From positions 1 to 50,687 of the forward strand of contig JAEEVG010000011.1 in assembly GCA_016290835.1 (NCBI GenBank): a stretch of 50,687 nt of DNA. The letters are read 5' to 3'. Shown here in pieces: positions 1 through 50,687 of this stretch. Numbering within the stretch: position 1 is the stretch's first letter; the number at the start of each line of letters is the position of its first letter. This DNA is from Bacteroidales bacterium (GTDB lineage Bacteria > Bacteroidota > Bacteroidia > Bacteroidales > UBA932). Below the pieces are notes generated by a model that was not told the origin of the DNA, did no database searches, and worked only from the letters and a program-made list of their open reading frames with translations. Position numbers and translations under genes: made by a program.

Positions 1-722
1 CCCTGCGGATAACGCTTCTTCAGCACCTGGATGCGGATGTCGGGATAGCCCAGTTCGGCGATGGCTTTCTCCATCGCACGGATGGCCTCGGGCTTGTTCT
101 CCTCGATGCCGATTACGCAGGGGCAGCCGCCCAGCACTTTCTGCATCAGGGCGCCGCCGACCACGATCTCCTTCCCCCGTTCGAGCATGATGCGGTAGTC
201 GCTGGTCAGGAAGGGCTCGCACTCCGAGCCGTTGAGAAGCAGGCATTCGGCTACCTTGCCGGGCGGCGGACTGAGTTTGACGTGGGTCGGGAACGTGGCG
301 CCGCCCAGACCCACCACGCCGCAGGCTTTGATGCGGGCGAGAATCTCCGCCTTGTCCTCCGGAATGGCGGTCACGAGGGTCTTGGAGCGATCGATCGAAG
401 GCTCCCACTCATCTCCCTCGACGGCGATCTCCACGTGCATCACGGGGTTGCCGGCGAGGTCCTTGCGGGGTGCGACGGACTTGACGGTGCCGGAGGCCGG
501 CGAATGGATGAAGGCGGAGATGAATCCGCCCGGTTCGGCGATCACCTGGCCGACCTTGACCCGGTCTCCGGGCGCGACCAGCGGCTTCGCCGGGGCGCCG
601 AGATGCTGGGCCATCGAGACATAGACGGTCGGCGGGAGCGGGAGCTCCTCGATGGCGCATTCGCGGGCAAATTTGCTGTCGTGGGGGTGGATACCACCCA
701 TCGAGAATGTCAGTTTAGCCAT
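1..722 (-). CDS. rnfC: Electron transport complex subunit RnfC, C-terminus outside window
   Basis: The N-terminal 240 codons of the peripheral NADH-binding, Fe-S subunit of the Rnf complex, which couples ferredoxin:NAD+ electron transfer to ion pumping at the inner membrane. The start reads MAKLTFSMGGIHP, and the GGIHP..K pattern is the usual RnfC opening. A barrel-sandwich-like stretch follows, then the glycine-rich GVVGLGGATFPTHVK segment and LLNGSECEPFLTSDYR, both typical of the RnfC/NQO1 FMN- and NADH-binding fold. The ATG at 720-722 overlaps the end of rnfB by 8 bases and has a strong AGGAGG six bases upstream, so the start is secure. The ferredoxin cysteines normally found in the C-terminal half lie beyond the window edge, as would the remaining rnf genes. 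Confidence 0.93.
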   Translation of the reverse strand, partial: MAKLTFSMGGIHPHDSKFARECAIEELPLPPTVYVSMAQHLGAPAKPLVAPGDRVKVGQVIAEPGGFISAFIHSPASGTVKSVAPRKDLAGNPVMHVEIAVEGDEWEPSIDRSKTLVTAIPEDKAEILARIKACGVVGLGGATFPTHVKLSPPPGKVAECLLLNGSECEPFLTSDYRIMLERGKEIVVGGALMQKVLGGCPCVIGIEENKPEAIRAMEKAIAELGYPDIRIQVLKKRYPQ

Positions 723-1656
723 TGGGAACCTCCTTTTTTTCAACGAGTTTCGCAGCCTCGGCCGCCGCTTTGGCTTCGGCTGCGGCCTTGGCTTTGCGGT
801 CGGCGATGCGCTTCTTGACGGCATCTTTGTCGAGCGGCTTCGGGAAATTCACACCGTGGATGGCGCCCATCGGACAGACAGCCTCGCACTCGCGGCAGAG
901 CTTGCACTTGCTGAAGTCGATATAGGAGAGGTTGTCGCTGACCGTGATGGCACCGTGCTGGCAGGTCCTCGCGCAGAGGCCGCAGCCGATACACGCGGTG
1001 GCGCAGGCTTTCCGGGCCACGGGGCCCTTCTCCTTGTTGACGCAGCGAGTGTACATCCGCATCCCGCGGGGGCCCTTGGCGCGCAGCTCGATGATGTGTT
1101 TGGGACAGGCCTTGACGCAGGCGCCGCAGGCGGTGCACTTCTGCTCGTCCACGACGGGAAGACCCGTCTGCGGATCCATCGACAGGGCACCGAATTGGCA
1201 GGCATCCACGCAGTCGCCGCAGCCCAGGCATCCATAGGCACAAGCGGTATCTCCGCTGTACAGAGCGGCCTTGACCCGGCAGGACCGTGCGCCGTCATAC
1301 TCGTTGGTGCGGGGACGGTTCTCGCAAGTGCCGTTGCAGCGGACGACGGCGATCTGCGGCGCTTTCTTCGCCACGGTGAAGCCGAGGATGGAGGCCACCT
1401 TCTGCATCACCTCATCGCCGCCCACCGGACAGTACTGGTGGTCCAGATCGGGGGCTTTGACCGCCGCGTCGGCGAAGGCGTGGCATCCGGCAAAGCCGCA
1501 GCCGCCGCAATTGGCGCCCGGCAGAGCCTTCTCCACTTCGTCAATCCTGGGATCCTCCTCGACCCTGAACTTGCGCGCCACCCAGAAGAGGATGAGCGCG
1601 AGCAGCAGGCCGAGGACGGTCAGAATCGCGACGGTCCAGATAATTGTTTGTGTCAT
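715..1656 (-). CDS. rnfB: Electron transport complex subunit RnfB (polyferredoxin)
   Basis: The 313-residue ferredoxin-like subunit of the Rnf ion-translocating complex. One N-terminal membrane helix (about residues 5-27) anchors it. C50, C53, C58 and C76 form the RnfB-type 4Fe-4S site in the ANCGGCGFAGC region. Several CxxCxxCxxxC ferredoxin motifs follow, including CTACGACVKACP, CIGCGLCARTC and CKLCRECEAVCP, giving a chain of clusters for electron relay. The C-terminus is a Lys/Ala-rich tail. Its ATG shares one base with the rseC stop (TAATG), and its end overlaps rnfC by 8 bases, so the three are cotranscribed and probably translationally coupled. Together with rnfC it suggests an anaerobe that conserves energy from reduced ferredoxin. 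Confidence 0.95.
   Translation of the reverse strand: MTQTIIWTVAILTVLGLLLALILFWVARKFRVEEDPRIDEVEKALPGANCGGCGFAGCHAFADAAVKAPDLDHQYCPVGGDEVMQKVASILGFTVAKKAPQIAVVRCNGTCENRPRTNEYDGARSCRVKAALYSGDTACAYGCLGCGDCVDACQFGALSMDPQTGLPVVDEQKCTACGACVKACPKHIIELRAKGPRGMRMYTRCVNKEKGPVARKACATACIGCGLCARTCQHGAITVSDNLSYIDFSKCKLCRECEAVCPMGAIHGVNFPKPLDKDAVKKRIADRKAKAAAEAKAAAEAAKLVEKKEVPNG
729..734 (-). promoter_or_regulatory. Strong Shine-Dalgarno site for rnfC inside rnfB
   Basis: The minus strand reads AGGAGG six bases ahead of the rnfC ATG, within a purine run (AAAAAAAGGAGG) that is also the last codons of rnfB. Strong Shine-Dalgarno sites are uncommon in this window and in Bacteroidota generally, so this one probably supports reinitiation or high translation of rnfC within the rnfB-rnfC overlap. 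Confidence 0.7.
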
Positions 1657-2075
1657 TATGCTTTAATGTTAAATATGTAGTCTTTTCGGAGGCGGCCGCG
1701 GAGCAGCCACAGCACCAGGTACCACAGTCCCACGGCGGCGATGGCCAGCAGCCCGGCGAGCAGTTCGGCTCCTCCGGCGGCGAGCGTGGCGAGCAATACG
1801 GCGACCATCACCAGCAGCGGGACCACGTAGCAGAGCCAGACGGCCTTGTGGCCCATCGAAGCGCGCAGGACCACGGAAACCTCGTCCCCGACCCGGTAGT
1901 TGTCCCAGCCGCGCGTGGGGAGTTCGATCTCCTTGAGCTTGCTGCCGCCCAGGCTGCACATCCCCTTGGCGTGGCAGGCCGCACAGGCCGTCTCGGAGAC
2001 GATCTGCACGGTCGTCACTTCCGGGGTGATCGAAATGATCCGCCCGCGATGACTGATCTCGCTATTGGAACTCAT
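1656..2075 (-). CDS. rseC: RseC/SoxR-reducing-system family membrane protein
   Basis: A 139-residue protein of the RseC/MucC family. The N-terminal half is a small soluble domain with the CAACHAKGMC cysteine cluster near residues 31-40, matching the family's conserved cysteines. Two hydrophobic helices follow (about residues 80-125), and a basic tail ends the protein. In E. coli a relative is encoded near rnf genes and takes part in reducing SoxR; in Bacteroidota rseC commonly precedes rnfB, as here, so a role in assembling or supporting Rnf is a reasonable inference, though the exact activity is unknown. The ATG at 2073-2075 lies inside the last codons of dnaB (14-base overlap). Confidence 0.88.
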   Translation of the reverse strand: MSSNSEISHRGRIISITPEVTTVQIVSETACAACHAKGMCSLGGSKLKEIELPTRGWDNYRVGDEVSVVLRASMGHKAVWLCYVVPLLVMVAVLLATLAAGGAELLAGLLAIAAVGLWYLVLWLLRGRLRKDYIFNIKA

Positions 2076-3534
2076 GGTTTATCATCGTATTCATGGCGGA
2101 GTCGATCTCCATCGATCCCGCACGCATATCGAGTGCATCGTCGATCTCGACGAATTTGACCATCTCGCTCTTGAAGAGCATGTCGATTTCGCCGGTCTCG
2201 CCGTTGCGGTGCTTGGCGATGATAATCTGCGTCTTCTCCCGGTCCTCGGGATTCTCGCTCAGGCCCACGGCATCGGGTCTGTGGATGAAAAGTACCATGT
2301 CGGCATCCTGCTCGATGGAGCCGGATTCGCGCAGGTCGGACAACTGCGGCTTGCCGCCGCCGCCCTGGCGCTGCACGGCCTGGCGGGACAACTGGGAGAG
2401 CGCGATGATGGGCACGTCCAGTTCCTTGGCCGTGGCTTTGAGGGTGCGGGAAATGGCGGCCACTTCCTGCTCGCGCATTCCCTTGAGCTCGGTGGGGCCC
2501 TGCATCAACTGGAGGTAATCCACGACGATGAGGCGCACGCCCTTGTTCTTGACGAGGTTCTTGGCCTTGGTGCGGAACTCCATCAGCGGGAGACCCGGGG
2601 TGTCGTCGATGTACAGGGGGGCCTTGGTCAGGGCCTTGAGTTTATACTCGAGTTGCTCCCATTCATAGGGCTCGAGTTTGATGCCGCCTTTGATCTTGTC
2701 GGCGCTCAGGCCGGACTCGCTGGTGATCAGGCGCTTGACAAGCTGGATGGCGGACATCTCCAGGGAGAAGAAAGCCACGGCCATGTGGTGGTCCACGGCG
2801 GCGTTGCGCGCCAGGTTGAGCGAGAAAGCCGTCTTACCCACGGACGGGCGGGCCGCCAGGATGATCAGGTCGGATTTCTGCCAGCCCATCGTCACACGGT
2901 CGATGCTCAGGAAACCGGAGGGCACGCCGTTGAGACCGGTGCTGCCCTGCATCTCCTGGATGTCGTTCATCGCCAGGTTGATCAGGCTCCCGATGTCCTG
3001 CACTTCGCGCCGGACATTGCTCTGGATGGCATCATAGACCTTGCTCTGGGCCTTGTCGATCAGGTCGTCGACCTTGATCGAGTCGTCGAACGAATCCCGC
3101 AGGATATCGTAAGAAGCGGCGATCAGGTCCCGCTGGATGGTCTTCTGCTTGAGGATCTTGATATAGTATTCAATGTGCGCGGCCGAACCGACCTTCTCGG
3201 AGAGATTAGCCAGTACGACCGGACCTCCCACCGTCTCCAGGTCGCCGCGGGCCTTGAGCGCATTGCTGACCGTGATGATGTCCACGGAAGTGTGGTCCGT
3301 CACCAGGCGGGACATCGCCTCGAAGATCAGGCGGTGCTTGGGGTCGTAGAAGCAAGAGGGGGTAAGCTCCTCCATCGCGAGATCCACGCAGGAGGGCTCC
3401 AGCAACATCGCGCCCAGCACGGCTTCCTCGACATCCGGGGCCTGGGGCGGCTTGTTGCCAATCTCCATGCCGAGGTTCTCGAGGCTGACCGCCTGTTCTT
3501 TCTTGCGGGGGGAAGCTGAGCGCGTCGCGGCCAT
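2062..3534 (-). CDS. dnaB: Replicative DNA helicase DnaB
   Basis: A 490-residue hexameric helicase that unwinds DNA at the replication fork. The N-terminal DnaB domain begins after about 30 residues (PDVEEAVLGAMLLEP). The RecA-like C-terminal domain has Walker A AARPSVGKT around residues 228-235, Walker B LIVVDYLQLM, and the ALSQLSR and DLRESGSIEQDAD motifs of DnaB helicases. Length is normal and I see no intein. The ATG at 3534 was chosen over later methionines because it lies only five bases after the upstream gene's stop; the first roughly 20 residues are poorly conserved in such proteins, so a slightly later start (MEIGNKPP) is possible. It sits in an operon with rseC-rnfBC downstream. 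Confidence 0.97.
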   Translation of the reverse strand: MAATRSASPRKKEQAVSLENLGMEIGNKPPQAPDVEEAVLGAMLLEPSCVDLAMEELTPSCFYDPKHRLIFEAMSRLVTDHTSVDIITVSNALKARGDLETVGGPVVLANLSEKVGSAAHIEYYIKILKQKTIQRDLIAASYDILRDSFDDSIKVDDLIDKAQSKVYDAIQSNVRREVQDIGSLINLAMNDIQEMQGSTGLNGVPSGFLSIDRVTMGWQKSDLIILAARPSVGKTAFSLNLARNAAVDHHMAVAFFSLEMSAIQLVKRLITSESGLSADKIKGGIKLEPYEWEQLEYKLKALTKAPLYIDDTPGLPLMEFRTKAKNLVKNKGVRLIVVDYLQLMQGPTELKGMREQEVAAISRTLKATAKELDVPIIALSQLSRQAVQRQGGGGKPQLSDLRESGSIEQDADMVLFIHRPDAVGLSENPEDREKTQIIIAKHRNGETGEIDMLFKSEMVKFVEIDDALDMRAGSMEIDSAMNTMINHEFQ

Positions 3535-3539
3535 CCGGA

Positions 3540-4373
3540 CTAGATATCAGGGTTCACGATGATGCGTCCGCAATGCTCGCAGATGACGAGTTTCTTGCCG
3601 GATGCGATGTCGATGATGCGCTGCGGGGTGATGGTGTGGAAGCAGCCGCCGCAGGCGTCGCCGTAGGTCCCGTCCTCGTTCTTGGGGAAGAGGGTCACGA
3701 CGGCGAGGTGGTTGTGGGCATTGGCGCGGATGCGCTCGTAGGCGCTCAGGGTGCGCTCGTCGATCTTGGCGGCGCAGGCCTCGCGCTTGGCCATCAGGGC
3801 CTTCTCCTCCGTGGCGGTGGACTCGACGATGGTGGCAAGTTCGTCTTTCTTGGCCTTGAGGTCTTCCTCGCGGATGAGGATGCGGTCGGCGATGCGCTCG
3901 CGGTCGAGCTTGCGCTCCTCGATCGCCTCGCGGGACTCCTTGATGTTCTTCTCGGCGATGGCCCGCAGCAGGCCCTGGTTCTCGAGCTCCTTGTTGATGG
4001 AGTCGAACTCACGGCTGTTGGAGATGTTCTCCAGCTGGGTGCGGTATTTCTCGATCTCGGCATCCAGTTCGACGATCTGCTTGTTGGCGGCATCGATATT
4101 CTGGTTGTAGCCGTTGATCAGCTCTCCGATGCGGTCGGATTTGGCATGCAGATTGGCGAGTTCCTCCTCGAGGATGGCCACCTCGGCGGGCAATTCGCCG
4201 CGCAGGTGGATCAGCTCGTCAATGGCGATGTCGGCCTCCTGAAGTTCATAGAGGACTTTAAGTTTTTCCTGGGTGCTCTGCTCGGACTCTGCGAAGTTCT
4301 TCTGCAGAGAGACGAAAGTCTCGCGCTCGTCCATGGGAGTCGCCACTTTCGATGTTTTCTTGGTGGTTGCCAT
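3540..4373 (-). CDS. Coiled-coil protein with C-terminal C4 zinc ribbon
   Basis: A 277-residue protein of the bacterial C4-type zinc-ribbon family (CT398/YbfI-like in general plan). Residues about 20-220 form a long charged heptad-rich coiled coil, and the last 45 residues carry two CxxC knuckles, CGGC and CEHC, that would bind one zinc ion. Relatives have been linked to RNA or flagellar export functions in other bacteria, but no role is established for Bacteroidota. The protein is cytoplasmic: there is no signal peptide or membrane segment. It is first in the operon leading into dnaB, with a TAnnTTTG promoter box about 50 bases upstream of its ATG. Confidence 0.85.
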   Translation of the reverse strand: MATTKKTSKVATPMDERETFVSLQKNFAESEQSTQEKLKVLYELQEADIAIDELIHLRGELPAEVAILEEELANLHAKSDRIGELINGYNQNIDAANKQIVELDAEIEKYRTQLENISNSREFDSINKELENQGLLRAIAEKNIKESREAIEERKLDRERIADRILIREEDLKAKKDELATIVESTATEEKALMAKREACAAKIDERTLSAYERIRANAHNHLAVVTLFPKNEDGTYGDACGGCFHTITPQRIIDIASGKKLVICEHCGRIIVNPDI

Positions 4374-4423
4374 ATAGATTCTTGATGTTTATTTTCTGTA
4401 AAACGCAATATGAGTACGAATTG

Positions 4424-4431
4424 CAAAGTTA
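4424..4431 (-). promoter_or_regulatory. Promoter -7 box ahead of zinc-ribbon/dnaB/rnf operon
   Basis: The minus strand reads TAACTTTG, matching the Bacteroidota -7 consensus TAnnTTTG. The box overlaps the last codons of the upstream merR gene and predicts a leader of about 45 bases. I see no clear TTTG at the usual -33 distance. Confidence 0.55.
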
Positions 4432-4749
4432 AGAAATATTTTTCTTAATCTCCATAAGTTGCGCCTTGATTTCCTTCAGGCTTTCGAGCGCCTTGACGCT
4501 CCGGTCCACGCTGCGGCGGTCGGCGGCAAGCTGCTGGGCGGCGCCTTCCAGGGTGAGTCCGCGGTCCTTGACCAGGTGGTGGATCTGCTTGAGGGCATCC
4601 ACGTCCGAGGCCGTGAACTGGCGGTTGCCTTTGGCGTTACGCTGGGGCTTGATGAATTTCGGGAAAGAATTGGACCAGAAACGCACGAGCGAAACGGACT
4701 CGCCCAGGATTCCGGCTACTTCGCCGATCGAATAATACAACTTTTCCAT
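4429..4749 (-). CDS. MerR-family transcriptional regulator
   Basis: A 106-residue DNA-binding protein. It opens with the MerR winged-helix signature YYSIGEVAGILGESVSLVRFW and continues with the wing (RNAKGNRQFTASDVDALKQI). It ends in a short helix that could dimerise but has no cysteine-rich or drug-binding effector domain, so it resembles the short, effector-less MerR proteins common in Bacteroidota (helix-turn-helix type MlrA-like). It follows two M23 peptidase genes with an 8-base gap, so it is probably cotranscribed with them; whether it regulates them is not shown. Confidence 0.9.
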   Translation of the reverse strand: MEKLYYSIGEVAGILGESVSLVRFWSNSFPKFIKPQRNAKGNRQFTASDVDALKQIHHLVKDRGLTLEGAAQQLAADRRSVDRSVKALESLKEIKAQLMEIKKNIS

Positions 4750-4757
4750 ATCGTAGC

Positions 4758-5711
4758 TTAATCCATTGATTGCATTGTGTTTACGGACATGAAGAGCATG
4801 TTCGAGAACTCCCCAGGGCTCACCGAGGCGAAGAAATAACTCACCGGATCCACCGCCACCCCGTCTTTGCGGACTTCATAGTGCAGGTGCGGCGCCACGG
4901 TCTGGCCGGACATGCCTACCGTACCGATCTGCTGGCCGGCACGAACCTTGGCCCCGGCACGGACGGACATGCTCTCGAGATGGGCATAGACGGTCTCGTA
5001 ACCGCCGGCGTGGCGCAGGCGGACGGTATTGCCGCCGGTGCGGGAGGAGGAGGCGCTCACCACCGTACCCTCCGCGGTGGCGCGAACGGGCGTACCGCGC
5101 TGGACGATCATGTCGATCCCCTCGTGAAGGACGTAGGCTTTGTAAAAGGGCTGGATCTTGCGGCCGGTGGAGGCCCCGATCTGGGGATAGGTGATGTTTT
5201 CGATGGGGAGAATCATCGGGGGCAGGATCGTCTCGCTGTCCCCCAAAGTCTTGAAAATGAGCGCGAAGGCAGAGTCCACAGCAGTGCTGCGCCGCAGCAG
5301 GCTGTCGGCCTTGAGGGCGGTATGGCGGACGAGTTCCCCGGCGGAAATCGAGTCGGCCACCGAAAGCGCATCGCGGTCCCGCATCGGGTCGATCTCCGGG
5401 GCGCTGGCGTGGAAGACCTGGTCGTAGATCTCGTTGTCTTTGTACTGGAGGTTGGCTATGGCCTCGCCCAGCAGCTGTTCTCGTTCTTCCAAGGCGGGGT
5501 AGAGCTGCTCGTACATCCGGATCTCCCGGCGCAGCCGCCGCTCGGTGTCAGTGCGGAAGAGCAAGGCGAAGACCAGGTAGGTCAGCACCGCGAGGGTGAG
5601 AGTGAGCAGCATATAGACCAGCAGGTGGAGCACCCCGCGCCAGACTTTGCGGGGGGCTTCGCCGAAACGGATGCTGTCGGCGTCGAACACGAACAGTTTG
5701 CGCTTAGTCAT
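4758..5711 (-). CDS. M23 peptidoglycan endopeptidase, membrane-anchored (second of pair)
   Basis: A 317-residue peptidase of the M23 (LytM/MepM) family predicted to cut cross-linked peptidoglycan in the periplasm. A single membrane helix lies at about residues 26-50, after a basic cytoplasmic start. A charged, heptad-like region follows (residues 55-105), then the C-terminal M23 domain. The zinc-site residues appear intact: HEGID (HxxxD), YAHL and HLHYEV (HxH). It overlaps the upstream paralogue by 8 bases and is followed by merR, so the three form one operon. The similar domain order in both peptidases suggests an old duplication and possible joint action in wall remodelling or divisome/elongasome control. 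Confidence 0.93.
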   Translation of the reverse strand: MTKRKLFVFDADSIRFGEAPRKVWRGVLHLLVYMLLTLTLAVLTYLVFALLFRTDTERRLRREIRMYEQLYPALEEREQLLGEAIANLQYKDNEIYDQVFHASAPEIDPMRDRDALSVADSISAGELVRHTALKADSLLRRSTAVDSAFALIFKTLGDSETILPPMILPIENITYPQIGASTGRKIQPFYKAYVLHEGIDMIVQRGTPVRATAEGTVVSASSSRTGGNTVRLRHAGGYETVYAHLESMSVRAGAKVRAGQQIGTVGMSGQTVAPHLHYEVRKDGVAVDPVSYFFASVSPGEFSNMLFMSVNTMQSMD

Positions 5712-6723
5712 TGCCTTTCCTCCTTCTGAGCAGTTCCGTCGTCGAGGAGCGCTTGCCCACCGGCGAATCCTCCTTGCGCTTGTCGGTCATCGCGCGGTAT
5801 TCGTCGAGCGGCATGCTGAAATCCATGAAATGCATGGGATTGACACGGTCATTCTGGTAGACGACCTCGTAGTGCAGGTGGGAACCGGTGACCTTGCCCG
5901 TAGCGCCCACGGTGCCGATCTGCTCCCCCCGGCGGATCTTCATTCCCTCGTTGACAATGATGGTATTGAGATGAGCGTAGCGCGTCTTGTAGCCGTAGCC
6001 GTGGTCGATGACGACCTCGTTGCCATAGCCGCTGAACTGGAAGCTCGCCGAGACCACGACACCGTCGCCCGTGGCATAGACCGGCGTACCCTTGGCCGTC
6101 GCGAAGTCCTGTCCGGCGTGGAACTCGCTCCCGCCGTAGACGGGATCGGTCCGGTAGCCGAAACCGCTGGACAGGTGGACCTTGGCTGCGTCGGGAAGCA
6201 GGGGCGGCACGCTCGGCACACAGGAAATCATATCCCCCGCCTCGCGGGAGATCTGCCCCACTTCGTCGAGGGCCAGGCTCTGGATGTAGGCACGTTTAGT
6301 GAGATTGTCCAGGCGCCGCACGGACCAGCCCAGCGCCGAATTGGTGCCCAGCGGGTCGAGTTCGGCATAGCGGTTGATCCCGCCCAGGCCCGACGACTTG
6401 ACCTCCTCCGGGATGACTCCCAGGCCGTAGATCGAGCGATACACCTCGTCGTCGCGCTGTTCGATACCTGTCAGCGTGCGTTCATAGAGGTCCAGCCGGC
6501 TGTCGAGCACCTCGAGCCGGGCTTCCCAGGCCGCGGCCCGCCGCTTGAGCATCACCGTCCGCGGGAGATCCCAGTGGAACACCGAGGTGTAGAGCCAGAA
6601 ATAAAGCATCACGAAGCCCGCGGCGATCAGGGTCGCCAGCACGATGCGCAGCGTCCTGAGGTAGCGGGGTGCGTCCCGCACCTCGTAGAGCAGCGTCTCC
6701 GGATTGAGCACGAATTTCGGCAT
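5704..6723 (-). CDS. M23 peptidoglycan endopeptidase, membrane-anchored (first of pair)
   Basis: A 339-residue M23 peptidase, first gene of the peptidase-peptidase-merR unit. One membrane helix is near residues 33-55 (IVLATLIAAGFVMLYFWLY). A central helical region of about 110 residues precedes the catalytic domain, where HAGQD, YAHL and SHLHYEV give a complete zinc site. The protein ends in a polar tail rich in Lys/Arg. The ATG at 6721-6723 lies just four bases after a TATCTTTG promoter box, so the transcript is probably leaderless or nearly so; an upstream frame extending into the intergenic region would have to start before the promoter and was not used. Confidence 0.94.
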   Translation of the reverse strand: MPKFVLNPETLLYEVRDAPRYLRTLRIVLATLIAAGFVMLYFWLYTSVFHWDLPRTVMLKRRAAAWEARLEVLDSRLDLYERTLTGIEQRDDEVYRSIYGLGVIPEEVKSSGLGGINRYAELDPLGTNSALGWSVRRLDNLTKRAYIQSLALDEVGQISREAGDMISCVPSVPPLLPDAAKVHLSSGFGYRTDPVYGGSEFHAGQDFATAKGTPVYATGDGVVVSASFQFSGYGNEVVIDHGYGYKTRYAHLNTIIVNEGMKIRRGEQIGTVGATGKVTGSHLHYEVVYQNDRVNPMHFMDFSMPLDEYRAMTDKRKEDSPVGKRSSTTELLRRRKGND

Positions 6724-6727
6724 GGTG

Positions 6728-6759
6728 CAAAGATAGCGTTTCCAACTTTAAATAACAAA
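6728..6759 (-). promoter_or_regulatory. Full Bacteroidota promoter (TTTG-N20-TATCTTTG) for the M23 operon
   Basis: On the minus strand TTTG (6759-6756) is followed after 20 bases by TATCTTTG (6735-6728). This matches the published Bacteroides -33/-7 consensus, TTTG and TAnnTTTG separated by 19-21 bases. It is the best complete promoter I found in the window. The box ends four bases before the ATG. Confidence 0.8.
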
Positions 6760-6842
6760 TTCTATCCCATTCAAGGCCATATCTTTAGGCTATCTCATCG
6801 GAAGTTCGCGCCCGCGCGTTTCGTTATTTGCAGGAAAATCAC

Positions 6843-6850
6843 TACTTTTG
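6843..6850 (+). promoter_or_regulatory. Promoter -7 box for alaS
   Basis: TACTTTTG fits TAnnTTTG and predicts a start of transcription near 6857, leaving a leader of about 18 bases before the ATG at 6875. A weak -33 element (TTCG at 6820-6823, 19 bases upstream) is possible. The box rules out the in-frame TTG at 6848 as a start codon. Confidence 0.6.
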
Positions 6851-6874
6851 TGGTTCGTTTATAATGTATTTACT

Positions 6875-9511
6875 ATGACCTCAAAGGAAATCAGACAGAA
6901 ATTCCTGGACTTTTTCGCATCGAAGGGCCACACCATCGTGCCGTCCGCGCCGATGGTCGTCAAGAACGACCCGACCCTGATGTTCACCAACGCCGGCATG
7001 AACCAGTTCAAAGACATCTTCCTGGGCAATGCCAAGGCCCCCGGCCTGCGGGCCGCCGACTCCCAGAAGTGCCTGCGCGTCAGCGGCAAGCACAATGACC
7101 TGGAGGAAGTCGGGCACGATACCTACCACCACACGATGTTCGAAATGCTGGGCAACTGGAGTTTCGGCGACTACTTCAAGACCGAAGCCATCGACTGGGC
7201 CTGGGAGCTCCTGACCGACGTATACAAGATCGACAAGAACCTCCTCTACGCCACCGTGTTCGAAGGTTCCGCCGAAGACGGCACCACCCTCGACACCGAA
7301 GCCCGGGAGGCCTGGCGGAAATACCTCCCGGAGGACCACATCCTCCTGGGCAACAAGCACGACAATTTCTGGGAGATGGGCGAGACCGGCCCCTGCGGTC
7401 CCTGCTCCGAGATCCACATCGACATCCGCACCCCCGAAGAGAAGGCCGCGACCGGGCTCTCCGGGCGCGAACTGGTCAATCAGGGCGACCCGCACGTCAT
7501 CGAGATATGGAACCTCGTCTTCATGCAGTATCAGCGCATGGCGGACGGCCACCTCGAGCCGCTGCCCGCCCGCAACATCGACACCGGAATGGGCTTCGAG
7601 CGCCTCTGCGCCGTGCTCCAGGGCAAGAACAGCAACTACGACTCCGACGTCTTCACCGGCATGCTCGCCTGCATCGGCAAGCTCTCCGGCCACCGCTACG
7701 GCGAAAGCGACAAGACCGATGTGGCGATGCGCGTGATCGCGGACCACATCCGCGCCATCAGTTTCAGCATCGCCGACGGACAGCTCCCTTCCAACGTGAA
7801 AGCCGGCTATGTCATCCGCCGCATCCTGCGCCGCGCCGTCCGATACGGCTACACCTTCCTCGGCCTCTCCGAGCCTTTCCTCTGCCAGCTCGTGCAGCAG
7901 CTCGTGGATGATATGGGCGAGGCCTATCCGGAGATCGCCAAGCAGCAGAAGTTCATCGAGAGCGTCATCCGCGAAGAGGAACTCGCCTTCCTGCGCACCC
8001 TCGACCGGGGCATCCGCCTGATGGACGAGTGTATGGAGCGCAGCCGCGCCGCCAAGGTCATCGCCGGGGCCGACGCCTTCAAACTCTACGACACCTACGG
8101 CTTCCCGATCGACCTCACCGAATTGATCGCCGCCGAGAACGGCTTCACCGTGGACCAGGCCGGCTTCCAGGTCGAGCTCCAGCAGCAGAAAGACCGCGCC
8201 CGCAACGCCACCGCCAACACCTTCGGCGACTGGACCGTCTACCACGAGGGCGAGGACGTCTGCTTCGTGGGCTTCGACACCACCGAGGTCGAAGGCGCCC
8301 TGCTCCTCAAGAGCCGCACCGTCATCCAGAAGAACAAGGAGATGCTCCAGCTCGTCTTCGACCGCACCCCGTTCTACGGGGAGATGGGAGGCGAAATCGG
8401 CGACACGGGCGTCATCCTCTCCGCCGACGGGGAGCAGATCCGCATCCTGAACACCGTCAAGGAAAACAACCTCACCATCCACATCGCCGAACGCCTGCCG
8501 CAGAACTGCGAGGGCGCCTTCTGCCTGCGCGTCGATGCGGCGCGCCGCCAGCGGATCGCGAACAACCACAGCTGCACGCACCTGATGCACCGGGCCCTGC
8601 GCGAAATCCTCGGCACCCACGTCGAGCAGAAAGGCTCGTTCGTGAGCGACCAGGGCTTCCGCTTCGACTTCTCGCATTTCGAAAAACTCTCCGACGAGCA
8701 GATCGCCCAGGTCGAGAAGCGGGTCAACGAACTGATACGCAGCAATTTCCAACTCTCCGAGAAGCGCGACGCCACGATGGAGGAAGCCCGGGAGATGGGA
8801 GCTATGGCCCTCTTCGGCGAGAAGTACGGCGACCGCGTCCGCGTGGTCCGCTTCGGCCCGAGCGTGGAGCTCTGCGGCGGCTGCCACACCTCCGCCACCG
8901 GCAACATCGGCCTGTTCAAGATCACCGGCGAGTCGGCCATCGCGGCCGGCATCCGCCGTATCGAAGCCGTGACCGGCGAGCAGGCAGAAGACCTCGTCCT
9001 CGGCCTGCAGGGCCTGCTGAAGACCGCCCGGTCCTTCTTCAACAACGTCCCGGACCTCGCCGGGGCCATCCGGAAGATGATCGACGACAACGCCACCTTC
9101 AAGAAGCAGGCGGAAGAGTTCTCCCGCCAGAAGGCCGCCGCCTTTGCACACGCCCTCTCCGAGCGGGCGGCCGAAGCGGGCGGAATCAAACTCATCACCG
9201 TCAACCAGACCCTCGCCGCCGACGCCGACCCGGCGCTGATGCGGAATGCCGCCCTCGCCCTCCAGAAGGAACTCAAGGGCACGGCCCTCGCAGCGGCCTA
9301 CCTGTCCGACGGCAAACCGCAGCTGATGCTGATGTACTCCGACGACCTCGTCTCCGCCGGCCGCAACGCCGGCAAGGACATCCGGGAGGCCGCCAAGTTC
9401 ATCCAGGGAGGCGGCGGCGGACAGCCCGGCCTCGCCACCGCAGGCGGCAAGAACGCCGCGGGCCTGGAACAGGCGCTCGAAGCGCTCGTGGACATCGCCA
9501 CCCGCGCCTAA
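6875..9511 (+). CDS. alaS: Alanyl-tRNA synthetase
   Basis: An 878-residue class II synthetase that charges tRNA-Ala and hydrolyses mischarged Ser/Gly-tRNA. It opens with the AlaS signature [18 protein letters not shown], followed by the aminoacylation core ([40 protein letters not shown]). The editing domain has HSCTH and CGGCH, the zinc-binding residues, and the C-Ala domain ends with [14 protein letters not shown]. Length is usual for the family. I chose the ATG at 6875, not the upstream TTG, because of the family alignment and the promoter position. It is followed after 13 bases by the permease-Fmt fusion gene, so two translation genes may share a transcript. Confidence 0.98.
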
Positions 9512-9524
9512 TCTCCGCATCAGG

Positions 9525-11924
9525 ATGAAGAAACTCGACCGTTTCACGCTGAAGGCTTTCATCGGACCTTTCGTCGCGATTCTCTTCGTCGTGGTTTTCA
9601 TCCTGATGATGCAGACCCTCTGGCTGTATATCGACGAGCTCGTGGGCAAGGGCCTCGGCCTGCGTACCATCCTGGAATTCCTGTTCTGGGGCGTCTGCAG
9701 CCTGGCCCTCCCCCTCGCCCTGCCGCTCGCCACGCTGCTCGCCTCCACGATGACCATCGGCCAGCTCTCCGAGAACGGGGAACTGATGGCGATGAAGACC
9801 TCCGGCATCTCTTTCGGCCGCATCATCGCCCCGCTGGCCATCGCCGCGGCGCTGATCGCCGGCGGCACCTACGTCGTTTGCTCCCGCCTGGTCCCCTACG
9901 CCTTCAACCAGATCTATACCCTGCGCGACGACATCGCCCGCACCAAGGACGAAATCAAAATCCCCCCGGGGACCTTCTACAACGGCATCGAAGGCTACAT
10001 CCTGCGGGTCGGCGACCAGGACAAGAAGAGCAAGATGCTCTACGACGTCCAGGTCTATGACCATACGGCCCGCAAGGGCAACATCTCCGTAACCCTCGCG
10101 GACTCCGCCATCATCAAGATGGCCAAGAACAAGGAATACCTGACCTTCACGCTCTACAACGGGTCCACCTACGTGGAGGACAACACCCTCCGCTTCAACG
10201 ACACCTCCCTGGTCCTGCGGCACATCGACTTCGTCCGGCAGGACCTGCTGATCCCGCTCAAGAACTACAGTTTCGAGAAGTCGGACTCCGCCCGCTTCGA
10301 CGACCAGATCAAGACCAAGCAGATGGCCGAGCTCCGCCACCTCAGCGACTCGCTGTCCCACTACATGGATTCGCTGCACAATCTGCACTACGAGCAGATC
10401 CGCCGATCCACCATCTTCCTGGAGTTCAAGCAGTTGGACACGGCCACCCGCAATCCGGACCGCCCGATGTTCGACTACCCCGGCTACCTGACCTGGGATA
10501 GCCGGGACAGCCGTTCGATGGCCTACAGCACCGCGTCCTCCAATGCCACGCGGCTGAGCAGTGACATCAGCAACATGAAATTCGAGACCTACGACCAGAG
10601 CTACAACCTCCGGCAATCCGACCTGAGTTTCCTGGAGAAATTCGCCCAGGGGCTCGCCTGCCTGCTGCTCTTCTTCATCGGGGCGCCGGTGGGCTCGCTC
10701 GTCAAAAGCAAGCGCGGCGGCCTGGGCGTGGGACTCATCATCTCGGTGCTGTTCTTCGTCATCTACTACGTCGTCAACATCTCCGGCACCAAGCTGGCGC
10801 GCGACGGCGCCGTGCGGACGGACATCGGTGTGTTCATCTCGGCCGTGGTCATGGCTCCGATCGGAGCCTTCCTGACCTGGAAGGCCCTCAAAGACGCAGA
10901 ATTATTCAATATGGACCAGTTCAAGATCTGGCGGCGCAAGGCCTTCAGCAAGATCGAGCGCCTTTTCCGCCCCACCCGCATCGTCTATATGGGCACGCCC
11001 GAATTCGCCGTGAAGCCCCTGGACACCCTCGTCCAGGCCGGCTACAAGGTCGTGGGCGTGGTCACGGTGGCCGACAAGCCCAGCGGCCGGGGCCTCAAGA
11101 TGAACGAAAGCGCCGTCAAGCAATATGCGCGCGAGCACGGCATCCCGGTCCTGCAGCCCCTCAAGCTCAAGGATCCCGCCTTCCTGGAGGCCCTCGCCGC
11201 CTGGAAGGCCGACCTCTTCGTGGTCGTGGCCTTCCGCATGCTGCCCGAGGAGGTCTGGTCGATGCCCCGCCTGGGTACCTTCAACCTCCACGCCGCGCTG
11301 CTGCCGCAGTACCGTGGCGCCGCCCCGATCAACTGGGCCGTGATCAACGGAGAGAAAATCTCCGGCGTGACCACCTTCATGATCGACAAGAACATCGACA
11401 CCGGCGGGATCATCCTGCGCCAGGAATGCCGCATCCGGCCTGACGAGACGGCCGGCGAACTGCACGACGAGCTGATGGAGATCGGCTCCGACCTGGTTCT
11501 GCAGACCGTCGAGGGCCTGATCCAGCACAATGTCGAACTGCGTGTGCAGCGTTCCTTCATCCAGGGCTCCGAAGAGCTCAAGCCCGCACCCAAGATCACC
11601 CGGGAGCTCTGCCACATCGACTGGAACCAGCCCACCGGCACGGTCTACAACCTCATCCGCGGTCTCTCGCCCTACCCCACGGCTTTCGCCGAGCTGAAAT
11701 CGGGACAAGAGGTGCAGACCCTGAAGATTTTCCGGACCGAGAAGCGGGCGGACCTGCACGCGGCGCCGGGCACGATCCTCTCCGACGGCAAGACCTACCT
11801 GGCCATCGCCACCGCCGACGGCGCCCTGGAACTCACCGAACTCCAGCTCGCCGGCAAGAAACGGATGGGCGCCGAAGAATTCCTCCGCGGCTGGCGCGAC
11901 CCCGAGGCCTGGAGAGCCGCCTGA
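9525..11924 (+). CDS. Fusion: LptF/LptG-family permease joined to methionyl-tRNA formyltransferase
   Basis: A single 799-codon frame holding two complete proteins. Residues about 1-480 are a YjgP/YjgQ (LptF/LptG) permease of the lipopolysaccharide exporter: N-terminal membrane helices to about residue 125, a large periplasmic middle part, then three C-terminal helices at about 370-460. From residue 485 (RIVYMGTPEFAV) to the end is Fmt, which formylates initiator Met-tRNA. Fmt catalytic residues N587, H589 (NLHAALLP) and D625 (IDTGG) are present, as is the C-terminal OB-like domain. No stop codon or clear ribosome site separates them; an internal ATG (MDQFKIW, around 10911) could allow separate Fmt synthesis. 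Fmt would then sit at the cytoplasmic face of the membrane. A sequencing error removing a stop is a possible but unproven alternative. Confidence 0.9.
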   Translation: MKKLDRFTLKAFIGPFVAILFVVVFILMMQTLWLYIDELVGKGLGLRTILEFLFWGVCSLALPLALPLATLLASTMTIGQLSENGELMAMKTSGISFGRIIAPLAIAAALIAGGTYVVCSRLVPYAFNQIYTLRDDIARTKDEIKIPPGTFYNGIEGYILRVGDQDKKSKMLYDVQVYDHTARKGNISVTLADSAIIKMAKNKEYLTFTLYNGSTYVEDNTLRFNDTSLVLRHIDFVRQDLLIPLKNYSFEKSDSARFDDQIKTKQMAELRHLSDSLSHYMDSLHNLHYEQIRRSTIFLEFKQLDTATRNPDRPMFDYPGYLTWDSRDSRSMAYSTASSNATRLSSDISNMKFETYDQSYNLRQSDLSFLEKFAQGLACLLLFFIGAPVGSLVKSKRGGLGVGLIISVLFFVIYYVVNISGTKLARDGAVRTDIGVFISAVVMAPIGAFLTWKALKDAELFNMDQFKIWRRKAFSKIERLFRPTRIVYMGTPEFAVKPLDTLVQAGYKVVGVVTVADKPSGRGLKMNESAVKQYAREHGIPVLQPLKLKDPAFLEALAAWKADLFVVVAFRMLPEEVWSMPRLGTFNLHAALLPQYRGAAPINWAVINGEKISGVTTFMIDKNIDTGGIILRQECRIRPDETAGELHDELMEIGSDLVLQTVEGLIQHNVELRVQRSFIQGSEELKPAPKITRELCHIDWNQPTGTVYNLIRGLSPYPTAFAELKSGQEVQTLKIFRTEKRADLHAAPGTILSDGKTYLAIATADGALELTELQLAGKKRMGAEEFLRGWRDPEAWRAA

Positions 11925-11987
11925 GCTCCGCCGCCGATTTCCTTTCGCCTTTTTCCCGGATTTTAGGGCAATTTTCGATAAATCAAT

Positions 11988-11995
11988 TATATTTG
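11988..11995 (+). promoter_or_regulatory. Promoter -7 box for the polyferredoxin/aldo-keto operon
   Basis: TATATTTG fits TAnnTTTG, in the AT-rich 100-base gap after the permease-Fmt gene, and predicts a leader of about 20-25 bases before the ATG at 12025. No clear -33 TTTG is seen. Confidence 0.55.
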
Positions 11996-12024
11996 CACAA
12001 ATAAACACACCGTTTTTATCCACT

Positions 12025-13524
12025 ATGTTACGAAAAATCCGCATTGCCCTGGCAGCCGTCTTCTTCGTGGGGATCACCCTGCTGCTGCTGGGCATCGGCC
12101 AGCACTGGTGGGGATGGATGGCCAAACTCCAGTTCCTCCCCTCGGCCCTGGCGCTCAATTTCGCCGTGATCGCAGGCGTCCTGCTGCTCACCTTCGTTTT
12201 CGGCCGCATCTACTGCTCCGTCATCTGTCCGATGGGCGTGTTCCAGGATGTCGTCCTGTGGATCCGCCGCACCGGCGGGAAGTGCCTGCAGGATGCCCAG
12301 ACCCGTAAACTGAAGAAGCTCAAGGCGAGCGGTTCGGACAAGAAGCCGAAGGTTAAGCAGTACCTCAAGCGCTTCGACTATGTCAAGGAACACAAATGGG
12401 TGCGCTACTGCGTGCTGGTGCTCGCGCTCGTCTCGATCTTCGTCAGCGGCCAGATGCTGATCGCCCTGATCGCACCGTACAGCGCCTACGGACGCGTGGT
12501 GCGCAGCGTGGTCGGCCTGGTCTCCGGCCACTTCGTGCCGGCGCTGCTCATCACGGGCCTGGTGACCCTGGCGGTCATCTTCTGCTGCGCGTGGCTCTGG
12601 GGCCGCGAGTATTGCAATACCATCTGCCCCGTGGGCACCTTCCTGAGCCTGGTGAGCCGATTCGCGCTCTTCCGCCCGACCATCGAGTTGGACAAGTGCA
12701 TCAATTGCGCGCGCTGCGGAAAGGGCTGCAAGGCCTCCTGCATCGACACCAAGAACCACTGCATCGACTACTCCCGCTGCGTGGTCTGCTTCGACTGCCT
12801 GGACAACTGCTCCGAGAAGGCCCTGAAGTACCGCTTCGTGGGCTTCAAGGGTGCGAAGATCCAGGCGGAGCCCGCTCCCGCAGCCCCGAAGGAGGGTTCC
12901 GACGCCGGCCGGCGCGCCTTCCTCGCCACGACGGCCTTCGTGGGTGCCGCCGCCCTGTCCGCCCGGGCGCAGGACCACATGCAAGGCGGCTTCGCCGAGG
13001 TCGTCCCCAAGCAGAATCCCCCGCGCGGCGCCCGCCTGGTACCCTTCGGCGCCGGGAGCGCGGAGTCTTTCTACGCCCACTGCACCGCCTGCCAGCTCTG
13101 CGTAAGCGCCTGCCCCAACGGGGTGCTCCGTCCCTCGACGGACTTCGCTCACTTCCTCCAGCCCGAGATGGGCTATGAGAACGGTTACTGCCGTCCGGAG
13201 TGCAACGCATGCAGCCAGGTCTGCCCGGCCGGCGCCATCCGCCCGCTGAAACAGGGCGAGAAGCAGACGATCCAGATCGGCGTGGCCCACGTCAACCTCG
13301 AACTCTGCTTCGCCGCCAAGGGCGAGGCCAGTTGCGGCAACTGCGCCCACCACTGCCCGTCCGGAGCCATCCGGATGGTCAAGATGGACGGGATCCAGTA
13401 CCAGGTCCCGAGCGTCTCCGAGGAGCAGTGCATCGGCTGCGGCGCCTGCGAGTTCCTGTGCCCGTCCCGCCCGATCAGCGCCATCACCGTGCGCGCCAAT
13501 TCCGTTCACCACACCAACGCTTAA
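12025..13524 (+). CDS. Membrane polyferredoxin, NapH-like plus NapG-like with internal Tat-type motif
   Basis: A 499-residue electron-transfer protein. Residues 1-215 are NapH/YccM/CcoG-like: about five membrane helices with the CxxxCP motifs YCSVICPMG and YCNTICPVG. A cysteine-rich 4Fe-4S part follows (CINCARCGKGC; CVVCFDCLDNC). Then comes GRRAFLATTAFVGAAALSARA around residues 293-313, which looks like a Tat signal/anchor (RR-x-FL plus hydrophobic run) placed inside the protein. The last 185 residues are a NapG-like ferredoxin with CTACQLCVSACP, CNACSQVCP, CGNCAHHCP and CIGCGACEFLCP. I infer a quinol-to-periplasm electron relay. The partner is probably the next gene, five bases downstream. 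The electron acceptor is unknown: no nap or nrf reductase gene is in the window. Confidence 0.87.
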   Translation: MLRKIRIALAAVFFVGITLLLLGIGQHWWGWMAKLQFLPSALALNFAVIAGVLLLTFVFGRIYCSVICPMGVFQDVVLWIRRTGGKCLQDAQTRKLKKLKASGSDKKPKVKQYLKRFDYVKEHKWVRYCVLVLALVSIFVSGQMLIALIAPYSAYGRVVRSVVGLVSGHFVPALLITGLVTLAVIFCCAWLWGREYCNTICPVGTFLSLVSRFALFRPTIELDKCINCARCGKGCKASCIDTKNHCIDYSRCVVCFDCLDNCSEKALKYRFVGFKGAKIQAEPAPAAPKEGSDAGRRAFLATTAFVGAAALSARAQDHMQGGFAEVVPKQNPPRGARLVPFGAGSAESFYAHCTACQLCVSACPNGVLRPSTDFAHFLQPEMGYENGYCRPECNACSQVCPAGAIRPLKQGEKQTIQIGVAHVNLELCFAAKGEASCGNCAHHCPSGAIRMVKMDGIQYQVPSVSEEQCIGCGACEFLCPSRPISAITVRANSVHHTNA

Positions 13525-13529
13525 GCCCT

Positions 13530-14867
13530 ATGGACAGAAGAGAATTTTTGAAATCTGCAGGTATGGGCGCTGCTGCGCTCGGTGTTGCCGCCTGCGCCCC
13601 CGGAGCGGCCGAAAAGGTCTCCGGTTCGACCTTCCAAGGCAACAAGGAGCTCCAGGGAGAGATGCTCCAGAATTATCCCGGTATCGGCACCCTCGGCTAC
13701 GGCTGCATGCGCTGGCCGCAGAAGCGGGGCGAAGACGGCCGCAACCACATCGACCAGGAGGAGGTCAACCGCCTGGTGGAATTCGCCTTGGCGCACGGGA
13801 TCAACTATTTCGACACCTCCCCGGTGTATCTGGGCGGCGACAGCGAACGCGCTACCGCCGAGGCCCTCAACCGCTTCCCGCGCGAGAGCTGGAAGCTCGC
13901 GACCAAGCTCTCCATCTTCAACGCGACCTCCCTAGAGGACTGCATCAAGATGTACAAGAAGTCCTTCGAGATCTTCAAGACAGACTACATCGACTACTAC
14001 TTGCTGCACTCCATCAGCAGCGGTGAGGACTTCCAGAACCGTTTCGAGAACTGCGGCATGGTGGACTACCTCGTGAAAGAGCGCGAGGCCGGGCGCATCA
14101 AGCACCTCGGTTTCTCCTTCCACGGACACAAGGAAGGGTTCGACTTCATGATGCAGAAGCACGAGCAGTATCACTGGGACTTTATCCAGATCCAGATGAA
14201 CTATGTCGACTGGGAGCATCCGTCAGGACGCAACACCCGCGCCGACTACCTCTATGCCGAACTGGACAAGCGCGAGATTCCCATCGTGATCATGGAGCCC
14301 CTGCGCGGCGGCGCGCTGGCCAGTATCCCCGCCGACCTCGCCGACCGGCTCAAGGAGCGCGAACCCCAGCGTTCCATCGCCTCCTGGGCCTTCCGCTACG
14401 TGGGCAGTTTCCCGCGCGTGATGGTCGCCCTGAGCGGCATGACCTATATGGAGCACTTGCAGGACAACCTGGAGAATTTCCTGGATTTCCAGCCGCTCAA
14501 GGACGAGGAGAAACAGTTGCTCTGGGATATCGCCGACCGCATGGAGAACTATCCGCTGGTGCCCTGTACGGGCTGCCAGTACTGCATGCCCTGCCCCTAC
14601 GGCATCAACATCCCGGGCATCTTCAAGTTCTACAACGACAATGTCGTCGCCGGGACCTATGTGGAGAGCAAGGAGCAGAAGGGCTATGCCCGCGCCCGCC
14701 GCAAGTACCTGCTGGCCTACGACGAGGCCATCCCGACGGTACGCCAGGCCGACCATTGCATCGGCTGCCGCAAGTGCGAGCGGGATTGTCCGCAGAACAT
14801 CCGCATTCCCAACCAGCTGCGGCGCATCGATGCCTACATCGAGAGCCTCAAGCAGGAGACGCTCTAG
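13530..14867 (+). CDS. Tat-exported aldo/keto reductase with C-terminal ferredoxin domain
   Basis: A 445-residue fusion of an aldo/keto reductase TIM barrel with a 4Fe-4S tail. The N-terminus MDRREFLKSAGMGAAALG is a Tat signal, and AACAPG after it is a plausible lipobox (Cys21), so the enzyme may be a periplasmic or surface lipoprotein. The barrel has the DTSPVYLGGDSE and KHLGFSFHGH regions of this oxidoreductase family. Near the end CTGCQYCMPCP and CIGCRKCERDCP would bind two clusters. The ATG lies five bases after the polyferredoxin stop, which suggests the two act together; the substrate is unknown. A much longer in-frame extension upstream runs through the preceding gene and was rejected. 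The stop shares CTAG with convergent trmB. Confidence 0.9.
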   Translation: MDRREFLKSAGMGAAALGVAACAPGAAEKVSGSTFQGNKELQGEMLQNYPGIGTLGYGCMRWPQKRGEDGRNHIDQEEVNRLVEFALAHGINYFDTSPVYLGGDSERATAEALNRFPRESWKLATKLSIFNATSLEDCIKMYKKSFEIFKTDYIDYYLLHSISSGEDFQNRFENCGMVDYLVKEREAGRIKHLGFSFHGHKEGFDFMMQKHEQYHWDFIQIQMNYVDWEHPSGRNTRADYLYAELDKREIPIVIMEPLRGGALASIPADLADRLKEREPQRSIASWAFRYVGSFPRVMVALSGMTYMEHLQDNLENFLDFQPLKDEEKQLLWDIADRMENYPLVPCTGCQYCMPCPYGINIPGIFKFYNDNVVAGTYVESKEQKGYARARRKYLLAYDEAIPTVRQADHCIGCRKCERDCPQNIRIPNQLRRIDAYIESLKQETL

Positions 14868-15955
14868 GATTCTTCTTCAGCGTGGAGTTTCTGCCGGCGG
14901 GTTTCGGCAGAATCGTGACCAAAGAGCTGGCGCGGGCCTTCGGACTCGCGCCACTTTTTTGTGTCGAATTCTTCGGGATCGCGGGGGCTGACATAGGGGC
15001 CGTCGTGGTCGATCACGAACGACAGGTACGTAATCGGATACCCCTGCTCCAGGAACAGTTGCTCATAAAAAGTCTGGACTTCCCTTACTTCCGGTCGCAT
15101 AGCTCCCGTAAGCAAGGGAAGCCCTTCGGGTCCCTTCACCCCCTGCACCCCCTCAAGGGGGATGGCCGGATAATCGCTGTCGCGATCCGGCCTATCCTCA
15201 GCAACGGTAGTATTTTGCGAGCCTGCTGCGGATCTCCCGTAAAGGTCCGTGGTCTGGCAGAGGATGCGGAGGCCGTTGGCGGCGCAGACGGCGCGGGTGT
15301 ATTCGTGCAGGAAACGCGAATCGGTCTTGAGATGGACGATTCCGCCGGGCCGCATAAAACTGCGATAGCGCTCCAGGAAAAGCGGCGACGTCAGGCGGGA
15401 ATTCTCGCTGCGATACTGGGGATCGGAAAAAGTCAGCCAGATCTCGGAAACTTCCCCGGGCGCGAAAAAAGCCGTGATGAACTCGATGCGCGTCCGCAGG
15501 AAAGCGACATTGGGAAGCGCATGTTCAGTGGCATATTTTGCTCCCTTCCAAAGACGTGCGCCCTTGATGTCCACCCCGATATAATTCCGCCCCGGATCCC
15601 GCTCCGCCAGCGCAATCGTATACTCACCCTTCCCGCAACCCAACTCCAAAATAACCTCTTCGTTCATACTTCTCTCAGCCTGGGTGCCGCTCACCCCGGA
15701 AAAACCGTGGCCGCCCGTGGCCTCGTGAACGGGAGGGGCCCAAGCGTCAGCTTGGGAGGGAAGAGCGCGAAGCGCGAAGTTATTCCGGGGTGAGGCGGCA
15801 CCCGGCAGGGAATCAAAGAAGGCGTTCCAGTGGCCTTTGACGGCGTGGTCGCGGAGGTGGAAGTAGCCGTCGGCGAGGAGCTCCGCAGCCGAGGGCTGGA
15901 GCAGACAGGCGAAGGTCTCGTTCTCCGCAAACTTCCTGAGCTTATCGTGTCCCAT
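14864..15955 (-). CDS. trmB: tRNA (guanine-N7)-methyltransferase TrmB with two in-frame inserts
   Basis: SAM-dependent enzyme making m7G46 in tRNA. The start MGHDKLRKFAEN and KGHWNAFF match Bacteroidota TrmB. VILELGCGKGEYT is the SAM motif, then GVDIKGARLW, FFAPGEVSEIWLTF and HLKTDS. The usual PDP motif reads SDP here (TFSDPQ). At 363 residues it is about 100 longer than expected. The excess is two blocks: roughly residues 51-91, encoded by a 122-base element with terminal inverted repeats, and roughly residues 253-295, encoded by three consecutive hairpins. Both blocks are low in recognisable similarity and sit at loops, so the enzyme could still fold. The start at 15955 overlaps the gldH-like stop by 14 bases and ends the trxA-to-trmB unit. 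Confidence 0.9.
   Translation of the reverse strand: MGHDKLRKFAENETFACLLQPSAAELLADGYFHLRDHAVKGHWNAFFDSLPGAASPRNNFALRALPSQADAWAPPVHEATGGHGFSGVSGTQAERSMNEEVILELGCGKGEYTIALAERDPGRNYIGVDIKGARLWKGAKYATEHALPNVAFLRTRIEFITAFFAPGEVSEIWLTFSDPQYRSENSRLTSPLFLERYRSFMRPGGIVHLKTDSRFLHEYTRAVCAANGLRILCQTTDLYGRSAAGSQNTTVAEDRPDRDSDYPAIPLEGVQGVKGPEGLPLLTGAMRPEVREVQTFYEQLFLEQGYPITYLSFVIDHDGPYVSPRDPEEFDTKKWRESEGPRQLFGHDSAETRRQKLHAEEES
15114..15192. repeat. Triple-hairpin repeat block inside trmB
   Basis: Three adjacent inverted repeats: AAGGGA/TCCCTT (15114-15136) with CCC/GGG nested in it, CCCCCTcaAGGGGG (15148-15161), and GGCCGGAT/ATCCGGCC (15164-15171 and 15185-15192). They fall inside trmB exactly where the protein has about 43 extra residues. 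This looks like a REP- or RPE-like inserted element. The ends are not obvious, and I found no second copy in the window. Confidence 0.6.
15682..15803. repeat. 122-bp element with terminal inverted repeats inside trmB
   Basis: The left end GGGTGCCGCTCACCCCGG (15682-15699, continuing AA) is mirrored by the right end at 15783-15803, which matches over 20 bases with one extra C. Between them is a CCCAAGC/GCTTGGG hairpin with a four-base loop (15739-15756) and a GCGCGAAGCGCG run. The element lies between the KGHWNAFF and VILELGCG segments of TrmB and is translated in frame. A small non-autonomous palindromic element is the simplest reading; no transposase is nearby. Confidence 0.7.
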
Positions 15956-16373
15956 CCTGTCTCTTGCAAACAACCCCGAACCCGAGCAACTCCTCCCCCG
16001 TCCCCACCGGCCGCACACTCAACTGCCACTCCCCCGCCTCCGCCGGCACCATCCCGCTGCGATACAACTCCCGGCTCCCGAGCACATCCACCCGGCGCAT
16101 ATAGACCGTCTCCGAAAAACCCTCGCCCGAAGGAGAAAGCCACTGCACATTGAGCTGGATATCATCCAGGGCGTGCTTCCGGGGCCGGCTGTAAAACCAG
16201 AAATCATAGGCGGCCGTCGTGTCCGTCAGCGGAAGTCGATAGATATAGACCCCGTCCCGGGCGGCGGAACGCCGGACGAACAGTTCCACGCCGTCGGGCT
16301 CCGAACAGGCGGCGAGCCCCCATCCGCAGACGAGGACCGCAAACAGCGCGAGCAGCGGACGGCGCGCCTTCAT
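15942..16373 (-). CDS. GldH-like lipoprotein
   Basis: A 143-residue putative lipoprotein. The signal peptide MKARRPLLALFAVLVCGWGLAAC ends in a lipobox, so Cys23 would be lipidated, and the mature part looks like one beta-sandwich domain (Tyr/Asp/Trp-rich strands, GEWQLSVRP near the end). The GldH assignment rests mainly on context: in Bacteroidota gldH follows the PSP1-domain gene and holB, as here, and size and signal fit. GldH belongs to the gliding/type IX secretion gene set in Flavobacterium, but many non-gliding Bacteroidales keep it with unknown role. The ATG shares one base with the ricT-like stop (TAATG); a longer frame upstream runs through that gene and was rejected. Confidence 0.72.
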   Translation of the reverse strand: MKARRPLLALFAVLVCGWGLAACSEPDGVELFVRRSAARDGVYIYRLPLTDTTAAYDFWFYSRPRKHALDDIQLNVQWLSPSGEGFSETVYMRRVDVLGSRELYRSGMVPAEAGEWQLSVRPVGTGEELLGFGVVCKRQDGTR

Positions 16374-17641
16374 TATTCGGAGGCTTTCGGTCCCTTCTGC
16401 GGAGCACGTCCGCCCGGACGGCCCTTGCCACGCGGACGACCGCCGCCCTGGGCCCCCTGCTGGCCTTGCGCGGCCTGGGCCTGCTGCCCGCCCTGCGGCT
16501 TGGCACCGCGGCCCTTGGAGCGGTTCTTGCCCCGGGACTTCTTGCGCTTGGGTGCATCGAAACGGCTGATGCTGTCGTCGCCCACGGCGGTCACGAACTC
16601 GGGCACATACGGCTCCGGCTCCGTTCGCAGGGACTCCGGCTTCTCTCCGGCGCGGTTCATCTCCAGGATGTCCCACACCTCGGCGGCATCGAGCGGAAAG
16701 AGTTCCGCATCGGAAGTCTTATCGTAGGAAAAATACATCACCTCGCGCAGGATGTCGGTCTTGCGCAGGTAGGCCAGTCCGTCCTCGAACACCAGCGGCT
16801 CGGTGATCTTGGGGATGCGGGATTGGGCATCGAGATAGTTGGCCACCTCGTAGTTGAGGCAGCACTTGAGCTTTCCGCACTGACCGGCGAGTTTCTGCGG
16901 ATTCAGGGAGAGGTCCTGGCAGCGTGCGGCCGAGGTGGAGATGCTCTGGAACGAAGAAATGTAGTTGGCGCAGCAGAGCTCACGGCCGCAGATGCCCAGT
17001 CCGCCGATGAGCCCGGCCTCCTGCCGCGCTCCGATCTGCTTCATTTCGATGCGGATGCGGAACTCCTCGGCGAAGACCTTGATCAGCTGCCGGAAATCCA
17101 CGCGGCCGTCGGCGATGTAGTAGAAAATGGCCTTGGAACCGTCGCCCTGGAACTCCACGTCCCCGATCTTCATCTCCAGGCCCATCTCCGCCGCGATCCG
17201 GCGCGCCTTGATCATCGTATCCTGCTCGCGGGCGATGGCCTCCTGCCATTTCAGGATGTCGAGCTGGCGGGCTTTGCGGTAAATCTTCTTGAACTGGTAG
17301 CTCTCCGGATCGATCCCGCGGGTACGCATCTGGCGCCCCACGATCGGTCCCTCCAGGGTCACGATGCCGAGGTCCTGCCCGGTGACGGCTTCGACCACCA
17401 CCAGGTCGCCCTGCCGGACGTTCTGGGGGGAATCATTGATATAGAAGCCCTTACGGGTATTCTTGAAGCGCACCTCGAAGATGCCCCGGCAGGTGCCGTC
17501 TGCGGCCTCCTTGAGCCAGTTGTAGTCGCCGAGCTTGCAGCAGCCCGCCCGGTAGGTGCAGCGGGTCTCGCCCGAGGCGTCCCCGTGCGTGACCACGCAG
17601 CCGCGCGAGCAATCGTATTGGATGGATTCGTTCGTCGTCAT
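16373..17641 (-). CDS. PSP1-domain protein, RicT/YaaT-like
   Basis: A 422-residue cytoplasmic protein. The PSP1 region includes CGRELCCANYISSF, LSLNPQKLAGQCGKLKCCLNYE and other cysteines matching RicT, which in Bacillus forms the Fe-S-containing RicAFT complex with effects on RNase Y and mRNA processing. The usual MAK before Q-x-LSLNP is replaced by SAAR-C here. The last about 55 residues are low complexity, rich in Lys, Arg, Gly, Gln and Pro, and may bind RNA. Whether it controls RNA decay in this phylum is unproven. It overlaps holB by four bases (ATGA) and the gldH-like gene by one. Confidence 0.88.
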   Translation of the reverse strand: MTTNESIQYDCSRGCVVTHGDASGETRCTYRAGCCKLGDYNWLKEAADGTCRGIFEVRFKNTRKGFYINDSPQNVRQGDLVVVEAVTGQDLGIVTLEGPIVGRQMRTRGIDPESYQFKKIYRKARQLDILKWQEAIAREQDTMIKARRIAAEMGLEMKIGDVEFQGDGSKAIFYYIADGRVDFRQLIKVFAEEFRIRIEMKQIGARQEAGLIGGLGICGRELCCANYISSFQSISTSAARCQDLSLNPQKLAGQCGKLKCCLNYEVANYLDAQSRIPKITEPLVFEDGLAYLRKTDILREVMYFSYDKTSDAELFPLDAAEVWDILEMNRAGEKPESLRTEPEPYVPEFVTAVGDDSISRFDAPKRKKSRGKNRSKGRGAKPQGGQQAQAAQGQQGAQGGGRPRGKGRPGGRAPQKGPKASE

Positions 17642-18621
17642 AACAATAAATACATTCGGTCGGCCAGGTCCGTGAAGAGTATCTTCAGGTTGACATTGCG
17701 GCCGATCAGGGTCTGGGCCCGGTCCAGAACCGCAAGGGCCTGACGCGGGAAGGTCTTGGGGCAGGCAGCTGCCCAGCGGCGGACCTCCGGGGAGCTCTCA
17801 GCCCCGGCGGAGACTCCCTGCTGGCAGCGGAACAACTCCCGCAGCCGCTCCGCTGCAAAGATACAAAAAGCTTTGGCTTGTTCGCGCGTAAGCGAGCCGG
17901 CGATTTGCTCGGAGACATCCAGTGCGGAGAGCAGGTCCTTCTTCAGCAGCGCATCCATCAGTTCGTCCAGCAGATGCGCCTCGGCGAAGTCCACCCCGCC
18001 CGCAGCCCCCTCCGGCCGGAGCCGGATGCGCTGGCAGCGAGAAAGGACCGTAGGGAGCACCCGCTCGAGCTGGTGCGAGATCAGCACGAACTGGGTCTGT
18101 GCGGGCGGCTCTTCGATCATCTTGAGCAGACGGTTCGCCGCCTCGACGTTCAGGCGCTCCGGCAGGTAGATCAGCACGGCGCGCCAGCCGCCCTCCAGGG
18201 CGGTCAGGGAGAGTTTCTCCAGCAGGCGACGTGCCTCGGACACGGCAATGATGGAGTTCTTGCCCTCGATGCCGAGGGCCTCCATCAAGTCCGCCTCGCG
18301 GAAGGAAGGATGCTCCGTCGCCAGGCGCCGGAAAGGCTCCAGGTACTGCTCCGAGAGCATGCCTGCGGCGGTCGGGAAAACCAGATGCACATCCGGGTGG
18401 ATGAGCTTGGAAATCTTGCTGCAGCAGGGACAGCGGCCGCAGGAATCCCCGTCGCGGCGCTCCTTGCAGAAAAGATATTGCAAGAAAGCGAGCGAGAGCG
18501 GGAAGGCGCCCCCGCCGTCTTCCTCGTGGAAGAGGATGGCGTGCGGGACGCGGTCCTCGTCCACCATCCCGGCGAGCGCCCGTTTGATCTCGGAATTACC
18601 CTGCACCTGCGCGAATGTCAT
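17638..18621 (-). CDS. holB: DNA polymerase III delta' subunit (HolB)
   Basis: A 327-residue clamp-loader subunit. It starts MTFAQVQGNSEIKRALAGMV, and VPHAILFHEEDGGGAF sits where the P-loop would be, degenerate as is normal for delta'. The zinc-binding cysteines CKERRDGDSCGRCPCC are present, followed by the AAA+ core with RLNVEAANRLLKMIEEPP, QFVLISH and LPTVLSRCQRI. The ATG at 18619-18621 overlaps the polyprenyl synthase stop by four bases (ATGA). A frame continuing far upstream is open but runs antisense-like through the neighbouring gene and was not used. It feeds directly into the ricT-like gene, a common order in Bacteroidota. Confidence 0.93.
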   Translation of the reverse strand: MTFAQVQGNSEIKRALAGMVDEDRVPHAILFHEEDGGGAFPLSLAFLQYLFCKERRDGDSCGRCPCCSKISKLIHPDVHLVFPTAAGMLSEQYLEPFRRLATEHPSFREADLMEALGIEGKNSIIAVSEARRLLEKLSLTALEGGWRAVLIYLPERLNVEAANRLLKMIEEPPAQTQFVLISHQLERVLPTVLSRCQRIRLRPEGAAGGVDFAEAHLLDELMDALLKKDLLSALDVSEQIAGSLTREQAKAFCIFAAERLRELFRCQQGVSAGAESSPEVRRWAAACPKTFPRQALAVLDRAQTLIGRNVNLKILFTDLADRMYLLL

Positions 18622-19586
18622 ATCTGTCTGCGGATTGTATAGCGTGCGATTTCCAAAAGAGCCGCCTTGGCCGGGCTGTCCGGGAAGGCTCCCAGCGCAG
18701 ACTCGGCGCGGGCGACCCATTCCTTGAGCCGGCGGGCGGCATACGCGATCCCATCCCGTTTCAGGACGAAGGCGCGGATGTGCGCACAATACTCCGGATG
18801 GGCGGGGATGTCCCGCACCTGCGCACGGACCTGTTCCTCGAGCGGACTGCCCTGCAGGGCGCCGAGCAGCGGGAGGGTGATCTTCTGCTCCCGCAGATCC
18901 ACCCCGAGCGGCTTGCCCAGGGCGTCCGTCCCGGCATAGTCCAAGATGTCGTCCTGGATCTGGAAAGCGGTGCCGAAGGCCGCGCCGAAGGCCTCGGCGG
19001 CGGCTTCCTGCTCCGGCGTCGCATCGGCGGACAGGGCCCCCGTCCGGGCGGCGACGCTGAACAGCGAGGCGGTCTTGCCGTGGATGATCCGCAGGTAATC
19101 CGCTTCGGTCGTGTCGCCCGTGGCGGCCTTCTCCAGTTGGAGCATCTCGCCCTCGGCGAGGTCCGAGAAGGTCCGGGAGAAGAGGGCGACGGCGCGGTCC
19201 TGGCGCTCCGAACGGACCACCAGGTCCATCGCGCGAGCCAGCCAGAAATCCCCCACCAGCACGGCGGCGGAGGGGCCCAGCAAGGCGACGACAGTCGGCC
19301 GGCCGCGGCGTTCCGCACTGTTGTCTGCCACATCGTCGTGCAGGAGGGTGGCATTGTGCAGGAGTTCCGTGGCGGCGGCATACTGGATGCTGTCCTGCGA
19401 GCACGTGCCGGCGGCCCTGGCGAAGAGCAGACAGACCATCGGACGCAGGAGCTTGCCGAATTTGGACAGGATCCGGGAATTGGTCTCCTCGAGCAGGGAC
19501 ACGTCGGAGTGCAACTGCTCCCGGATCAGGGCCAGCGTCCGGTCCCAATCCGTCCCGAGGTATTCCAGGATGTCCTGTCTGCTCAC
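18618..19586 (-). CDS. Polyprenyl diphosphate synthase
   Basis: A 322-residue all-helical trans-prenyltransferase that condenses isopentenyl diphosphate units, probably to make the menaquinone side chain or a similar polyprenyl chain. Both aspartate-rich motifs are present: HDDVAD (first DDxxD) with RRGRPT after it, and QDDILDY (second). GKLLRP and the GDF/LAR helix complete the family features. Start: GTG at 19584-19586, overlapping the preceding LOG gene stop as GTGA; this coupling and the length fit better than later codons. Chain length cannot be read from the sequence, though bulky residues near the first DDxxD are absent, which would allow a long product. Confidence 0.92.
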   Translation of the reverse strand: MSRQDILEYLGTDWDRTLALIREQLHSDVSLLEETNSRILSKFGKLLRPMVCLLFARAAGTCSQDSIQYAAATELLHNATLLHDDVADNSAERRGRPTVVALLGPSAAVLVGDFWLARAMDLVVRSERQDRAVALFSRTFSDLAEGEMLQLEKAATGDTTEADYLRIIHGKTASLFSVAARTGALSADATPEQEAAAEAFGAAFGTAFQIQDDILDYAGTDALGKPLGVDLREQKITLPLLGALQGSPLEEQVRAQVRDIPAHPEYCAHIRAFVLKRDGIAYAARRLKEWVARAESALGAFPDSPAKAALLEIARYTIRRQI

Positions 19587-20113
19587 AAGATTGCTTTCAA
19601 TTCTTCTATTGTCGCGGGGAAGAGGGCCTGGGAGCGGAATTCGGGCTCCAGCATCCCCCTCTCCACGAAGAGGTCCAGTTGTGCTTTGAGCGGCTCGTAG
19701 AAGCCGTCTTTGTTGAACAAGATGACCCGGCCGGGGTAGCGGCCGAGCTTCGCCAGACAATAGGTCTCGGCGATTTCGTCCAGGGTCCCGATTCCGCCCG
19801 GCAGGGCGATCGCCAGGGTCGTGCCCTCGCGCATCGCGTCCTTGCGTTGGGACATCCGGTCCGTCCAGATGACCTCGGTCAGCCGCGGATGCTCGAAACC
19901 TTTCATAAAGCGGGGCAGCACTCCGATTACGCCGACGCCGTGCTTCAGGGCCTCGTCGCAGACGTCGCCCATCGTGCCGCGCCAAGACCCGCCGGAGACG
20001 ATGTCATATCCTGCCAAACAAACTGCGCGGACAACCTGCCGCGCAGTTTCGTTGTAAGACGGATCGATATCCCGGCTGGACGAACAATAAATAACCGCCC
20101 GCTTTCCCGGCAT
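19583..20113 (-). CDS. LOG-family nucleotide phosphoribohydrolase
   Basis: A 176-residue Rossmann-fold protein of the TIGR00730/LOG family (Lonely Guy; cytokinin riboside monophosphate phosphoribohydrolase in plants, with nucleotide monophosphate cleavage in some bacteria). The hallmark PGGIGTLDE is present, as are SQRKDAM and an N-terminal CSSSRDID. The usual GGG..GLMG reads SGGSWRGTMG. The natural substrate in this organism is unknown. It lies six bases after the stop of a beta-barrel protein gene and overlaps the next gene as GTGA. Such proteins were formerly labelled lysine decarboxylase, which is not supported. Confidence 0.9.
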   Translation of the reverse strand: MPGKRAVIYCSSSRDIDPSYNETARQVVRAVCLAGYDIVSGGSWRGTMGDVCDEALKHGVGVIGVLPRFMKGFEHPRLTEVIWTDRMSQRKDAMREGTTLAIALPGGIGTLDEIAETYCLAKLGRYPGRVILFNKDGFYEPLKAQLDLFVERGMLEPEFRSQALFPATIEELKAIL

Positions 20114-20119
20114 CCCCGA

Positions 20120-20737
20120 TCAGAACAGGATGGCCACGGAGGCGGCGATACCGTTGCAGTTGCCCGAATCGGAAATCTTGGCCACGGCGGCGGAAGGATC
20201 CGCTTTATAGACCTCGCCCAGGTTCCAGAAGTACTTGAGGGAGACCTGCACATGCTTGATCAGTTCAAGACCGGCACCGAAACTGACACCATACTCGGCC
20301 TTGTTCTTGATGTTGTCCCAAGTCTGCTGGGCTGTCTGCGTACCGCTCGTGATCGTATTCGTCACGGCATAGCCGATGAAGGGCTCCGCAAAACCATAGA
20401 CCCGGAAGATGTTGCCCACCCCCAGGCCGAGCTGGAACTGCACCGGAACCTCGACATAGCCGGTCTTGTACTCGAAGTCATCCGCCGTGGTGGCAGCGCT
20501 CAGGGCGCTGAGCTTCGCACCCTTCATGTTGTAGATGATGGACGGCTGGACGGCGAAAATGTTGCCGAAACCGATCTTATAGGTGATACCTGCGTGATAT
20601 TGGCTGATATTCTTCACTTCGGAGACCGCGGTCTTGAGGTTGGAAGAAGAGGAGGTGATACCAGCGACGACGCCGAACTGGGCGTGCGCACTGACCGCCA
20701 CCAGAAGGGAGGCCAGGATGATGATCAATTTCTTCAT
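20120..20737 (-). CDS. Outer-membrane beta-barrel protein (porin-like family)
   Basis: A 205-residue protein with a signal peptide (MKKLIIILASLLVAVSAHA, cleaved before QFGV). Repeated alternating Gly/aromatic strands, such as FGVVAGITSS, AGITYKIGFGN, VPVQFQLGLGV and YGVSFGAGLEL, and a terminal hydrophobic strand (AASVAILF) mark an eight- to ten-stranded barrel of the outer-membrane beta-barrel family. It lacks any enzyme motif. The role is unknown. It follows trxA after 14 bases, so it is probably transcribed with it. Confidence 0.83.
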   Translation of the reverse strand: MKKLIIILASLLVAVSAHAQFGVVAGITSSSSNLKTAVSEVKNISQYHAGITYKIGFGNIFAVQPSIIYNMKGAKLSALSAATTADDFEYKTGYVEVPVQFQLGLGVGNIFRVYGFAEPFIGYAVTNTITSGTQTAQQTWDNIKNKAEYGVSFGAGLELIKHVQVSLKYFWNLGEVYKADPSAAVAKISDSGNCNGIAASVAILF

Positions 20738-20751
20738 ATTCTGTGGTTTGG

Positions 20752-21066
20752 TTACATAAGTTTCTCGAGACGGGAGATGATTTCCTGCTTGGACACCACG
20801 CCCACGGTCCGGTCGGCGAGCTGGCCGTCCTTGAAGAAAAGCAGGGTGGGAATGTTGCGGATGCCATACTGCATGGCAATGTCCTCGCAGTCATCCACGT
20901 TGCACTTGGCCACGACGGCCTTGCCGCCGAGTTCGGCGGCGACGTCGTCCAGGGTCGGGGTCAGCATGCGGCAGGGGCCGCACCAGACGGCCCAGAAGTC
21001 GATTACGACGGGCACCGGGGAGGCAAGCACCTCACCGATATTGTTGGGATTGATGACAACTTCCAT
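20752..21066 (-). CDS. trxA: Thioredoxin
   Basis: A 104-residue cytoplasmic thioredoxin. The active site WCGPC (C29, C32) lies in VIDFWAVWCGPCRML, with the cis-proline in NIPTLLFF and the terminal GVVSKQEII region. It donates electrons to ribonucleotide reductase, methionine sulfoxide reductase and similar proteins. It is the first gene of an apparent eight-gene unit running to trmB. Its leader of about 35 bases starts with an eight-base-pair hairpin. Confidence 0.96.
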   Translation of the reverse strand: MEVVINPNNIGEVLASPVPVVIDFWAVWCGPCRMLTPTLDDVAAELGGKAVVAKCNVDDCEDIAMQYGIRNIPTLLFFKDGQLADRTVGVVSKQEIISRLEKLM

Positions 21067-21080
21067 AATGATTCGTGTTA

Positions 21081-21103
21081 TGCCGCAAAAACAGATTGCG
21101 GCA
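21081..21103 (-). promoter_or_regulatory. Hairpin at the 5' end of the trxA leader
   Basis: TGCCGCAA and TTGCGGCA form a perfect eight-base stem with a seven-base loop. It starts about five bases after the TATCTTTG box, so it would be near the very 5' end of the trxA mRNA. It could stabilise the transcript or slow the polymerase; with no U-run it is a poor terminator for the upstream PII-like gene. Confidence 0.5.
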
Positions 21104-21107
21104 ACTA

Positions 21108-21115
21108 CAAAGATA
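21108..21115 (-). promoter_or_regulatory. Promoter -7 box for trxA operon
   Basis: The minus strand reads TATCTTTG, an exact TAnnTTTG match. It lies between the PII-like gene stop (21121) and trxA, in a 54-base gap, and indicates a new transcription unit here. Confidence 0.65.
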
Positions 21116-21120
21116 AGAAA

Positions 21121-21414
21121 TTAATAGAAAGATTCAATACCCCAGACAAAAGCGCGGAGCCCCAAATCGGGCGCTTCTTCGTCTTTGGCCTTGAGCGCGT
21201 CGAGCAGCGGGGCGACTTTCTCGTCCTTCAGAATCACGAGCAGGGCGTGATTCATCTCCGGCCACGCGTGGCTGCCGAAGCGGGGAAAGCCGTTGAATCC
21301 GCCCTTGCCCTCCACATTCTCCCAGCGGGTGAAGCCCCGCTGGCCGTGGGCGGCGAGCAGTTCGACGATCTCTTCGTTATAGGCCTGGTTGTAGGCGATG
21401 AACATGGCTTTCAT
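21121..21414 (-). CDS. Small PII-like protein at the end of the RND efflux operon
   Basis: A 97-residue cytoplasmic protein starting MKAMFIAYNQAYNEEI. The pattern of an N-terminal beta strand, a helix (EEIVELLAAHG), a glycine-rich loop (GKGGFNGFPRFGSHAWPE), a strand (NHALLVILKD) and a helix fits the ferredoxin-like PII/GlnB fold. Related small proteins sit next to RND pumps in Bacteroidales (from memory, Porphyromonas PG0541 next to PG0538-0540), which supports a linked role. The overlap with the RND gene (ATGA) shows cotranslation. I infer it may sense a ligand or modulate pump activity; no ligand residues are certain. The start at 21414 follows the overlap; a longer frame upstream was rejected as running through the RND gene. 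Confidence 0.75.
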   Translation of the reverse strand: MKAMFIAYNQAYNEEIVELLAAHGQRGFTRWENVEGKGGFNGFPRFGSHAWPEMNHALLVILKDEKVAPLLDALKAKDEEAPDLGLRAFVWGIESFY

Positions 21415-24400
21415 TTCTTGTTCCTCCTCTTTTCGGTACGGGTGGTGAATGCACAATAGACCGTCGGGATGAGCACGAGGGTGATGAGCGTGGAGACGGT
21501 CAGACCCCAGCACACCGTGACACCCAGCGAGCGCCACATTTCGGAGCCTTCGCCGGTGCCGATCGCCATCGGGAGCATACCCAGCACGGTGGTCAGCGTG
21601 GTCATCAAGATCGGGCGCAGACGGCTCTTGGCGGCCGTCGTGGAGGCATCGCGGATGTTCATGCCGCGCTCGCGGCACAGGATCGTGTAGTCGATCAGCA
21701 CGATACCGTTCTTCACCACGATACCGATCAGGATGATGATGCCGATGATGGACATCACCCCGAGCGCCAGGCCGTTGATGCGCAGACCCAGCAGCACGCC
21801 CACCAGGGCGAACGGCACGCTGAACATGATCACGAACGGGGCCATCAGCGACTCGAACTGCGAGGCCATCACCATATAGACGAGCAGGATCATCAGGATA
21901 ATCAGCACCAGCATCTGGCCGAACATCTCCTGCTGGTCTTCGTAGTCGCCCGCGATCACGGTCGAAAGTTCCGGCGGGATCTGCGTGGCGTCGATCGCCC
22001 GGCCGGCCGCTTCGACGGCTTCGCTCAGGGCTGCGCCCTTGGCCACGATGCCCGTGACGGTGATCAGGCGGGAACGGTCCTTGCGCTCGATGGTCGGCGG
22101 CACCAGGCCCTCGACCACCTGCCCCAGTTCCTTCATCTGGACGATCGCCCCCGTGGGCGTGGTCACGGGAATGTTCTCCATATCCTCCACGCTGGAGCGG
22201 AACTGCGGCGCATAGCGCACGCGGATGTTGTATTCTTCACCGTCTTCGCGGTATAGCGAGGCCACGGTGCCGCTCATCGCGGCGCTGAAGGCGGAAGCCG
22301 CCGTGGTGGAGTTGAGCCCGTGCAGGGCCAGCTTGGTGCGGTCGAAGTCCATCTGCAGCTCCGGCGTGTACTCCTCGCGGCTGACGGTCACCTGCGTGAA
22401 CGAGGGATCCTGCATCATCTTCTGCTGCAGCTCCAGGGCCACGCGGTCGGTCTGGGCGAAGTCGAAGCCGTAGACCTCGACCTCCACCATCGAAGCGCCG
22501 CCCATACCCATTCCCTCGGAGACCATCGCGCGGCGGATCTCCGGATAGCGTGCGCAAATGCCGCGCAGCACGTCCGAAATCTCGGCCGAGGAACGCTTGC
22601 GCGTGCTGGAGGTGCCGATGTTGATGTTCAGCGAAAGGATGTGCGTACCGTTGCTCTGCATGCTGGCGAAGGTATTGTCGGAGTCGGCCTGGCCGAAGGT
22701 GGCGTTGAGCACCTGGATCTCCGGGATCTCTGCGCGGATATCCTCGTAGATGCGTTCATAGAAAGAGCGGGTCACATCCTGGGCCGTGCCCATCGGCAGG
22801 TTGATCGTGACCGTGAGGCGCTCGGAATCTCCGCGCGGGAAGTACTCGGTCTTCAGACCCGGGGCCAGCAGGACCATCGACAGGACGAACACGGCGAAGA
22901 AGCCGAGAATGACCACCCGGCGGCGCTTGGTGGCCCAGTGGATCACGTGGGCGTAGCCGCGGGATATCTTGTCGATGAAGCGGTTGATCGGTATGAAAAC
23001 GGCGTTGTAGGCCTTGCTGTGGGATTTCTCCCGCTTGAGCCAACGGGAGCAGAGCATCGGCACGAAGGTCAGGGCCGCGGTGGTGGACACGATCATGATG
23101 ATCGAGACGATCCAGCCCAGCTGGCGGAACATGATGCCGGCCATGCCGTTGATCATCGTCAGCGGGAGGAACACGCAGAGCATCGTCAGCGTGGAGGCGA
23201 TGACGGAGATGCCCACCTCGCCCGTGCCGTGCACGGCCGCTTCTTTGGGTTTCTCGCCGCGGGCGATGTGCGTGGATATGTTCTCCAGCACCACGATGGC
23301 ATCGTCCACCACCATGCCGATGGCGATGGCCAAGGCTGACATCGAGATGATATTCAGCGTGTTGCCGGTGGCATAGAGATACATCAGCGAGGCCAGCAGG
23401 GCCAGCGGGATGGACAGGACGATGATGATGGTGGACTTCCAGTTCCCGAGGAACAGGAAGACCACGAGCATCACCACCAGGAAGGTGATGATGATGGTCT
23501 CGATCAGGGTGTGGATGGTATTGATGATCTCCCGGGAACCGTCCACGATGGTCGTGATCTTAATATCCGCGGGGAGGGTCTTCTCGATCTGGGTCATCTG
23601 CTTCTTGATGCCGCGGATGACGTTGACCGTGTTGGCGCCGCTCTGGCGCTGGATCACGATGCGGGCGGCCCGGCTGCCGTTGGTGTAGGACTCCTGTTCG
23701 CGTTCCTGCTGGCCGTCGGTCACCGTGGCCACGTCACGCAGGTAGACAGCCCGTCCGTTCGCCGCGCCGACCACCACGTCCAGCAGTTCGGACGGGTCGG
23801 AGAACTCCTTCTGCACGCGCAGGGTATAGGTCTCCGAGCCGATGTCGATGTTGCCCGAGGGAAGGTTGCGGTTCTCCGCCGAGATGACGGTCGCGATGGA
23901 AGCGATGCTCAGCCCGTATGCCTGGAGTTTGGTGGGGTCGCAATAGACCTGGATCTCGCGGCTGGGGGCGCCGCTCACGGACACCGTACCCACGCCGGCG
24001 ACGCGCGCCAGGGGCGTGGCCACTTTGTCGTCCAGGATCTTGTCCAGGCCGGCGAGGCTCTCTTCCGCAGTGGCGGAGAGCAGCATGATCGGCATGTCCG
24101 AAGCGCTGAACTTGAAGATGACGGGATTGGACACACCGTCCGGAAGCATCGCATTGACCATGTCGAGCTTGTCGCGGACGCTGTTGGTCGCCGCCTCGAT
24201 GTCCACCCCGTAATTGAAGGTCAGGGTCAGCAGGGAGATATTCTCCTTGGACTGGGAGTTCAGCTCCTTGAGGTCCTCCACGCCGTTGAGCGCGTTTTCG
24301 AGGACCTTGGTGAGGTTGGTCTCGATATCCTGTGCATTCGCTCCCTGATAGGAAGCCATCACCATGATCGTGTTGGAGTCGAACTCCGGGAACTGGGCGA

Positions 24401-24500
24401 TGGACGTCCGGCTCAGGGAGAACAAACCCAGGATCGCCAGGGCGATGAAGACCAGGGAGGTCGTGACGGGATGTTCGACCGCAGAACGGTAGATACTCAT
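21411..24500 (-). CDS. RND efflux pump inner-membrane permease (HAE family)
   Basis: A 1029-residue AcrB/MexB-type transporter that moves drugs or lipophiles across the inner membrane with proton flow and hands them to an adaptor and outer-membrane channel. It begins MSIYRSAVEHPVTTSLVFIALAILG and has 12 membrane helices with two large periplasmic loops. The proton-relay aspartates appear in helix 4 (GMVVDDAIVVLENI), and the C-terminal half has the duplicated GLRINGLALGVMSIIG pattern. It overlaps the adaptor gene upstream (ATGA) and the PII-like gene downstream (ATGA). Substrate is not readable; it is one of many such pumps in Bacteroidales and need not confer resistance. Confidence 0.96.
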   Translation of the reverse strand: MSIYRSAVEHPVTTSLVFIALAILGLFSLSRTSIAQFPEFDSNTIMVMASYQGANAQDIETNLTKVLENALNGVEDLKELNSQSKENISLLTLTFNYGVDIEAATNSVRDKLDMVNAMLPDGVSNPVIFKFSASDMPIMLLSATAEESLAGLDKILDDKVATPLARVAGVGTVSVSGAPSREIQVYCDPTKLQAYGLSIASIATVISAENRNLPSGNIDIGSETYTLRVQKEFSDPSELLDVVVGAANGRAVYLRDVATVTDGQQEREQESYTNGSRAARIVIQRQSGANTVNVIRGIKKQMTQIEKTLPADIKITTIVDGSREIINTIHTLIETIIITFLVVMLVVFLFLGNWKSTIIIVLSIPLALLASLMYLYATGNTLNIISMSALAIAIGMVVDDAIVVLENISTHIARGEKPKEAAVHGTGEVGISVIASTLTMLCVFLPLTMINGMAGIMFRQLGWIVSIIMIVSTTAALTFVPMLCSRWLKREKSHSKAYNAVFIPINRFIDKISRGYAHVIHWATKRRRVVILGFFAVFVLSMVLLAPGLKTEYFPRGDSERLTVTINLPMGTAQDVTRSFYERIYEDIRAEIPEIQVLNATFGQADSDNTFASMQSNGTHILSLNINIGTSSTRKRSSAEISDVLRGICARYPEIRRAMVSEGMGMGGASMVEVEVYGFDFAQTDRVALELQQKMMQDPSFTQVTVSREEYTPELQMDFDRTKLALHGLNSTTAASAFSAAMSGTVASLYREDGEEYNIRVRYAPQFRSSVEDMENIPVTTPTGAIVQMKELGQVVEGLVPPTIERKDRSRLITVTGIVAKGAALSEAVEAAGRAIDATQIPPELSTVIAGDYEDQQEMFGQMLVLIILMILLVYMVMASQFESLMAPFVIMFSVPFALVGVLLGLRINGLALGVMSIIGIIILIGIVVKNGIVLIDYTILCRERGMNIRDASTTAAKSRLRPILMTTLTTVLGMLPMAIGTGEGSEMWRSLGVTVCWGLTVSTLITLVLIPTVYCAFTTRTEKRRNKK

Positions 24501-25534
24501 CGCCGGACCTCCACTTTATCGCCGGACTTGAGGTTGGTGTGGCCGCCGGTGAGCACCTGCTCACCCTCCTCCAGACCGGAAAGGATCTCGTAATTGGTGC
24601 CGAAATGGCGGCCCGGGGTCACCACCCGGATGGACACAATGTCCCCCTCGCCCAGCACATAGACGACGCGCTGGCCGGAGCCCTGCTGCTTGAGCACGGC
24701 GGCATCCGGGACCACGATACTGTTGCTGGAACCGAAGTCCACCCGCACGCGGGCGTACATGCCGGGACGCAGCTGGCGGTCGGTATTCGGCACGCGCACT
24801 TCCGCATTGAAGGTATGCGTGGCCGCGTCCATCGTCGGATAGAGGCGGACGATGCTGCCCGTGAAGGTCTTGCCCGGGAGGGCATCGACGGTCAGGCTGA
24901 CCTTGTCGCCGCGCTTCACGCGGGTGTAGTCCGTCTCGGAAATGGGCACGAGCAACTTGACCGGGGTGATCTGCTGGACCGTGTAGATGGGCTGCGACAT
25001 CGCGAACAGGTCGCCGCGGTCATAGTTGCGGGCCGATACGACGCCGCCCGTCGGGGCGCGCAGGATGGTATTCTCCAGGAGGTTGTCGTAGCTGCTCTTG
25101 GATACGTTGAAGGCCAGTTCGAGGGCCTCGTAGTCGGACTGGGAGATGCCGCCCTCGCCGAGGAGCTGCTTCACGCGGGCAAGTTCGGTCTCGTCGTTGC
25201 GGAGCTTGAGTGCGGCCTGGTCCAGCTGGACCCGGTCCATTTCCGCCAGGACCTGTCCCGCGGACACGAAGTCGCCGACCTCGACATTGAGTTTCTGGAT
25301 GCGTCCGCTGGAGAGCGGAGCGATGTTGTTGACTGCGTTCGCCTGCACGGTGGAGGAGTACACGGCATCCTGCGGAACCTGCTGCCGCACGGCCGGAGCC
25401 ACGGACACGATCGGGGTCACCGGACCCATCGGCGGCATTCCGCCGGGGGCCGGCGCGCCGCCCTGATTTTGGCCGCAGGCGGTGGCAAGGAGCGCACCGA
25501 GGGCCAATCCCATCAAAACTTGCTTATTCATCAT
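24497..25534 (-). CDS. RND efflux periplasmic adaptor (membrane-fusion protein), lipoprotein
   Basis: A 345-residue adaptor. The signal MMNKQVLMGLALGALLATAC ends in a Cys that suggests lipid anchoring. A Pro/Gly-rich linker is followed by the barrel-sandwich and hairpin region (APLSSGRIQKLNVEVGDFVSAGQVLAEMD), an alpha hairpin and beta-barrel parts, with LRPGMYARVRVDF near the end. These are usual HlyD/MFP features. Double ATG at 25534/25531: I used the first, which overlaps the tolC stop (ATGA). It would bridge the RND permease and the TolC partner in the same operon. Confidence 0.94.
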   Translation of the reverse strand: MMNKQVLMGLALGALLATACGQNQGGAPAPGGMPPMGPVTPIVSVAPAVRQQVPQDAVYSSTVQANAVNNIAPLSSGRIQKLNVEVGDFVSAGQVLAEMDRVQLDQAALKLRNDETELARVKQLLGEGGISQSDYEALELAFNVSKSSYDNLLENTILRAPTGGVVSARNYDRGDLFAMSQPIYTVQQITPVKLLVPISETDYTRVKRGDKVSLTVDALPGKTFTGSIVRLYPTMDAATHTFNAEVRVPNTDRQLRPGMYARVRVDFGSSNSIVVPDAAVLKQQGSGQRVVYVLGEGDIVSIRVVTPGRHFGTNYEILSGLEEGEQVLTGGHTNLKSGDKVEVRR

Positions 25535-26970
25535 CGATATGTTTTATTCAGTTGGACATCTCCCTCTGCGTCCACGAAATCTGCGCCGAGGGTGTTCTCG
25601 AGGTTGGCCTTGGCCACTACGAAGTTATAGACGGCCTGGCAGACGCCGAGCTGCGACTGGGTTAGGGCATGCTGGGCGTCATTGAGGTCGGTGAGGGTGC
25701 TGCGGCCTACGTCGTAGGACTTGGCGGCGATGTCGTAGGCCTTGCGGGCCGTCCCGACCGCACTCTCGGCGGAGCCGAAACTCTTCAGGGCCGTCTCCAT
25801 CTGGTTCAGGTACTGCCGGATGGCGATCTTGAGCTGGCGCTCGGTGTCGGTGCGCTGCATATCCAGCGTCTCGGCCTGCACCTTGGCCTGCCGCACGGCG
25901 TTCAGCCGCTGGCCGCCCGAGAAGATGGGGATCGACAGATTCAGGCCGATGAAGGAATACGGAGACCAGCGGTACTCGCTGAAATTGAAGTCGTTGGTCA
26001 TCGCGTTGATGCTGTAGTTGAAGGACAGCGAGAGGGTCGGCAGATAGGCATATCGCTGGGCGCGGACCGTCGCGGCGAGCTGTTCCGCCTGGATGGCGAG
26101 CTGGCGCATCGTGGAGTTGTCCTCGAGCGAGAGCTCTCCGCTCTCGTGCAAGTCATAAAGCATGTGGGCGGAATAATCCGAGAGTGACTCCGACACGTCG
26201 ATGTTCGCATCCAGATCCACGCCCATCACGGCCTTGAGCCGCCACAGCGCGAGCAGGATCGCACTCTCGGCGTCATACACGCTCGGGATGGCGTTCTCGA
26301 GCGTGGTCCTGGCCCGGGTCAGATCCAGTTCCGAGGCGCGCTGGGCATTGAAGCGGCGCTCGATCTGATGATAATTCTCCAGGGCGTTCTCATAGGCCGA
26401 CTTGTATACCTCGAAAGCTTCCCGGGCGAGCAGACAGGCGAAATAGGCCTGTTTGACCTGATTCACCGCCTCCAGGCGGGAATTGCGGGCCTTTTCGACG
26501 GCGAGTTCGACACTCTGGCCGGACACGCGCAGGTTCTCCCAGAGCTGGACGTTGACGATCGGCATGCTGGCGGTGATGCCCGCCGACCAGGTATTCCAGC
26601 GGCCCACCTCGAATCCGCCGCCGGAGCCGCCGGATTTACCGGAACCGCCGGAAGAAGAGCCCTCCTCACCGGCCCCCCCCCCGAGGCCGCCCAGGTCGAA
26701 GTCCATATACATCACCTGCTTCTTGATGGTGCGCTGGTAAGAGCCCGAGCCGCTCACCTGCGGCAAGAGTGAAGCGTAGGTGCCTTTTCGGGCATAGCCC
26801 GTCCGTTCCACCTCCTTGTCCGCCACCTTGACGGACACGTTCTCGCTCAGGGCGACACGGATGGCGTCCTCCAGGGAGAGCAAGGTCGGGGCCGCGGTCG
26901 TATCAGCGGCCTGCGCGAAAGCGAGGAGAGGAAAGAATAAAGAAACTACTAACAATATTGATTTTCCCAT
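25531..26970 (-). CDS. TolC-family outer-membrane efflux protein with poly-G coding tract
   Basis: A 479-residue outer-membrane channel. The signal peptide MGKSILLVVSLFFPLLAFAQA is followed by two OEP repeats: coiled-coil helices such as LEDAIRVALSENVSVKVADKEVE and ELDLTRARTTLENAIPSVYDAE, and strand regions for the barrel (GWRWSPYSFIGLNLSIPIFSG-like). In the first repeat an insert rich in Gly/Ser (about residues 90-115, LGGLGGG..EEGSSSGGSG) lengthens a surface loop. The insert is coded through a run of ten G, which may slip. The ATG at 26970 follows an exact TAnnTTTG box; a more upstream in-frame start lies before that box and was rejected. First gene of the tolC-MFP-RND-PII operon. Confidence 0.93.
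   Translation of the reverse strand: MGKSILLVVSLFFPLLAFAQAADTTAAPTLLSLEDAIRVALSENVSVKVADKEVERTGYARKGTYASLLPQVSGSGSYQRTIKKQVMYMDFDLGGLGGGAGEEGSSSGGSGKSGGSGGGFEVGRWNTWSAGITASMPIVNVQLWENLRVSGQSVELAVEKARNSRLEAVNQVKQAYFACLLAREAFEVYKSAYENALENYHQIERRFNAQRASELDLTRARTTLENAIPSVYDAESAILLALWRLKAVMGVDLDANIDVSESLSDYSAHMLYDLHESGELSLEDNSTMRQLAIQAEQLAATVRAQRYAYLPTLSLSFNYSINAMTNDFNFSEYRWSPYSFIGLNLSIPIFSGGQRLNAVRQAKVQAETLDMQRTDTERQLKIAIRQYLNQMETALKSFGSAESAVGTARKAYDIAAKSYDVGRSTLTDLNDAQHALTQSQLGVCQAVYNFVVAKANLENTLGADFVDAEGDVQLNKTYR
26673..26682 (-). repeat. Ten-G homopolymer inside tolC-like gene
   Basis: Ten consecutive C on the plus strand, read as GGG GGG GGG G in the coding strand (Gly-Gly-Gly-Ala). It is in frame as given. 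A change of one base would shift the frame near codon 98 and end the protein early. It is the longest G/C homopolymer I noticed in the window. Confidence 0.85.
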
Positions 26971-26985
26971 AATAGTAAATGCGCG

Positions 26986-26993
26986 CAAAGATA
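26986..26993 (-). promoter_or_regulatory. Promoter -7 box for the efflux operon
   Basis: The minus strand reads TATCTTTG, 15 bases before the tolC ATG, giving a short leader of about 8-10 bases. It is back to back with the lgt promoter box at 27038. No repressor gene is adjacent. Confidence 0.65.
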
Positions 26994-27037
26994 TGCAAAA
27001 TTTACACCATCCGGGCAGTCCTGTCAGCATTATTTAG

Positions 27038-27045
27038 TATATTTG
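27038..27045 (+). promoter_or_regulatory. Promoter -7 box for lgt
   Basis: TATATTTG fits TAnnTTTG and predicts a start of transcription near 27051, leaving about 15 bases before the ATG at 27067. It excludes the in-frame TTG at 27043 as the start. Confidence 0.6.
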
Positions 27046-27061
27046 TCCGATTCAATCGGAC
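27045..27061. promoter_or_regulatory. Palindrome at the predicted lgt transcription start
   Basis: GTCCGATT and AATCGGAC are perfect mirror arms around a single C (27053). The arms directly follow, and share one base with, the lgt -7 box. The shape and position suggest an operator for a dimeric regulator, or a short hairpin at the 5' end of the mRNA; neither is proven. Confidence 0.4.
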
Positions 27062-27066
27062 GTCTT

Positions 27067-27948
27067 ATGCTCAACTTGCTCTCCATACACTGGAATGTAG
27101 ACCCCGTTCTCTTCCATCTCGGATCGTTCGAGGTCCGCTGGTACGGCCTGCTCTTCGTCTCCGGCTTCGTGATCGGCTGGTATCTCTTCAAGTGGTTCTT
27201 CACCCGCGAAAAGGTGGATACCAAACTGATGGACCCGCTGCTCTACACCCTGCTGATCGGCACGATCGTAGGCGCCCGGCTCGGGCACTGCATCTTCTAC
27301 CAGCCGGACTACTATTTCGGCTCGTGGTCGGGATTCCTGGAGATCTTCATGGTCTGGAAGGGAGGCCTCGCCAGCCACGGAGGCGCCATCGCCCTGCTCC
27401 TGGCGATGTGGTGGTTCGCCGCCCGATACGGCAAGAAGCACGACTTCGATTTCCTCTGGATCATGGACCGCCTGTGCATCGCGGTGGCTTTCGCCGGCTG
27501 CATGATACGCCTGGGCAACCTGTTCAACTCCGAGATCTACGGCGACGTGACCTCCCTCCCCTGGGGCTTCATCTTCGACATCCGGGGCGAGACCGAGCCC
27601 AAGCACCCCACCCAAATTTACGAGGCACTCTCCTACCTGCTGCTCGGCCTGGCGATGGTCTGGATCTACAAGAACCGCCTGGACAAGGTCCACCGCGGAT
27701 TCTTCTTCGGCTTCTTCCTGCTCGGCTGCTTCGGCATGCGCTTCCTGATCGAATTCATCAAGGAGCCGCAGGTGGAGTTCGAGAAGACGATGCTCCTGGA
27801 CATGGGCCAGCTCCTCTCCATCCCCTTCATCATCGCCGGCATCGCCCTGCTCATCTATTCGGCCAAGTCGAAAAAACCGGCCGCGGTCGTCCATCCGCAG
27901 CCGGTCAAGAAAGAGCCGACGCATTACGCGCGTCCGCTCAACGATTAG
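27067..27948 (+). CDS. lgt: Prolipoprotein diacylglyceryl transferase
   Basis: A 293-residue inner-membrane enzyme that adds diacylglycerol to the lipobox cysteine of prolipoproteins. About seven membrane helices. Family motifs: GSFEVRWYGLLF at the start, the conserved VGARLGHCIFY and HGGA-type region (GGLASHGGAIAL), the Lgt signature GCMIRLGNLFNSEIYG, and HPTQIYEAL. The C-terminus is a basic cytoplasmic tail. The ATG at 27067 was chosen over an upstream TTG because of the promoter and alignment. It stands alone in its transcription unit; its stop shares TTAG with the convergent lipoprotein gene. Several lipoproteins in this window would be its substrates. Confidence 0.96.
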   Translation: MLNLLSIHWNVDPVLFHLGSFEVRWYGLLFVSGFVIGWYLFKWFFTREKVDTKLMDPLLYTLLIGTIVGARLGHCIFYQPDYYFGSWSGFLEIFMVWKGGLASHGGAIALLLAMWWFAARYGKKHDFDFLWIMDRLCIAVAFAGCMIRLGNLFNSEIYGDVTSLPWGFIFDIRGETEPKHPTQIYEALSYLLLGLAMVWIYKNRLDKVHRGFFFGFFLLGCFGMRFLIEFIKEPQVEFEKTMLLDMGQLLSIPFIIAGIALLIYSAKSKKPAAVVHPQPVKKEPTHYARPLND

Positions 27949-29267
27949 TCGTATTCGATGTGTTCGTCGGCGTCGAGCAGACGGGCATCCCGGAACTCCG
28001 TTCCTGACTTGAAATAATCCGCTCCCGTGAGGGTAACCTCATAGGAGAGGCCTACTTCGCGCGCGGTGAAGCGGCCGCTGCGGACCCGTTCGTCCACGCG
28101 GAAATCCTCCCCGACGCGCTTGGCGCTGCGTGTTACGCGGAAGTTGAACTTGTCCAGACCGTCGCCGCGTTCCTTCTCGGAGAAAGACCCGCTGCAGGCT
28201 TCCTCGAGCACGCCGTCCGGGGCGTAGCGGCTCAGTCCGAAGCGCCAGTCCGGAGAGAGCTCCACCTCGACGGAAGCATCTCCGTCCTGCCCCGTGAACA
28301 GGCCATAATCCAGGAAATGGGGGACCTCTTTCCGCTCGCCGCGGGCATCCAAGGCATAGATGGTCACATACTCGAACATCTCCTCCTCCTCACCGCCGCC
28401 TCCCTCTTCCAGGCCGGTCACGTCCTTGAAGTCCGGCAGGGCGTCGCTGAGTTCGGGGCTGCCGCTCTGCATCGCATAGAAGATCGTGCATTTCTTCAGT
28501 TCTCCGTTGTCCATCACCACGCAGGCCACCGGGTTGTAGTCCTGGCCGATCGTGCCGAGGAAGACCCCTTTGCACAAGCCGTTGACCCCGAGGAAAGCAT
28601 TGTCCCCGTCGGGCAGGGCGATATCGCTGCGGTCGAATCCGATCCGCATCAGGGGTTCCGCCGAGAAATGCAGCACCGGCCGGCCCGCTTCGAGGCGCAG
28701 GGTCAGATTGAAACTGCGGCCGTCGAAGTCCTCCCCGTAATCGGCCTCGGTCAGGCCCTCCAGGGGCTCCGGCAGAGGCAGCGAGATGTCCCGGACAGCG
28801 CCGCCTGCGGGCAGCGAAAGCTTGCCGCTGCGGCGGTCCAGGGCGGGCACGAACGCAACTTCACTCCCGTCCTCCAAGCTGCAGACAACCCGGCTGTCAG
28901 GACTGGAGAAGTTGTTGTGTATCAGCACGGGAGCGCCCTTCTCGGCGCGGAGCAGGAGCTGCGGGGCTCCCTCCTGCGTCCCGAAGACGGACAGGCTCGA
29001 GCCGGCTTCGCGCGGGACAACGAGATACATCTCGCTCCCGGCGCCGGGATCCACCTGGGCGGCCACCACGATCTGCGGGAAAGCTCGGGAAAGGGGGATG
29101 AACGAAGGGGCGGCCGAGAAAGCGCCGAAGGAGTCGTAATAGCCCAGGAAGGCCACGGCCAGCTGCTCCCCCTCCTGCCAGTCGATCCCGCGCCCGGGGC
29201 GTGGCTTGCAGGCAAAAAGGGCCGGCAGCAGCAAGGCCGCCAGCCCGATACGGAGTAATCTGTTCAC
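27945..29267 (-). CDS. Lipoprotein of unknown function
   Basis: A 440-residue protein that I do not recognise. The signal MNRLLRIGLAALLLPALFAC gives a lipobox (LFAC), so it is probably an outer-membrane lipoprotein. The mature part is beta-rich with no membrane helix or known enzyme motif. A strongly acidic stretch, EEGGGGEEEE, lies at about residues 290-300 between two domain-like halves. It follows pgk after 12 bases, so it may be expressed with it, although no functional link is evident. The C-terminus ends DADEHIEYD and its stop overlaps that of lgt. Confidence 0.75.
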   Translation of the reverse strand: MNRLLRIGLAALLLPALFACKPRPGRGIDWQEGEQLAVAFLGYYDSFGAFSAAPSFIPLSRAFPQIVVAAQVDPGAGSEMYLVVPREAGSSLSVFGTQEGAPQLLLRAEKGAPVLIHNNFSSPDSRVVCSLEDGSEVAFVPALDRRSGKLSLPAGGAVRDISLPLPEPLEGLTEADYGEDFDGRSFNLTLRLEAGRPVLHFSAEPLMRIGFDRSDIALPDGDNAFLGVNGLCKGVFLGTIGQDYNPVACVVMDNGELKKCTIFYAMQSGSPELSDALPDFKDVTGLEEGGGGEEEEMFEYVTIYALDARGERKEVPHFLDYGLFTGQDGDASVEVELSPDWRFGLSRYAPDGVLEEACSGSFSEKERGDGLDKFNFRVTRSAKRVGEDFRVDERVRSGRFTAREVGLSYEVTLTGADYFKSGTEFRDARLLDADEHIEYD

Positions 29268-29279
29268 TGCGGGAACGTC

Positions 29280-30530
29280 TTAGCCGCGGATGGCGGCAAT
29301 ACCCGGAAGATCCTTGCCCTCGAGGGCCTCGAGCATCGCACCGCCGCCGGTGGACACATAGCTCACCTTGTCGGCGTAGCCCATCTGGGTCACGGCCGCG
29401 ACGGAGTCGCCGCCGCCCACGAGCGTGTAGGCACCCGCAGCCGTAGCCTGGGCGAGGTCTTCGGCGATCTGGAGCGTACCCTTGGCGAAGTTGGGCATCT
29501 CGAACACGCCCACGGGACCGTTCCAGAGGATGGTCTTGGAGCCGAGGATGACATCCTTCCAGGCCTCCAGGGTCTTCGGACCGACATCCATACCCTCCCA
29601 GCCGTCGGGAATCGCGTTGGAGGGAACGATCTGGCTGTTGGCATCGTTGCTGAAAGCATCCGCGATCACAGTCTCGCTCGGGAGATAGATGGCCACGCCC
29701 TTTTCCTTGGCCTTGGCCAGGATCTCGAGTGCCTGCGGCATCAGGTCATCCTCGTGCAGGGAATTGCCGATGGTGCCGCCCTGGGCCTTGATGAAGGTAT
29801 AGCTCATACCGCCGCCGATGATCAGGTTGTCCACGTTCGCGAGCATGTTCTCGAGCACCGCGAGTTTCGAGGAGACCTTGGCGCCGCCGATGATGGCGGT
29901 AAAGGGGCGCTGGGCGTTCTTGAGCACATTGTCGATGGCCTTGATCTCGCCTTCCATCAGGTAGCCGAACATCTTGTCCTCCGGGAAATAGTCGGCGATG
30001 AGGGCGGTGGAGCCGTGGGCGCGGTGGGCCGTACCGAAAGCGTCGTTGATGTAGCAGTCGGCATAGGAGGCAAGGGTCTTGACGAAGTCCTTCTGGCTCT
30101 CCTTGACGGCCTTCTTGGCGGCCTTCTTCTCCTCATCGGTGGCATCCTCGGCGAGTCCGCGGGGCTTGCCTTCCTCTTCGGCGTAGAAGCGGAGGTTCTC
30201 GAGCAGCAGGGCCTCGCCCGGCTGCAGGGCGGCCACTTCGGCCTGGGCCTTCTGGCAGTCGGGAGCGAATTTGACCGGGGCGCCGAGGCACTCGGCCACG
30301 TGGTCCACGATGTGACGGAGGGAGAACTTGTCAGTCACGCCCTTCGGACGTCCGAGGTGGGACATGATGATGAGGGAACCGCCACCCTCGAGCACTTTCT
30401 TGAGGGTAGGCATGGCCCGGCGGATGCGGGTGTCGTCGGTGATCTCGAAATTCTCGTTGAGCGGAACGTTGAAGTCCACGCGCACGATCGCCTTCTTGCC
30501 GGCGAAATCGTAGGAATCGATGTGTTGCAT
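29280..30530 (-). CDS. pgk: Phosphoglycerate kinase
   Basis: A 416-residue cytosolic glycolytic enzyme that makes ATP from 1,3-bisphosphoglycerate. Motifs in order: RVDFNVPLN, the SHLGRP substrate loop, [38 protein letters not shown] and the nucleotide loop [22 protein letters not shown]. Length is usual. Start [17 protein letters not shown] at 30530; an ATG-like start 18 bases upstream (MFKPFY) is possible but not supported by family alignment. A TAAATTTG box about 32 bases upstream gives it its own promoter. Confidence 0.97.
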
Positions 30531-30561
30531 ATAAAATGGTTTAAACAATTTTTCCGAATTG

Positions 30562-30569
30562 CAAATTTA
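30562..30569 (-). promoter_or_regulatory. Promoter -7 box for pgk
   Basis: The minus strand reads TAAATTTG, an exact TAnnTTTG match, in AT-rich sequence and about 32 bases ahead of the pgk ATG. No good -33 TTTG at the expected distance. Confidence 0.55.
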
Positions 30570-30611
30570 ACAATTATTTCCGCAACTCCATTGGATTCGG
30601 ACCTGCAATTG

Positions 30612-30734
30612 TCATTTGACCCGCCAGACATCGAGGTTGATGCCGCCGGCGGGGCCCATGCCGGGCTGGCAGAGGAAGAGAATCGCTTTTTTCACAACCA
30701 CGTTTGTGTTCAAAGGTTTTGATGATGTGTCCAT
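30612..30734 (-). CDS. Possible 40-residue ORF upstream of pgk
   Basis: In the 270-base gap between pgk and the divergent methyltransferase gene, the minus strand holds a 40-codon frame. It opens MDTSSKPLNTNVVVKKAIL and ends GGINLDVWRVK, with one Cys and a Gly-rich centre (GMGPAGG). Codon choice in its second half (CTC, TTC, GGC, ATC, AAC, GTC) is like that of the surrounding genes. A near-promoter TGACTTTG lies just before the ATG, so initiation may instead use a GTG at 30701 or 30695, giving 27-29 residues. I recognise no family. It might be a small peptide or chance; the rest of the gap holds only the two promoter boxes. Confidence 0.35.
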   Translation of the reverse strand: MDTSSKPLNTNVVVKKAILFLCQPGMGPAGGINLDVWRVK

Positions 30735-30784
30735 TTGCAAAGTCAGTAAATATCCCGGCGCATTATTCCAATCAGAAAAAACCC

Positions 30785-30792
30785 TATCTTTG
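30785..30792 (+). promoter_or_regulatory. Promoter -7 box for the methyltransferase gene
   Basis: TATCTTTG, exact TAnnTTTG, ends eight bases before the ATG at 30801, so the mRNA probably has almost no leader. Confidence 0.6.
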
Positions 30793-30800
30793 CATTTGTT

Positions 30801-31700
30801 ATGGCAGAATTTCCTTCATCCGGCTGGAATGATTATGAACTCCTGGACAGCGGCGCGGGCGAGAAGCTCGAGCGTTTCGGGGCCTATGTCCTCGCGCGGC
30901 CCGAGCCCAAGGCCCTCTGGGACAAGTCGATGAGCGAGGCGGAGTGGCACCGGCTCTCGCACACGAGTTTCACCCCGGGCGCCGGATTCGGCAAGGCCGG
31001 CAAGGAGGACAGCGGCACCTGGAACCGCCTCCGCAAGATGGACGACCAGTGGTGGATACGCTACGCCAATGAGGATGGATTGAAGATGGATCTCCGGCTG
31101 GGCCTGACTTCCTTCAAGCATGTGGGCGTGTTCCCCGAGCAGGCCCCCAACTGGGACTGGATCTACCGCCGCACCCGGACGCTGGCCGCCGGGGGCCGCA
31201 CCCCGCGCGTGCTGAACCTCTTCGCCTACACCGGAGCGGCCTCCCTCGCCGCCAAGGCCGCCGGTGCCGACGTCACGCACCTGGACTCCGTCCGGCAGGT
31301 GGTCACCTGGGCCCGCGGCAACATGGAGCACAGCGGCCTGGACGGCATCCGCTGGGTGGTGGAAGACGCGATGAAATTCGCCCGGCGCGAGGAGCGCCGC
31401 GGCAACCGCTACGACGGCATCATCCTCGATCCGCCGGCCTACGGACACGGCCCGGACGGTGAGAAATGGAAACTCGACGAGTGCCTCTTCGAGATGCTCC
31501 GCAGCGTGGGACACATCCTCGCGCCCGAGGATGCCTTCCTGGTCCTGAATCTGTATTCCAACGGCTATTCCGCCCTGCTGGGCGAGACGGTCCTCCGCCA
31601 GGCCATGTCCTCCGGACAGGTCGAGAGCGGGGAACTGGCCCTGAACGACCGTTTCGGCAAAGCCCTCCCCCTGTCCATCGTCGTGCGGATGACGCGCTAG
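30801..31700 (+). CDS. Class I SAM-dependent rRNA-type methyltransferase
   Basis: A 299-residue methyltransferase in the RlmI/RlmK-like group (PF10672 type). SAM motif I is LNLFAYTGAASLAAKAAGA with LDSVRQVV after it; motif IV is ILDPPAYGHGPDG, the DPP form used by cytosine-C5 and related rRNA enzymes. The N-terminal 100 residues are a beta domain that precedes the Rossmann fold and differs from the PUA domain of E. coli RlmI. An RNA substrate is likely from the family but not established. Single-gene unit; its stop shares CTAG with the convergent DUF2723 gene. Confidence 0.87.
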   Translation: MAEFPSSGWNDYELLDSGAGEKLERFGAYVLARPEPKALWDKSMSEAEWHRLSHTSFTPGAGFGKAGKEDSGTWNRLRKMDDQWWIRYANEDGLKMDLRLGLTSFKHVGVFPEQAPNWDWIYRRTRTLAAGGRTPRVLNLFAYTGAASLAAKAAGADVTHLDSVRQVVTWARGNMEHSGLDGIRWVVEDAMKFARREERRGNRYDGIILDPPAYGHGPDGEKWKLDECLFEMLRSVGHILAPEDAFLVLNLYSNGYSALLGETVLRQAMSSGQVESGELALNDRFGKALPLSIVVRMTR

Positions 31701-34700
31701 GAAGCGTCCGCGCTGTCCGAGGCCTCGTCCACCAGGGCCACGAGCGTGTCGGTCATCTTTTTCGCTAGCTCGGCGTCTCCGCCATCTTTCATCACTTCGG
31801 CCAGGAAATAGATATACTGGCCCACCAGCTCGAACTCATCCTTGGCCCATTCGTAGTACTCGATGTAGAACTTGGCGCTCTCCAGCAGATCGGCCCCCAG
31901 CCGGGCGGCCAGCGCGCGGGCCTTGTCGCTCTGTCCGAGCTTGTAGTAGTCCTCGACCAGGGAGACGACCATGTAGTCGTTGGCCGAGAAGCCCGCCGAC
32001 ACCGATTCGAGCGGATAATGCTGCATCACCTCGCAGCACTTGTCCACCATCTCCAGTGCCCGGTCGTTCTCGCCCGCCTTCATGAAGGCGTCCGCACAGG
32101 TCACGAAGAGGGTGCGGATGGACATCACCCCGAGGTGCGTGTAGAGATTCTGGTAATCAATGAAATAGTCATCGCGCGCCAGGGCGTCCCAACTATACAC
32201 CTGCGTCATCAGGCGGTAGAGTTCGTCGGTATCCACGAATCCCGCCTCGGTGGTGGTGGTCTTGTTCTTGATCGGGACGAACTTGAAGGAATAACCCGTG
32301 TATTCAAGGTATTCCTTGATGCCCACGTTCAGGTCGCCGGCCATATTCAGGAAGTACAGCGGGCGGTCCCACTCGTAGCCCGCCAGCAGATCGAGCAGGA
32401 AGAGTTCCGGCTTGCTGATGTAATCCTTGTCCTTGGAGATCGTGAGCGTGATCGAGTCCGGGATCTGAGCGGCATATTTCTCGTCCAGGATGCCGTATTT
32501 GATGACATTCTCCCGGTTGACGGGAACCACGATCTTGCGCGAAGCGATGTAGTCGACCTTGCGGCCGCTGGTCATCGCAGCCTTGATCTGCGGGTGCTTG
32601 AAGACGGCCATCACATCCCGGATGTTCATCTCGCGCTCCTGGGTATCGTTGATCGGGATCCACTCGTTGGTACCGTAGAGATATTGCTCGGGCCCCACCG
32701 TGAGCGGAAGCGGGGCCGACTTGTTGACGGCCCACTTCATCTGGTCGATGTGCCAGTCGGTGCCGAGCAGCGAGGTGTTGCAGATGCGCACGTCCGTGCG
32801 GACGTCCTCCACCTCCTGGGCGTACCAGAGCGGGAAGGTATCGTTGTCGCCGTGGGTCACGAGAATGCCGTTCTCGCCCACGGAATTGAGGTAGTTGCGG
32901 GCCATCTCCACCGCCGTGTAGCGGTTGGAGCGATCGTGGTCATCCCAGTTCTGCGCAGCCATCAGCACGGGCACGAGCAACAGGACGGCCGTCAGCAGCG
33001 ACGCGGTCAGTACGCTGCCGCGGCCCTTGCGCGAGGCGTCGATCCAGGAGAAGAGCGCCGCGACGGCGAGTCCCGCCCAGGCGCTGAAGAAATAGAACGA
33101 GCCCGCATAGGCATAGTCCCGCTCGCGCACCTGGTAGGGCGGCTGGTTGAGGTAGAGCACGATGGCGATGCCCGTCATGAAGAACATCAGGAAGGTCAGC
33201 CAGCAGCCGCGCTTATCGCGGTCGAACTGGAAGAAGAGGCCCAGCAGGCCCAGCAGCAGGGGCAGGAAGAAATAGTGGTTCTTGCCCTTGTCGTTGGCGA
33301 GCAGGCCGGGCGCGTCGCTCTGGTCGCCCAGGCGGATATCGTCGATGAACTTCACGCCGCTCTCCCAGTTGCCGTGGAAGATGTCGCCCGGGTTGGGGGC
33401 GTGGATCTGGTTCTGCCTCCCTACGAAATTCCACATGAAATAACGCCAGTACATCCAGTTGAGCTGGTAGTTGAAGAAATAGCTGAGATTGGCGCCCATC
33501 GTGGGCTTGCGCACCGACGCGCCGGGGATACGGTGTCCCTTGCCGCCGGTATAGGTCTCGTAGAAAGCCTCGTAGCTGCCGTCGGGGCTGGTGCTCCACA
33601 TACGCGGGAAGAGCATCTTGCCGGAGGCGGAGTAGTCGGCGTCGATCGGGCCCTCGACCTTCTTGTATTTGCCGTCCAGGGGCGCCCAGTAACTCGTGGT
33701 CTTGAGCTCGTAGGGGGCTCCGTAATACTGCCCGTAGATGAGGGGCACGGTGCCGTACTGCTCACGGGAAAGGTAGCGGACCAGTGTGAAAGCGTTGTCC
33801 GGCTGGTATTCGTTGGTCGGGGTTTTGGCGCAGGAACGGATGATGTCGATGCTGAACACCGAGAAGCCGATCACGATCGTGGTGGCACAGAGCAGGGCCG
33901 TGTTGAGGAAGCGTTTCTGCTTCTTCAGCGTGACGAACAGGCCCCAGAAACACAGGGCGAGCAGTGCCAGCAGGAAGAAGGCGGCGCCGCTGTTGTACGG
34001 CAGGCCGAGCACATTGACGAAGAACAGGTCGCAGTAAGCCGCCAGCTTGGGCAGGTACGGGATGAATAGGAAGACGAGCAAGGCCAGGATGACCATCCCC
34101 ACCAGCATCATCTTGACGAGCTCCCAGAAGGTGAAGGGCTGATCCTCGCGCTGCCGATAATAGTACATGAACACGAGGGCCGGGATGGCGAGCAGGTTGA
34201 GCAGGTGCACGCCGATGCTCAGGCCCATCACGAAGGCGATCAGCACGATCCAGCGCAGGGCGTGCGGCTCGTCGGCGCGGTCGTACCAGCGGGTCATCAG
34301 CCAGAAGACCACGGCGGTGATCAGCGAGGACATCGCATACACCTCACCCTCCACGGCGGAAAACCAGAAAGTGTCGGAGAAGGTATAGACCAGGGCGCCC
34401 ACGAGGCCGGAGCCGAAGATGGCGATGGTCTGCCCGGTGGTATAGTTCCCGTCGGAAGCGGGCTTGACCAGGCGCTTCGCCAGCCAGACGATGGTCAGGT
34501 AGAGGAAGAATATCGTCAGGCCCGAGCACAGGGCGCTCAGCGCGTTGACGAGGACGGCCGCGTGCATATTGTCGCCGAACAAGGTGAAGAAGCGGGCGAA
34601 AAGCTGGAAAACCGGGTTTCCCGGCGGGTGGCCTACTTCCAATTTATAGGAAGATGCGATGAACTCGCCGCAATCCCAGAAGGAGGCGGTGGGTTCGAGG

Positions 34701-34783
34701 GTCAACAGATATGTCAGGGTGGACACTACGAAGGCGACAGCGGCGCAGATCCGGTTCCACAGGGTGAATTTCTTCTCGTTCAT
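31697..34783 (-). CDS. DUF2723 membrane protein, probable glycosyltransferase
   Basis: A 1028-residue integral membrane protein of the DUF2723 family. It opens with a first helix followed by the conserved loop SFWDCGEFIASSYKLEVGHPPGNP, whose Asp/Glu residues resemble the catalytic loop of GT-C glycosyltransferases. About a dozen helices span residues 10-640, then a soluble periplasmic C-terminal part with helical repeats (residues 850-1028). The eukaryotic relative TMEM260 is an O-mannosyltransferase, so protein O-glycosylation is the best inference, and Bacteroidota do glycosylate exported proteins. Start MNEKKFTLW at 34783: the ATG three codons upstream lies only partly after the promoter and was not used. 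Divergent from the SUI1 gene. Confidence 0.9.
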   Translation of the reverse strand: MNEKKFTLWNRICAAVAFVVSTLTYLLTLEPTASFWDCGEFIASSYKLEVGHPPGNPVFQLFARFFTLFGDNMHAAVLVNALSALCSGLTIFFLYLTIVWLAKRLVKPASDGNYTTGQTIAIFGSGLVGALVYTFSDTFWFSAVEGEVYAMSSLITAVVFWLMTRWYDRADEPHALRWIVLIAFVMGLSIGVHLLNLLAIPALVFMYYYRQREDQPFTFWELVKMMLVGMVILALLVFLFIPYLPKLAAYCDLFFVNVLGLPYNSGAAFFLLALLALCFWGLFVTLKKQKRFLNTALLCATTIVIGFSVFSIDIIRSCAKTPTNEYQPDNAFTLVRYLSREQYGTVPLIYGQYYGAPYELKTTSYWAPLDGKYKKVEGPIDADYSASGKMLFPRMWSTSPDGSYEAFYETYTGGKGHRIPGASVRKPTMGANLSYFFNYQLNWMYWRYFMWNFVGRQNQIHAPNPGDIFHGNWESGVKFIDDIRLGDQSDAPGLLANDKGKNHYFFLPLLLGLLGLFFQFDRDKRGCWLTFLMFFMTGIAIVLYLNQPPYQVRERDYAYAGSFYFFSAWAGLAVAALFSWIDASRKGRGSVLTASLLTAVLLLVPVLMAAQNWDDHDRSNRYTAVEMARNYLNSVGENGILVTHGDNDTFPLWYAQEVEDVRTDVRICNTSLLGTDWHIDQMKWAVNKSAPLPLTVGPEQYLYGTNEWIPINDTQEREMNIRDVMAVFKHPQIKAAMTSGRKVDYIASRKIVVPVNRENVIKYGILDEKYAAQIPDSITLTISKDKDYISKPELFLLDLLAGYEWDRPLYFLNMAGDLNVGIKEYLEYTGYSFKFVPIKNKTTTTEAGFVDTDELYRLMTQVYSWDALARDDYFIDYQNLYTHLGVMSIRTLFVTCADAFMKAGENDRALEMVDKCCEVMQHYPLESVSAGFSANDYMVVSLVEDYYKLGQSDKARALAARLGADLLESAKFYIEYYEWAKDEFELVGQYIYFLAEVMKDGGDAELAKKMTDTLVALVDEASDSADAS

Positions 34784-34789
34784 AACCTG

Positions 34790-34797
34790 CAAAGGTA
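34790..34797 (-). promoter_or_regulatory. Promoter -7 box for the DUF2723 gene
   Basis: The minus strand reads TACCTTTG, exact TAnnTTTG, six bases before the ATG. A TTTG 22 bases further upstream (34823-34820) could be its -33 element and abuts the -7 box of the divergent SUI1 promoter. Confidence 0.6.
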
Positions 34798-34811
34798 CAA
34801 CTAAAAATCCT

Positions 34812-34819
34812 TATCTTTG
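34812..34819 (+). promoter_or_regulatory. Promoter -7 box for the SUI1/DUF4271/hemD/rnpA/yidD run
   Basis: TATCTTTG, exact TAnnTTTG, 17 bases before the SUI1 ATG. Only 14 bases separate it from the divergent DUF2723 box, so the two promoters overlap physically. Confidence 0.65.
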
Positions 34820-34836
34820 CAAAAATTATCCCAGCG

Positions 34837-35184
34837 ATGGCACAACAGGATTGGAAAAGCCGCCTCGGGGTCGTTTATTCGACGAACCCCGACTTTCAAT
34901 ACGAGACGGAATCCCCCGCCCCCGAGGCGGAGACGCTCCCGCCGCAGAAGCAGCGCCTCGTGGTCCGCATCGACCGTCGTGCACGTGCCGGCAAGCAGGT
35001 CACCCTGGTCGAGGGCTTCGTGGGCCGCAGCGAGGATCTCGCCGCCCTGGCCAAGACCCTCAAGACAAAATGCGGGGTGGGCGGCACCGCCAAGGATGGC
35101 GAGATCACCATCCAGGGCGATCTGCGCGACAAACTCGTCGCCCTGCTGGGTTCGATGGGCTACAACGCCAAACGGGGGAACTAG
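34837..35184 (+). CDS. SUI1/eIF1-like translation factor (YciH family)
   Basis: A 115-residue protein. After a variable 40-residue start, the SUI1 domain reads RLVVRIDRRARAGKQVTLVEGF, KTLKTKCGVGGTAKDGEITIQGD and LVALLGSMGYNAKRG, which match eIF1/YciH closely. In eukaryotes eIF1 controls start-codon choice; in E. coli YciH affects initiation fidelity; its bacterial role is only partly understood. It starts the plus-strand run and is followed by DUF4271 after three bases. Confidence 0.93.
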   Translation: MAQQDWKSRLGVVYSTNPDFQYETESPAPEAETLPPQKQRLVVRIDRRARAGKQVTLVEGFVGRSEDLAALAKTLKTKCGVGGTAKDGEITIQGDLRDKLVALLGSMGYNAKRGN

Positions 35185-35187
35185 CCG

Positions 35188-35901
35188 ATGATTCCGGAGG
35201 ATGTCTTCAAGAGCGGAACGCTGGAGATGTCCGCCAGCCCCGCAGGCGGCCTGGCGGAAGCCGTGCCGTGGGGAGACCTGCTCACCAACCGCATCCTGAC
35301 GGTGCTCGCCGTCTTCCTGCTGATCCTCAACCTCTCGGAACTGTTCCGGCTCGCCCCGCACCTGCTCTACAGCATCGACCGCTCGCGGGGCTCGGCCGAC
35401 CTGGAGCACAGCCTCAGCCTGGCCCGCTCGCGCAACATGACCGCCCTCTTTTTCGCCCTCCCCTTCTGCCTGGTGGCCGACCGCTACGCCCTGTTCCGCC
35501 CCGGTTTCTGGTCCGCCATTCCCGCGCAGTGGAGCGCCCCGGCCACCCTCGGGGTCCTGGCCGCGTTCCTGCTCATCCGCGCACTTTGTTTCGCCCTGAT
35601 GCGTCCGCGGCGGCTCAGCGGCGAGGAGACGGCGACGCTCCGGCACCTGGGTTACAATTACTTCATCCTGATGGCCGCGCTGACCTTGCTCAGCGCCGGG
35701 ATTTTCTCCATCCTGCACGTTCCGGACGCCCTTTGCAGGACCATCCTGCTCTGGGAAATCGGGCTTGTCTGGCTCTTCACCCTGATCCGCAGCGGACAAT
35801 TTTTGGACGCCCATGGTATGGGATTCACAACAATTTTGTATCTTTGCGGGCTCGAAATTGTACCGGCAGCCCTGATGGTTGCAGTTGTTTTGTTATTTTG
35901 A
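35188..35901 (+). CDS. DUF4271 integral membrane protein
   Basis: A 237-residue membrane protein with about six helices (starting around residues 33-50, then 90-107, 120-140, 165-185, 195-212 and 218-237). It fits DUF4271, a Bacteroidota family of unknown function normally encoded just upstream of hemD, as here. No catalytic motif is visible. A TATCTTTG box inside its last 65 bases may serve hemD. The stop is 14 bases before the hemD ATG. Confidence 0.86.
   Translation: MIPEDVFKSGTLEMSASPAGGLAEAVPWGDLLTNRILTVLAVFLLILNLSELFRLAPHLLYSIDRSRGSADLEHSLSLARSRNMTALFFALPFCLVADRYALFRPGFWSAIPAQWSAPATLGVLAAFLLIRALCFALMRPRRLSGEETATLRHLGYNYFILMAALTLLSAGIFSILHVPDALCRTILLWEIGLVWLFTLIRSGQFLDAHGMGFTTILYLCGLEIVPAALMVAVVLLF
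35839..35846 (+). promoter_or_regulatory. Possible internal promoter for hemD inside DUF4271 gene
   Basis: TATCTTTG, exact TAnnTTTG, 70 bases before the hemD ATG. It is inside coding sequence but in a locally AT-rich patch, unlike the rest of the gene, so it could give hemD-rnpA-yidD their own transcript. Confidence 0.4.
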
Positions 35902-35915
35902 TCATTTTGCGCCAG

Positions 35916-36650
35916 ATGAAGATCTTGATATCCCAGCACGTCCCGTCCAATCTCGCACCTTACGAGGTCCTGCAGAACCAGTGCGGAGCTGAACTCGACT
36001 TCCATCCTTTCTTCCTTATCGAACCCCTTTCGGCCAAGGAATTCCGTGCGGAGCACATCAATCTCCCCGACTATACCGCCATCGTCTTCTCCTCCCGCCA
36101 CGCCATCGACGCTTATTTCAAGCTCTGCGAGGAGATGCGTTTCAAGGTTCCCGAGACGATGAAGTATTTCTGCTCCACAGAAGCCGTGGCGATGTATCTT
36201 CAGAAGCACATCGTCTATCGCAAGCGCAAGATTTTCTACGGCACCGGCACCCCGGCGTCCATCGCCGCCCTGGTCACCGCCAAGCACAAAGGCGAGAAAT
36301 TCCTGATCACCACCACGGAAGGCTCCAACAACACCCCGATCACCACCTTGTTCTCCGCCGCCAAGCTGGACTACACCGTGGGTGTACTGGTCAAGGCCGT
36401 CTCCCAGGACCTGCACGATCTGGATCTGGCATCCTATGACCTTGCGGTGATGTGCAATCCCGCCGACGTGGTCTCGCTGCAGGACAATTTCCCTGATTTC
36501 CAGCAGGGTACGCTCAAGTTCATCTCCTTCGGCAAGGCCGTGGTCCGCTCCCTGGAAGAGGCTGGCTACGAGATTGCCCTCAAGGCTCCGACCCCGGAAG
36601 CGACTTCCATCAGCAAAGCCGTAGAACTCTACCTCAAATCCCGGCAGTAA
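35916..36650 (+). CDS. hemD: Uroporphyrinogen-III synthase (HemD family)
   Basis: A 244-residue protein of the HemD fold, which closes and rearranges hydroxymethylbilane in tetrapyrrole synthesis. It starts MKILISQHVP and has the two-domain pattern with FSSRHAIDAYF and ITTTEGSNN and a final helical part. HemD proteins vary greatly in sequence; the identification rests on these segments and on the DUF4271-hemD-rnpA-yidD order seen in Bacteroidota. Other heme genes are not nearby, so the product could be part of a scavenging or partial pathway. The stop is directly followed by the rnpA ATG (TAAATG). Confidence 0.85.
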   Translation: MKILISQHVPSNLAPYEVLQNQCGAELDFHPFFLIEPLSAKEFRAEHINLPDYTAIVFSSRHAIDAYFKLCEEMRFKVPETMKYFCSTEAVAMYLQKHIVYRKRKIFYGTGTPASIAALVTAKHKGEKFLITTTEGSNNTPITTLFSAAKLDYTVGVLVKAVSQDLHDLDLASYDLAVMCNPADVVSLQDNFPDFQQGTLKFISFGKAVVRSLEEAGYEIALKAPTPEATSISKAVELYLKSRQ

Positions 36651-37025
36651 ATGTCTCTCCCGCAGGCCCATACCCTCCCCAAGGAGGAACGGCTGTGCGG
36701 CAAGACGACCGTCTCCGCACTCCTTTCCGAAGGGAAATGGGGCTCCACGGAGCATCTGCGTTTCTGCTGGGCGGGCGGGCGCGAGGCTCCGCTCAACCGC
36801 CTGATGGTCTCCGTGCCCAAGAAGTATTTCAAGCGCGCCGTCCGGCGCAATCTGCTCAAGCGCCGCCTCCGGGAGGCCTACCGCCTGCAGAAAGAGCGGC
36901 TCACACAGCGCGGCATTGACCTGCTGCTGAGTTATTCCCACACGGAAATCGCTGATTTCCGGACACTTTTCGCCGAGGTCGGCGAGGTCCTGCAACGCAT
37001 TGATGCCAAACTCACGGCGCGATGA
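36651..37025 (+). CDS. rnpA: Ribonuclease P protein component
   Basis: A 124-residue basic protein that binds the RNase P RNA and helps trim tRNA 5' ends. The family signature [17 protein letters not shown] is present ([19 protein letters not shown]), together with MVSVPKKY. It begins one base after the hemD stop and overlaps yidD by four bases (ATGA). The common rpmH-rnpA pairing is absent here; instead hemD precedes it, which is usual in Bacteroidota. Confidence 0.95.
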
Positions 37026-37261
37026 CCTTCGTCCAGATCTGCAAGCGGGTCCTGTCGGCCCCTTTCATCCTGCTGATCAAATTCTATCAGCTGTGCATCT
37101 CGCCCCTGAAGCCGCCCAGCTGCCGCTTCACGCCCACTTGCTCGCAATACGCCCTCGAGGCCTTCCGCAAGTGGGGTCCTTTCAAAGGATTCTGGTTATC
37201 GCTGAAGCGCATCCTGCGCTGCCACCCCTGGGGCGGCTCGGGCTATGATCCCGTGCCCTAG
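37022..37261 (+). CDS. yidD: Membrane protein insertion efficiency factor YidD
   Basis: A 79-residue protein of the YidD (DUF37) family, which helps YidC insert membrane proteins. It has an amphipathic start ([18 protein letters not shown]), then [18 protein letters not shown] and [15 protein letters not shown], the family hallmarks with three conserved cysteines. Overlaps rnpA by four bases, as in many bacteria. The stop shares CTAG with the convergent acyltransferase. Confidence 0.96.
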
Positions 37262-38454
37262 GCGGCAACCCGCCCGTTCCGCTTGAGCCAGTGCTCCTTG
37301 AGCCATTCGCGCACCGGCAGGTCATAGCACTTGAACAGGCCGTAGGCGAGCAGGATCGAGACGGCCACCACCCCCACGTTGACCATGATGTGGATCCAGA
37401 GCGGCGCGTCCGGATGGTCCGCCACCCAGCCCATCTGCATATACATTATGGGATAGTGCGTGATGTAGATCGGATAGGAGATGTCCCCCAGCCATTTGCA
37501 GACCGCCGTGCTCTTCGGGTCCGTGGTCACGCTGCCGGCCCCGGTCAGCACCACGAGCGGGAAGATCAGCAGGATGCAGGCGGCCTGGTAGAGACCGTCC
37601 GGAATGCCCGTGTCGCCCCCGATGCAGGGGATGGAGAAGAGTACGACCAGCAGCAGGGCGCACCACCAGAAGCCGCCCCGCAGGCGGATGGGAGAGCCGC
37701 TCGGATTCGCCTCCGTGCGCCGTCCCGCCAGGATGCGGGAGATCAGCAGGCCGCAGAGGAAAGGATACAGCAGGCGGGTGAAACCGATGTAGATCTGCTG
37801 ACCGGTGAGGCTCCAGCCGCCGATTACGGTATACTGCGGACCCTTCGGGAAGAGGCCGAAGACATCCCAGCCCAGGGTCAGGTCCAGGGTGAAAAACGCA
37901 CAGCAGGCGCACAGGATGGCCAGGGCGAACTTGGGCAGGTGGCGCAGCACGAAGGCGTAGAGGATGTTGGCAAGGTATTCGAAGGTCAGGGTCCACTGCG
38001 GACCGTTGAAGGAATTGACCTCCTGCCAACCGCGGATGTCCAGATTGTTTCCGCAGGGGATCATCAGCAGGCCCATCACCAGGCACAGGGCGAACTGCCA
38101 GCCCTTGACTTCGAGGGTCTTGGGGAAGGCGCCCCCGGAGAAGAAAAACAGCGAAGCGCCGACCACCATGCCGGCGATGACCATCGGGTGCAGGCGCGTC
38201 AGACGGCGTTTGAAAAAGCCCCAGGTGGTCATCCTGTCCCAGCGGTCGTCATAGGCATAGCCGATCACGAAGCCGGACAGGACGAAGAAGAAATCCACCG
38301 CCAGGTAGCCGTGGTTCACGATCTGGGTCCCGATCTGCGGGATGTATGTCTCGAAACAGTGGAAGATGACCACCATCAGCGCGGCCACGCCGCGCAGCCC
38401 GTCCAGGATTTCGTAGCGGGGCTTGGATGCCAGGTAAATAGTCTGCTTTGCCAT
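37258..38454 (-). CDS. Acyltransferase 3 family membrane protein (OatA-like)
   Basis: A 398-residue integral membrane O-acyltransferase. It has about ten helices and the acyltransferase-3 signatures [18 protein letters not shown] (with the catalytic-site histidine) and [19 protein letters not shown], and LTRLHP. There is no C-terminal SGNH domain. Such enzymes acetylate or acylate cell-surface sugars (peptidoglycan, LPS O-antigen, exopolysaccharide); which one cannot be told. Start [13 protein letters not shown], just eight bases after a promoter box; the frame extends further but the extra residues precede the promoter. Confidence 0.92.
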
Positions 38455-38461
38455 ATCTTCA

Positions 38462-38469
38462 CAAATATA
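38462..38469 (-). promoter_or_regulatory. Promoter -7 box for the acyltransferase gene
   Basis: The minus strand reads TATATTTG, seven bases before the ATG, implying a leader of only a few bases. Confidence 0.55.
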
Positions 38470-38534
38470 AAGGATTTGAAGAGTATCTACAAGAAAAGGG
38501 CGGCCCACCCGGGCGGGAATGCCATAATAATTGC

Positions 38535-38542
38535 TATATTTG
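38535..38542 (+). promoter_or_regulatory. Promoter -7 box for tkt and the genes behind it
   Basis: TATATTTG, exact TAnnTTTG, in an AT-rich stretch 35 bases before the tkt ATG. No other promoter-like box is obvious before 46024, so it may drive the whole seven-gene plus-strand run. Confidence 0.6.
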
Positions 38543-38577
38543 TACGATATTGCAATTACTAATTAAACATACACATT

Positions 38578-40599
38578 ATGGCAAATCCTATCAGCGTTCT
38601 TAACCACGCAGCAGACAACATCCGCATCCTGGCCGCCGCTTCCGTCGAGAAGGCGAAGTCCGGACATCCGGGCGGCGCGATGGGTGGAGCAGATTTCATC
38701 AACGTGCTCTACTCCGAGTATCTCACCTACGACCCCAAGGACCCCGCCTGGGCCGGCCGTGACCGCTTCTTCCTCGATCCGGGCCACATGGCTCCGATGC
38801 TCTACAGCCAGCTCTGCCTGACCGGCAAGTTCTCCCTCGAGGAGCTCGCCAACCTCCGCCAGTGGGACTCCCCCACCACCGGACATCCTGAACTCAATGT
38901 CGCGCGCGGTATCGAGAACACCTCAGGTCCCCTCGGACAGGGCCACGTGCTCGCCATCGGCGCCGCCATCGCCGCCAAATTCCTCGCCGCCCGCACCGGC
39001 AACCCGACCTTCGCCAAGGAGACCATCTACGCCTATATCTCCGACGGCGGCATCGAGGAGGAGATCAGCCAGGGAGGCGCCCGCATCGCCTCCGTGCTCG
39101 GGCTGGACAACCTCGTCATGTTCTATGACTCCAACGACATCCAGCTCTCCACCGCGACCGACGTGGTGATGAACGAGGACACGGCCGCCAAGTACCGCGC
39201 TTTCGGCTGGGAGGTCATCGAGATCGACGGCAACGACGTCGCCCAGATCCGCGCAGCGCTGGACGCCGCCAAGAAGGTCCAGGGCAAGCCGACGCTGATC
39301 ATCGGCAAGTGTATCATGGGCAAGGGCGCCCTCAAGGCCGACGGCAGCTCCTTCGAGCGCGACTGCAAGACCCACGGCGCGCCGCTCGGCGGCGACGCTT
39401 TCCGCAACACCGTGGCCAACCTCGGCGGCGATCCCGACCAGCCTTTCGCCATCTTCGACGACGTCAAGGCCCTCTACGCACAGCGCGATGAGGAACTCGC
39501 CGCGATCGTGGCCGGCCGCAAGGCCGAGGAGAAGGCCTGGGCCGACGCCAACCCCGACAAGGCGGCCCAGCTCGCCGACTGGTTCAGCGGCAAAGCCCCG
39601 AAGATCGACTGGAGCAAGGTCGTCCAGAAGGACAATGACTCCACCCGTTCCGCTTCCGCGGCCTGCCTGTCCGCCCTCGCGGAGCAGGTGCCCAACATGA
39701 TCTGCGCCTCCGCCGACCTGTCCAACTCCGACAAGACCGACGGCTTCCTCAAGAAGACCACCGCTTTCAAGAGCGACGACTTCTCCGGCGCCTTCTTCCA
39801 GGCCGGCGTGGCCGAGCTGACGATGGCCTGCTGCTGCATGGGCATGGCCCTGCACGGCGGCGTGATCCCCGCCTGCGGCACCTTCTTCGTGTTCTCCGAC
39901 TATATGAAGCCGGCCGTCCGCATGGCCGCCCTGATGGAAATTCCCGTCAAGTTCGTCTGGACCCACGACGCGTTCCGCGTGGGTGAGGACGGCCCGACCC
40001 ACGAGCCCGTGGAGCAGGAAGCCCAGATCCGCCTGATGGAGAAGCTCAAGAACCACCACGGCAAGAACTCCGTGCTGGTGCTGCGTCCCGCCGACGCCAA
40101 GGAGACCACCGAGGCCTGGGCGCTCGCGATGGCGAACACCGCCACCCCGACGGCCCTGCTCTTCTCCCGCCAGAACATCGCCAACCTCCCCGAAGGCAAC
40201 GACTACAGCCAGGTGGCCAGGGGCGGCTACATCGTGGCCGGTTCCGATCCGGATCCCGATGTCATCCTCGTGGCCTCCGGCTCCGAAGTCTCCACCCTGG
40301 AGGCCGGTGCGAAGCTGCTCCGCGCCGACGGCAAGAAGGTCCGCGTGGTCAGCGTCCCCTCCGAGGGCCTCTTCCGCCAGCAGAGCCCGGAGTACCAGCA
40401 GAGCGTCCTCCCCGCCGGTGTCAAGAAGTTCGGCATGACCGCCGGCCTGCCCGTCACCCTGCAGGGCCTCGTGCCCGCATCGGAAGGCACCATCTGGGGA
40501 CTGGAGTCCTTCGGTTTCTCCGCCCCTTACAAGGTGCTTGACGAGAAGCTCGGCTACACCGCCCAGAATGTCTACGAGCAGGTAAACAAGCTCTTCTGA
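38578..40599 (+). CDS. tkt: Transketolase
   Basis: A 673-residue thiamine-diphosphate enzyme that swaps two-carbon units in the non-oxidative pentose phosphate pathway. The N-terminal domain shows [25 protein letters not shown] and TGPLGQG-type ([10 protein letters not shown]) motifs; the ThDP-Mg site appears as [17 protein letters not shown], where the family's usual first Gly is Ser. The central Pyr domain has [18 protein letters not shown] and [17 protein letters not shown]; the C-terminal domain follows. Length is typical. Five bases separate it from lepA. Confidence 0.97.
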
Positions 40600-40604
40600 G
40601 GCAG

Positions 40605-42395
40605 ATGAAACACATTCGGAACTTCTGTATCATAGCCCACATTGACCACGGCAAGAGCACGCTGGCCGACCGCCTGCTGGAGCTCACCCGGACGCTGGGA
40701 GCGCGCGACATGGAGAACCAGGTCCTCGACGACATGGATCTGGAGAAGGAGAAAGGCATCACCATCAAGAGCCACGCCATCCAGATGCTGCACCAGTACA
40801 AGGGAGAGACCTACAAGCTCAACCTCATCGACACCCCGGGCCACGTGGACTTTTCCTACGAAGTTTCGAGAAGCATTGCATCCTGCGAAGGCGCCCTCCT
40901 TGTGGTGGACGCCTCGCAGGGCGTGCAAGCCCAGACCATCTCCAACCTCTACATGGCCATCGACCACGGCCTGGAGATCATCCCGATCCTCAACAAGATC
41001 GATATGGACTCCGCCCAGGTGGAGGTGGTGACCGACGAGATCTGCGACCTGCTGGGTTGCGACAGTTCCGAGGTATTCAAGGTCTCCGCCCGCACGGGCG
41101 AAGGGGTCGCCCCCATCCTCGATGCCATCGTGGAGCGGATTCCGGCGCCCGAGGGCGATCCCGAGGGGCCGCTCCAGGCCCTTATCTTCGACTCCGTCTT
41201 CAACTCCTTCCGCGGCGTGATCGCCTATTTCAAGGTCCGCAACGGCTCCATCCGCAAGGGCGACAAGGTCAAGTTCTTCGCCACCGGGATGGACTATGAG
41301 GTGGAAGAGGTCGGCATCCTGAAGATGAAGCTCGTCCCCGCCCAGGAAATCGGCTGCGGGGATGTCGGCTACGTGATCACGGGCATCAAGAGCGCCGTCG
41401 AGGTCAAGGTGGGCGACACGATCACCCACGTGGTGAATCCCTGTGCCGCCGCGATCGCGGGCTTCGAGGAGGTCAAGCCCATGGTCTTCGCGGGTATGTA
41501 TCCCGTGCAGGCCGATAAGTTCGAGGAACTGCGCGCCGTGCTGGAGAAGTTCCAGCTCAACGACGCCTCCTTCGTCTACGAACCCGAGAGCTCGCTCGCG
41601 CTGGGAAGCGGCTTCCGCTGCGGCTTCCTGGGCCTGCTGCACCTCGAGATCGTGCAGGAGCGGCTCTTCCGCGAGTTCGACATGGACGTGATCACCACGG
41701 TCCCCAACGTCTCCTACAAGGTCTATACGACCCAAGGTGAGGTCGTGGACGTCCACAACCCCTCCGGACTCCCGCCCCAGACCCTCATCGACCACATCGA
41801 AGAGCCCTACATCCGCGCCCAGATCATCTCCAAGTCGGAGTTCTTCGGCCCCATCATGAAGCTCTGCCTGGACCGCCGCGGCACGCTGCGGGGCCAGCAC
41901 TACATCACGGCCGACCGCGTAGAACTCACCTACGACATGCCCCTGTCCGAGATCGTCTTCGACTTCTACGACAAGCTCAAGACCATTTCCAAGGGCTATG
42001 CCTCCTTCGACTACCATATCACGGAGTTCCGTCCGGCGCGGCTCGTCCGCCTGGACATCCTCCTCAACGGCGAGCCCGCCGACGCCCTGTCCACGCTCAT
42101 CCACGAGGATAATGCCTATGACTTCGGCCGCAAGATGTGCGTCAAACTCAAGGACCTGATCCCGCGCCAGCAGTTCGACATCCCCATCCAGGCGGCCATC
42201 GGCGCCAAGATCATCGCGCGCGAGACCGTCAAGCAGGTGCGCAAGGACGTGACCGCCAAGTGCTACGGCGGCGATGTCACGCGCAAGCGCAAGCTCCTTG
42301 AGAAACAAAAGGAAGGCAAGAAGCGGATGCGCCAGATCGGCACCGTCCAGGTGCCGCAGAGCGCGTTCATGGCCGTTCTCAAACTGGATTCCTGA
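40605..42395 (+). CDS. lepA: Elongation factor 4 (LepA)
   Basis: A 596-residue ribosomal GTPase, thought to back-translocate stalled ribosomes or aid biogenesis. G motifs: AHIDHGKST (G1), DTPGHVDF (G3), NKIDM (G4) and VSARTGEGV (G5). The LepA-specific C-terminal domain ends [16 protein letters not shown]. Full length and start [16 protein letters not shown] agree with family. It directly precedes the kinase gene by four bases, so that the following peptide-type cassette is probably carried on the same mRNA. Confidence 0.98.
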
Positions 42396-42399
42396 GACG

Positions 42400-43275
42400 A
42401 TGATACGCTATTTCCGGGTTGCCGGGCTGTATTTCAGCCTCGACCTGCCGGAAGCCTTTCCGGCAGGGGAACAGCTGCACAATTATAATCCTTTCGAACA
42501 GGACGGGGCCCCCGAAGAGCTCCTCTTCGACCTGGTCCTGACCTCCGTTCCCCCGACCGGGGAGCGGGAGGAACTGTATGTCGGCCACCAGGAGAAGGGC
42601 GAGCCCGTGGTCAATCTCTACCGGACGCCGGAGGGATTCCTCGCGGAATTCGCCCCCTCACCCCGGTTCCCGGTCTGCGGACAATTGACGATGAGCTCCG
42701 ATTTCCGCCACGGGCGGCTCTTCCTCACGCCTGAAAGCCCGGCACAGGCCTTCGCCATCAACAACGCCCTGATGCTGCTGTTCGCCTTCCGCTCCGCGAA
42801 GAAGTCCGCCCTCGAAATGCACGCCTCGGTGGTGATGCACGGGGGCCGCGGATTCCTGTTCCTGGGACGCAGCGGGACGGGCAAGAGCACCCACAGCCAG
42901 CTCTGGCTCAAGTACATAGACGGCACGGAACTGCTCAATGACGACAATCCCGTGCTGCGTGTCGTGGACGGATGCGTCCGGGTGTACGGCACCCCCTGGA
43001 GCGGCAAGACGCCCTGCTACAAAGCCCAGGATGTCCCCGTGGGAGCCATCGTCCGCCTGAGCCAGGCGAAAGAGAATTGCATCACCCGCCTCGGCACCGT
43101 GGGCGCCTATGCCTCCGTCATGTCCTCCTGCTCGGGTTTCCGCCCGTTCCGGGAGATTACCGACGCCCAGCACGAGACACTTTCCGCAATCGCCATGGGC
43201 GTGCCTTGTTATCAGTTGGACTGCCTGCCGGACGAAGCGGCCGCGCGGCTTTGTCAAAGTACGGTCGATGGATAA
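42400..43275 (+). CDS. HPr-kinase-like / PEP-carboxykinase-fold kinase of a peptide-type cassette
   Basis: A 291-residue protein. The last 150 residues have the HprK-like core: Walker A GRSGTGKST (residues 156-164), LLNDDNPVLRV and VYGTPWSGKTPCY. Such kinases occur in carbohydrate regulation (HprK) and, in peptide gene clusters, as lasso-peptide tailoring kinases that phosphorylate a precursor. The first 130 residues are a variable domain of unknown type. Its end overlaps the peptidase gene by eight bases, and PqqD-like and ABC genes follow, so a role in modifying a secreted peptide is inferred from context. HPr itself is not encoded nearby. Start ATG at 42400; an in-frame frame upstream runs through lepA and was rejected. 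Confidence 0.82.
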   Translation: MIRYFRVAGLYFSLDLPEAFPAGEQLHNYNPFEQDGAPEELLFDLVLTSVPPTGEREELYVGHQEKGEPVVNLYRTPEGFLAEFAPSPRFPVCGQLTMSSDFRHGRLFLTPESPAQAFAINNALMLLFAFRSAKKSALEMHASVVMHGGRGFLFLGRSGTGKSTHSQLWLKYIDGTELLNDDNPVLRVVDGCVRVYGTPWSGKTPCYKAQDVPVGAIVRLSQAKENCITRLGTVGAYASVMSSCSGFRPFREITDAQHETLSAIAMGVPCYQLDCLPDEAAARLCQSTVDG

Positions 43276-43690
43276 GCGCACCCTGCCCAACGACATCCTC
43301 CTGGGGGAGGTGGCGGCCGTCCTGCGCGAAGGCCGCGAGGCGGTCATCACGCCCACGGGGAACAGCATGCTCCCTTTTATCCGCGGCGGACGGGACCGCG
43401 TGGTGCTGCGCAAGCAGGATGAAATCGCCGTCGGGGATATCGTCCTGATACACATCGGCGGCCGCTATATCCTGCACCGCGTCATCGGGATCAACGGAGA
43501 GCAGATTACCCTGATGGGAGACGGTAACCTCAAGAGCGTCGAACACGGCACCCGCGCGGAGATCATCGGCACCGTTACGGAGATCATCCGGCCCGACGGC
43601 CGCAGCGTCAAGCCGGGGACGGGCCGCTTCTGGCGGTTCCTCAAGCCTTTCCGGCGTTATATTTTGTTTATTTACAGAAGATTGATATGA
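43268..43690 (+). CDS. S24/S26-type signal-peptidase-like protein, Ser-His form
   Basis: A 140-residue protein resembling signal peptidase I core, but short. Ser33 in GNSMLPFI matches the nucleophile motif; H70 in YILHRVIG and D85 in MGDGN fit the SipW/ER-type Ser-His arrangement in place of the Ser-Lys pair. The C-terminal 30 residues are basic with a short hydrophobic run (FRRYILFIYRRLI), and there is no N-terminal membrane anchor. It may trim a leader peptide or act as a degenerate chaperone. It overlaps both neighbours (8 bases and ATGA). Start at 43268 chosen by the overlap; a longer upstream frame lies in the kinase gene. Confidence 0.78.
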   Translation: MDKRTLPNDILLGEVAAVLREGREAVITPTGNSMLPFIRGGRDRVVLRKQDEIAVGDIVLIHIGGRYILHRVIGINGEQITLMGDGNLKSVEHGTRAEIIGTVTEIIRPDGRSVKPGTGRFWRFLKPFRRYILFIYRRLI

Positions 43691-43953
43691 AACTGCTTGA
43701 TGGACTGACCCTGCGGAAACTCGGCCGGGAATACATTGTCACGGGAGACGGTCCCTCCCGGATTGATTTCAGCAAAGTGGTGTCGATGAACGGCACCGCG
43801 GCTTATCTGTTCGAGCAACTCGCCGGGCGCGATTTCTCCCTGGAGGATATGGTCGCCCTGCTGACCGAGCGCTATGACGTCTCCGAACAGACCGCCCGCG
43901 ACGATGCGGCGCGTCTGCTCGAAAACTGGGCCGGCGCCGGCCTGCTCGGATAA
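43687..43953 (+). CDS. PqqD-like peptide-recognition protein
   Basis: An 88-residue winged-helix protein. Its wing and helices (LRKLGREYIV, KVVSMNGTAAYLFEQLAGRDFS, ALLTERYDVSEQTARDDAARLLENWAGAGLL) match the PqqD/RRE fold that binds the leader of ribosomal peptides in PQQ, lasso and other RiPP systems. The classic PqqD partner PqqE (radical SAM) is absent. Overlaps the peptidase by four bases (ATGA) and the ABC gene by one (TAATG). Confidence 0.85.
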   Translation: MKLLDGLTLRKLGREYIVTGDGPSRIDFSKVVSMNGTAAYLFEQLAGRDFSLEDMVALLTERYDVSEQTARDDAARLLENWAGAGLLG

Positions 43954-45587
43954 TGATTCCGATCCGCCAGATCCTCTCCGGACTTGCTCCGATGGCCCGC
44001 CCTTCCCGCGGAAGGGGGTTGGTCAGCGTGTTCATCGGTCTGGTACGCGTCGCAGCCTCCCTGGGTTTCGTGTGGTGCTGCAAGCGCCTGGTGGACATCG
44101 CCACGGGCCACTCCGACGCACCGCTCCCCCTGTACATCGGCATCTTGCTCGGCATCATGCTATTGCAGCTGATCTGCTCGGTGAGCGCTTCCGCGTGGGA
44201 GAGTTACAACCTCGTCCGAACCGGCAACGAACTCCGCGAGAGCACGTTCTCCACCGTGCTCCGCAGCACCTGGACCGGCCGGGAGCGTTTTCGCAGCGGG
44301 GATGCCGTCAACCGCCTCGAGGAAGATGTACGCGTGGTCACGGACCTGGTCTGTTCCCGTTTCCCCGAGACGCTCATCACCCTGATCCAGCTGTTAGCCG
44401 CCTCCGTGTACTTGCTCTGCATGGCCCCCACCCTGCTCTGGGTTCTGGTGATTCTGATGGTCGCCGCCGTCCTGGGCTCCCGGATGTTCTTCCGCAAGCT
44501 CCGAGAACTGACCGCCATCATCCGGAAGCAGGATGCCGAAGTACAGCAGCTGATGCAGGAGAACCTCCAGAAACGCATCGTGGTGCTGACCCTGATCGGC
44601 ACCCGCAGGGTGCTGGAACGCCTGGGCTGGCTGCAGAAAGACATCCTCGGCCACACGGTCCTGCGCCTGAAATACAACTCCGTCGCCCGTGCCTTCATGC
44701 ATTTCGGCTTCATGAGCGGATATGCCGCCGCCTTCCTCTGGGGCGTGTTCGGCATCCGCAGCGGGGTCGTCACCTATGGTATGATGACCGCTTTCCTCCA
44801 GCTCGTGGGACAGGTCCAGCGGCCGATTTTCGATCTGGCCCGGCAGATTCCCGCCTTCATCCACGCCACCACCTCGGTGGAGCGGCTGATGGAGCTCCAG
44901 GCCCTCGAGCAGGAACCGGAGGAGGCGCCCGTCCGCCTGGACGGCGCACCCGGCATCCGGGTCACGGACGTGGACTTCTCCTATCCCGGCCGCCCCGAGC
45001 GCATCCTGGATCATTTCTGTTGGGATTTCACCCCCGGCAGCACCACCGTGGTGATGGGTCCCACGGGCGCCGGCAAGAGTACGCTGAGCCGGCTGGTGCT
45101 GGGCCTGCTCCGTCCAGACGGCGGATCCGTGGAGATCTATGGCCCGGAAGGCAGTTTCCCGGCCGGACCCGCCGTCCGCGGCAACTTCCTCTACGTCCCC
45201 CAGGGCAATTCCCTGCTCAGCGGCACCATCCGCCAGAACCTGCTGCTCGCCAGGCCCGACGCCGATGAGGAGCAGCTCCGGGAAGCGCTTCACACGGCGG
45301 TCGCCGACTTCGTCTTCGAGCTGCCCGACGAGCTGGATACGCCCTGCGGCGAGGAAGGTACCGGCCTGAGCGAAGGCCAGTGCCAGCGCATCGCCATCGC
45401 CCGCGCCCTGCTGCGCGAAGGCGGAATCCTGATTCTCGACGAGGCCACCTCCGCCCTTGACGCCGAGACCGAAGAACTCCTGCTGGAGCGCATTTTCGCG
45501 CGGCACCACGGCAAGAAGACCCTGCTGTTCATCTCCCACCGCGACGCCGTTTCGACCCGGGCCGACCAAGTCCTGCACCTCGACTGA
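43953..45587 (+). CDS. ABC exporter, permease fused to ATPase
   Basis: A 544-residue half-transporter. Six membrane helices lie in residues 1-320, and the ATPase has Walker A GPTGAGKS (369-376), signature LSEGQ (472-476; LSGGQ is usual) with CQR after it, and Walker B ILILDEATS, plus the D-loop SALD. There is no N-terminal C39 peptidase. It resembles the peptide exporters of lasso and bacteriocin systems (and MsbA-like lipid exporters). With the three preceding genes it suggests export of a small modified peptide, but lipid or siderophore export cannot be excluded. It ends in TGATG with the next gene. Confidence 0.88.
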   Translation: MIPIRQILSGLAPMARPSRGRGLVSVFIGLVRVAASLGFVWCCKRLVDIATGHSDAPLPLYIGILLGIMLLQLICSVSASAWESYNLVRTGNELRESTFSTVLRSTWTGRERFRSGDAVNRLEEDVRVVTDLVCSRFPETLITLIQLLAASVYLLCMAPTLLWVLVILMVAAVLGSRMFFRKLRELTAIIRKQDAEVQQLMQENLQKRIVVLTLIGTRRVLERLGWLQKDILGHTVLRLKYNSVARAFMHFGFMSGYAAAFLWGVFGIRSGVVTYGMMTAFLQLVGQVQRPIFDLARQIPAFIHATTSVERLMELQALEQEPEEAPVRLDGAPGIRVTDVDFSYPGRPERILDHFCWDFTPGSTTVVMGPTGAGKSTLSRLVLGLLRPDGGSVEIYGPEGSFPAGPAVRGNFLYVPQGNSLLSGTIRQNLLLARPDADEEQLREALHTAVADFVFELPDELDTPCGEEGTGLSEGQCQRIAIARALLREGGILILDEATSALDAETEELLLERIFARHHGKKTLLFISHRDAVSTRADQVLHLD

Positions 45588-46024
45588 TGGAGTGGTTGGA
45601 GAGCCTCGGCCTGCTGGGCTTGTTTCTCGGGAGCGCGCTGGCCGCATCGATATTCCCTTTCAGTTCCGATGTCCTGTACATCGCCGTCCTGGCCACCACC
45701 GGCAAGGGGGTCGGCTGTTTCCTCGCGGCCACGAGCGGCAGTTGGGTGGGCAGCCTGTTCACCTACTGGCTCGGCTGGCTCGGGAAAATGGAATGGATCG
45801 AAAAATGGCTCAAGGTTTCGCGCGAGAAACTCGACAAGCAGCAGGCCAAGGTGCAGAAATACGGGGTCTGGCTGGCTCTGCTGAGCGGAGTCCCGGTCAT
45901 CGGGGACATCCTGGTGCTCGCGCTGGGCTTCTATAAGACCGCCCCCGGATGGACCTTCCTGATGCTGCTGATCGGCAAGATCCTCCGTTTCCTGTTCTGG
46001 AACCTGATCGTGGGGCTGTTCTAG
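45587..46024 (+). CDS. YqaA/DedA-like small membrane protein
   Basis: A 145-residue membrane protein with four or five helices and the SNARE-associated (DedA/YqaA) look: FPFSSDVLYIAVLATTG, SWVGSLFTYWLGWLGK, KYGVWLALLSGVPVIGDILVLALGF. DedA proteins help maintain membrane potential and lipid flipping in E. coli. It shares one base with the ABC gene (TGATG), so it belongs to this run, which may be only positional. The stop shares CTAG with the convergent DUF456 gene. Confidence 0.86.
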   Translation: MEWLESLGLLGLFLGSALAASIFPFSSDVLYIAVLATTGKGVGCFLAATSGSWVGSLFTYWLGWLGKMEWIEKWLKVSREKLDKQQAKVQKYGVWLALLSGVPVIGDILVLALGFYKTAPGWTFLMLLIGKILRFLFWNLIVGLF

Positions 46025-46497
46025 ATGTACGCGATGATGTAGTAGAGCATCACGGCCGAGGAGATCAGTTTGATCCCCGTGCCGGAGAGGAAGCCCAGGA
46101 AGGCGCCCAGCGAAGATTTGAGGGAGGCGCCCGCCGCCTTGCCGCCCAGCAGCAGTTCCGCAAGGAACGCGCCCGCGATCGAGGTGAGGATCATTCCGCC
46201 GGGCAGCGGAAAGATCAATCCGGCGAGCAGGCCGATGATGGCACCCCAGGAGGCATATTTGCTGCCGCCGGTCAGCTTAGTGAACCAGGCCGGCACGATG
46301 TAGTCCAGCACGGTGACCACGATGGTGACGGCGAGCAGCACGAAGAGCAGGGTCGCGCTCATCGGGTCTCCGCCGAAGAAATAGATCAGCAGGATGCCCA
46401 GCCAGCTGAGCGGCGGTCCCGGGATGCCGGGCACGATGCTGCCGACGATCCCCGCGAGACCGAGGATGACGGCAAGGATGATCATCACGATATTCAT
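46021..46497 (-). CDS. DUF456 membrane protein
   Basis: A 158-residue protein of the DUF456 family. The helices carry small-residue and Gly-rich patterns: VGSIVPGIPGPPLSWLGILLIYF, YASWGAIIGLLAGLIFPLPGG, and GASLKSSLGAFLGFLSGTGIK. The family is an integral-membrane protein of unknown function. Start MNIVMIILAVILG at 46497, four bases after a near-consensus TATCTTTA box; a longer frame upstream was not used. Confidence 0.88.
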   Translation of the reverse strand: MNIVMIILAVILGLAGIVGSIVPGIPGPPLSWLGILLIYFFGGDPMSATLLFVLLAVTIVVTVLDYIVPAWFTKLTGGSKYASWGAIIGLLAGLIFPLPGGMILTSIAGAFLAELLLGGKAAGASLKSSLGAFLGFLSGTGIKLISSAVMLYYIIAYI

Positions 46498-46501
46498 GCT
46501 G

Positions 46502-46509
46502 TAAAGATA
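46502..46509 (-). promoter_or_regulatory. Near-consensus -7 box for the DUF456 gene
   Basis: The minus strand reads TATCTTTA, one base off TAnnTTTG, four bases before the ATG, which again suggests a leaderless or almost leaderless mRNA. Confidence 0.4.
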
Positions 46510-46548
46510 CGAACTTTCACGCAATTGTTGCAGTTCCGCGTTTTTTTG

Positions 46549-46556
46549 TAAATTTG
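46549..46556 (+). promoter_or_regulatory. Promoter -7 box for the EF-hand/helix protein
   Basis: TAAATTTG, exact TAnnTTTG, in a T-rich stretch 33 bases before the ATG at 46590. A weak -33 element (GTTG at 46527-46530, 18 bases upstream) is possible. Confidence 0.55.
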
Positions 46557-46589
46557 TGCAGGAAACCCATTAATTTAATTATACACACT

Positions 46590-46886
46590 ATGAGCGAAGA
46601 ACCCAAAAAGAAAGCCATGGACCTCAACGGTGATGGCAAAGTGACCTTCGACGAGGCCGTCCAGTACACCAAAGAAAAAGCCGCTGAATTTGCCGACAAG
46701 GCGAAGGTGAAAGCCGTGGAGTTCAGCGAAGAGGCCAAGGTCAAGCTCGGCGAACTGAAGGTCGAGGCCGCCGAAGTGGCCGCCAAGGCCAAGGTGAAAG
46801 CCGCAGAGATCAGCGAGGAAGTCAAAGACATCTACGACGACACCAAGGAGAAAGTCAAAGACTACGTCGCCAGCAAGAAAGCCTGA
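46590..46886 (+). CDS. Small protein with EF-hand loop and amphipathic-helix repeats
   Basis: A 98-residue, signal-less protein. Residues 11-22 (DLNGDGKVTFDE) are a textbook 12-residue EF-hand calcium loop: D1, N3, D5, G6, V8 and E12 all present. From about residue 26 to the end is one long, highly charged helix with repeated segments such as KAKVKAVEFSEEAKVKLGELK, periodic like LEA or apolipoprotein helices. A single EF-hand followed by such a helix is common in short Bacteroidota proteins. Role unknown: it might coat membranes or respond to calcium. It has a strong own promoter box and terminator, so it is a single, probably well expressed gene. Confidence 0.82.
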   Translation: MSEEPKKKAMDLNGDGKVTFDEAVQYTKEKAAEFADKAKVKAVEFSEEAKVKLGELKVEAAEVAAKAKVKAAEISEEVKDIYDDTKEKVKDYVASKKA

Positions 46887-46907
46887 CGTCTCTCCTCCCT
46901 GCACACG

Positions 46908-46946
46908 AAGACGGATGACTGCCGGCCGGCAGTCATCCGTCTTTTT
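46908..46946 (+). terminator. Intrinsic terminator after the EF-hand gene
   Basis: A perfect 36-base palindrome with arms 46908-46925 and 46926-46943 (AAGACGGATGACTGCCGG and its mirror) gives a stem of at least 14 pairs with a small loop, followed by TTT. It sits 22 bases after the EF-hand gene stop and before the convergent beta-barrel gene. It is the only strong terminator I found in the window. Confidence 0.88.
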
Positions 46947-46964
46947 ATCGCAGTTGGGCAGGGC

Positions 46965-47585
46965 CTAGAACATGAAGGCTACGCCAACGGTGAAGGTATT
47001 GTTGTGGACTTCGTGCTCGCGGACCAGACGGGTCAGGCCGAGCGCATAGCCGATGCGGAGCTGGACCGCTTCGGAGAAGGCGGCGGTGGCGCCGAAGCCC
47101 CACTGGATATTCATTGTCGCGAACTTATGCATTGCATCGGAAATGTCGGTATTGGTGATGAATTTGTCTTTGGAATAGACGTTGCCGCCGGTGCCGATGT
47201 TGAGCGCCGGACCGGTGTACAGGCCGATCATCATCTCGGACGAAGCGTCAAAATTGTACTTGATGTTGAGCGGGATGTTCAGGTAGGTCATTTTGATGAA
47301 CTTGGGATCGTTCATGCCGCTCTTGCCGGACAGGTAATAGAAATACACACCCGGTTCGAAGGTCAGTCCGGCCATCGTGGAGAAGTAAAGTTCCTTGCCG
47401 AGGCCGAAATACACGCCGCCCAGGTTGTGCTCCTGGAGGTAGGTCGAGCAATCATCGCCATTGAAACTGGTGGAGGCATAGCCGACACCGGCGCGCCATT
47501 CGGTAGACTGGGCGGAAGCATTCACGCAGACGAGGAGCGCGGCTGCGGAGAGAAGGATGACGAAAAACTTTTTCACGGTATTCAT
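46965..47585 (-). CDS. Outer-membrane beta-barrel protein
   Basis: A 206-residue protein with a signal peptide (MNTVKKFFVILLSAAALLVCVNASA, then QSTEW). The mature part shows alternating Gly/aromatic strands, such as WRAGVGYASTSF, VYFGLGKELYFSTMAG and FEPGVYFYYLSG, and ends TFTVGVAFMF with a terminal Phe typical for barrel insertion. This is the porin-like outer-membrane beta-barrel family with no known ligand. A TATTTTTG box lies about 30 bases upstream. It shows no motif linking it to its neighbours. Confidence 0.87.
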   Translation of the reverse strand: MNTVKKFFVILLSAAALLVCVNASAQSTEWRAGVGYASTSFNGDDCSTYLQEHNLGGVYFGLGKELYFSTMAGLTFEPGVYFYYLSGKSGMNDPKFIKMTYLNIPLNIKYNFDASSEMMIGLYTGPALNIGTGGNVYSKDKFITNTDISDAMHKFATMNIQWGFGATAAFSEAVQLRIGYALGLTRLVREHEVHNNTFTVGVAFMF

Positions 47586-47615
47586 TTTTATGGTTTCAAT
47601 GCAAGGTTAAACATA

Positions 47616-47623
47616 CAAAAATA
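47616..47623 (-). promoter_or_regulatory. Promoter -7 box for the beta-barrel gene
   Basis: The minus strand reads TATTTTTG, exact TAnnTTTG, about 30 bases before the ATG, back to back with the mutY box at 47654. Confidence 0.5.
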
Positions 47624-47653
47624 AGAAAAAAAAGAAGATCTGCCACATTTTCG

Positions 47654-47661
47654 TATTTTTG
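47654..47661 (+). promoter_or_regulatory. Promoter -7 box for mutY, four bases from the ATG
   Basis: TATTTTTG, exact TAnnTTTG, ends four bases before the mutY ATG at 47666. With a transcription start normally 5-8 bases after the box, the mRNA would start at or very near the A of the ATG. Confidence 0.6.
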
Positions 47662-47665
47662 CGTT

Positions 47666-48643
47666 ATGAATTCCTTCACGCAGACCCTCCTCGCCTGGTA
47701 CGAAGCCAACGGACGGGACCTCCCCTGGCGCCGCACCCGCGACCCCTATGCGATCTGGATCAGCGAGATCATCCTCCAGCAGACGCGCATCGCCCAGGGG
47801 CAGGCTTATTGGGAGCGCTTCCTGGACGCCTTTCCGGATGTGGGGCGGCTCGCCGCCGCCTCGGAAGACGAGGTGCTGCGCCTCTGGCAGGGCCTGGGCT
47901 ACTACAGCCGCGCCCGCAACCTGCACGCCGCCGCCCGGCAGATCGCCGCCGCCGGCCGTTTCCCCGATACTCTTGAAGGCATCCGCGCGCTCAAGGGCGT
48001 GGGCGACTACACCGCCGCGGCCATCGGCTCCATCGCCTTCGGCCTGCCGGAAGCCGTGGTGGACGGCAATGTCTACCGGGTGCTCGCGCGCCACTTCGGC
48101 ATCGCCACCCCCGTCGGCACCCCGGCCGCCAAGAAGGAATTCAGCGCCCTGGCCCGGACCCTGCTCCCGCCGGAGCGCCCGGGGGACTTCAACCAGGCGA
48201 TGATGGACTTCGGCGCCATCCAGTGCACGAGCGCCGCGCCCGCCTGCCTGCTCTGCCCCCTGCAGGAAAGTTGTGTGGCGCTTGCCAAAGGAACGGTGGA
48301 TGCCCTGCCCGTGCGGCAGAAAGCCGCCGCCGTGCAGGTCCGCCGCTTCATTTATGTCTATCTGCGTTTCCGGGGACGCACGGCCATCCGCCGCCGCGGC
48401 CCCGGCGACATCTGGCAGGGCCTGTACGAGCCGCTGGTCTGCGACCGGCCCCCCGAAGGAGCGCGCCTGCTGCAAAAAGACTTCCGGCACCAGCTGACCC
48501 ACCGCACGCTGCTGGTGGATTTCTATCTATGGGAGCCGGAGCGGGAGCCTTCCCTGGAGGAGGGCTATCGCTGGATTGAAGAAGCGGAACTCGACCGCTT
48601 CGCCAAGCCCCGCCTCTTCGAACTGCTGCTCGAATCTCTCTAA
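47666..48643 (+). CDS. mutY: Adenine DNA glycosylase MutY
   Basis: A 325-residue repair enzyme that removes adenine opposite 8-oxoguanine. It has the RDLPWRRTRDPYAIWISEIILQQT start with the catalytic Glu, the helix-hairpin-helix LKGVGDYTAAAIGSIAF and Asp in VVDGNVYRV. The 4Fe-4S site is CTSAAPACLLCPLQESC (Cx6Cx2Cx5C). The C-terminal MutT-like 8-oxoG recognition domain is present, though short. The start matches the family and lies four bases after the promoter box. The stop overlaps the convergent GDSL gene. Confidence 0.96.
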   Translation: MNSFTQTLLAWYEANGRDLPWRRTRDPYAIWISEIILQQTRIAQGQAYWERFLDAFPDVGRLAAASEDEVLRLWQGLGYYSRARNLHAAARQIAAAGRFPDTLEGIRALKGVGDYTAAAIGSIAFGLPEAVVDGNVYRVLARHFGIATPVGTPAAKKEFSALARTLLPPERPGDFNQAMMDFGAIQCTSAAPACLLCPLQESCVALAKGTVDALPVRQKAAAVQVRRFIYVYLRFRGRTAIRRRGPGDIWQGLYEPLVCDRPPEGARLLQKDFRHQLTHRTLLVDFYLWEPEREPSLEEGYRWIEEAELDRFAKPRLFELLLESL

Positions 48644-50010
48644 AGTGGTCCGAATTGGGTCTGGCCGCCCTGCTGGGGCATCGGCGGCCGCTGCGGAGCG
48701 CGGCGCGGCTCGACCGGACAGCTGAACTCCTGCAGGGTCGGGTGCGGATCCTTGGGATTGAAGTCCGGGGTCTCCGGGAGCAGATAATCCTTCAGGGGCA
48801 GACCGCTTTCACGCAGGCCCTTGACGATGCACAGGGAGAACAGGTAGGCGCCGAAGTTGTCGGTGTGGGTGCCGTCGGCATAGGCCGGAAGGGCATCCTG
48901 ACCGAGGGCCGAGACAATCTCGCGGCTCATTCCCCAGAGGTCGATGTAGGCGCATTCGCCCAACTCCGCGCCGCGGCGGGCATTGATCCCGTAGGGGGTC
49001 ATCAGTTCCGTGGACATAGCGGTACGGCGGTCGATCTTGGTCATCGGCGAGACGATCACCGGGATCATCCCGTGGCGCTTGGCCTCCAGGGCCATCGTGG
49101 CGAGGCCCCAGACGTAATCCTTCTCCGGATCGGCGTGGGTGCGCACCCAGTCCCCGGCCAGGTCTTCCTGGGGCCACATCGCATCGTGTCCGCTGCTTTT
49201 CTCGTCATTGGTCCCCAGCTGGATGAGCAGGTAGTCGCCGGGACGGCAGCTTTCCATGATCTTGTCCCAGCGGCGCATGAAGCGGAAGCCTTTGATGGTC
49301 ATCCCGCTCTCGGCGTGGTTGGAGACGGCTACGTGCTCATCGAACCAGCGGGGCAGGTACTGTCCCCAGGTGCCGCCGCTCGGCTGGTCGGTCACGGTGG
49401 AGTCGCCGATGATGAACACGGTCACGACATCCTCCGCCGCCGGCTCGATCTCAAGGGCGCACACGGCAGGGGCGCTGTCGTAGAACTGCAGGGTCAGCTT
49501 GTCGTCCCAGGTGAAGGTCTTCACGGTCCCGGTTTCCGCATCCCACTCGCGTGAGTTCAGCTTGATCGAATTGCCGCTGGAGAGCTGCGGGGTGCGGATA
49601 TTGACGTTGAAGGAAAGCTTTTTCACCTCGTTCCGGGCCGTCTCGACGCTTTCCAGCATCAGGCGGCGCACCTCCGACTTGACGGTGGTACGGGACTTCC
49701 CCCGGATGTCGCCCAGGGTGAGCGTGACCTTGTAATTTCCTTCCGGAAGACGGACCGAGAAGCGGAAAGGCTCGGCGCCGGTGACGAAGTCCCGGGTGAG
49801 TGCATCCCGACCCGCGCGGTCGACGTCAGCGGGGGCTGCTCCGGGTTCGAACCCGTAGCCGAGGGCCTCGGAGTAATGGGTTCCGGCGGTGACGGCGGTA
49901 TAGCCCGCCGCGGCCGAAGCGGAGCCGAAGTCGAAACGGAAGGACTGTGCCTGCGCCGGGAAGAGCGTCAGCGCGGCCAGGGCCGCAAGCAGGATTTTGC
50001 TGGTTTTCAT
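48640..50010 (-). CDS. Secreted GDSL/SGNH esterase, rhamnogalacturonan acetylesterase type
   Basis: A 456-residue exported enzyme predicted to remove acetyl groups from pectic rhamnogalacturonan or a similar glycan (CE12-like). Signal peptide MKTSKILLAALAALTLFPAQA. Residues 23-190 form a galactose-binding-like beta domain. The catalytic part has GDST (S204), ESGMTI, IQLGTNDEK (the GxND block) and DGTHTDN (D379, H382), completing the triad. The last 30 residues are Pro/Gln/Arg rich. Start at 50010 precedes the signal peptide; a frame extending upstream would overlap the LolD gene. It follows lolD by 17 bases and may be read with it. Confidence 0.92.
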   Translation of the reverse strand: MKTSKILLAALAALTLFPAQAQSFRFDFGSASAAAGYTAVTAGTHYSEALGYGFEPGAAPADVDRAGRDALTRDFVTGAEPFRFSVRLPEGNYKVTLTLGDIRGKSRTTVKSEVRRLMLESVETARNEVKKLSFNVNIRTPQLSSGNSIKLNSREWDAETGTVKTFTWDDKLTLQFYDSAPAVCALEIEPAAEDVVTVFIIGDSTVTDQPSGGTWGQYLPRWFDEHVAVSNHAESGMTIKGFRFMRRWDKIMESCRPGDYLLIQLGTNDEKSSGHDAMWPQEDLAGDWVRTHADPEKDYVWGLATMALEAKRHGMIPVIVSPMTKIDRRTAMSTELMTPYGINARRGAELGECAYIDLWGMSREIVSALGQDALPAYADGTHTDNFGAYLFSLCIVKGLRESGLPLKDYLLPETPDFNPKDPHPTLQEFSCPVEPRRAPQRPPMPQQGGQTQFGPL

Positions 50011-50027
50011 ATGGTTATCGTATTGTA

Positions 50028-50687
50028 TCAAGCTTGGATGAAGCGCCCGTCGCGCATCACCAGGGTGCGGTCGCACAGGGCGGCCAGTTCCGGATCGTGG
50101 GTCACGATGACGACGGTCTGGCCCAGGCGCTCGCGCAGGTCGAACAGCAGGCGGTGGATCTCCTGTTTGGTAGCGGAATCAAGGTTGCCCGTGGGCTCGT
50201 CGGCGAAGAGCACGGCCGGCTCGTTGACCAGGGCGCGGGCGATAGCCACGCGCTGCTGCTCCCCGCCCGAGAGTTCGGAGGGTTTGTGGTCCAGGCGGGC
50301 CGTCAGGCCCACCTCGCCCAACAGCCGCTCCGCACGCGCGAGGGCCGTCTTTTTCGACTCCCCGGCGATCAGCGCCGGGATCATCACGTTCTCCAGGGCG
50401 GAGAACTCGGGCAGGAGGTGGTGCGCCTGGAAGACGAACCCGACGCGCCGTCCGCGGAAGGCAGAGAGCGCATCGCCCTTGAGGCGGAGTACGTCCCGGC
50501 CTTCGATCTGCAGGCTGCCGCTGTCCGGGGTGGACAGGGTGCCGAGAATCTGCAGGAGGGTGGATTTGCCGGCGCCGGAGGCGCCCATGATGGCCACGAC
50601 TTCGCCCTTCCCGGCGCTGAAGTCGATGCCCTTCAGGACTTCCAGGGTCCCGAAACTTTTGTGGATATCGTGGGCTTCGATGATCAT
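50028..50687 (-). CDS. ABC transporter ATPase, LolD-type
   Basis: A complete 219-residue ATPase whose ATG is the last three bases of the window. Motifs: Walker [28 protein letters not shown] (the Q-loop region of LolD/MacB type), signature LSGGEQQR, Walker [14 protein letters not shown] and H-loop VTHD. This pattern fits LolD, the energy subunit of the LolCDE lipoprotein-release complex, though MacB/FtsE-type exporters look similar and the permease partner is not in the window. It is followed by the esterase gene after 17 bases. Confidence 0.88.

What the first reader, a model, noticed from the sequence alone, without database searches (positions are those of the whole stretch)
42400..46024. 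Kinase / Ser-His peptidase / PqqD / ABC cassette without a visible precursor or cyclase, riding behind tkt-lepA
Four overlapping genes (HprK-like kinase, short signal-peptidase-like protein, PqqD-like protein, ABC exporter) form the accessory half of a ribosomal-peptide system: leader recognition, possible phosphorylation, leader removal and export. The parts that define known classes are missing: no radical SAM enzyme, no lasso B2 protease or cyclase C, no lanthipeptide synthetase and no C39 domain in the exporter. No independent promoter is seen, so the cassette is probably on the tkt-lepA transcript, which would tie it to housekeeping expression. The small peptide must be encoded elsewhere, or the system handles another substrate. 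This is the best candidate for an undescribed system in the window.
Basis: partly seen in the sequence, partly recalled or inferred. Interest (0 to 1): 0.72.

Follow-up and report, generated by a model that had tools for sequence, protein, structure and literature searches.

The report
RiPP cassette with dispersed precursor genes
The four genes look like shared tools for trimming, phosphorylating and exporting small peptides, and the missing peptide genes appear to be scattered in many copies around the same genome, often just in front of genes for surface lipoproteins, which gives a little-understood peptide system a testable set of substrates.

Summary
In detail: an HprK-like kinase, a Ser-His signal-peptidase-like protease, a PqqD-like RRE and a C39-less ABC exporter form an overlapping operon (42400-45587). 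The order is conserved (46 of 80 loci) in differing chromosomal contexts; tkt-lepA is one of them. The set resembles the LPP (linear polyphosphorylated peptide) machinery published for Bacillota in May 2026 (PMC13381572), so it is not categorically new. What appears new is the substrate side: about 40-aa ORFs with an RRE-type YxxP leader and a hypervariable acidic tail. They lie beside the cassette in several families, but in the window's genome they are dispersed (17 matches); the 14 whose surroundings I read are each directly upstream of a lipoprotein-like gene. Across 393 genomes of the order, 18 of 19 peptide-bearing genomes carry the strong kinase (32 of 393 do), p = 1.6e-21. Best reading: a trans-acting, LPP-like system in Bacteroidota serving many precursors. 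Binding, phosphorylation, cleavage and function are inferred. Against it: within the genus peptides and kinase are not associated (17 of 28 against 4 of 8), and 14 of 32 strong-kinase genomes show no peptide at the cut-off.

The parts
42400..43275 (+). HprK-like kinase (LppK/PadeK-like); Walker A GRSGTGKST, NDDNP
   Evidence: H141, K162, D181, D182 invariant in 20 aligned sequences (window included); the His-Lys-Asp-Asp motif of lasso precursor kinases is described in PMC9266682 (passages)
43268..43690 (+). Ser-His signal-peptidase-like (S24/S26) protease, LppS-like; no long N-terminal hydrophobic stretch by eye
   Evidence: S33, H70, D85, E92 invariant in 21 aligned sequences (window included); AF2 model pLDDT 86.6; Foldseek hits LexA/UmuD' (E<=1e-3), then SpsB and SipA (E about 2e-3)
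43687..43953 (+). PqqD-like discrete RRE (LppB / lasso B1-like)
   Evidence: AF2 model pLDDT 88.1; the best six PDB chains are lasso B1 proteins solved with leader peptide (5v1u, 5v1v, 6jx3; E 2.4e-4 to 2.3e-3)
43953..45587 (+). MsbA/CydC-like ABC exporter without C39 peptidase domain (LppD-like)

Best explanation
The cassette is an LPP-like RiPP machine of Bacteroidota that works in trans. The PqqD-like RRE binds the YxxP leader of a multigene family of about 40-aa precursors scattered in the genome. The HprK-like kinase phosphorylates the core, most likely the Ser at +19 from the leader Tyr (the position that lines up, one residue offset, with LPP core Ser3). The Ser-His protease removes the leader shortly before that Ser, and the ABC protein exports the linear product. 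In part of the lineage an NTP_transf_5 enzyme may further modify the phosphate. Shown here: gene content, conservation, the precursor family, its co-occurrence with kinase and protease across the order, its adjacency to the cassette in several families, and its position upstream of lipoprotein-like genes. Inferred: binding, phosphorylation, cleavage site, export and biological role.
For: Order KIN-S26-PqqD-ABC contiguous in 46 of 80 loci, with NTP_transf_5 added or in place of ABC in 9 more. Co-occurrence over 393 genomes: peptides in 19, strong kinase (E<1e-35) in 32, both in 18; p=1.6e-21, or 15/1/13/360 and p=1.4e-18 without the own genus; 0 of 17 weak-kinase genomes have peptides; the 10 families with peptides all lie among the 14 with strong kinase. 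The 29 genomes with a strong protease hit (E<2e-17) all have the strong kinase, and 18 of those 29 have peptides. Precursor beside the cassette in different layouts: one related clade of 8 loci plus L192, L196, L203, L204, G054, and Phocaeicola massiliensis PEP-lipoprotein-PqqD-NTP-ABC-KIN-S26. The RRE model resembles leader-bound lasso B1 proteins; Tyr, Pro and Leu of YxxPxL are what B1 proteins need (PMC10368454, passages). The enzyme set and YxxP leader match LPP, where kinase activity, RRE-dependent cleavage and Ser3 phosphorylation were demonstrated (PMC13381572).
Against: Inside the genus there is no association: peptides at E<=1e-3 in 17 of 28 kinase-positive and 4 of 8 kinase-negative genomes (p=0.44; 9 of 13 and 2 of 3 among genomes at least 85% complete). 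Over the order, 14 of 32 strong-kinase genomes gave no peptide at E<=1e-3; one of these, G390, has a divergent one (E 0.002) beside its cassette. G303 has 3 peptides without kinase, protease or RRE (89% complete); G032 has 18 peptide matches at E<=1 (4 at E<=1e-3) and an RRE but no kinase or protease (91% complete); G007, G014 and G018 (61, 70, 88% complete) have peptides and none of the three proteins. The peptide profile was built largely from peptides near cassettes and in the own genus, so it may favour that lineage. Ser at +19 is present in only 36 of 58 peptides. No complex could be modelled and nothing was expressed.
Confidence: 0.75

Rival explanations
1. The small ORFs are regulatory upstream ORFs (translation attenuators) of the lipoprotein genes and have nothing to do with the cassette; they share its distribution only through common ancestry.
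For: In the own genome 14 of 14 read peptides lie -1 to 78 bp upstream of a lipoprotein-like gene; G303 has peptides without kinase, protease or RRE; no peptide-kinase association inside the genus.
Against: The conserved part is a protein motif matching a known RRE-binding leader; co-occurrence with kinase plus protease spans 10 families; 12 of 52 peptides, the five of family f107 among them, have no same-strand gene called within 250 bp (at least one of the 12, in L061, is a missed gene call); the precursor sits between cassette genes in L196 and heads the row in P. massiliensis; leader codon differences between copies A and B are 5 synonymous against 2 non-synonymous.
Confidence: 0.13
2. The cassette is the remnant or accessory part of a normal lasso peptide pathway whose B2 protease and cyclase lie elsewhere.
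For: RRE, kinase and NTP_transf_5 are typical of paeninodin- and Bsf-type lasso clusters (PMC9266682, PMC10368454, passages).
Against: PF13471 (B2) has no match in the own genome and matches 3 of 41 genomes searched, 1 of 24 same-genus; the cassette carries its own protease of another type, found strongly in 29 of the 32 strong-kinase genomes.
Confidence: 0.03
3. The kinase, RRE and NTP_transf_5 act on polysaccharide or cell-envelope synthesis, and the peptides are only neighbours.
For: In L203 the genes sit among exopolysaccharide-type genes, and in L054/L055 beside a mannose-1-phosphate guanylyltransferase-like gene (identified by eye); LPP clusters in Bacilli lie in capsule loci.
Against: Such neighbours were not a recurring feature of the gene maps; an RRE and a leader-peptidase-like protease have no clear role in that reading.
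Confidence: 0.05

Closest known systems
Linear polyphosphorylated peptides (LPP), P. alginolyticus lpp cluster (PMC13381572, 2026)
   Same: SpI-like Ser-His protease, discrete RRE, HprK-like kinase, MsbA-like exporter, NTP transferase in part of the loci, no cyclase in the cassette, precursor with YxxP leader and variable C terminus.
   Different: Bacteroidota, whereas the paper calls LPP restricted to Bacillota; in the own genome precursors dispersed in many copies instead of 1-3 per cluster; consensus after YxxP differs (roughly EVVEVxxEGIICxS against VLxHQxIxFETxxS); precursors next to lipoprotein-like genes; NTP transferase not in the window cassette.
Paeninodin/pseudomycoidin/Bsf-type phosphorylated lasso peptides
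   Same: HprK-like precursor kinase, discrete PqqD-like B1, NTP transferase in some, ABC exporter, Y/WxxP leader.
   Different: No match to the B2 cysteine protease family in the own genome; no cyclase noticed beside the cassette; protease of serine type.
HprK-related kinase A and SynChlorMet (ScmC) cassettes (NCBIfam TIGR04352, TIGR04249)
   Same: HprK-like kinase; that these sit with PqqD-like proteins is recalled, not tested.
   Different: Kinase scores 20.9 of 200 and 22.6 of 125 bits, far below the cut-offs.

Membership tests
LPP | SpI/SipW-like serine leader peptidase with Ser-His(-Asp) | tested here: met
   S33, H70 and acidic D85/E92 invariant in 21 aligned sequences; model matches LexA/UmuD' and signal peptidases. 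Likeness of fold and residues only; activity untested
LPP | Discrete RRE | tested here: met
   PF05402 56.7 bits; model closest to lasso B1 with leader
LPP | HprK-like kinase | tested here: met
   Invariant H141, K162, D181, D182; HprK/PEPCK-type hits, all below cut-off
LPP | MsbA-like exporter without peptidase domain | tested here: met
LPP | NTP transferase in the cluster | tested here: not met
   Absent from the window cassette; an NTP_transf_5 gene lies at C44 beside the second PqqD; present in the cassette run of 9 of 80 loci
LPP | Precursor with YxxP leader and variable C terminus | tested here: met
   59 unique peptides, 58 analysed. Seeds were picked with a Y..P pattern, but the 7-member cluster found by sequence similarity alone also has YxxP
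LPP | Precursor genes (1-3) inside the cluster | tested here: not met
   None in the window operon; 17 matches elsewhere in the genome; met in some other lineages
LPP | RRE clade shared with Bacillota LPP | not tested
   LPP protein sequences of the paper were not obtained; one Butyrivibrio plasmid cluster of similar content was seen
LPP | Phosphorylation of core Ser3, RRE-dependent cleavage, linear product | not testable with these tools
   needs expression and mass spectrometry
Lasso peptide | B2 transglutaminase-like protease (PF13471) | tested here: not met
   0 matches in the own genome
Lasso peptide | Asn-synthetase-like cyclase C | not tested
   none noticed beside the cassette; no genome-wide search was run
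HprK-related kinase A system | Kinase above TIGR04352 cut-off | tested here: not met
   20.9 of 200 bits

The most novel reading that the evidence does not exclude
One trans-acting phosphopeptide machine serves a large set of core-variable precursors, each encoded with its own surface lipoprotein as a ligand-partner or toxin-immunity-like pair, with recombination swapping core plus lipoprotein behind a shared leader: a peptide-based recognition system of gut Bacteroidales.
Probability: 0.28. Interest if true: 0.92.

Novelty: new variant of a known kind. Interest (0 to 1): 0.77.

Why it matters
LPP was published in 2026 with its biological role unknown and described as restricted to Bacillota. 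If this reading is right, related chemistry occurs in many families of Bacteroidales, including named human-associated species (Phocaeicola massiliensis; Prevotella sp. oral taxon 299, where the peptide hit is marginal), with precursors that searches confined to the gene cluster would miss because they lie away from the enzymes. Every precursor is a directly testable substrate, and the neighbouring lipoproteins give a concrete clue to what such peptides may do at the cell surface.

Tried and rejected
PqqD as a scan query in genome contigs found nothing; the kinase profile worked. PDB sequence searches with the peptide profile, PqqD and the kinase profile gave no useful relative. Pfam and NCBIfam gave no hit for the six peptides tried. 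That core and lipoprotein always co-vary was tested by Mantel: in the own genome core-lipoprotein r=0.81 (p=2e-4, n=13; the strong pairs come from two paralogue groups of three) and leader-lipoprotein r=0.15 (p=0.11); in 25 peptides from other loci it was the reverse (leader-lipoprotein r=0.66, core-lipoprotein r=0.01), the twelve top pairs being from one clade of related loci. It is kept only as a lead. A pattern for lipoprotein signals flagged 26 of 40 close downstream genes against 115 of 1036 background genes; several unflagged ones look like lipoproteins with a mis-called start, but I did not count these. A pattern search of 15 cassette loci for other YxxP small ORFs gave four hits that look like chance or parts of other genes. 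A within-genus association of peptides and kinase was not found.
Full report
WHAT IS IN THE WINDOW. Four overlapping + strand genes follow lepA by 4 bp: kinase 42400-43275, protease 43268-43690, PqqD 43687-43953, ABC 43953-45587. The next gene, 45587-46024, is a VTT-domain protein and is not part of the set. The four genes overlap, so there is no unassigned space between them for a precursor.

CONSERVATION. The single kinase sequence finds relatives in 31 of 61 genomes, own included: 28 of 36 of the same genus and 2 of 24 other genomes of the order; the profile gives the same tally. In 46 of these 80 the run is KIN-S26-PqqD-ABC; in 6 KIN-S26-PqqD-NTP; in 3 KIN-S26-PqqD-NTP-ABC; the other 25 are shorter, rearranged or incomplete, and I did not sort how many are cut by contig ends (gene calls by my own script). 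Some of the 80 are the same organisms as G-numbered genomes (equal contig lengths). The flanks differ: lepA upstream in 5 of 80, divergent DUF4290-like neighbour in 17 of 80. So the four-gene unit is what is conserved.

PARTS. Kinase: H141, K162, D181, D182 invariant in 20 aligned sequences. Protease: S33, H70, D85, E92 invariant in 21; model pLDDT 86.6, best hits LexA and UmuD', then SpsB and SipA. RRE: model pLDDT 88.1, best six hits are lasso B1 chains solved with leader peptides. Solved structures by sequence gave nothing useful.

THE PRECURSOR FAMILY. Gene maps of the 80 loci showed a 40-46 aa ORF after NTP_transf_5 in one clade, found by similarity alone (7 members; an eighth, L128, was called with a longer start), and a motif scan found similar ORFs near other cassettes. 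A leader HMM found 20 ORFs at E<1 in 1.8 Mb and none in reversed controls; 18 of the 20 had been used to build it. Iteration over all loci then held gave 64 hits at E<1e-3, none in the reversed control (one there at E<1); 59 unique, 58 long enough to analyse. Relative to Tyr0 (the set was anchored on YxxP): Glu+6 in 42 of 58, Val+7 in 40, Ser+19 in 36. The tail is rich in Gly, Asp and Glu (14, 13 and 13%), with 2.3% Lys+Arg and 0.1% Cys. LPP leaders read YxxPxVLxHQxIxFETxxS, with the Tyr at -16, and Ser3 of the core is phosphorylated (PMC13381572; sections 6, 7, 9, 11 and 12 read). By eye, our (C/A/L/M)-(Q/A)-Ser at +17 to +19 lines up with LPP core positions 1-3, one residue offset.

DISPERSED IN THE OWN GENOME. 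The A6 profile finds 17 matches at E<=0.001 in G000, one with an in-frame stop. I read the surroundings of 14, the interrupted one included; the other three (C72, C5, C112) were not fetched. In all 14 the next gene is on the same strand, -1 to 78 bp away; its N terminus passes a lipoprotein-signal pattern in 11 and reads as one by eye in the other 3. Nine own-genome downstream proteins were scanned with Pfam: one BspA-type LRR, one RTX-repeat and one DUF3344 above the cut-off, the other six without a hit above it; a tenth (L003) had none. A fifteenth, weaker match (E 0.036) is not followed by a same-strand gene. Across all loci, of 52 unique peptides 40 have a same-strand gene within 250 bp. 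The five peptides of family f107 lack this neighbour.

CO-OCCURRENCE ACROSS THE ORDER. In 393 genomes at least 85% complete, the kinase profile hits 49 at E<=1e-15: 32 strong (E<1e-35) and 17 weak. That split was made after seeing the E-values, which leave a gap between 1.4e-36 and 2.5e-26. The protease cut (E<2e-17, 29 of 45 genomes matched at E<=1e-6) was also set after the fact, with a smaller gap (next 6.7e-16). The peptide profile hits 19 genomes. Overlap with strong kinase 18; the exception is G303. Fisher p=1.6e-21, or 1.4e-18 without the own genus. By family, 10 of 10 peptide families lie among 14 kinase families; the p of about 2e-11 assumes about 110 families in all. The three strong-kinase genomes without a strong protease hit (G233, G315, G362) have no peptide hit. 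These searches scored only part of the first-look candidates in some genomes (up to 6, 21 and 10 for the kinase, peptide and protease profiles), so counts are lower bounds. Genomes are not independent, and the profile was trained mostly on cassette neighbours and same-genus peptides, so the p-values overstate; the family count is the safer figure.

NO ASSOCIATION INSIDE THE GENUS. Among the 36 same-genus genomes, peptides at E<=1e-3 (profile A5) occur in 17 of 28 with the kinase and in 4 of 8 without; p=0.44. Among those at least 85% complete it is 9 of 13 and 2 of 3, p=0.71. Many of these genomes are incomplete (58-98%), and the genus as a whole carries both, but this is a result against a strict dependence.

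ADJACENCY OUTSIDE THE GENUS. G054 (peptide about 0.1 kb from the kinase match), G250 (PEP-lipoprotein-KIN-S26-PqqD-NTP-ABC, L204), G390 (NTP-KIN-S26-PEP-lipoprotein-gene-PqqD-ABC, L196), G270 (PEP between KIN and S26, 3.6 kb from KIN, L203), G354 (L192, same layout as the clade above). A case not used in building the profile: the Phocaeicola massiliensis record OY725995.1 has a 38-aa peptide (E 1e-7 locally, 2.7e-8 with A6), then a lipoprotein-like protein of 1089 aa, PqqD, NTP, ABC, KIN and S26 within 8.0 kb, all on one strand. In Prevotella sp. oral taxon 299 (1.77 Mb record) the only hit is marginal (E 0.04) but of the same form and is followed 250 bp on by a frame of at least 381 aa. A Butyrivibrio fibrisolvens plasmid (Bacillota) carries kinase, a 57-aa ORF with YxxP, PqqD and S24/S26 peptidase in a row.

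RECOMBINATION LEAD. Peptides A and C of the own genome share 23 identical and 1 synonymous leader codons and nearly the same 80 upstream bases, but 13 of 15 compared core codons differ in amino acid; A's core resembles that of D (10 identical, 4 synonymous, 3 changed), whose leader differs. Core similarity follows the lipoprotein in the own genome (Mantel r=0.81) but not in the other loci, where the leader does. This is a lead, not a rule.

EXCEPTIONS. G032: 18 peptide matches at E<=1 (4 at E<=1e-3), a lone PqqD, no kinase or protease, 91% complete. G303: 3 peptides, none of the three proteins, 89% complete. G007, G014 and G018: 3, 1 and 2 matches at E<=1 with best E 1e-4, 7e-4 and 8e-5, none of the three proteins. 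G001 and G020: kinase, no peptide at E<=1. G010: a protease hit (E 2e-37) without kinase or RRE hit, 63% complete. Fourteen of 32 strong-kinase genomes show no peptide at the cut-off.

LITERATURE. Eight searches over an open-access library; I saw nothing in their listings that ties this peptide family or Bacteroidota to LPP. PMC13381572 has no word beginning 'Bacteroid' in its main text and states that LPP is restricted to Bacillota. PMC10352776 (Bacteroidales RiPP mining) was seen in passages only, as were PMC9266682, PMC7533575, PMC10368454 and PMC12710340. Subscription papers and supplements were not searched.

VERDICT. A real, conserved, LPP-like RiPP cassette in Bacteroidota; new variant of a known kind, not filed as a member of LPP because two of its features (local precursors, NTP transferase in the cluster) are not met in the window. 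The new element is a trans-acting arrangement with many dispersed precursors next to lipoprotein-like genes.

Noticed in passing
L057 (G013:C3) 9065-11035: One 656-aa open frame joins a TruB-like pseudouridine synthase to the HprK-like kinase (by eye), next to an rpiB-like gene; in G034 (L059) the TruB-like and kinase ORFs are separate, within about 3 kb.
   Followed up: no
L174 5802-5933 and 14920-15045 (own genome, contig C13): Two precursor copies share upstream DNA and leader but have unrelated cores, with the break at the leader-core border.
   Followed up: partly
L062 (G030:C30) 5071-9923: A second kinase with a short PqqD sits behind a protein with a DxSxS (vWA-like, by eye) stretch and a lipoprotein-like gene; a 58-aa ORF upstream of the latter may be a divergent precursor. 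No protease or exporter was called there.
   Followed up: no
L203 (G270:C2) 6020-18452: Cassette genes are interleaved with exopolysaccharide-type genes (sugar transferase, Wza-like and Wzc-like proteins, by eye) and a precursor.
   Followed up: partly
L229 (Butyrivibrio fibrisolvens pNP243) 8657-8830: A 57-aa Cys-rich ORF with a YxxP N terminus lies between a kinase and PqqD-S24/S26: a possible Bacillota LPP precursor on a plasmid.
   Followed up: partly
46590-46886: Small + strand protein of repeated KAxEF/KVKAAE-like stretches with an EF-hand match below the Pfam cut-off near its N terminus.
   Followed up: no
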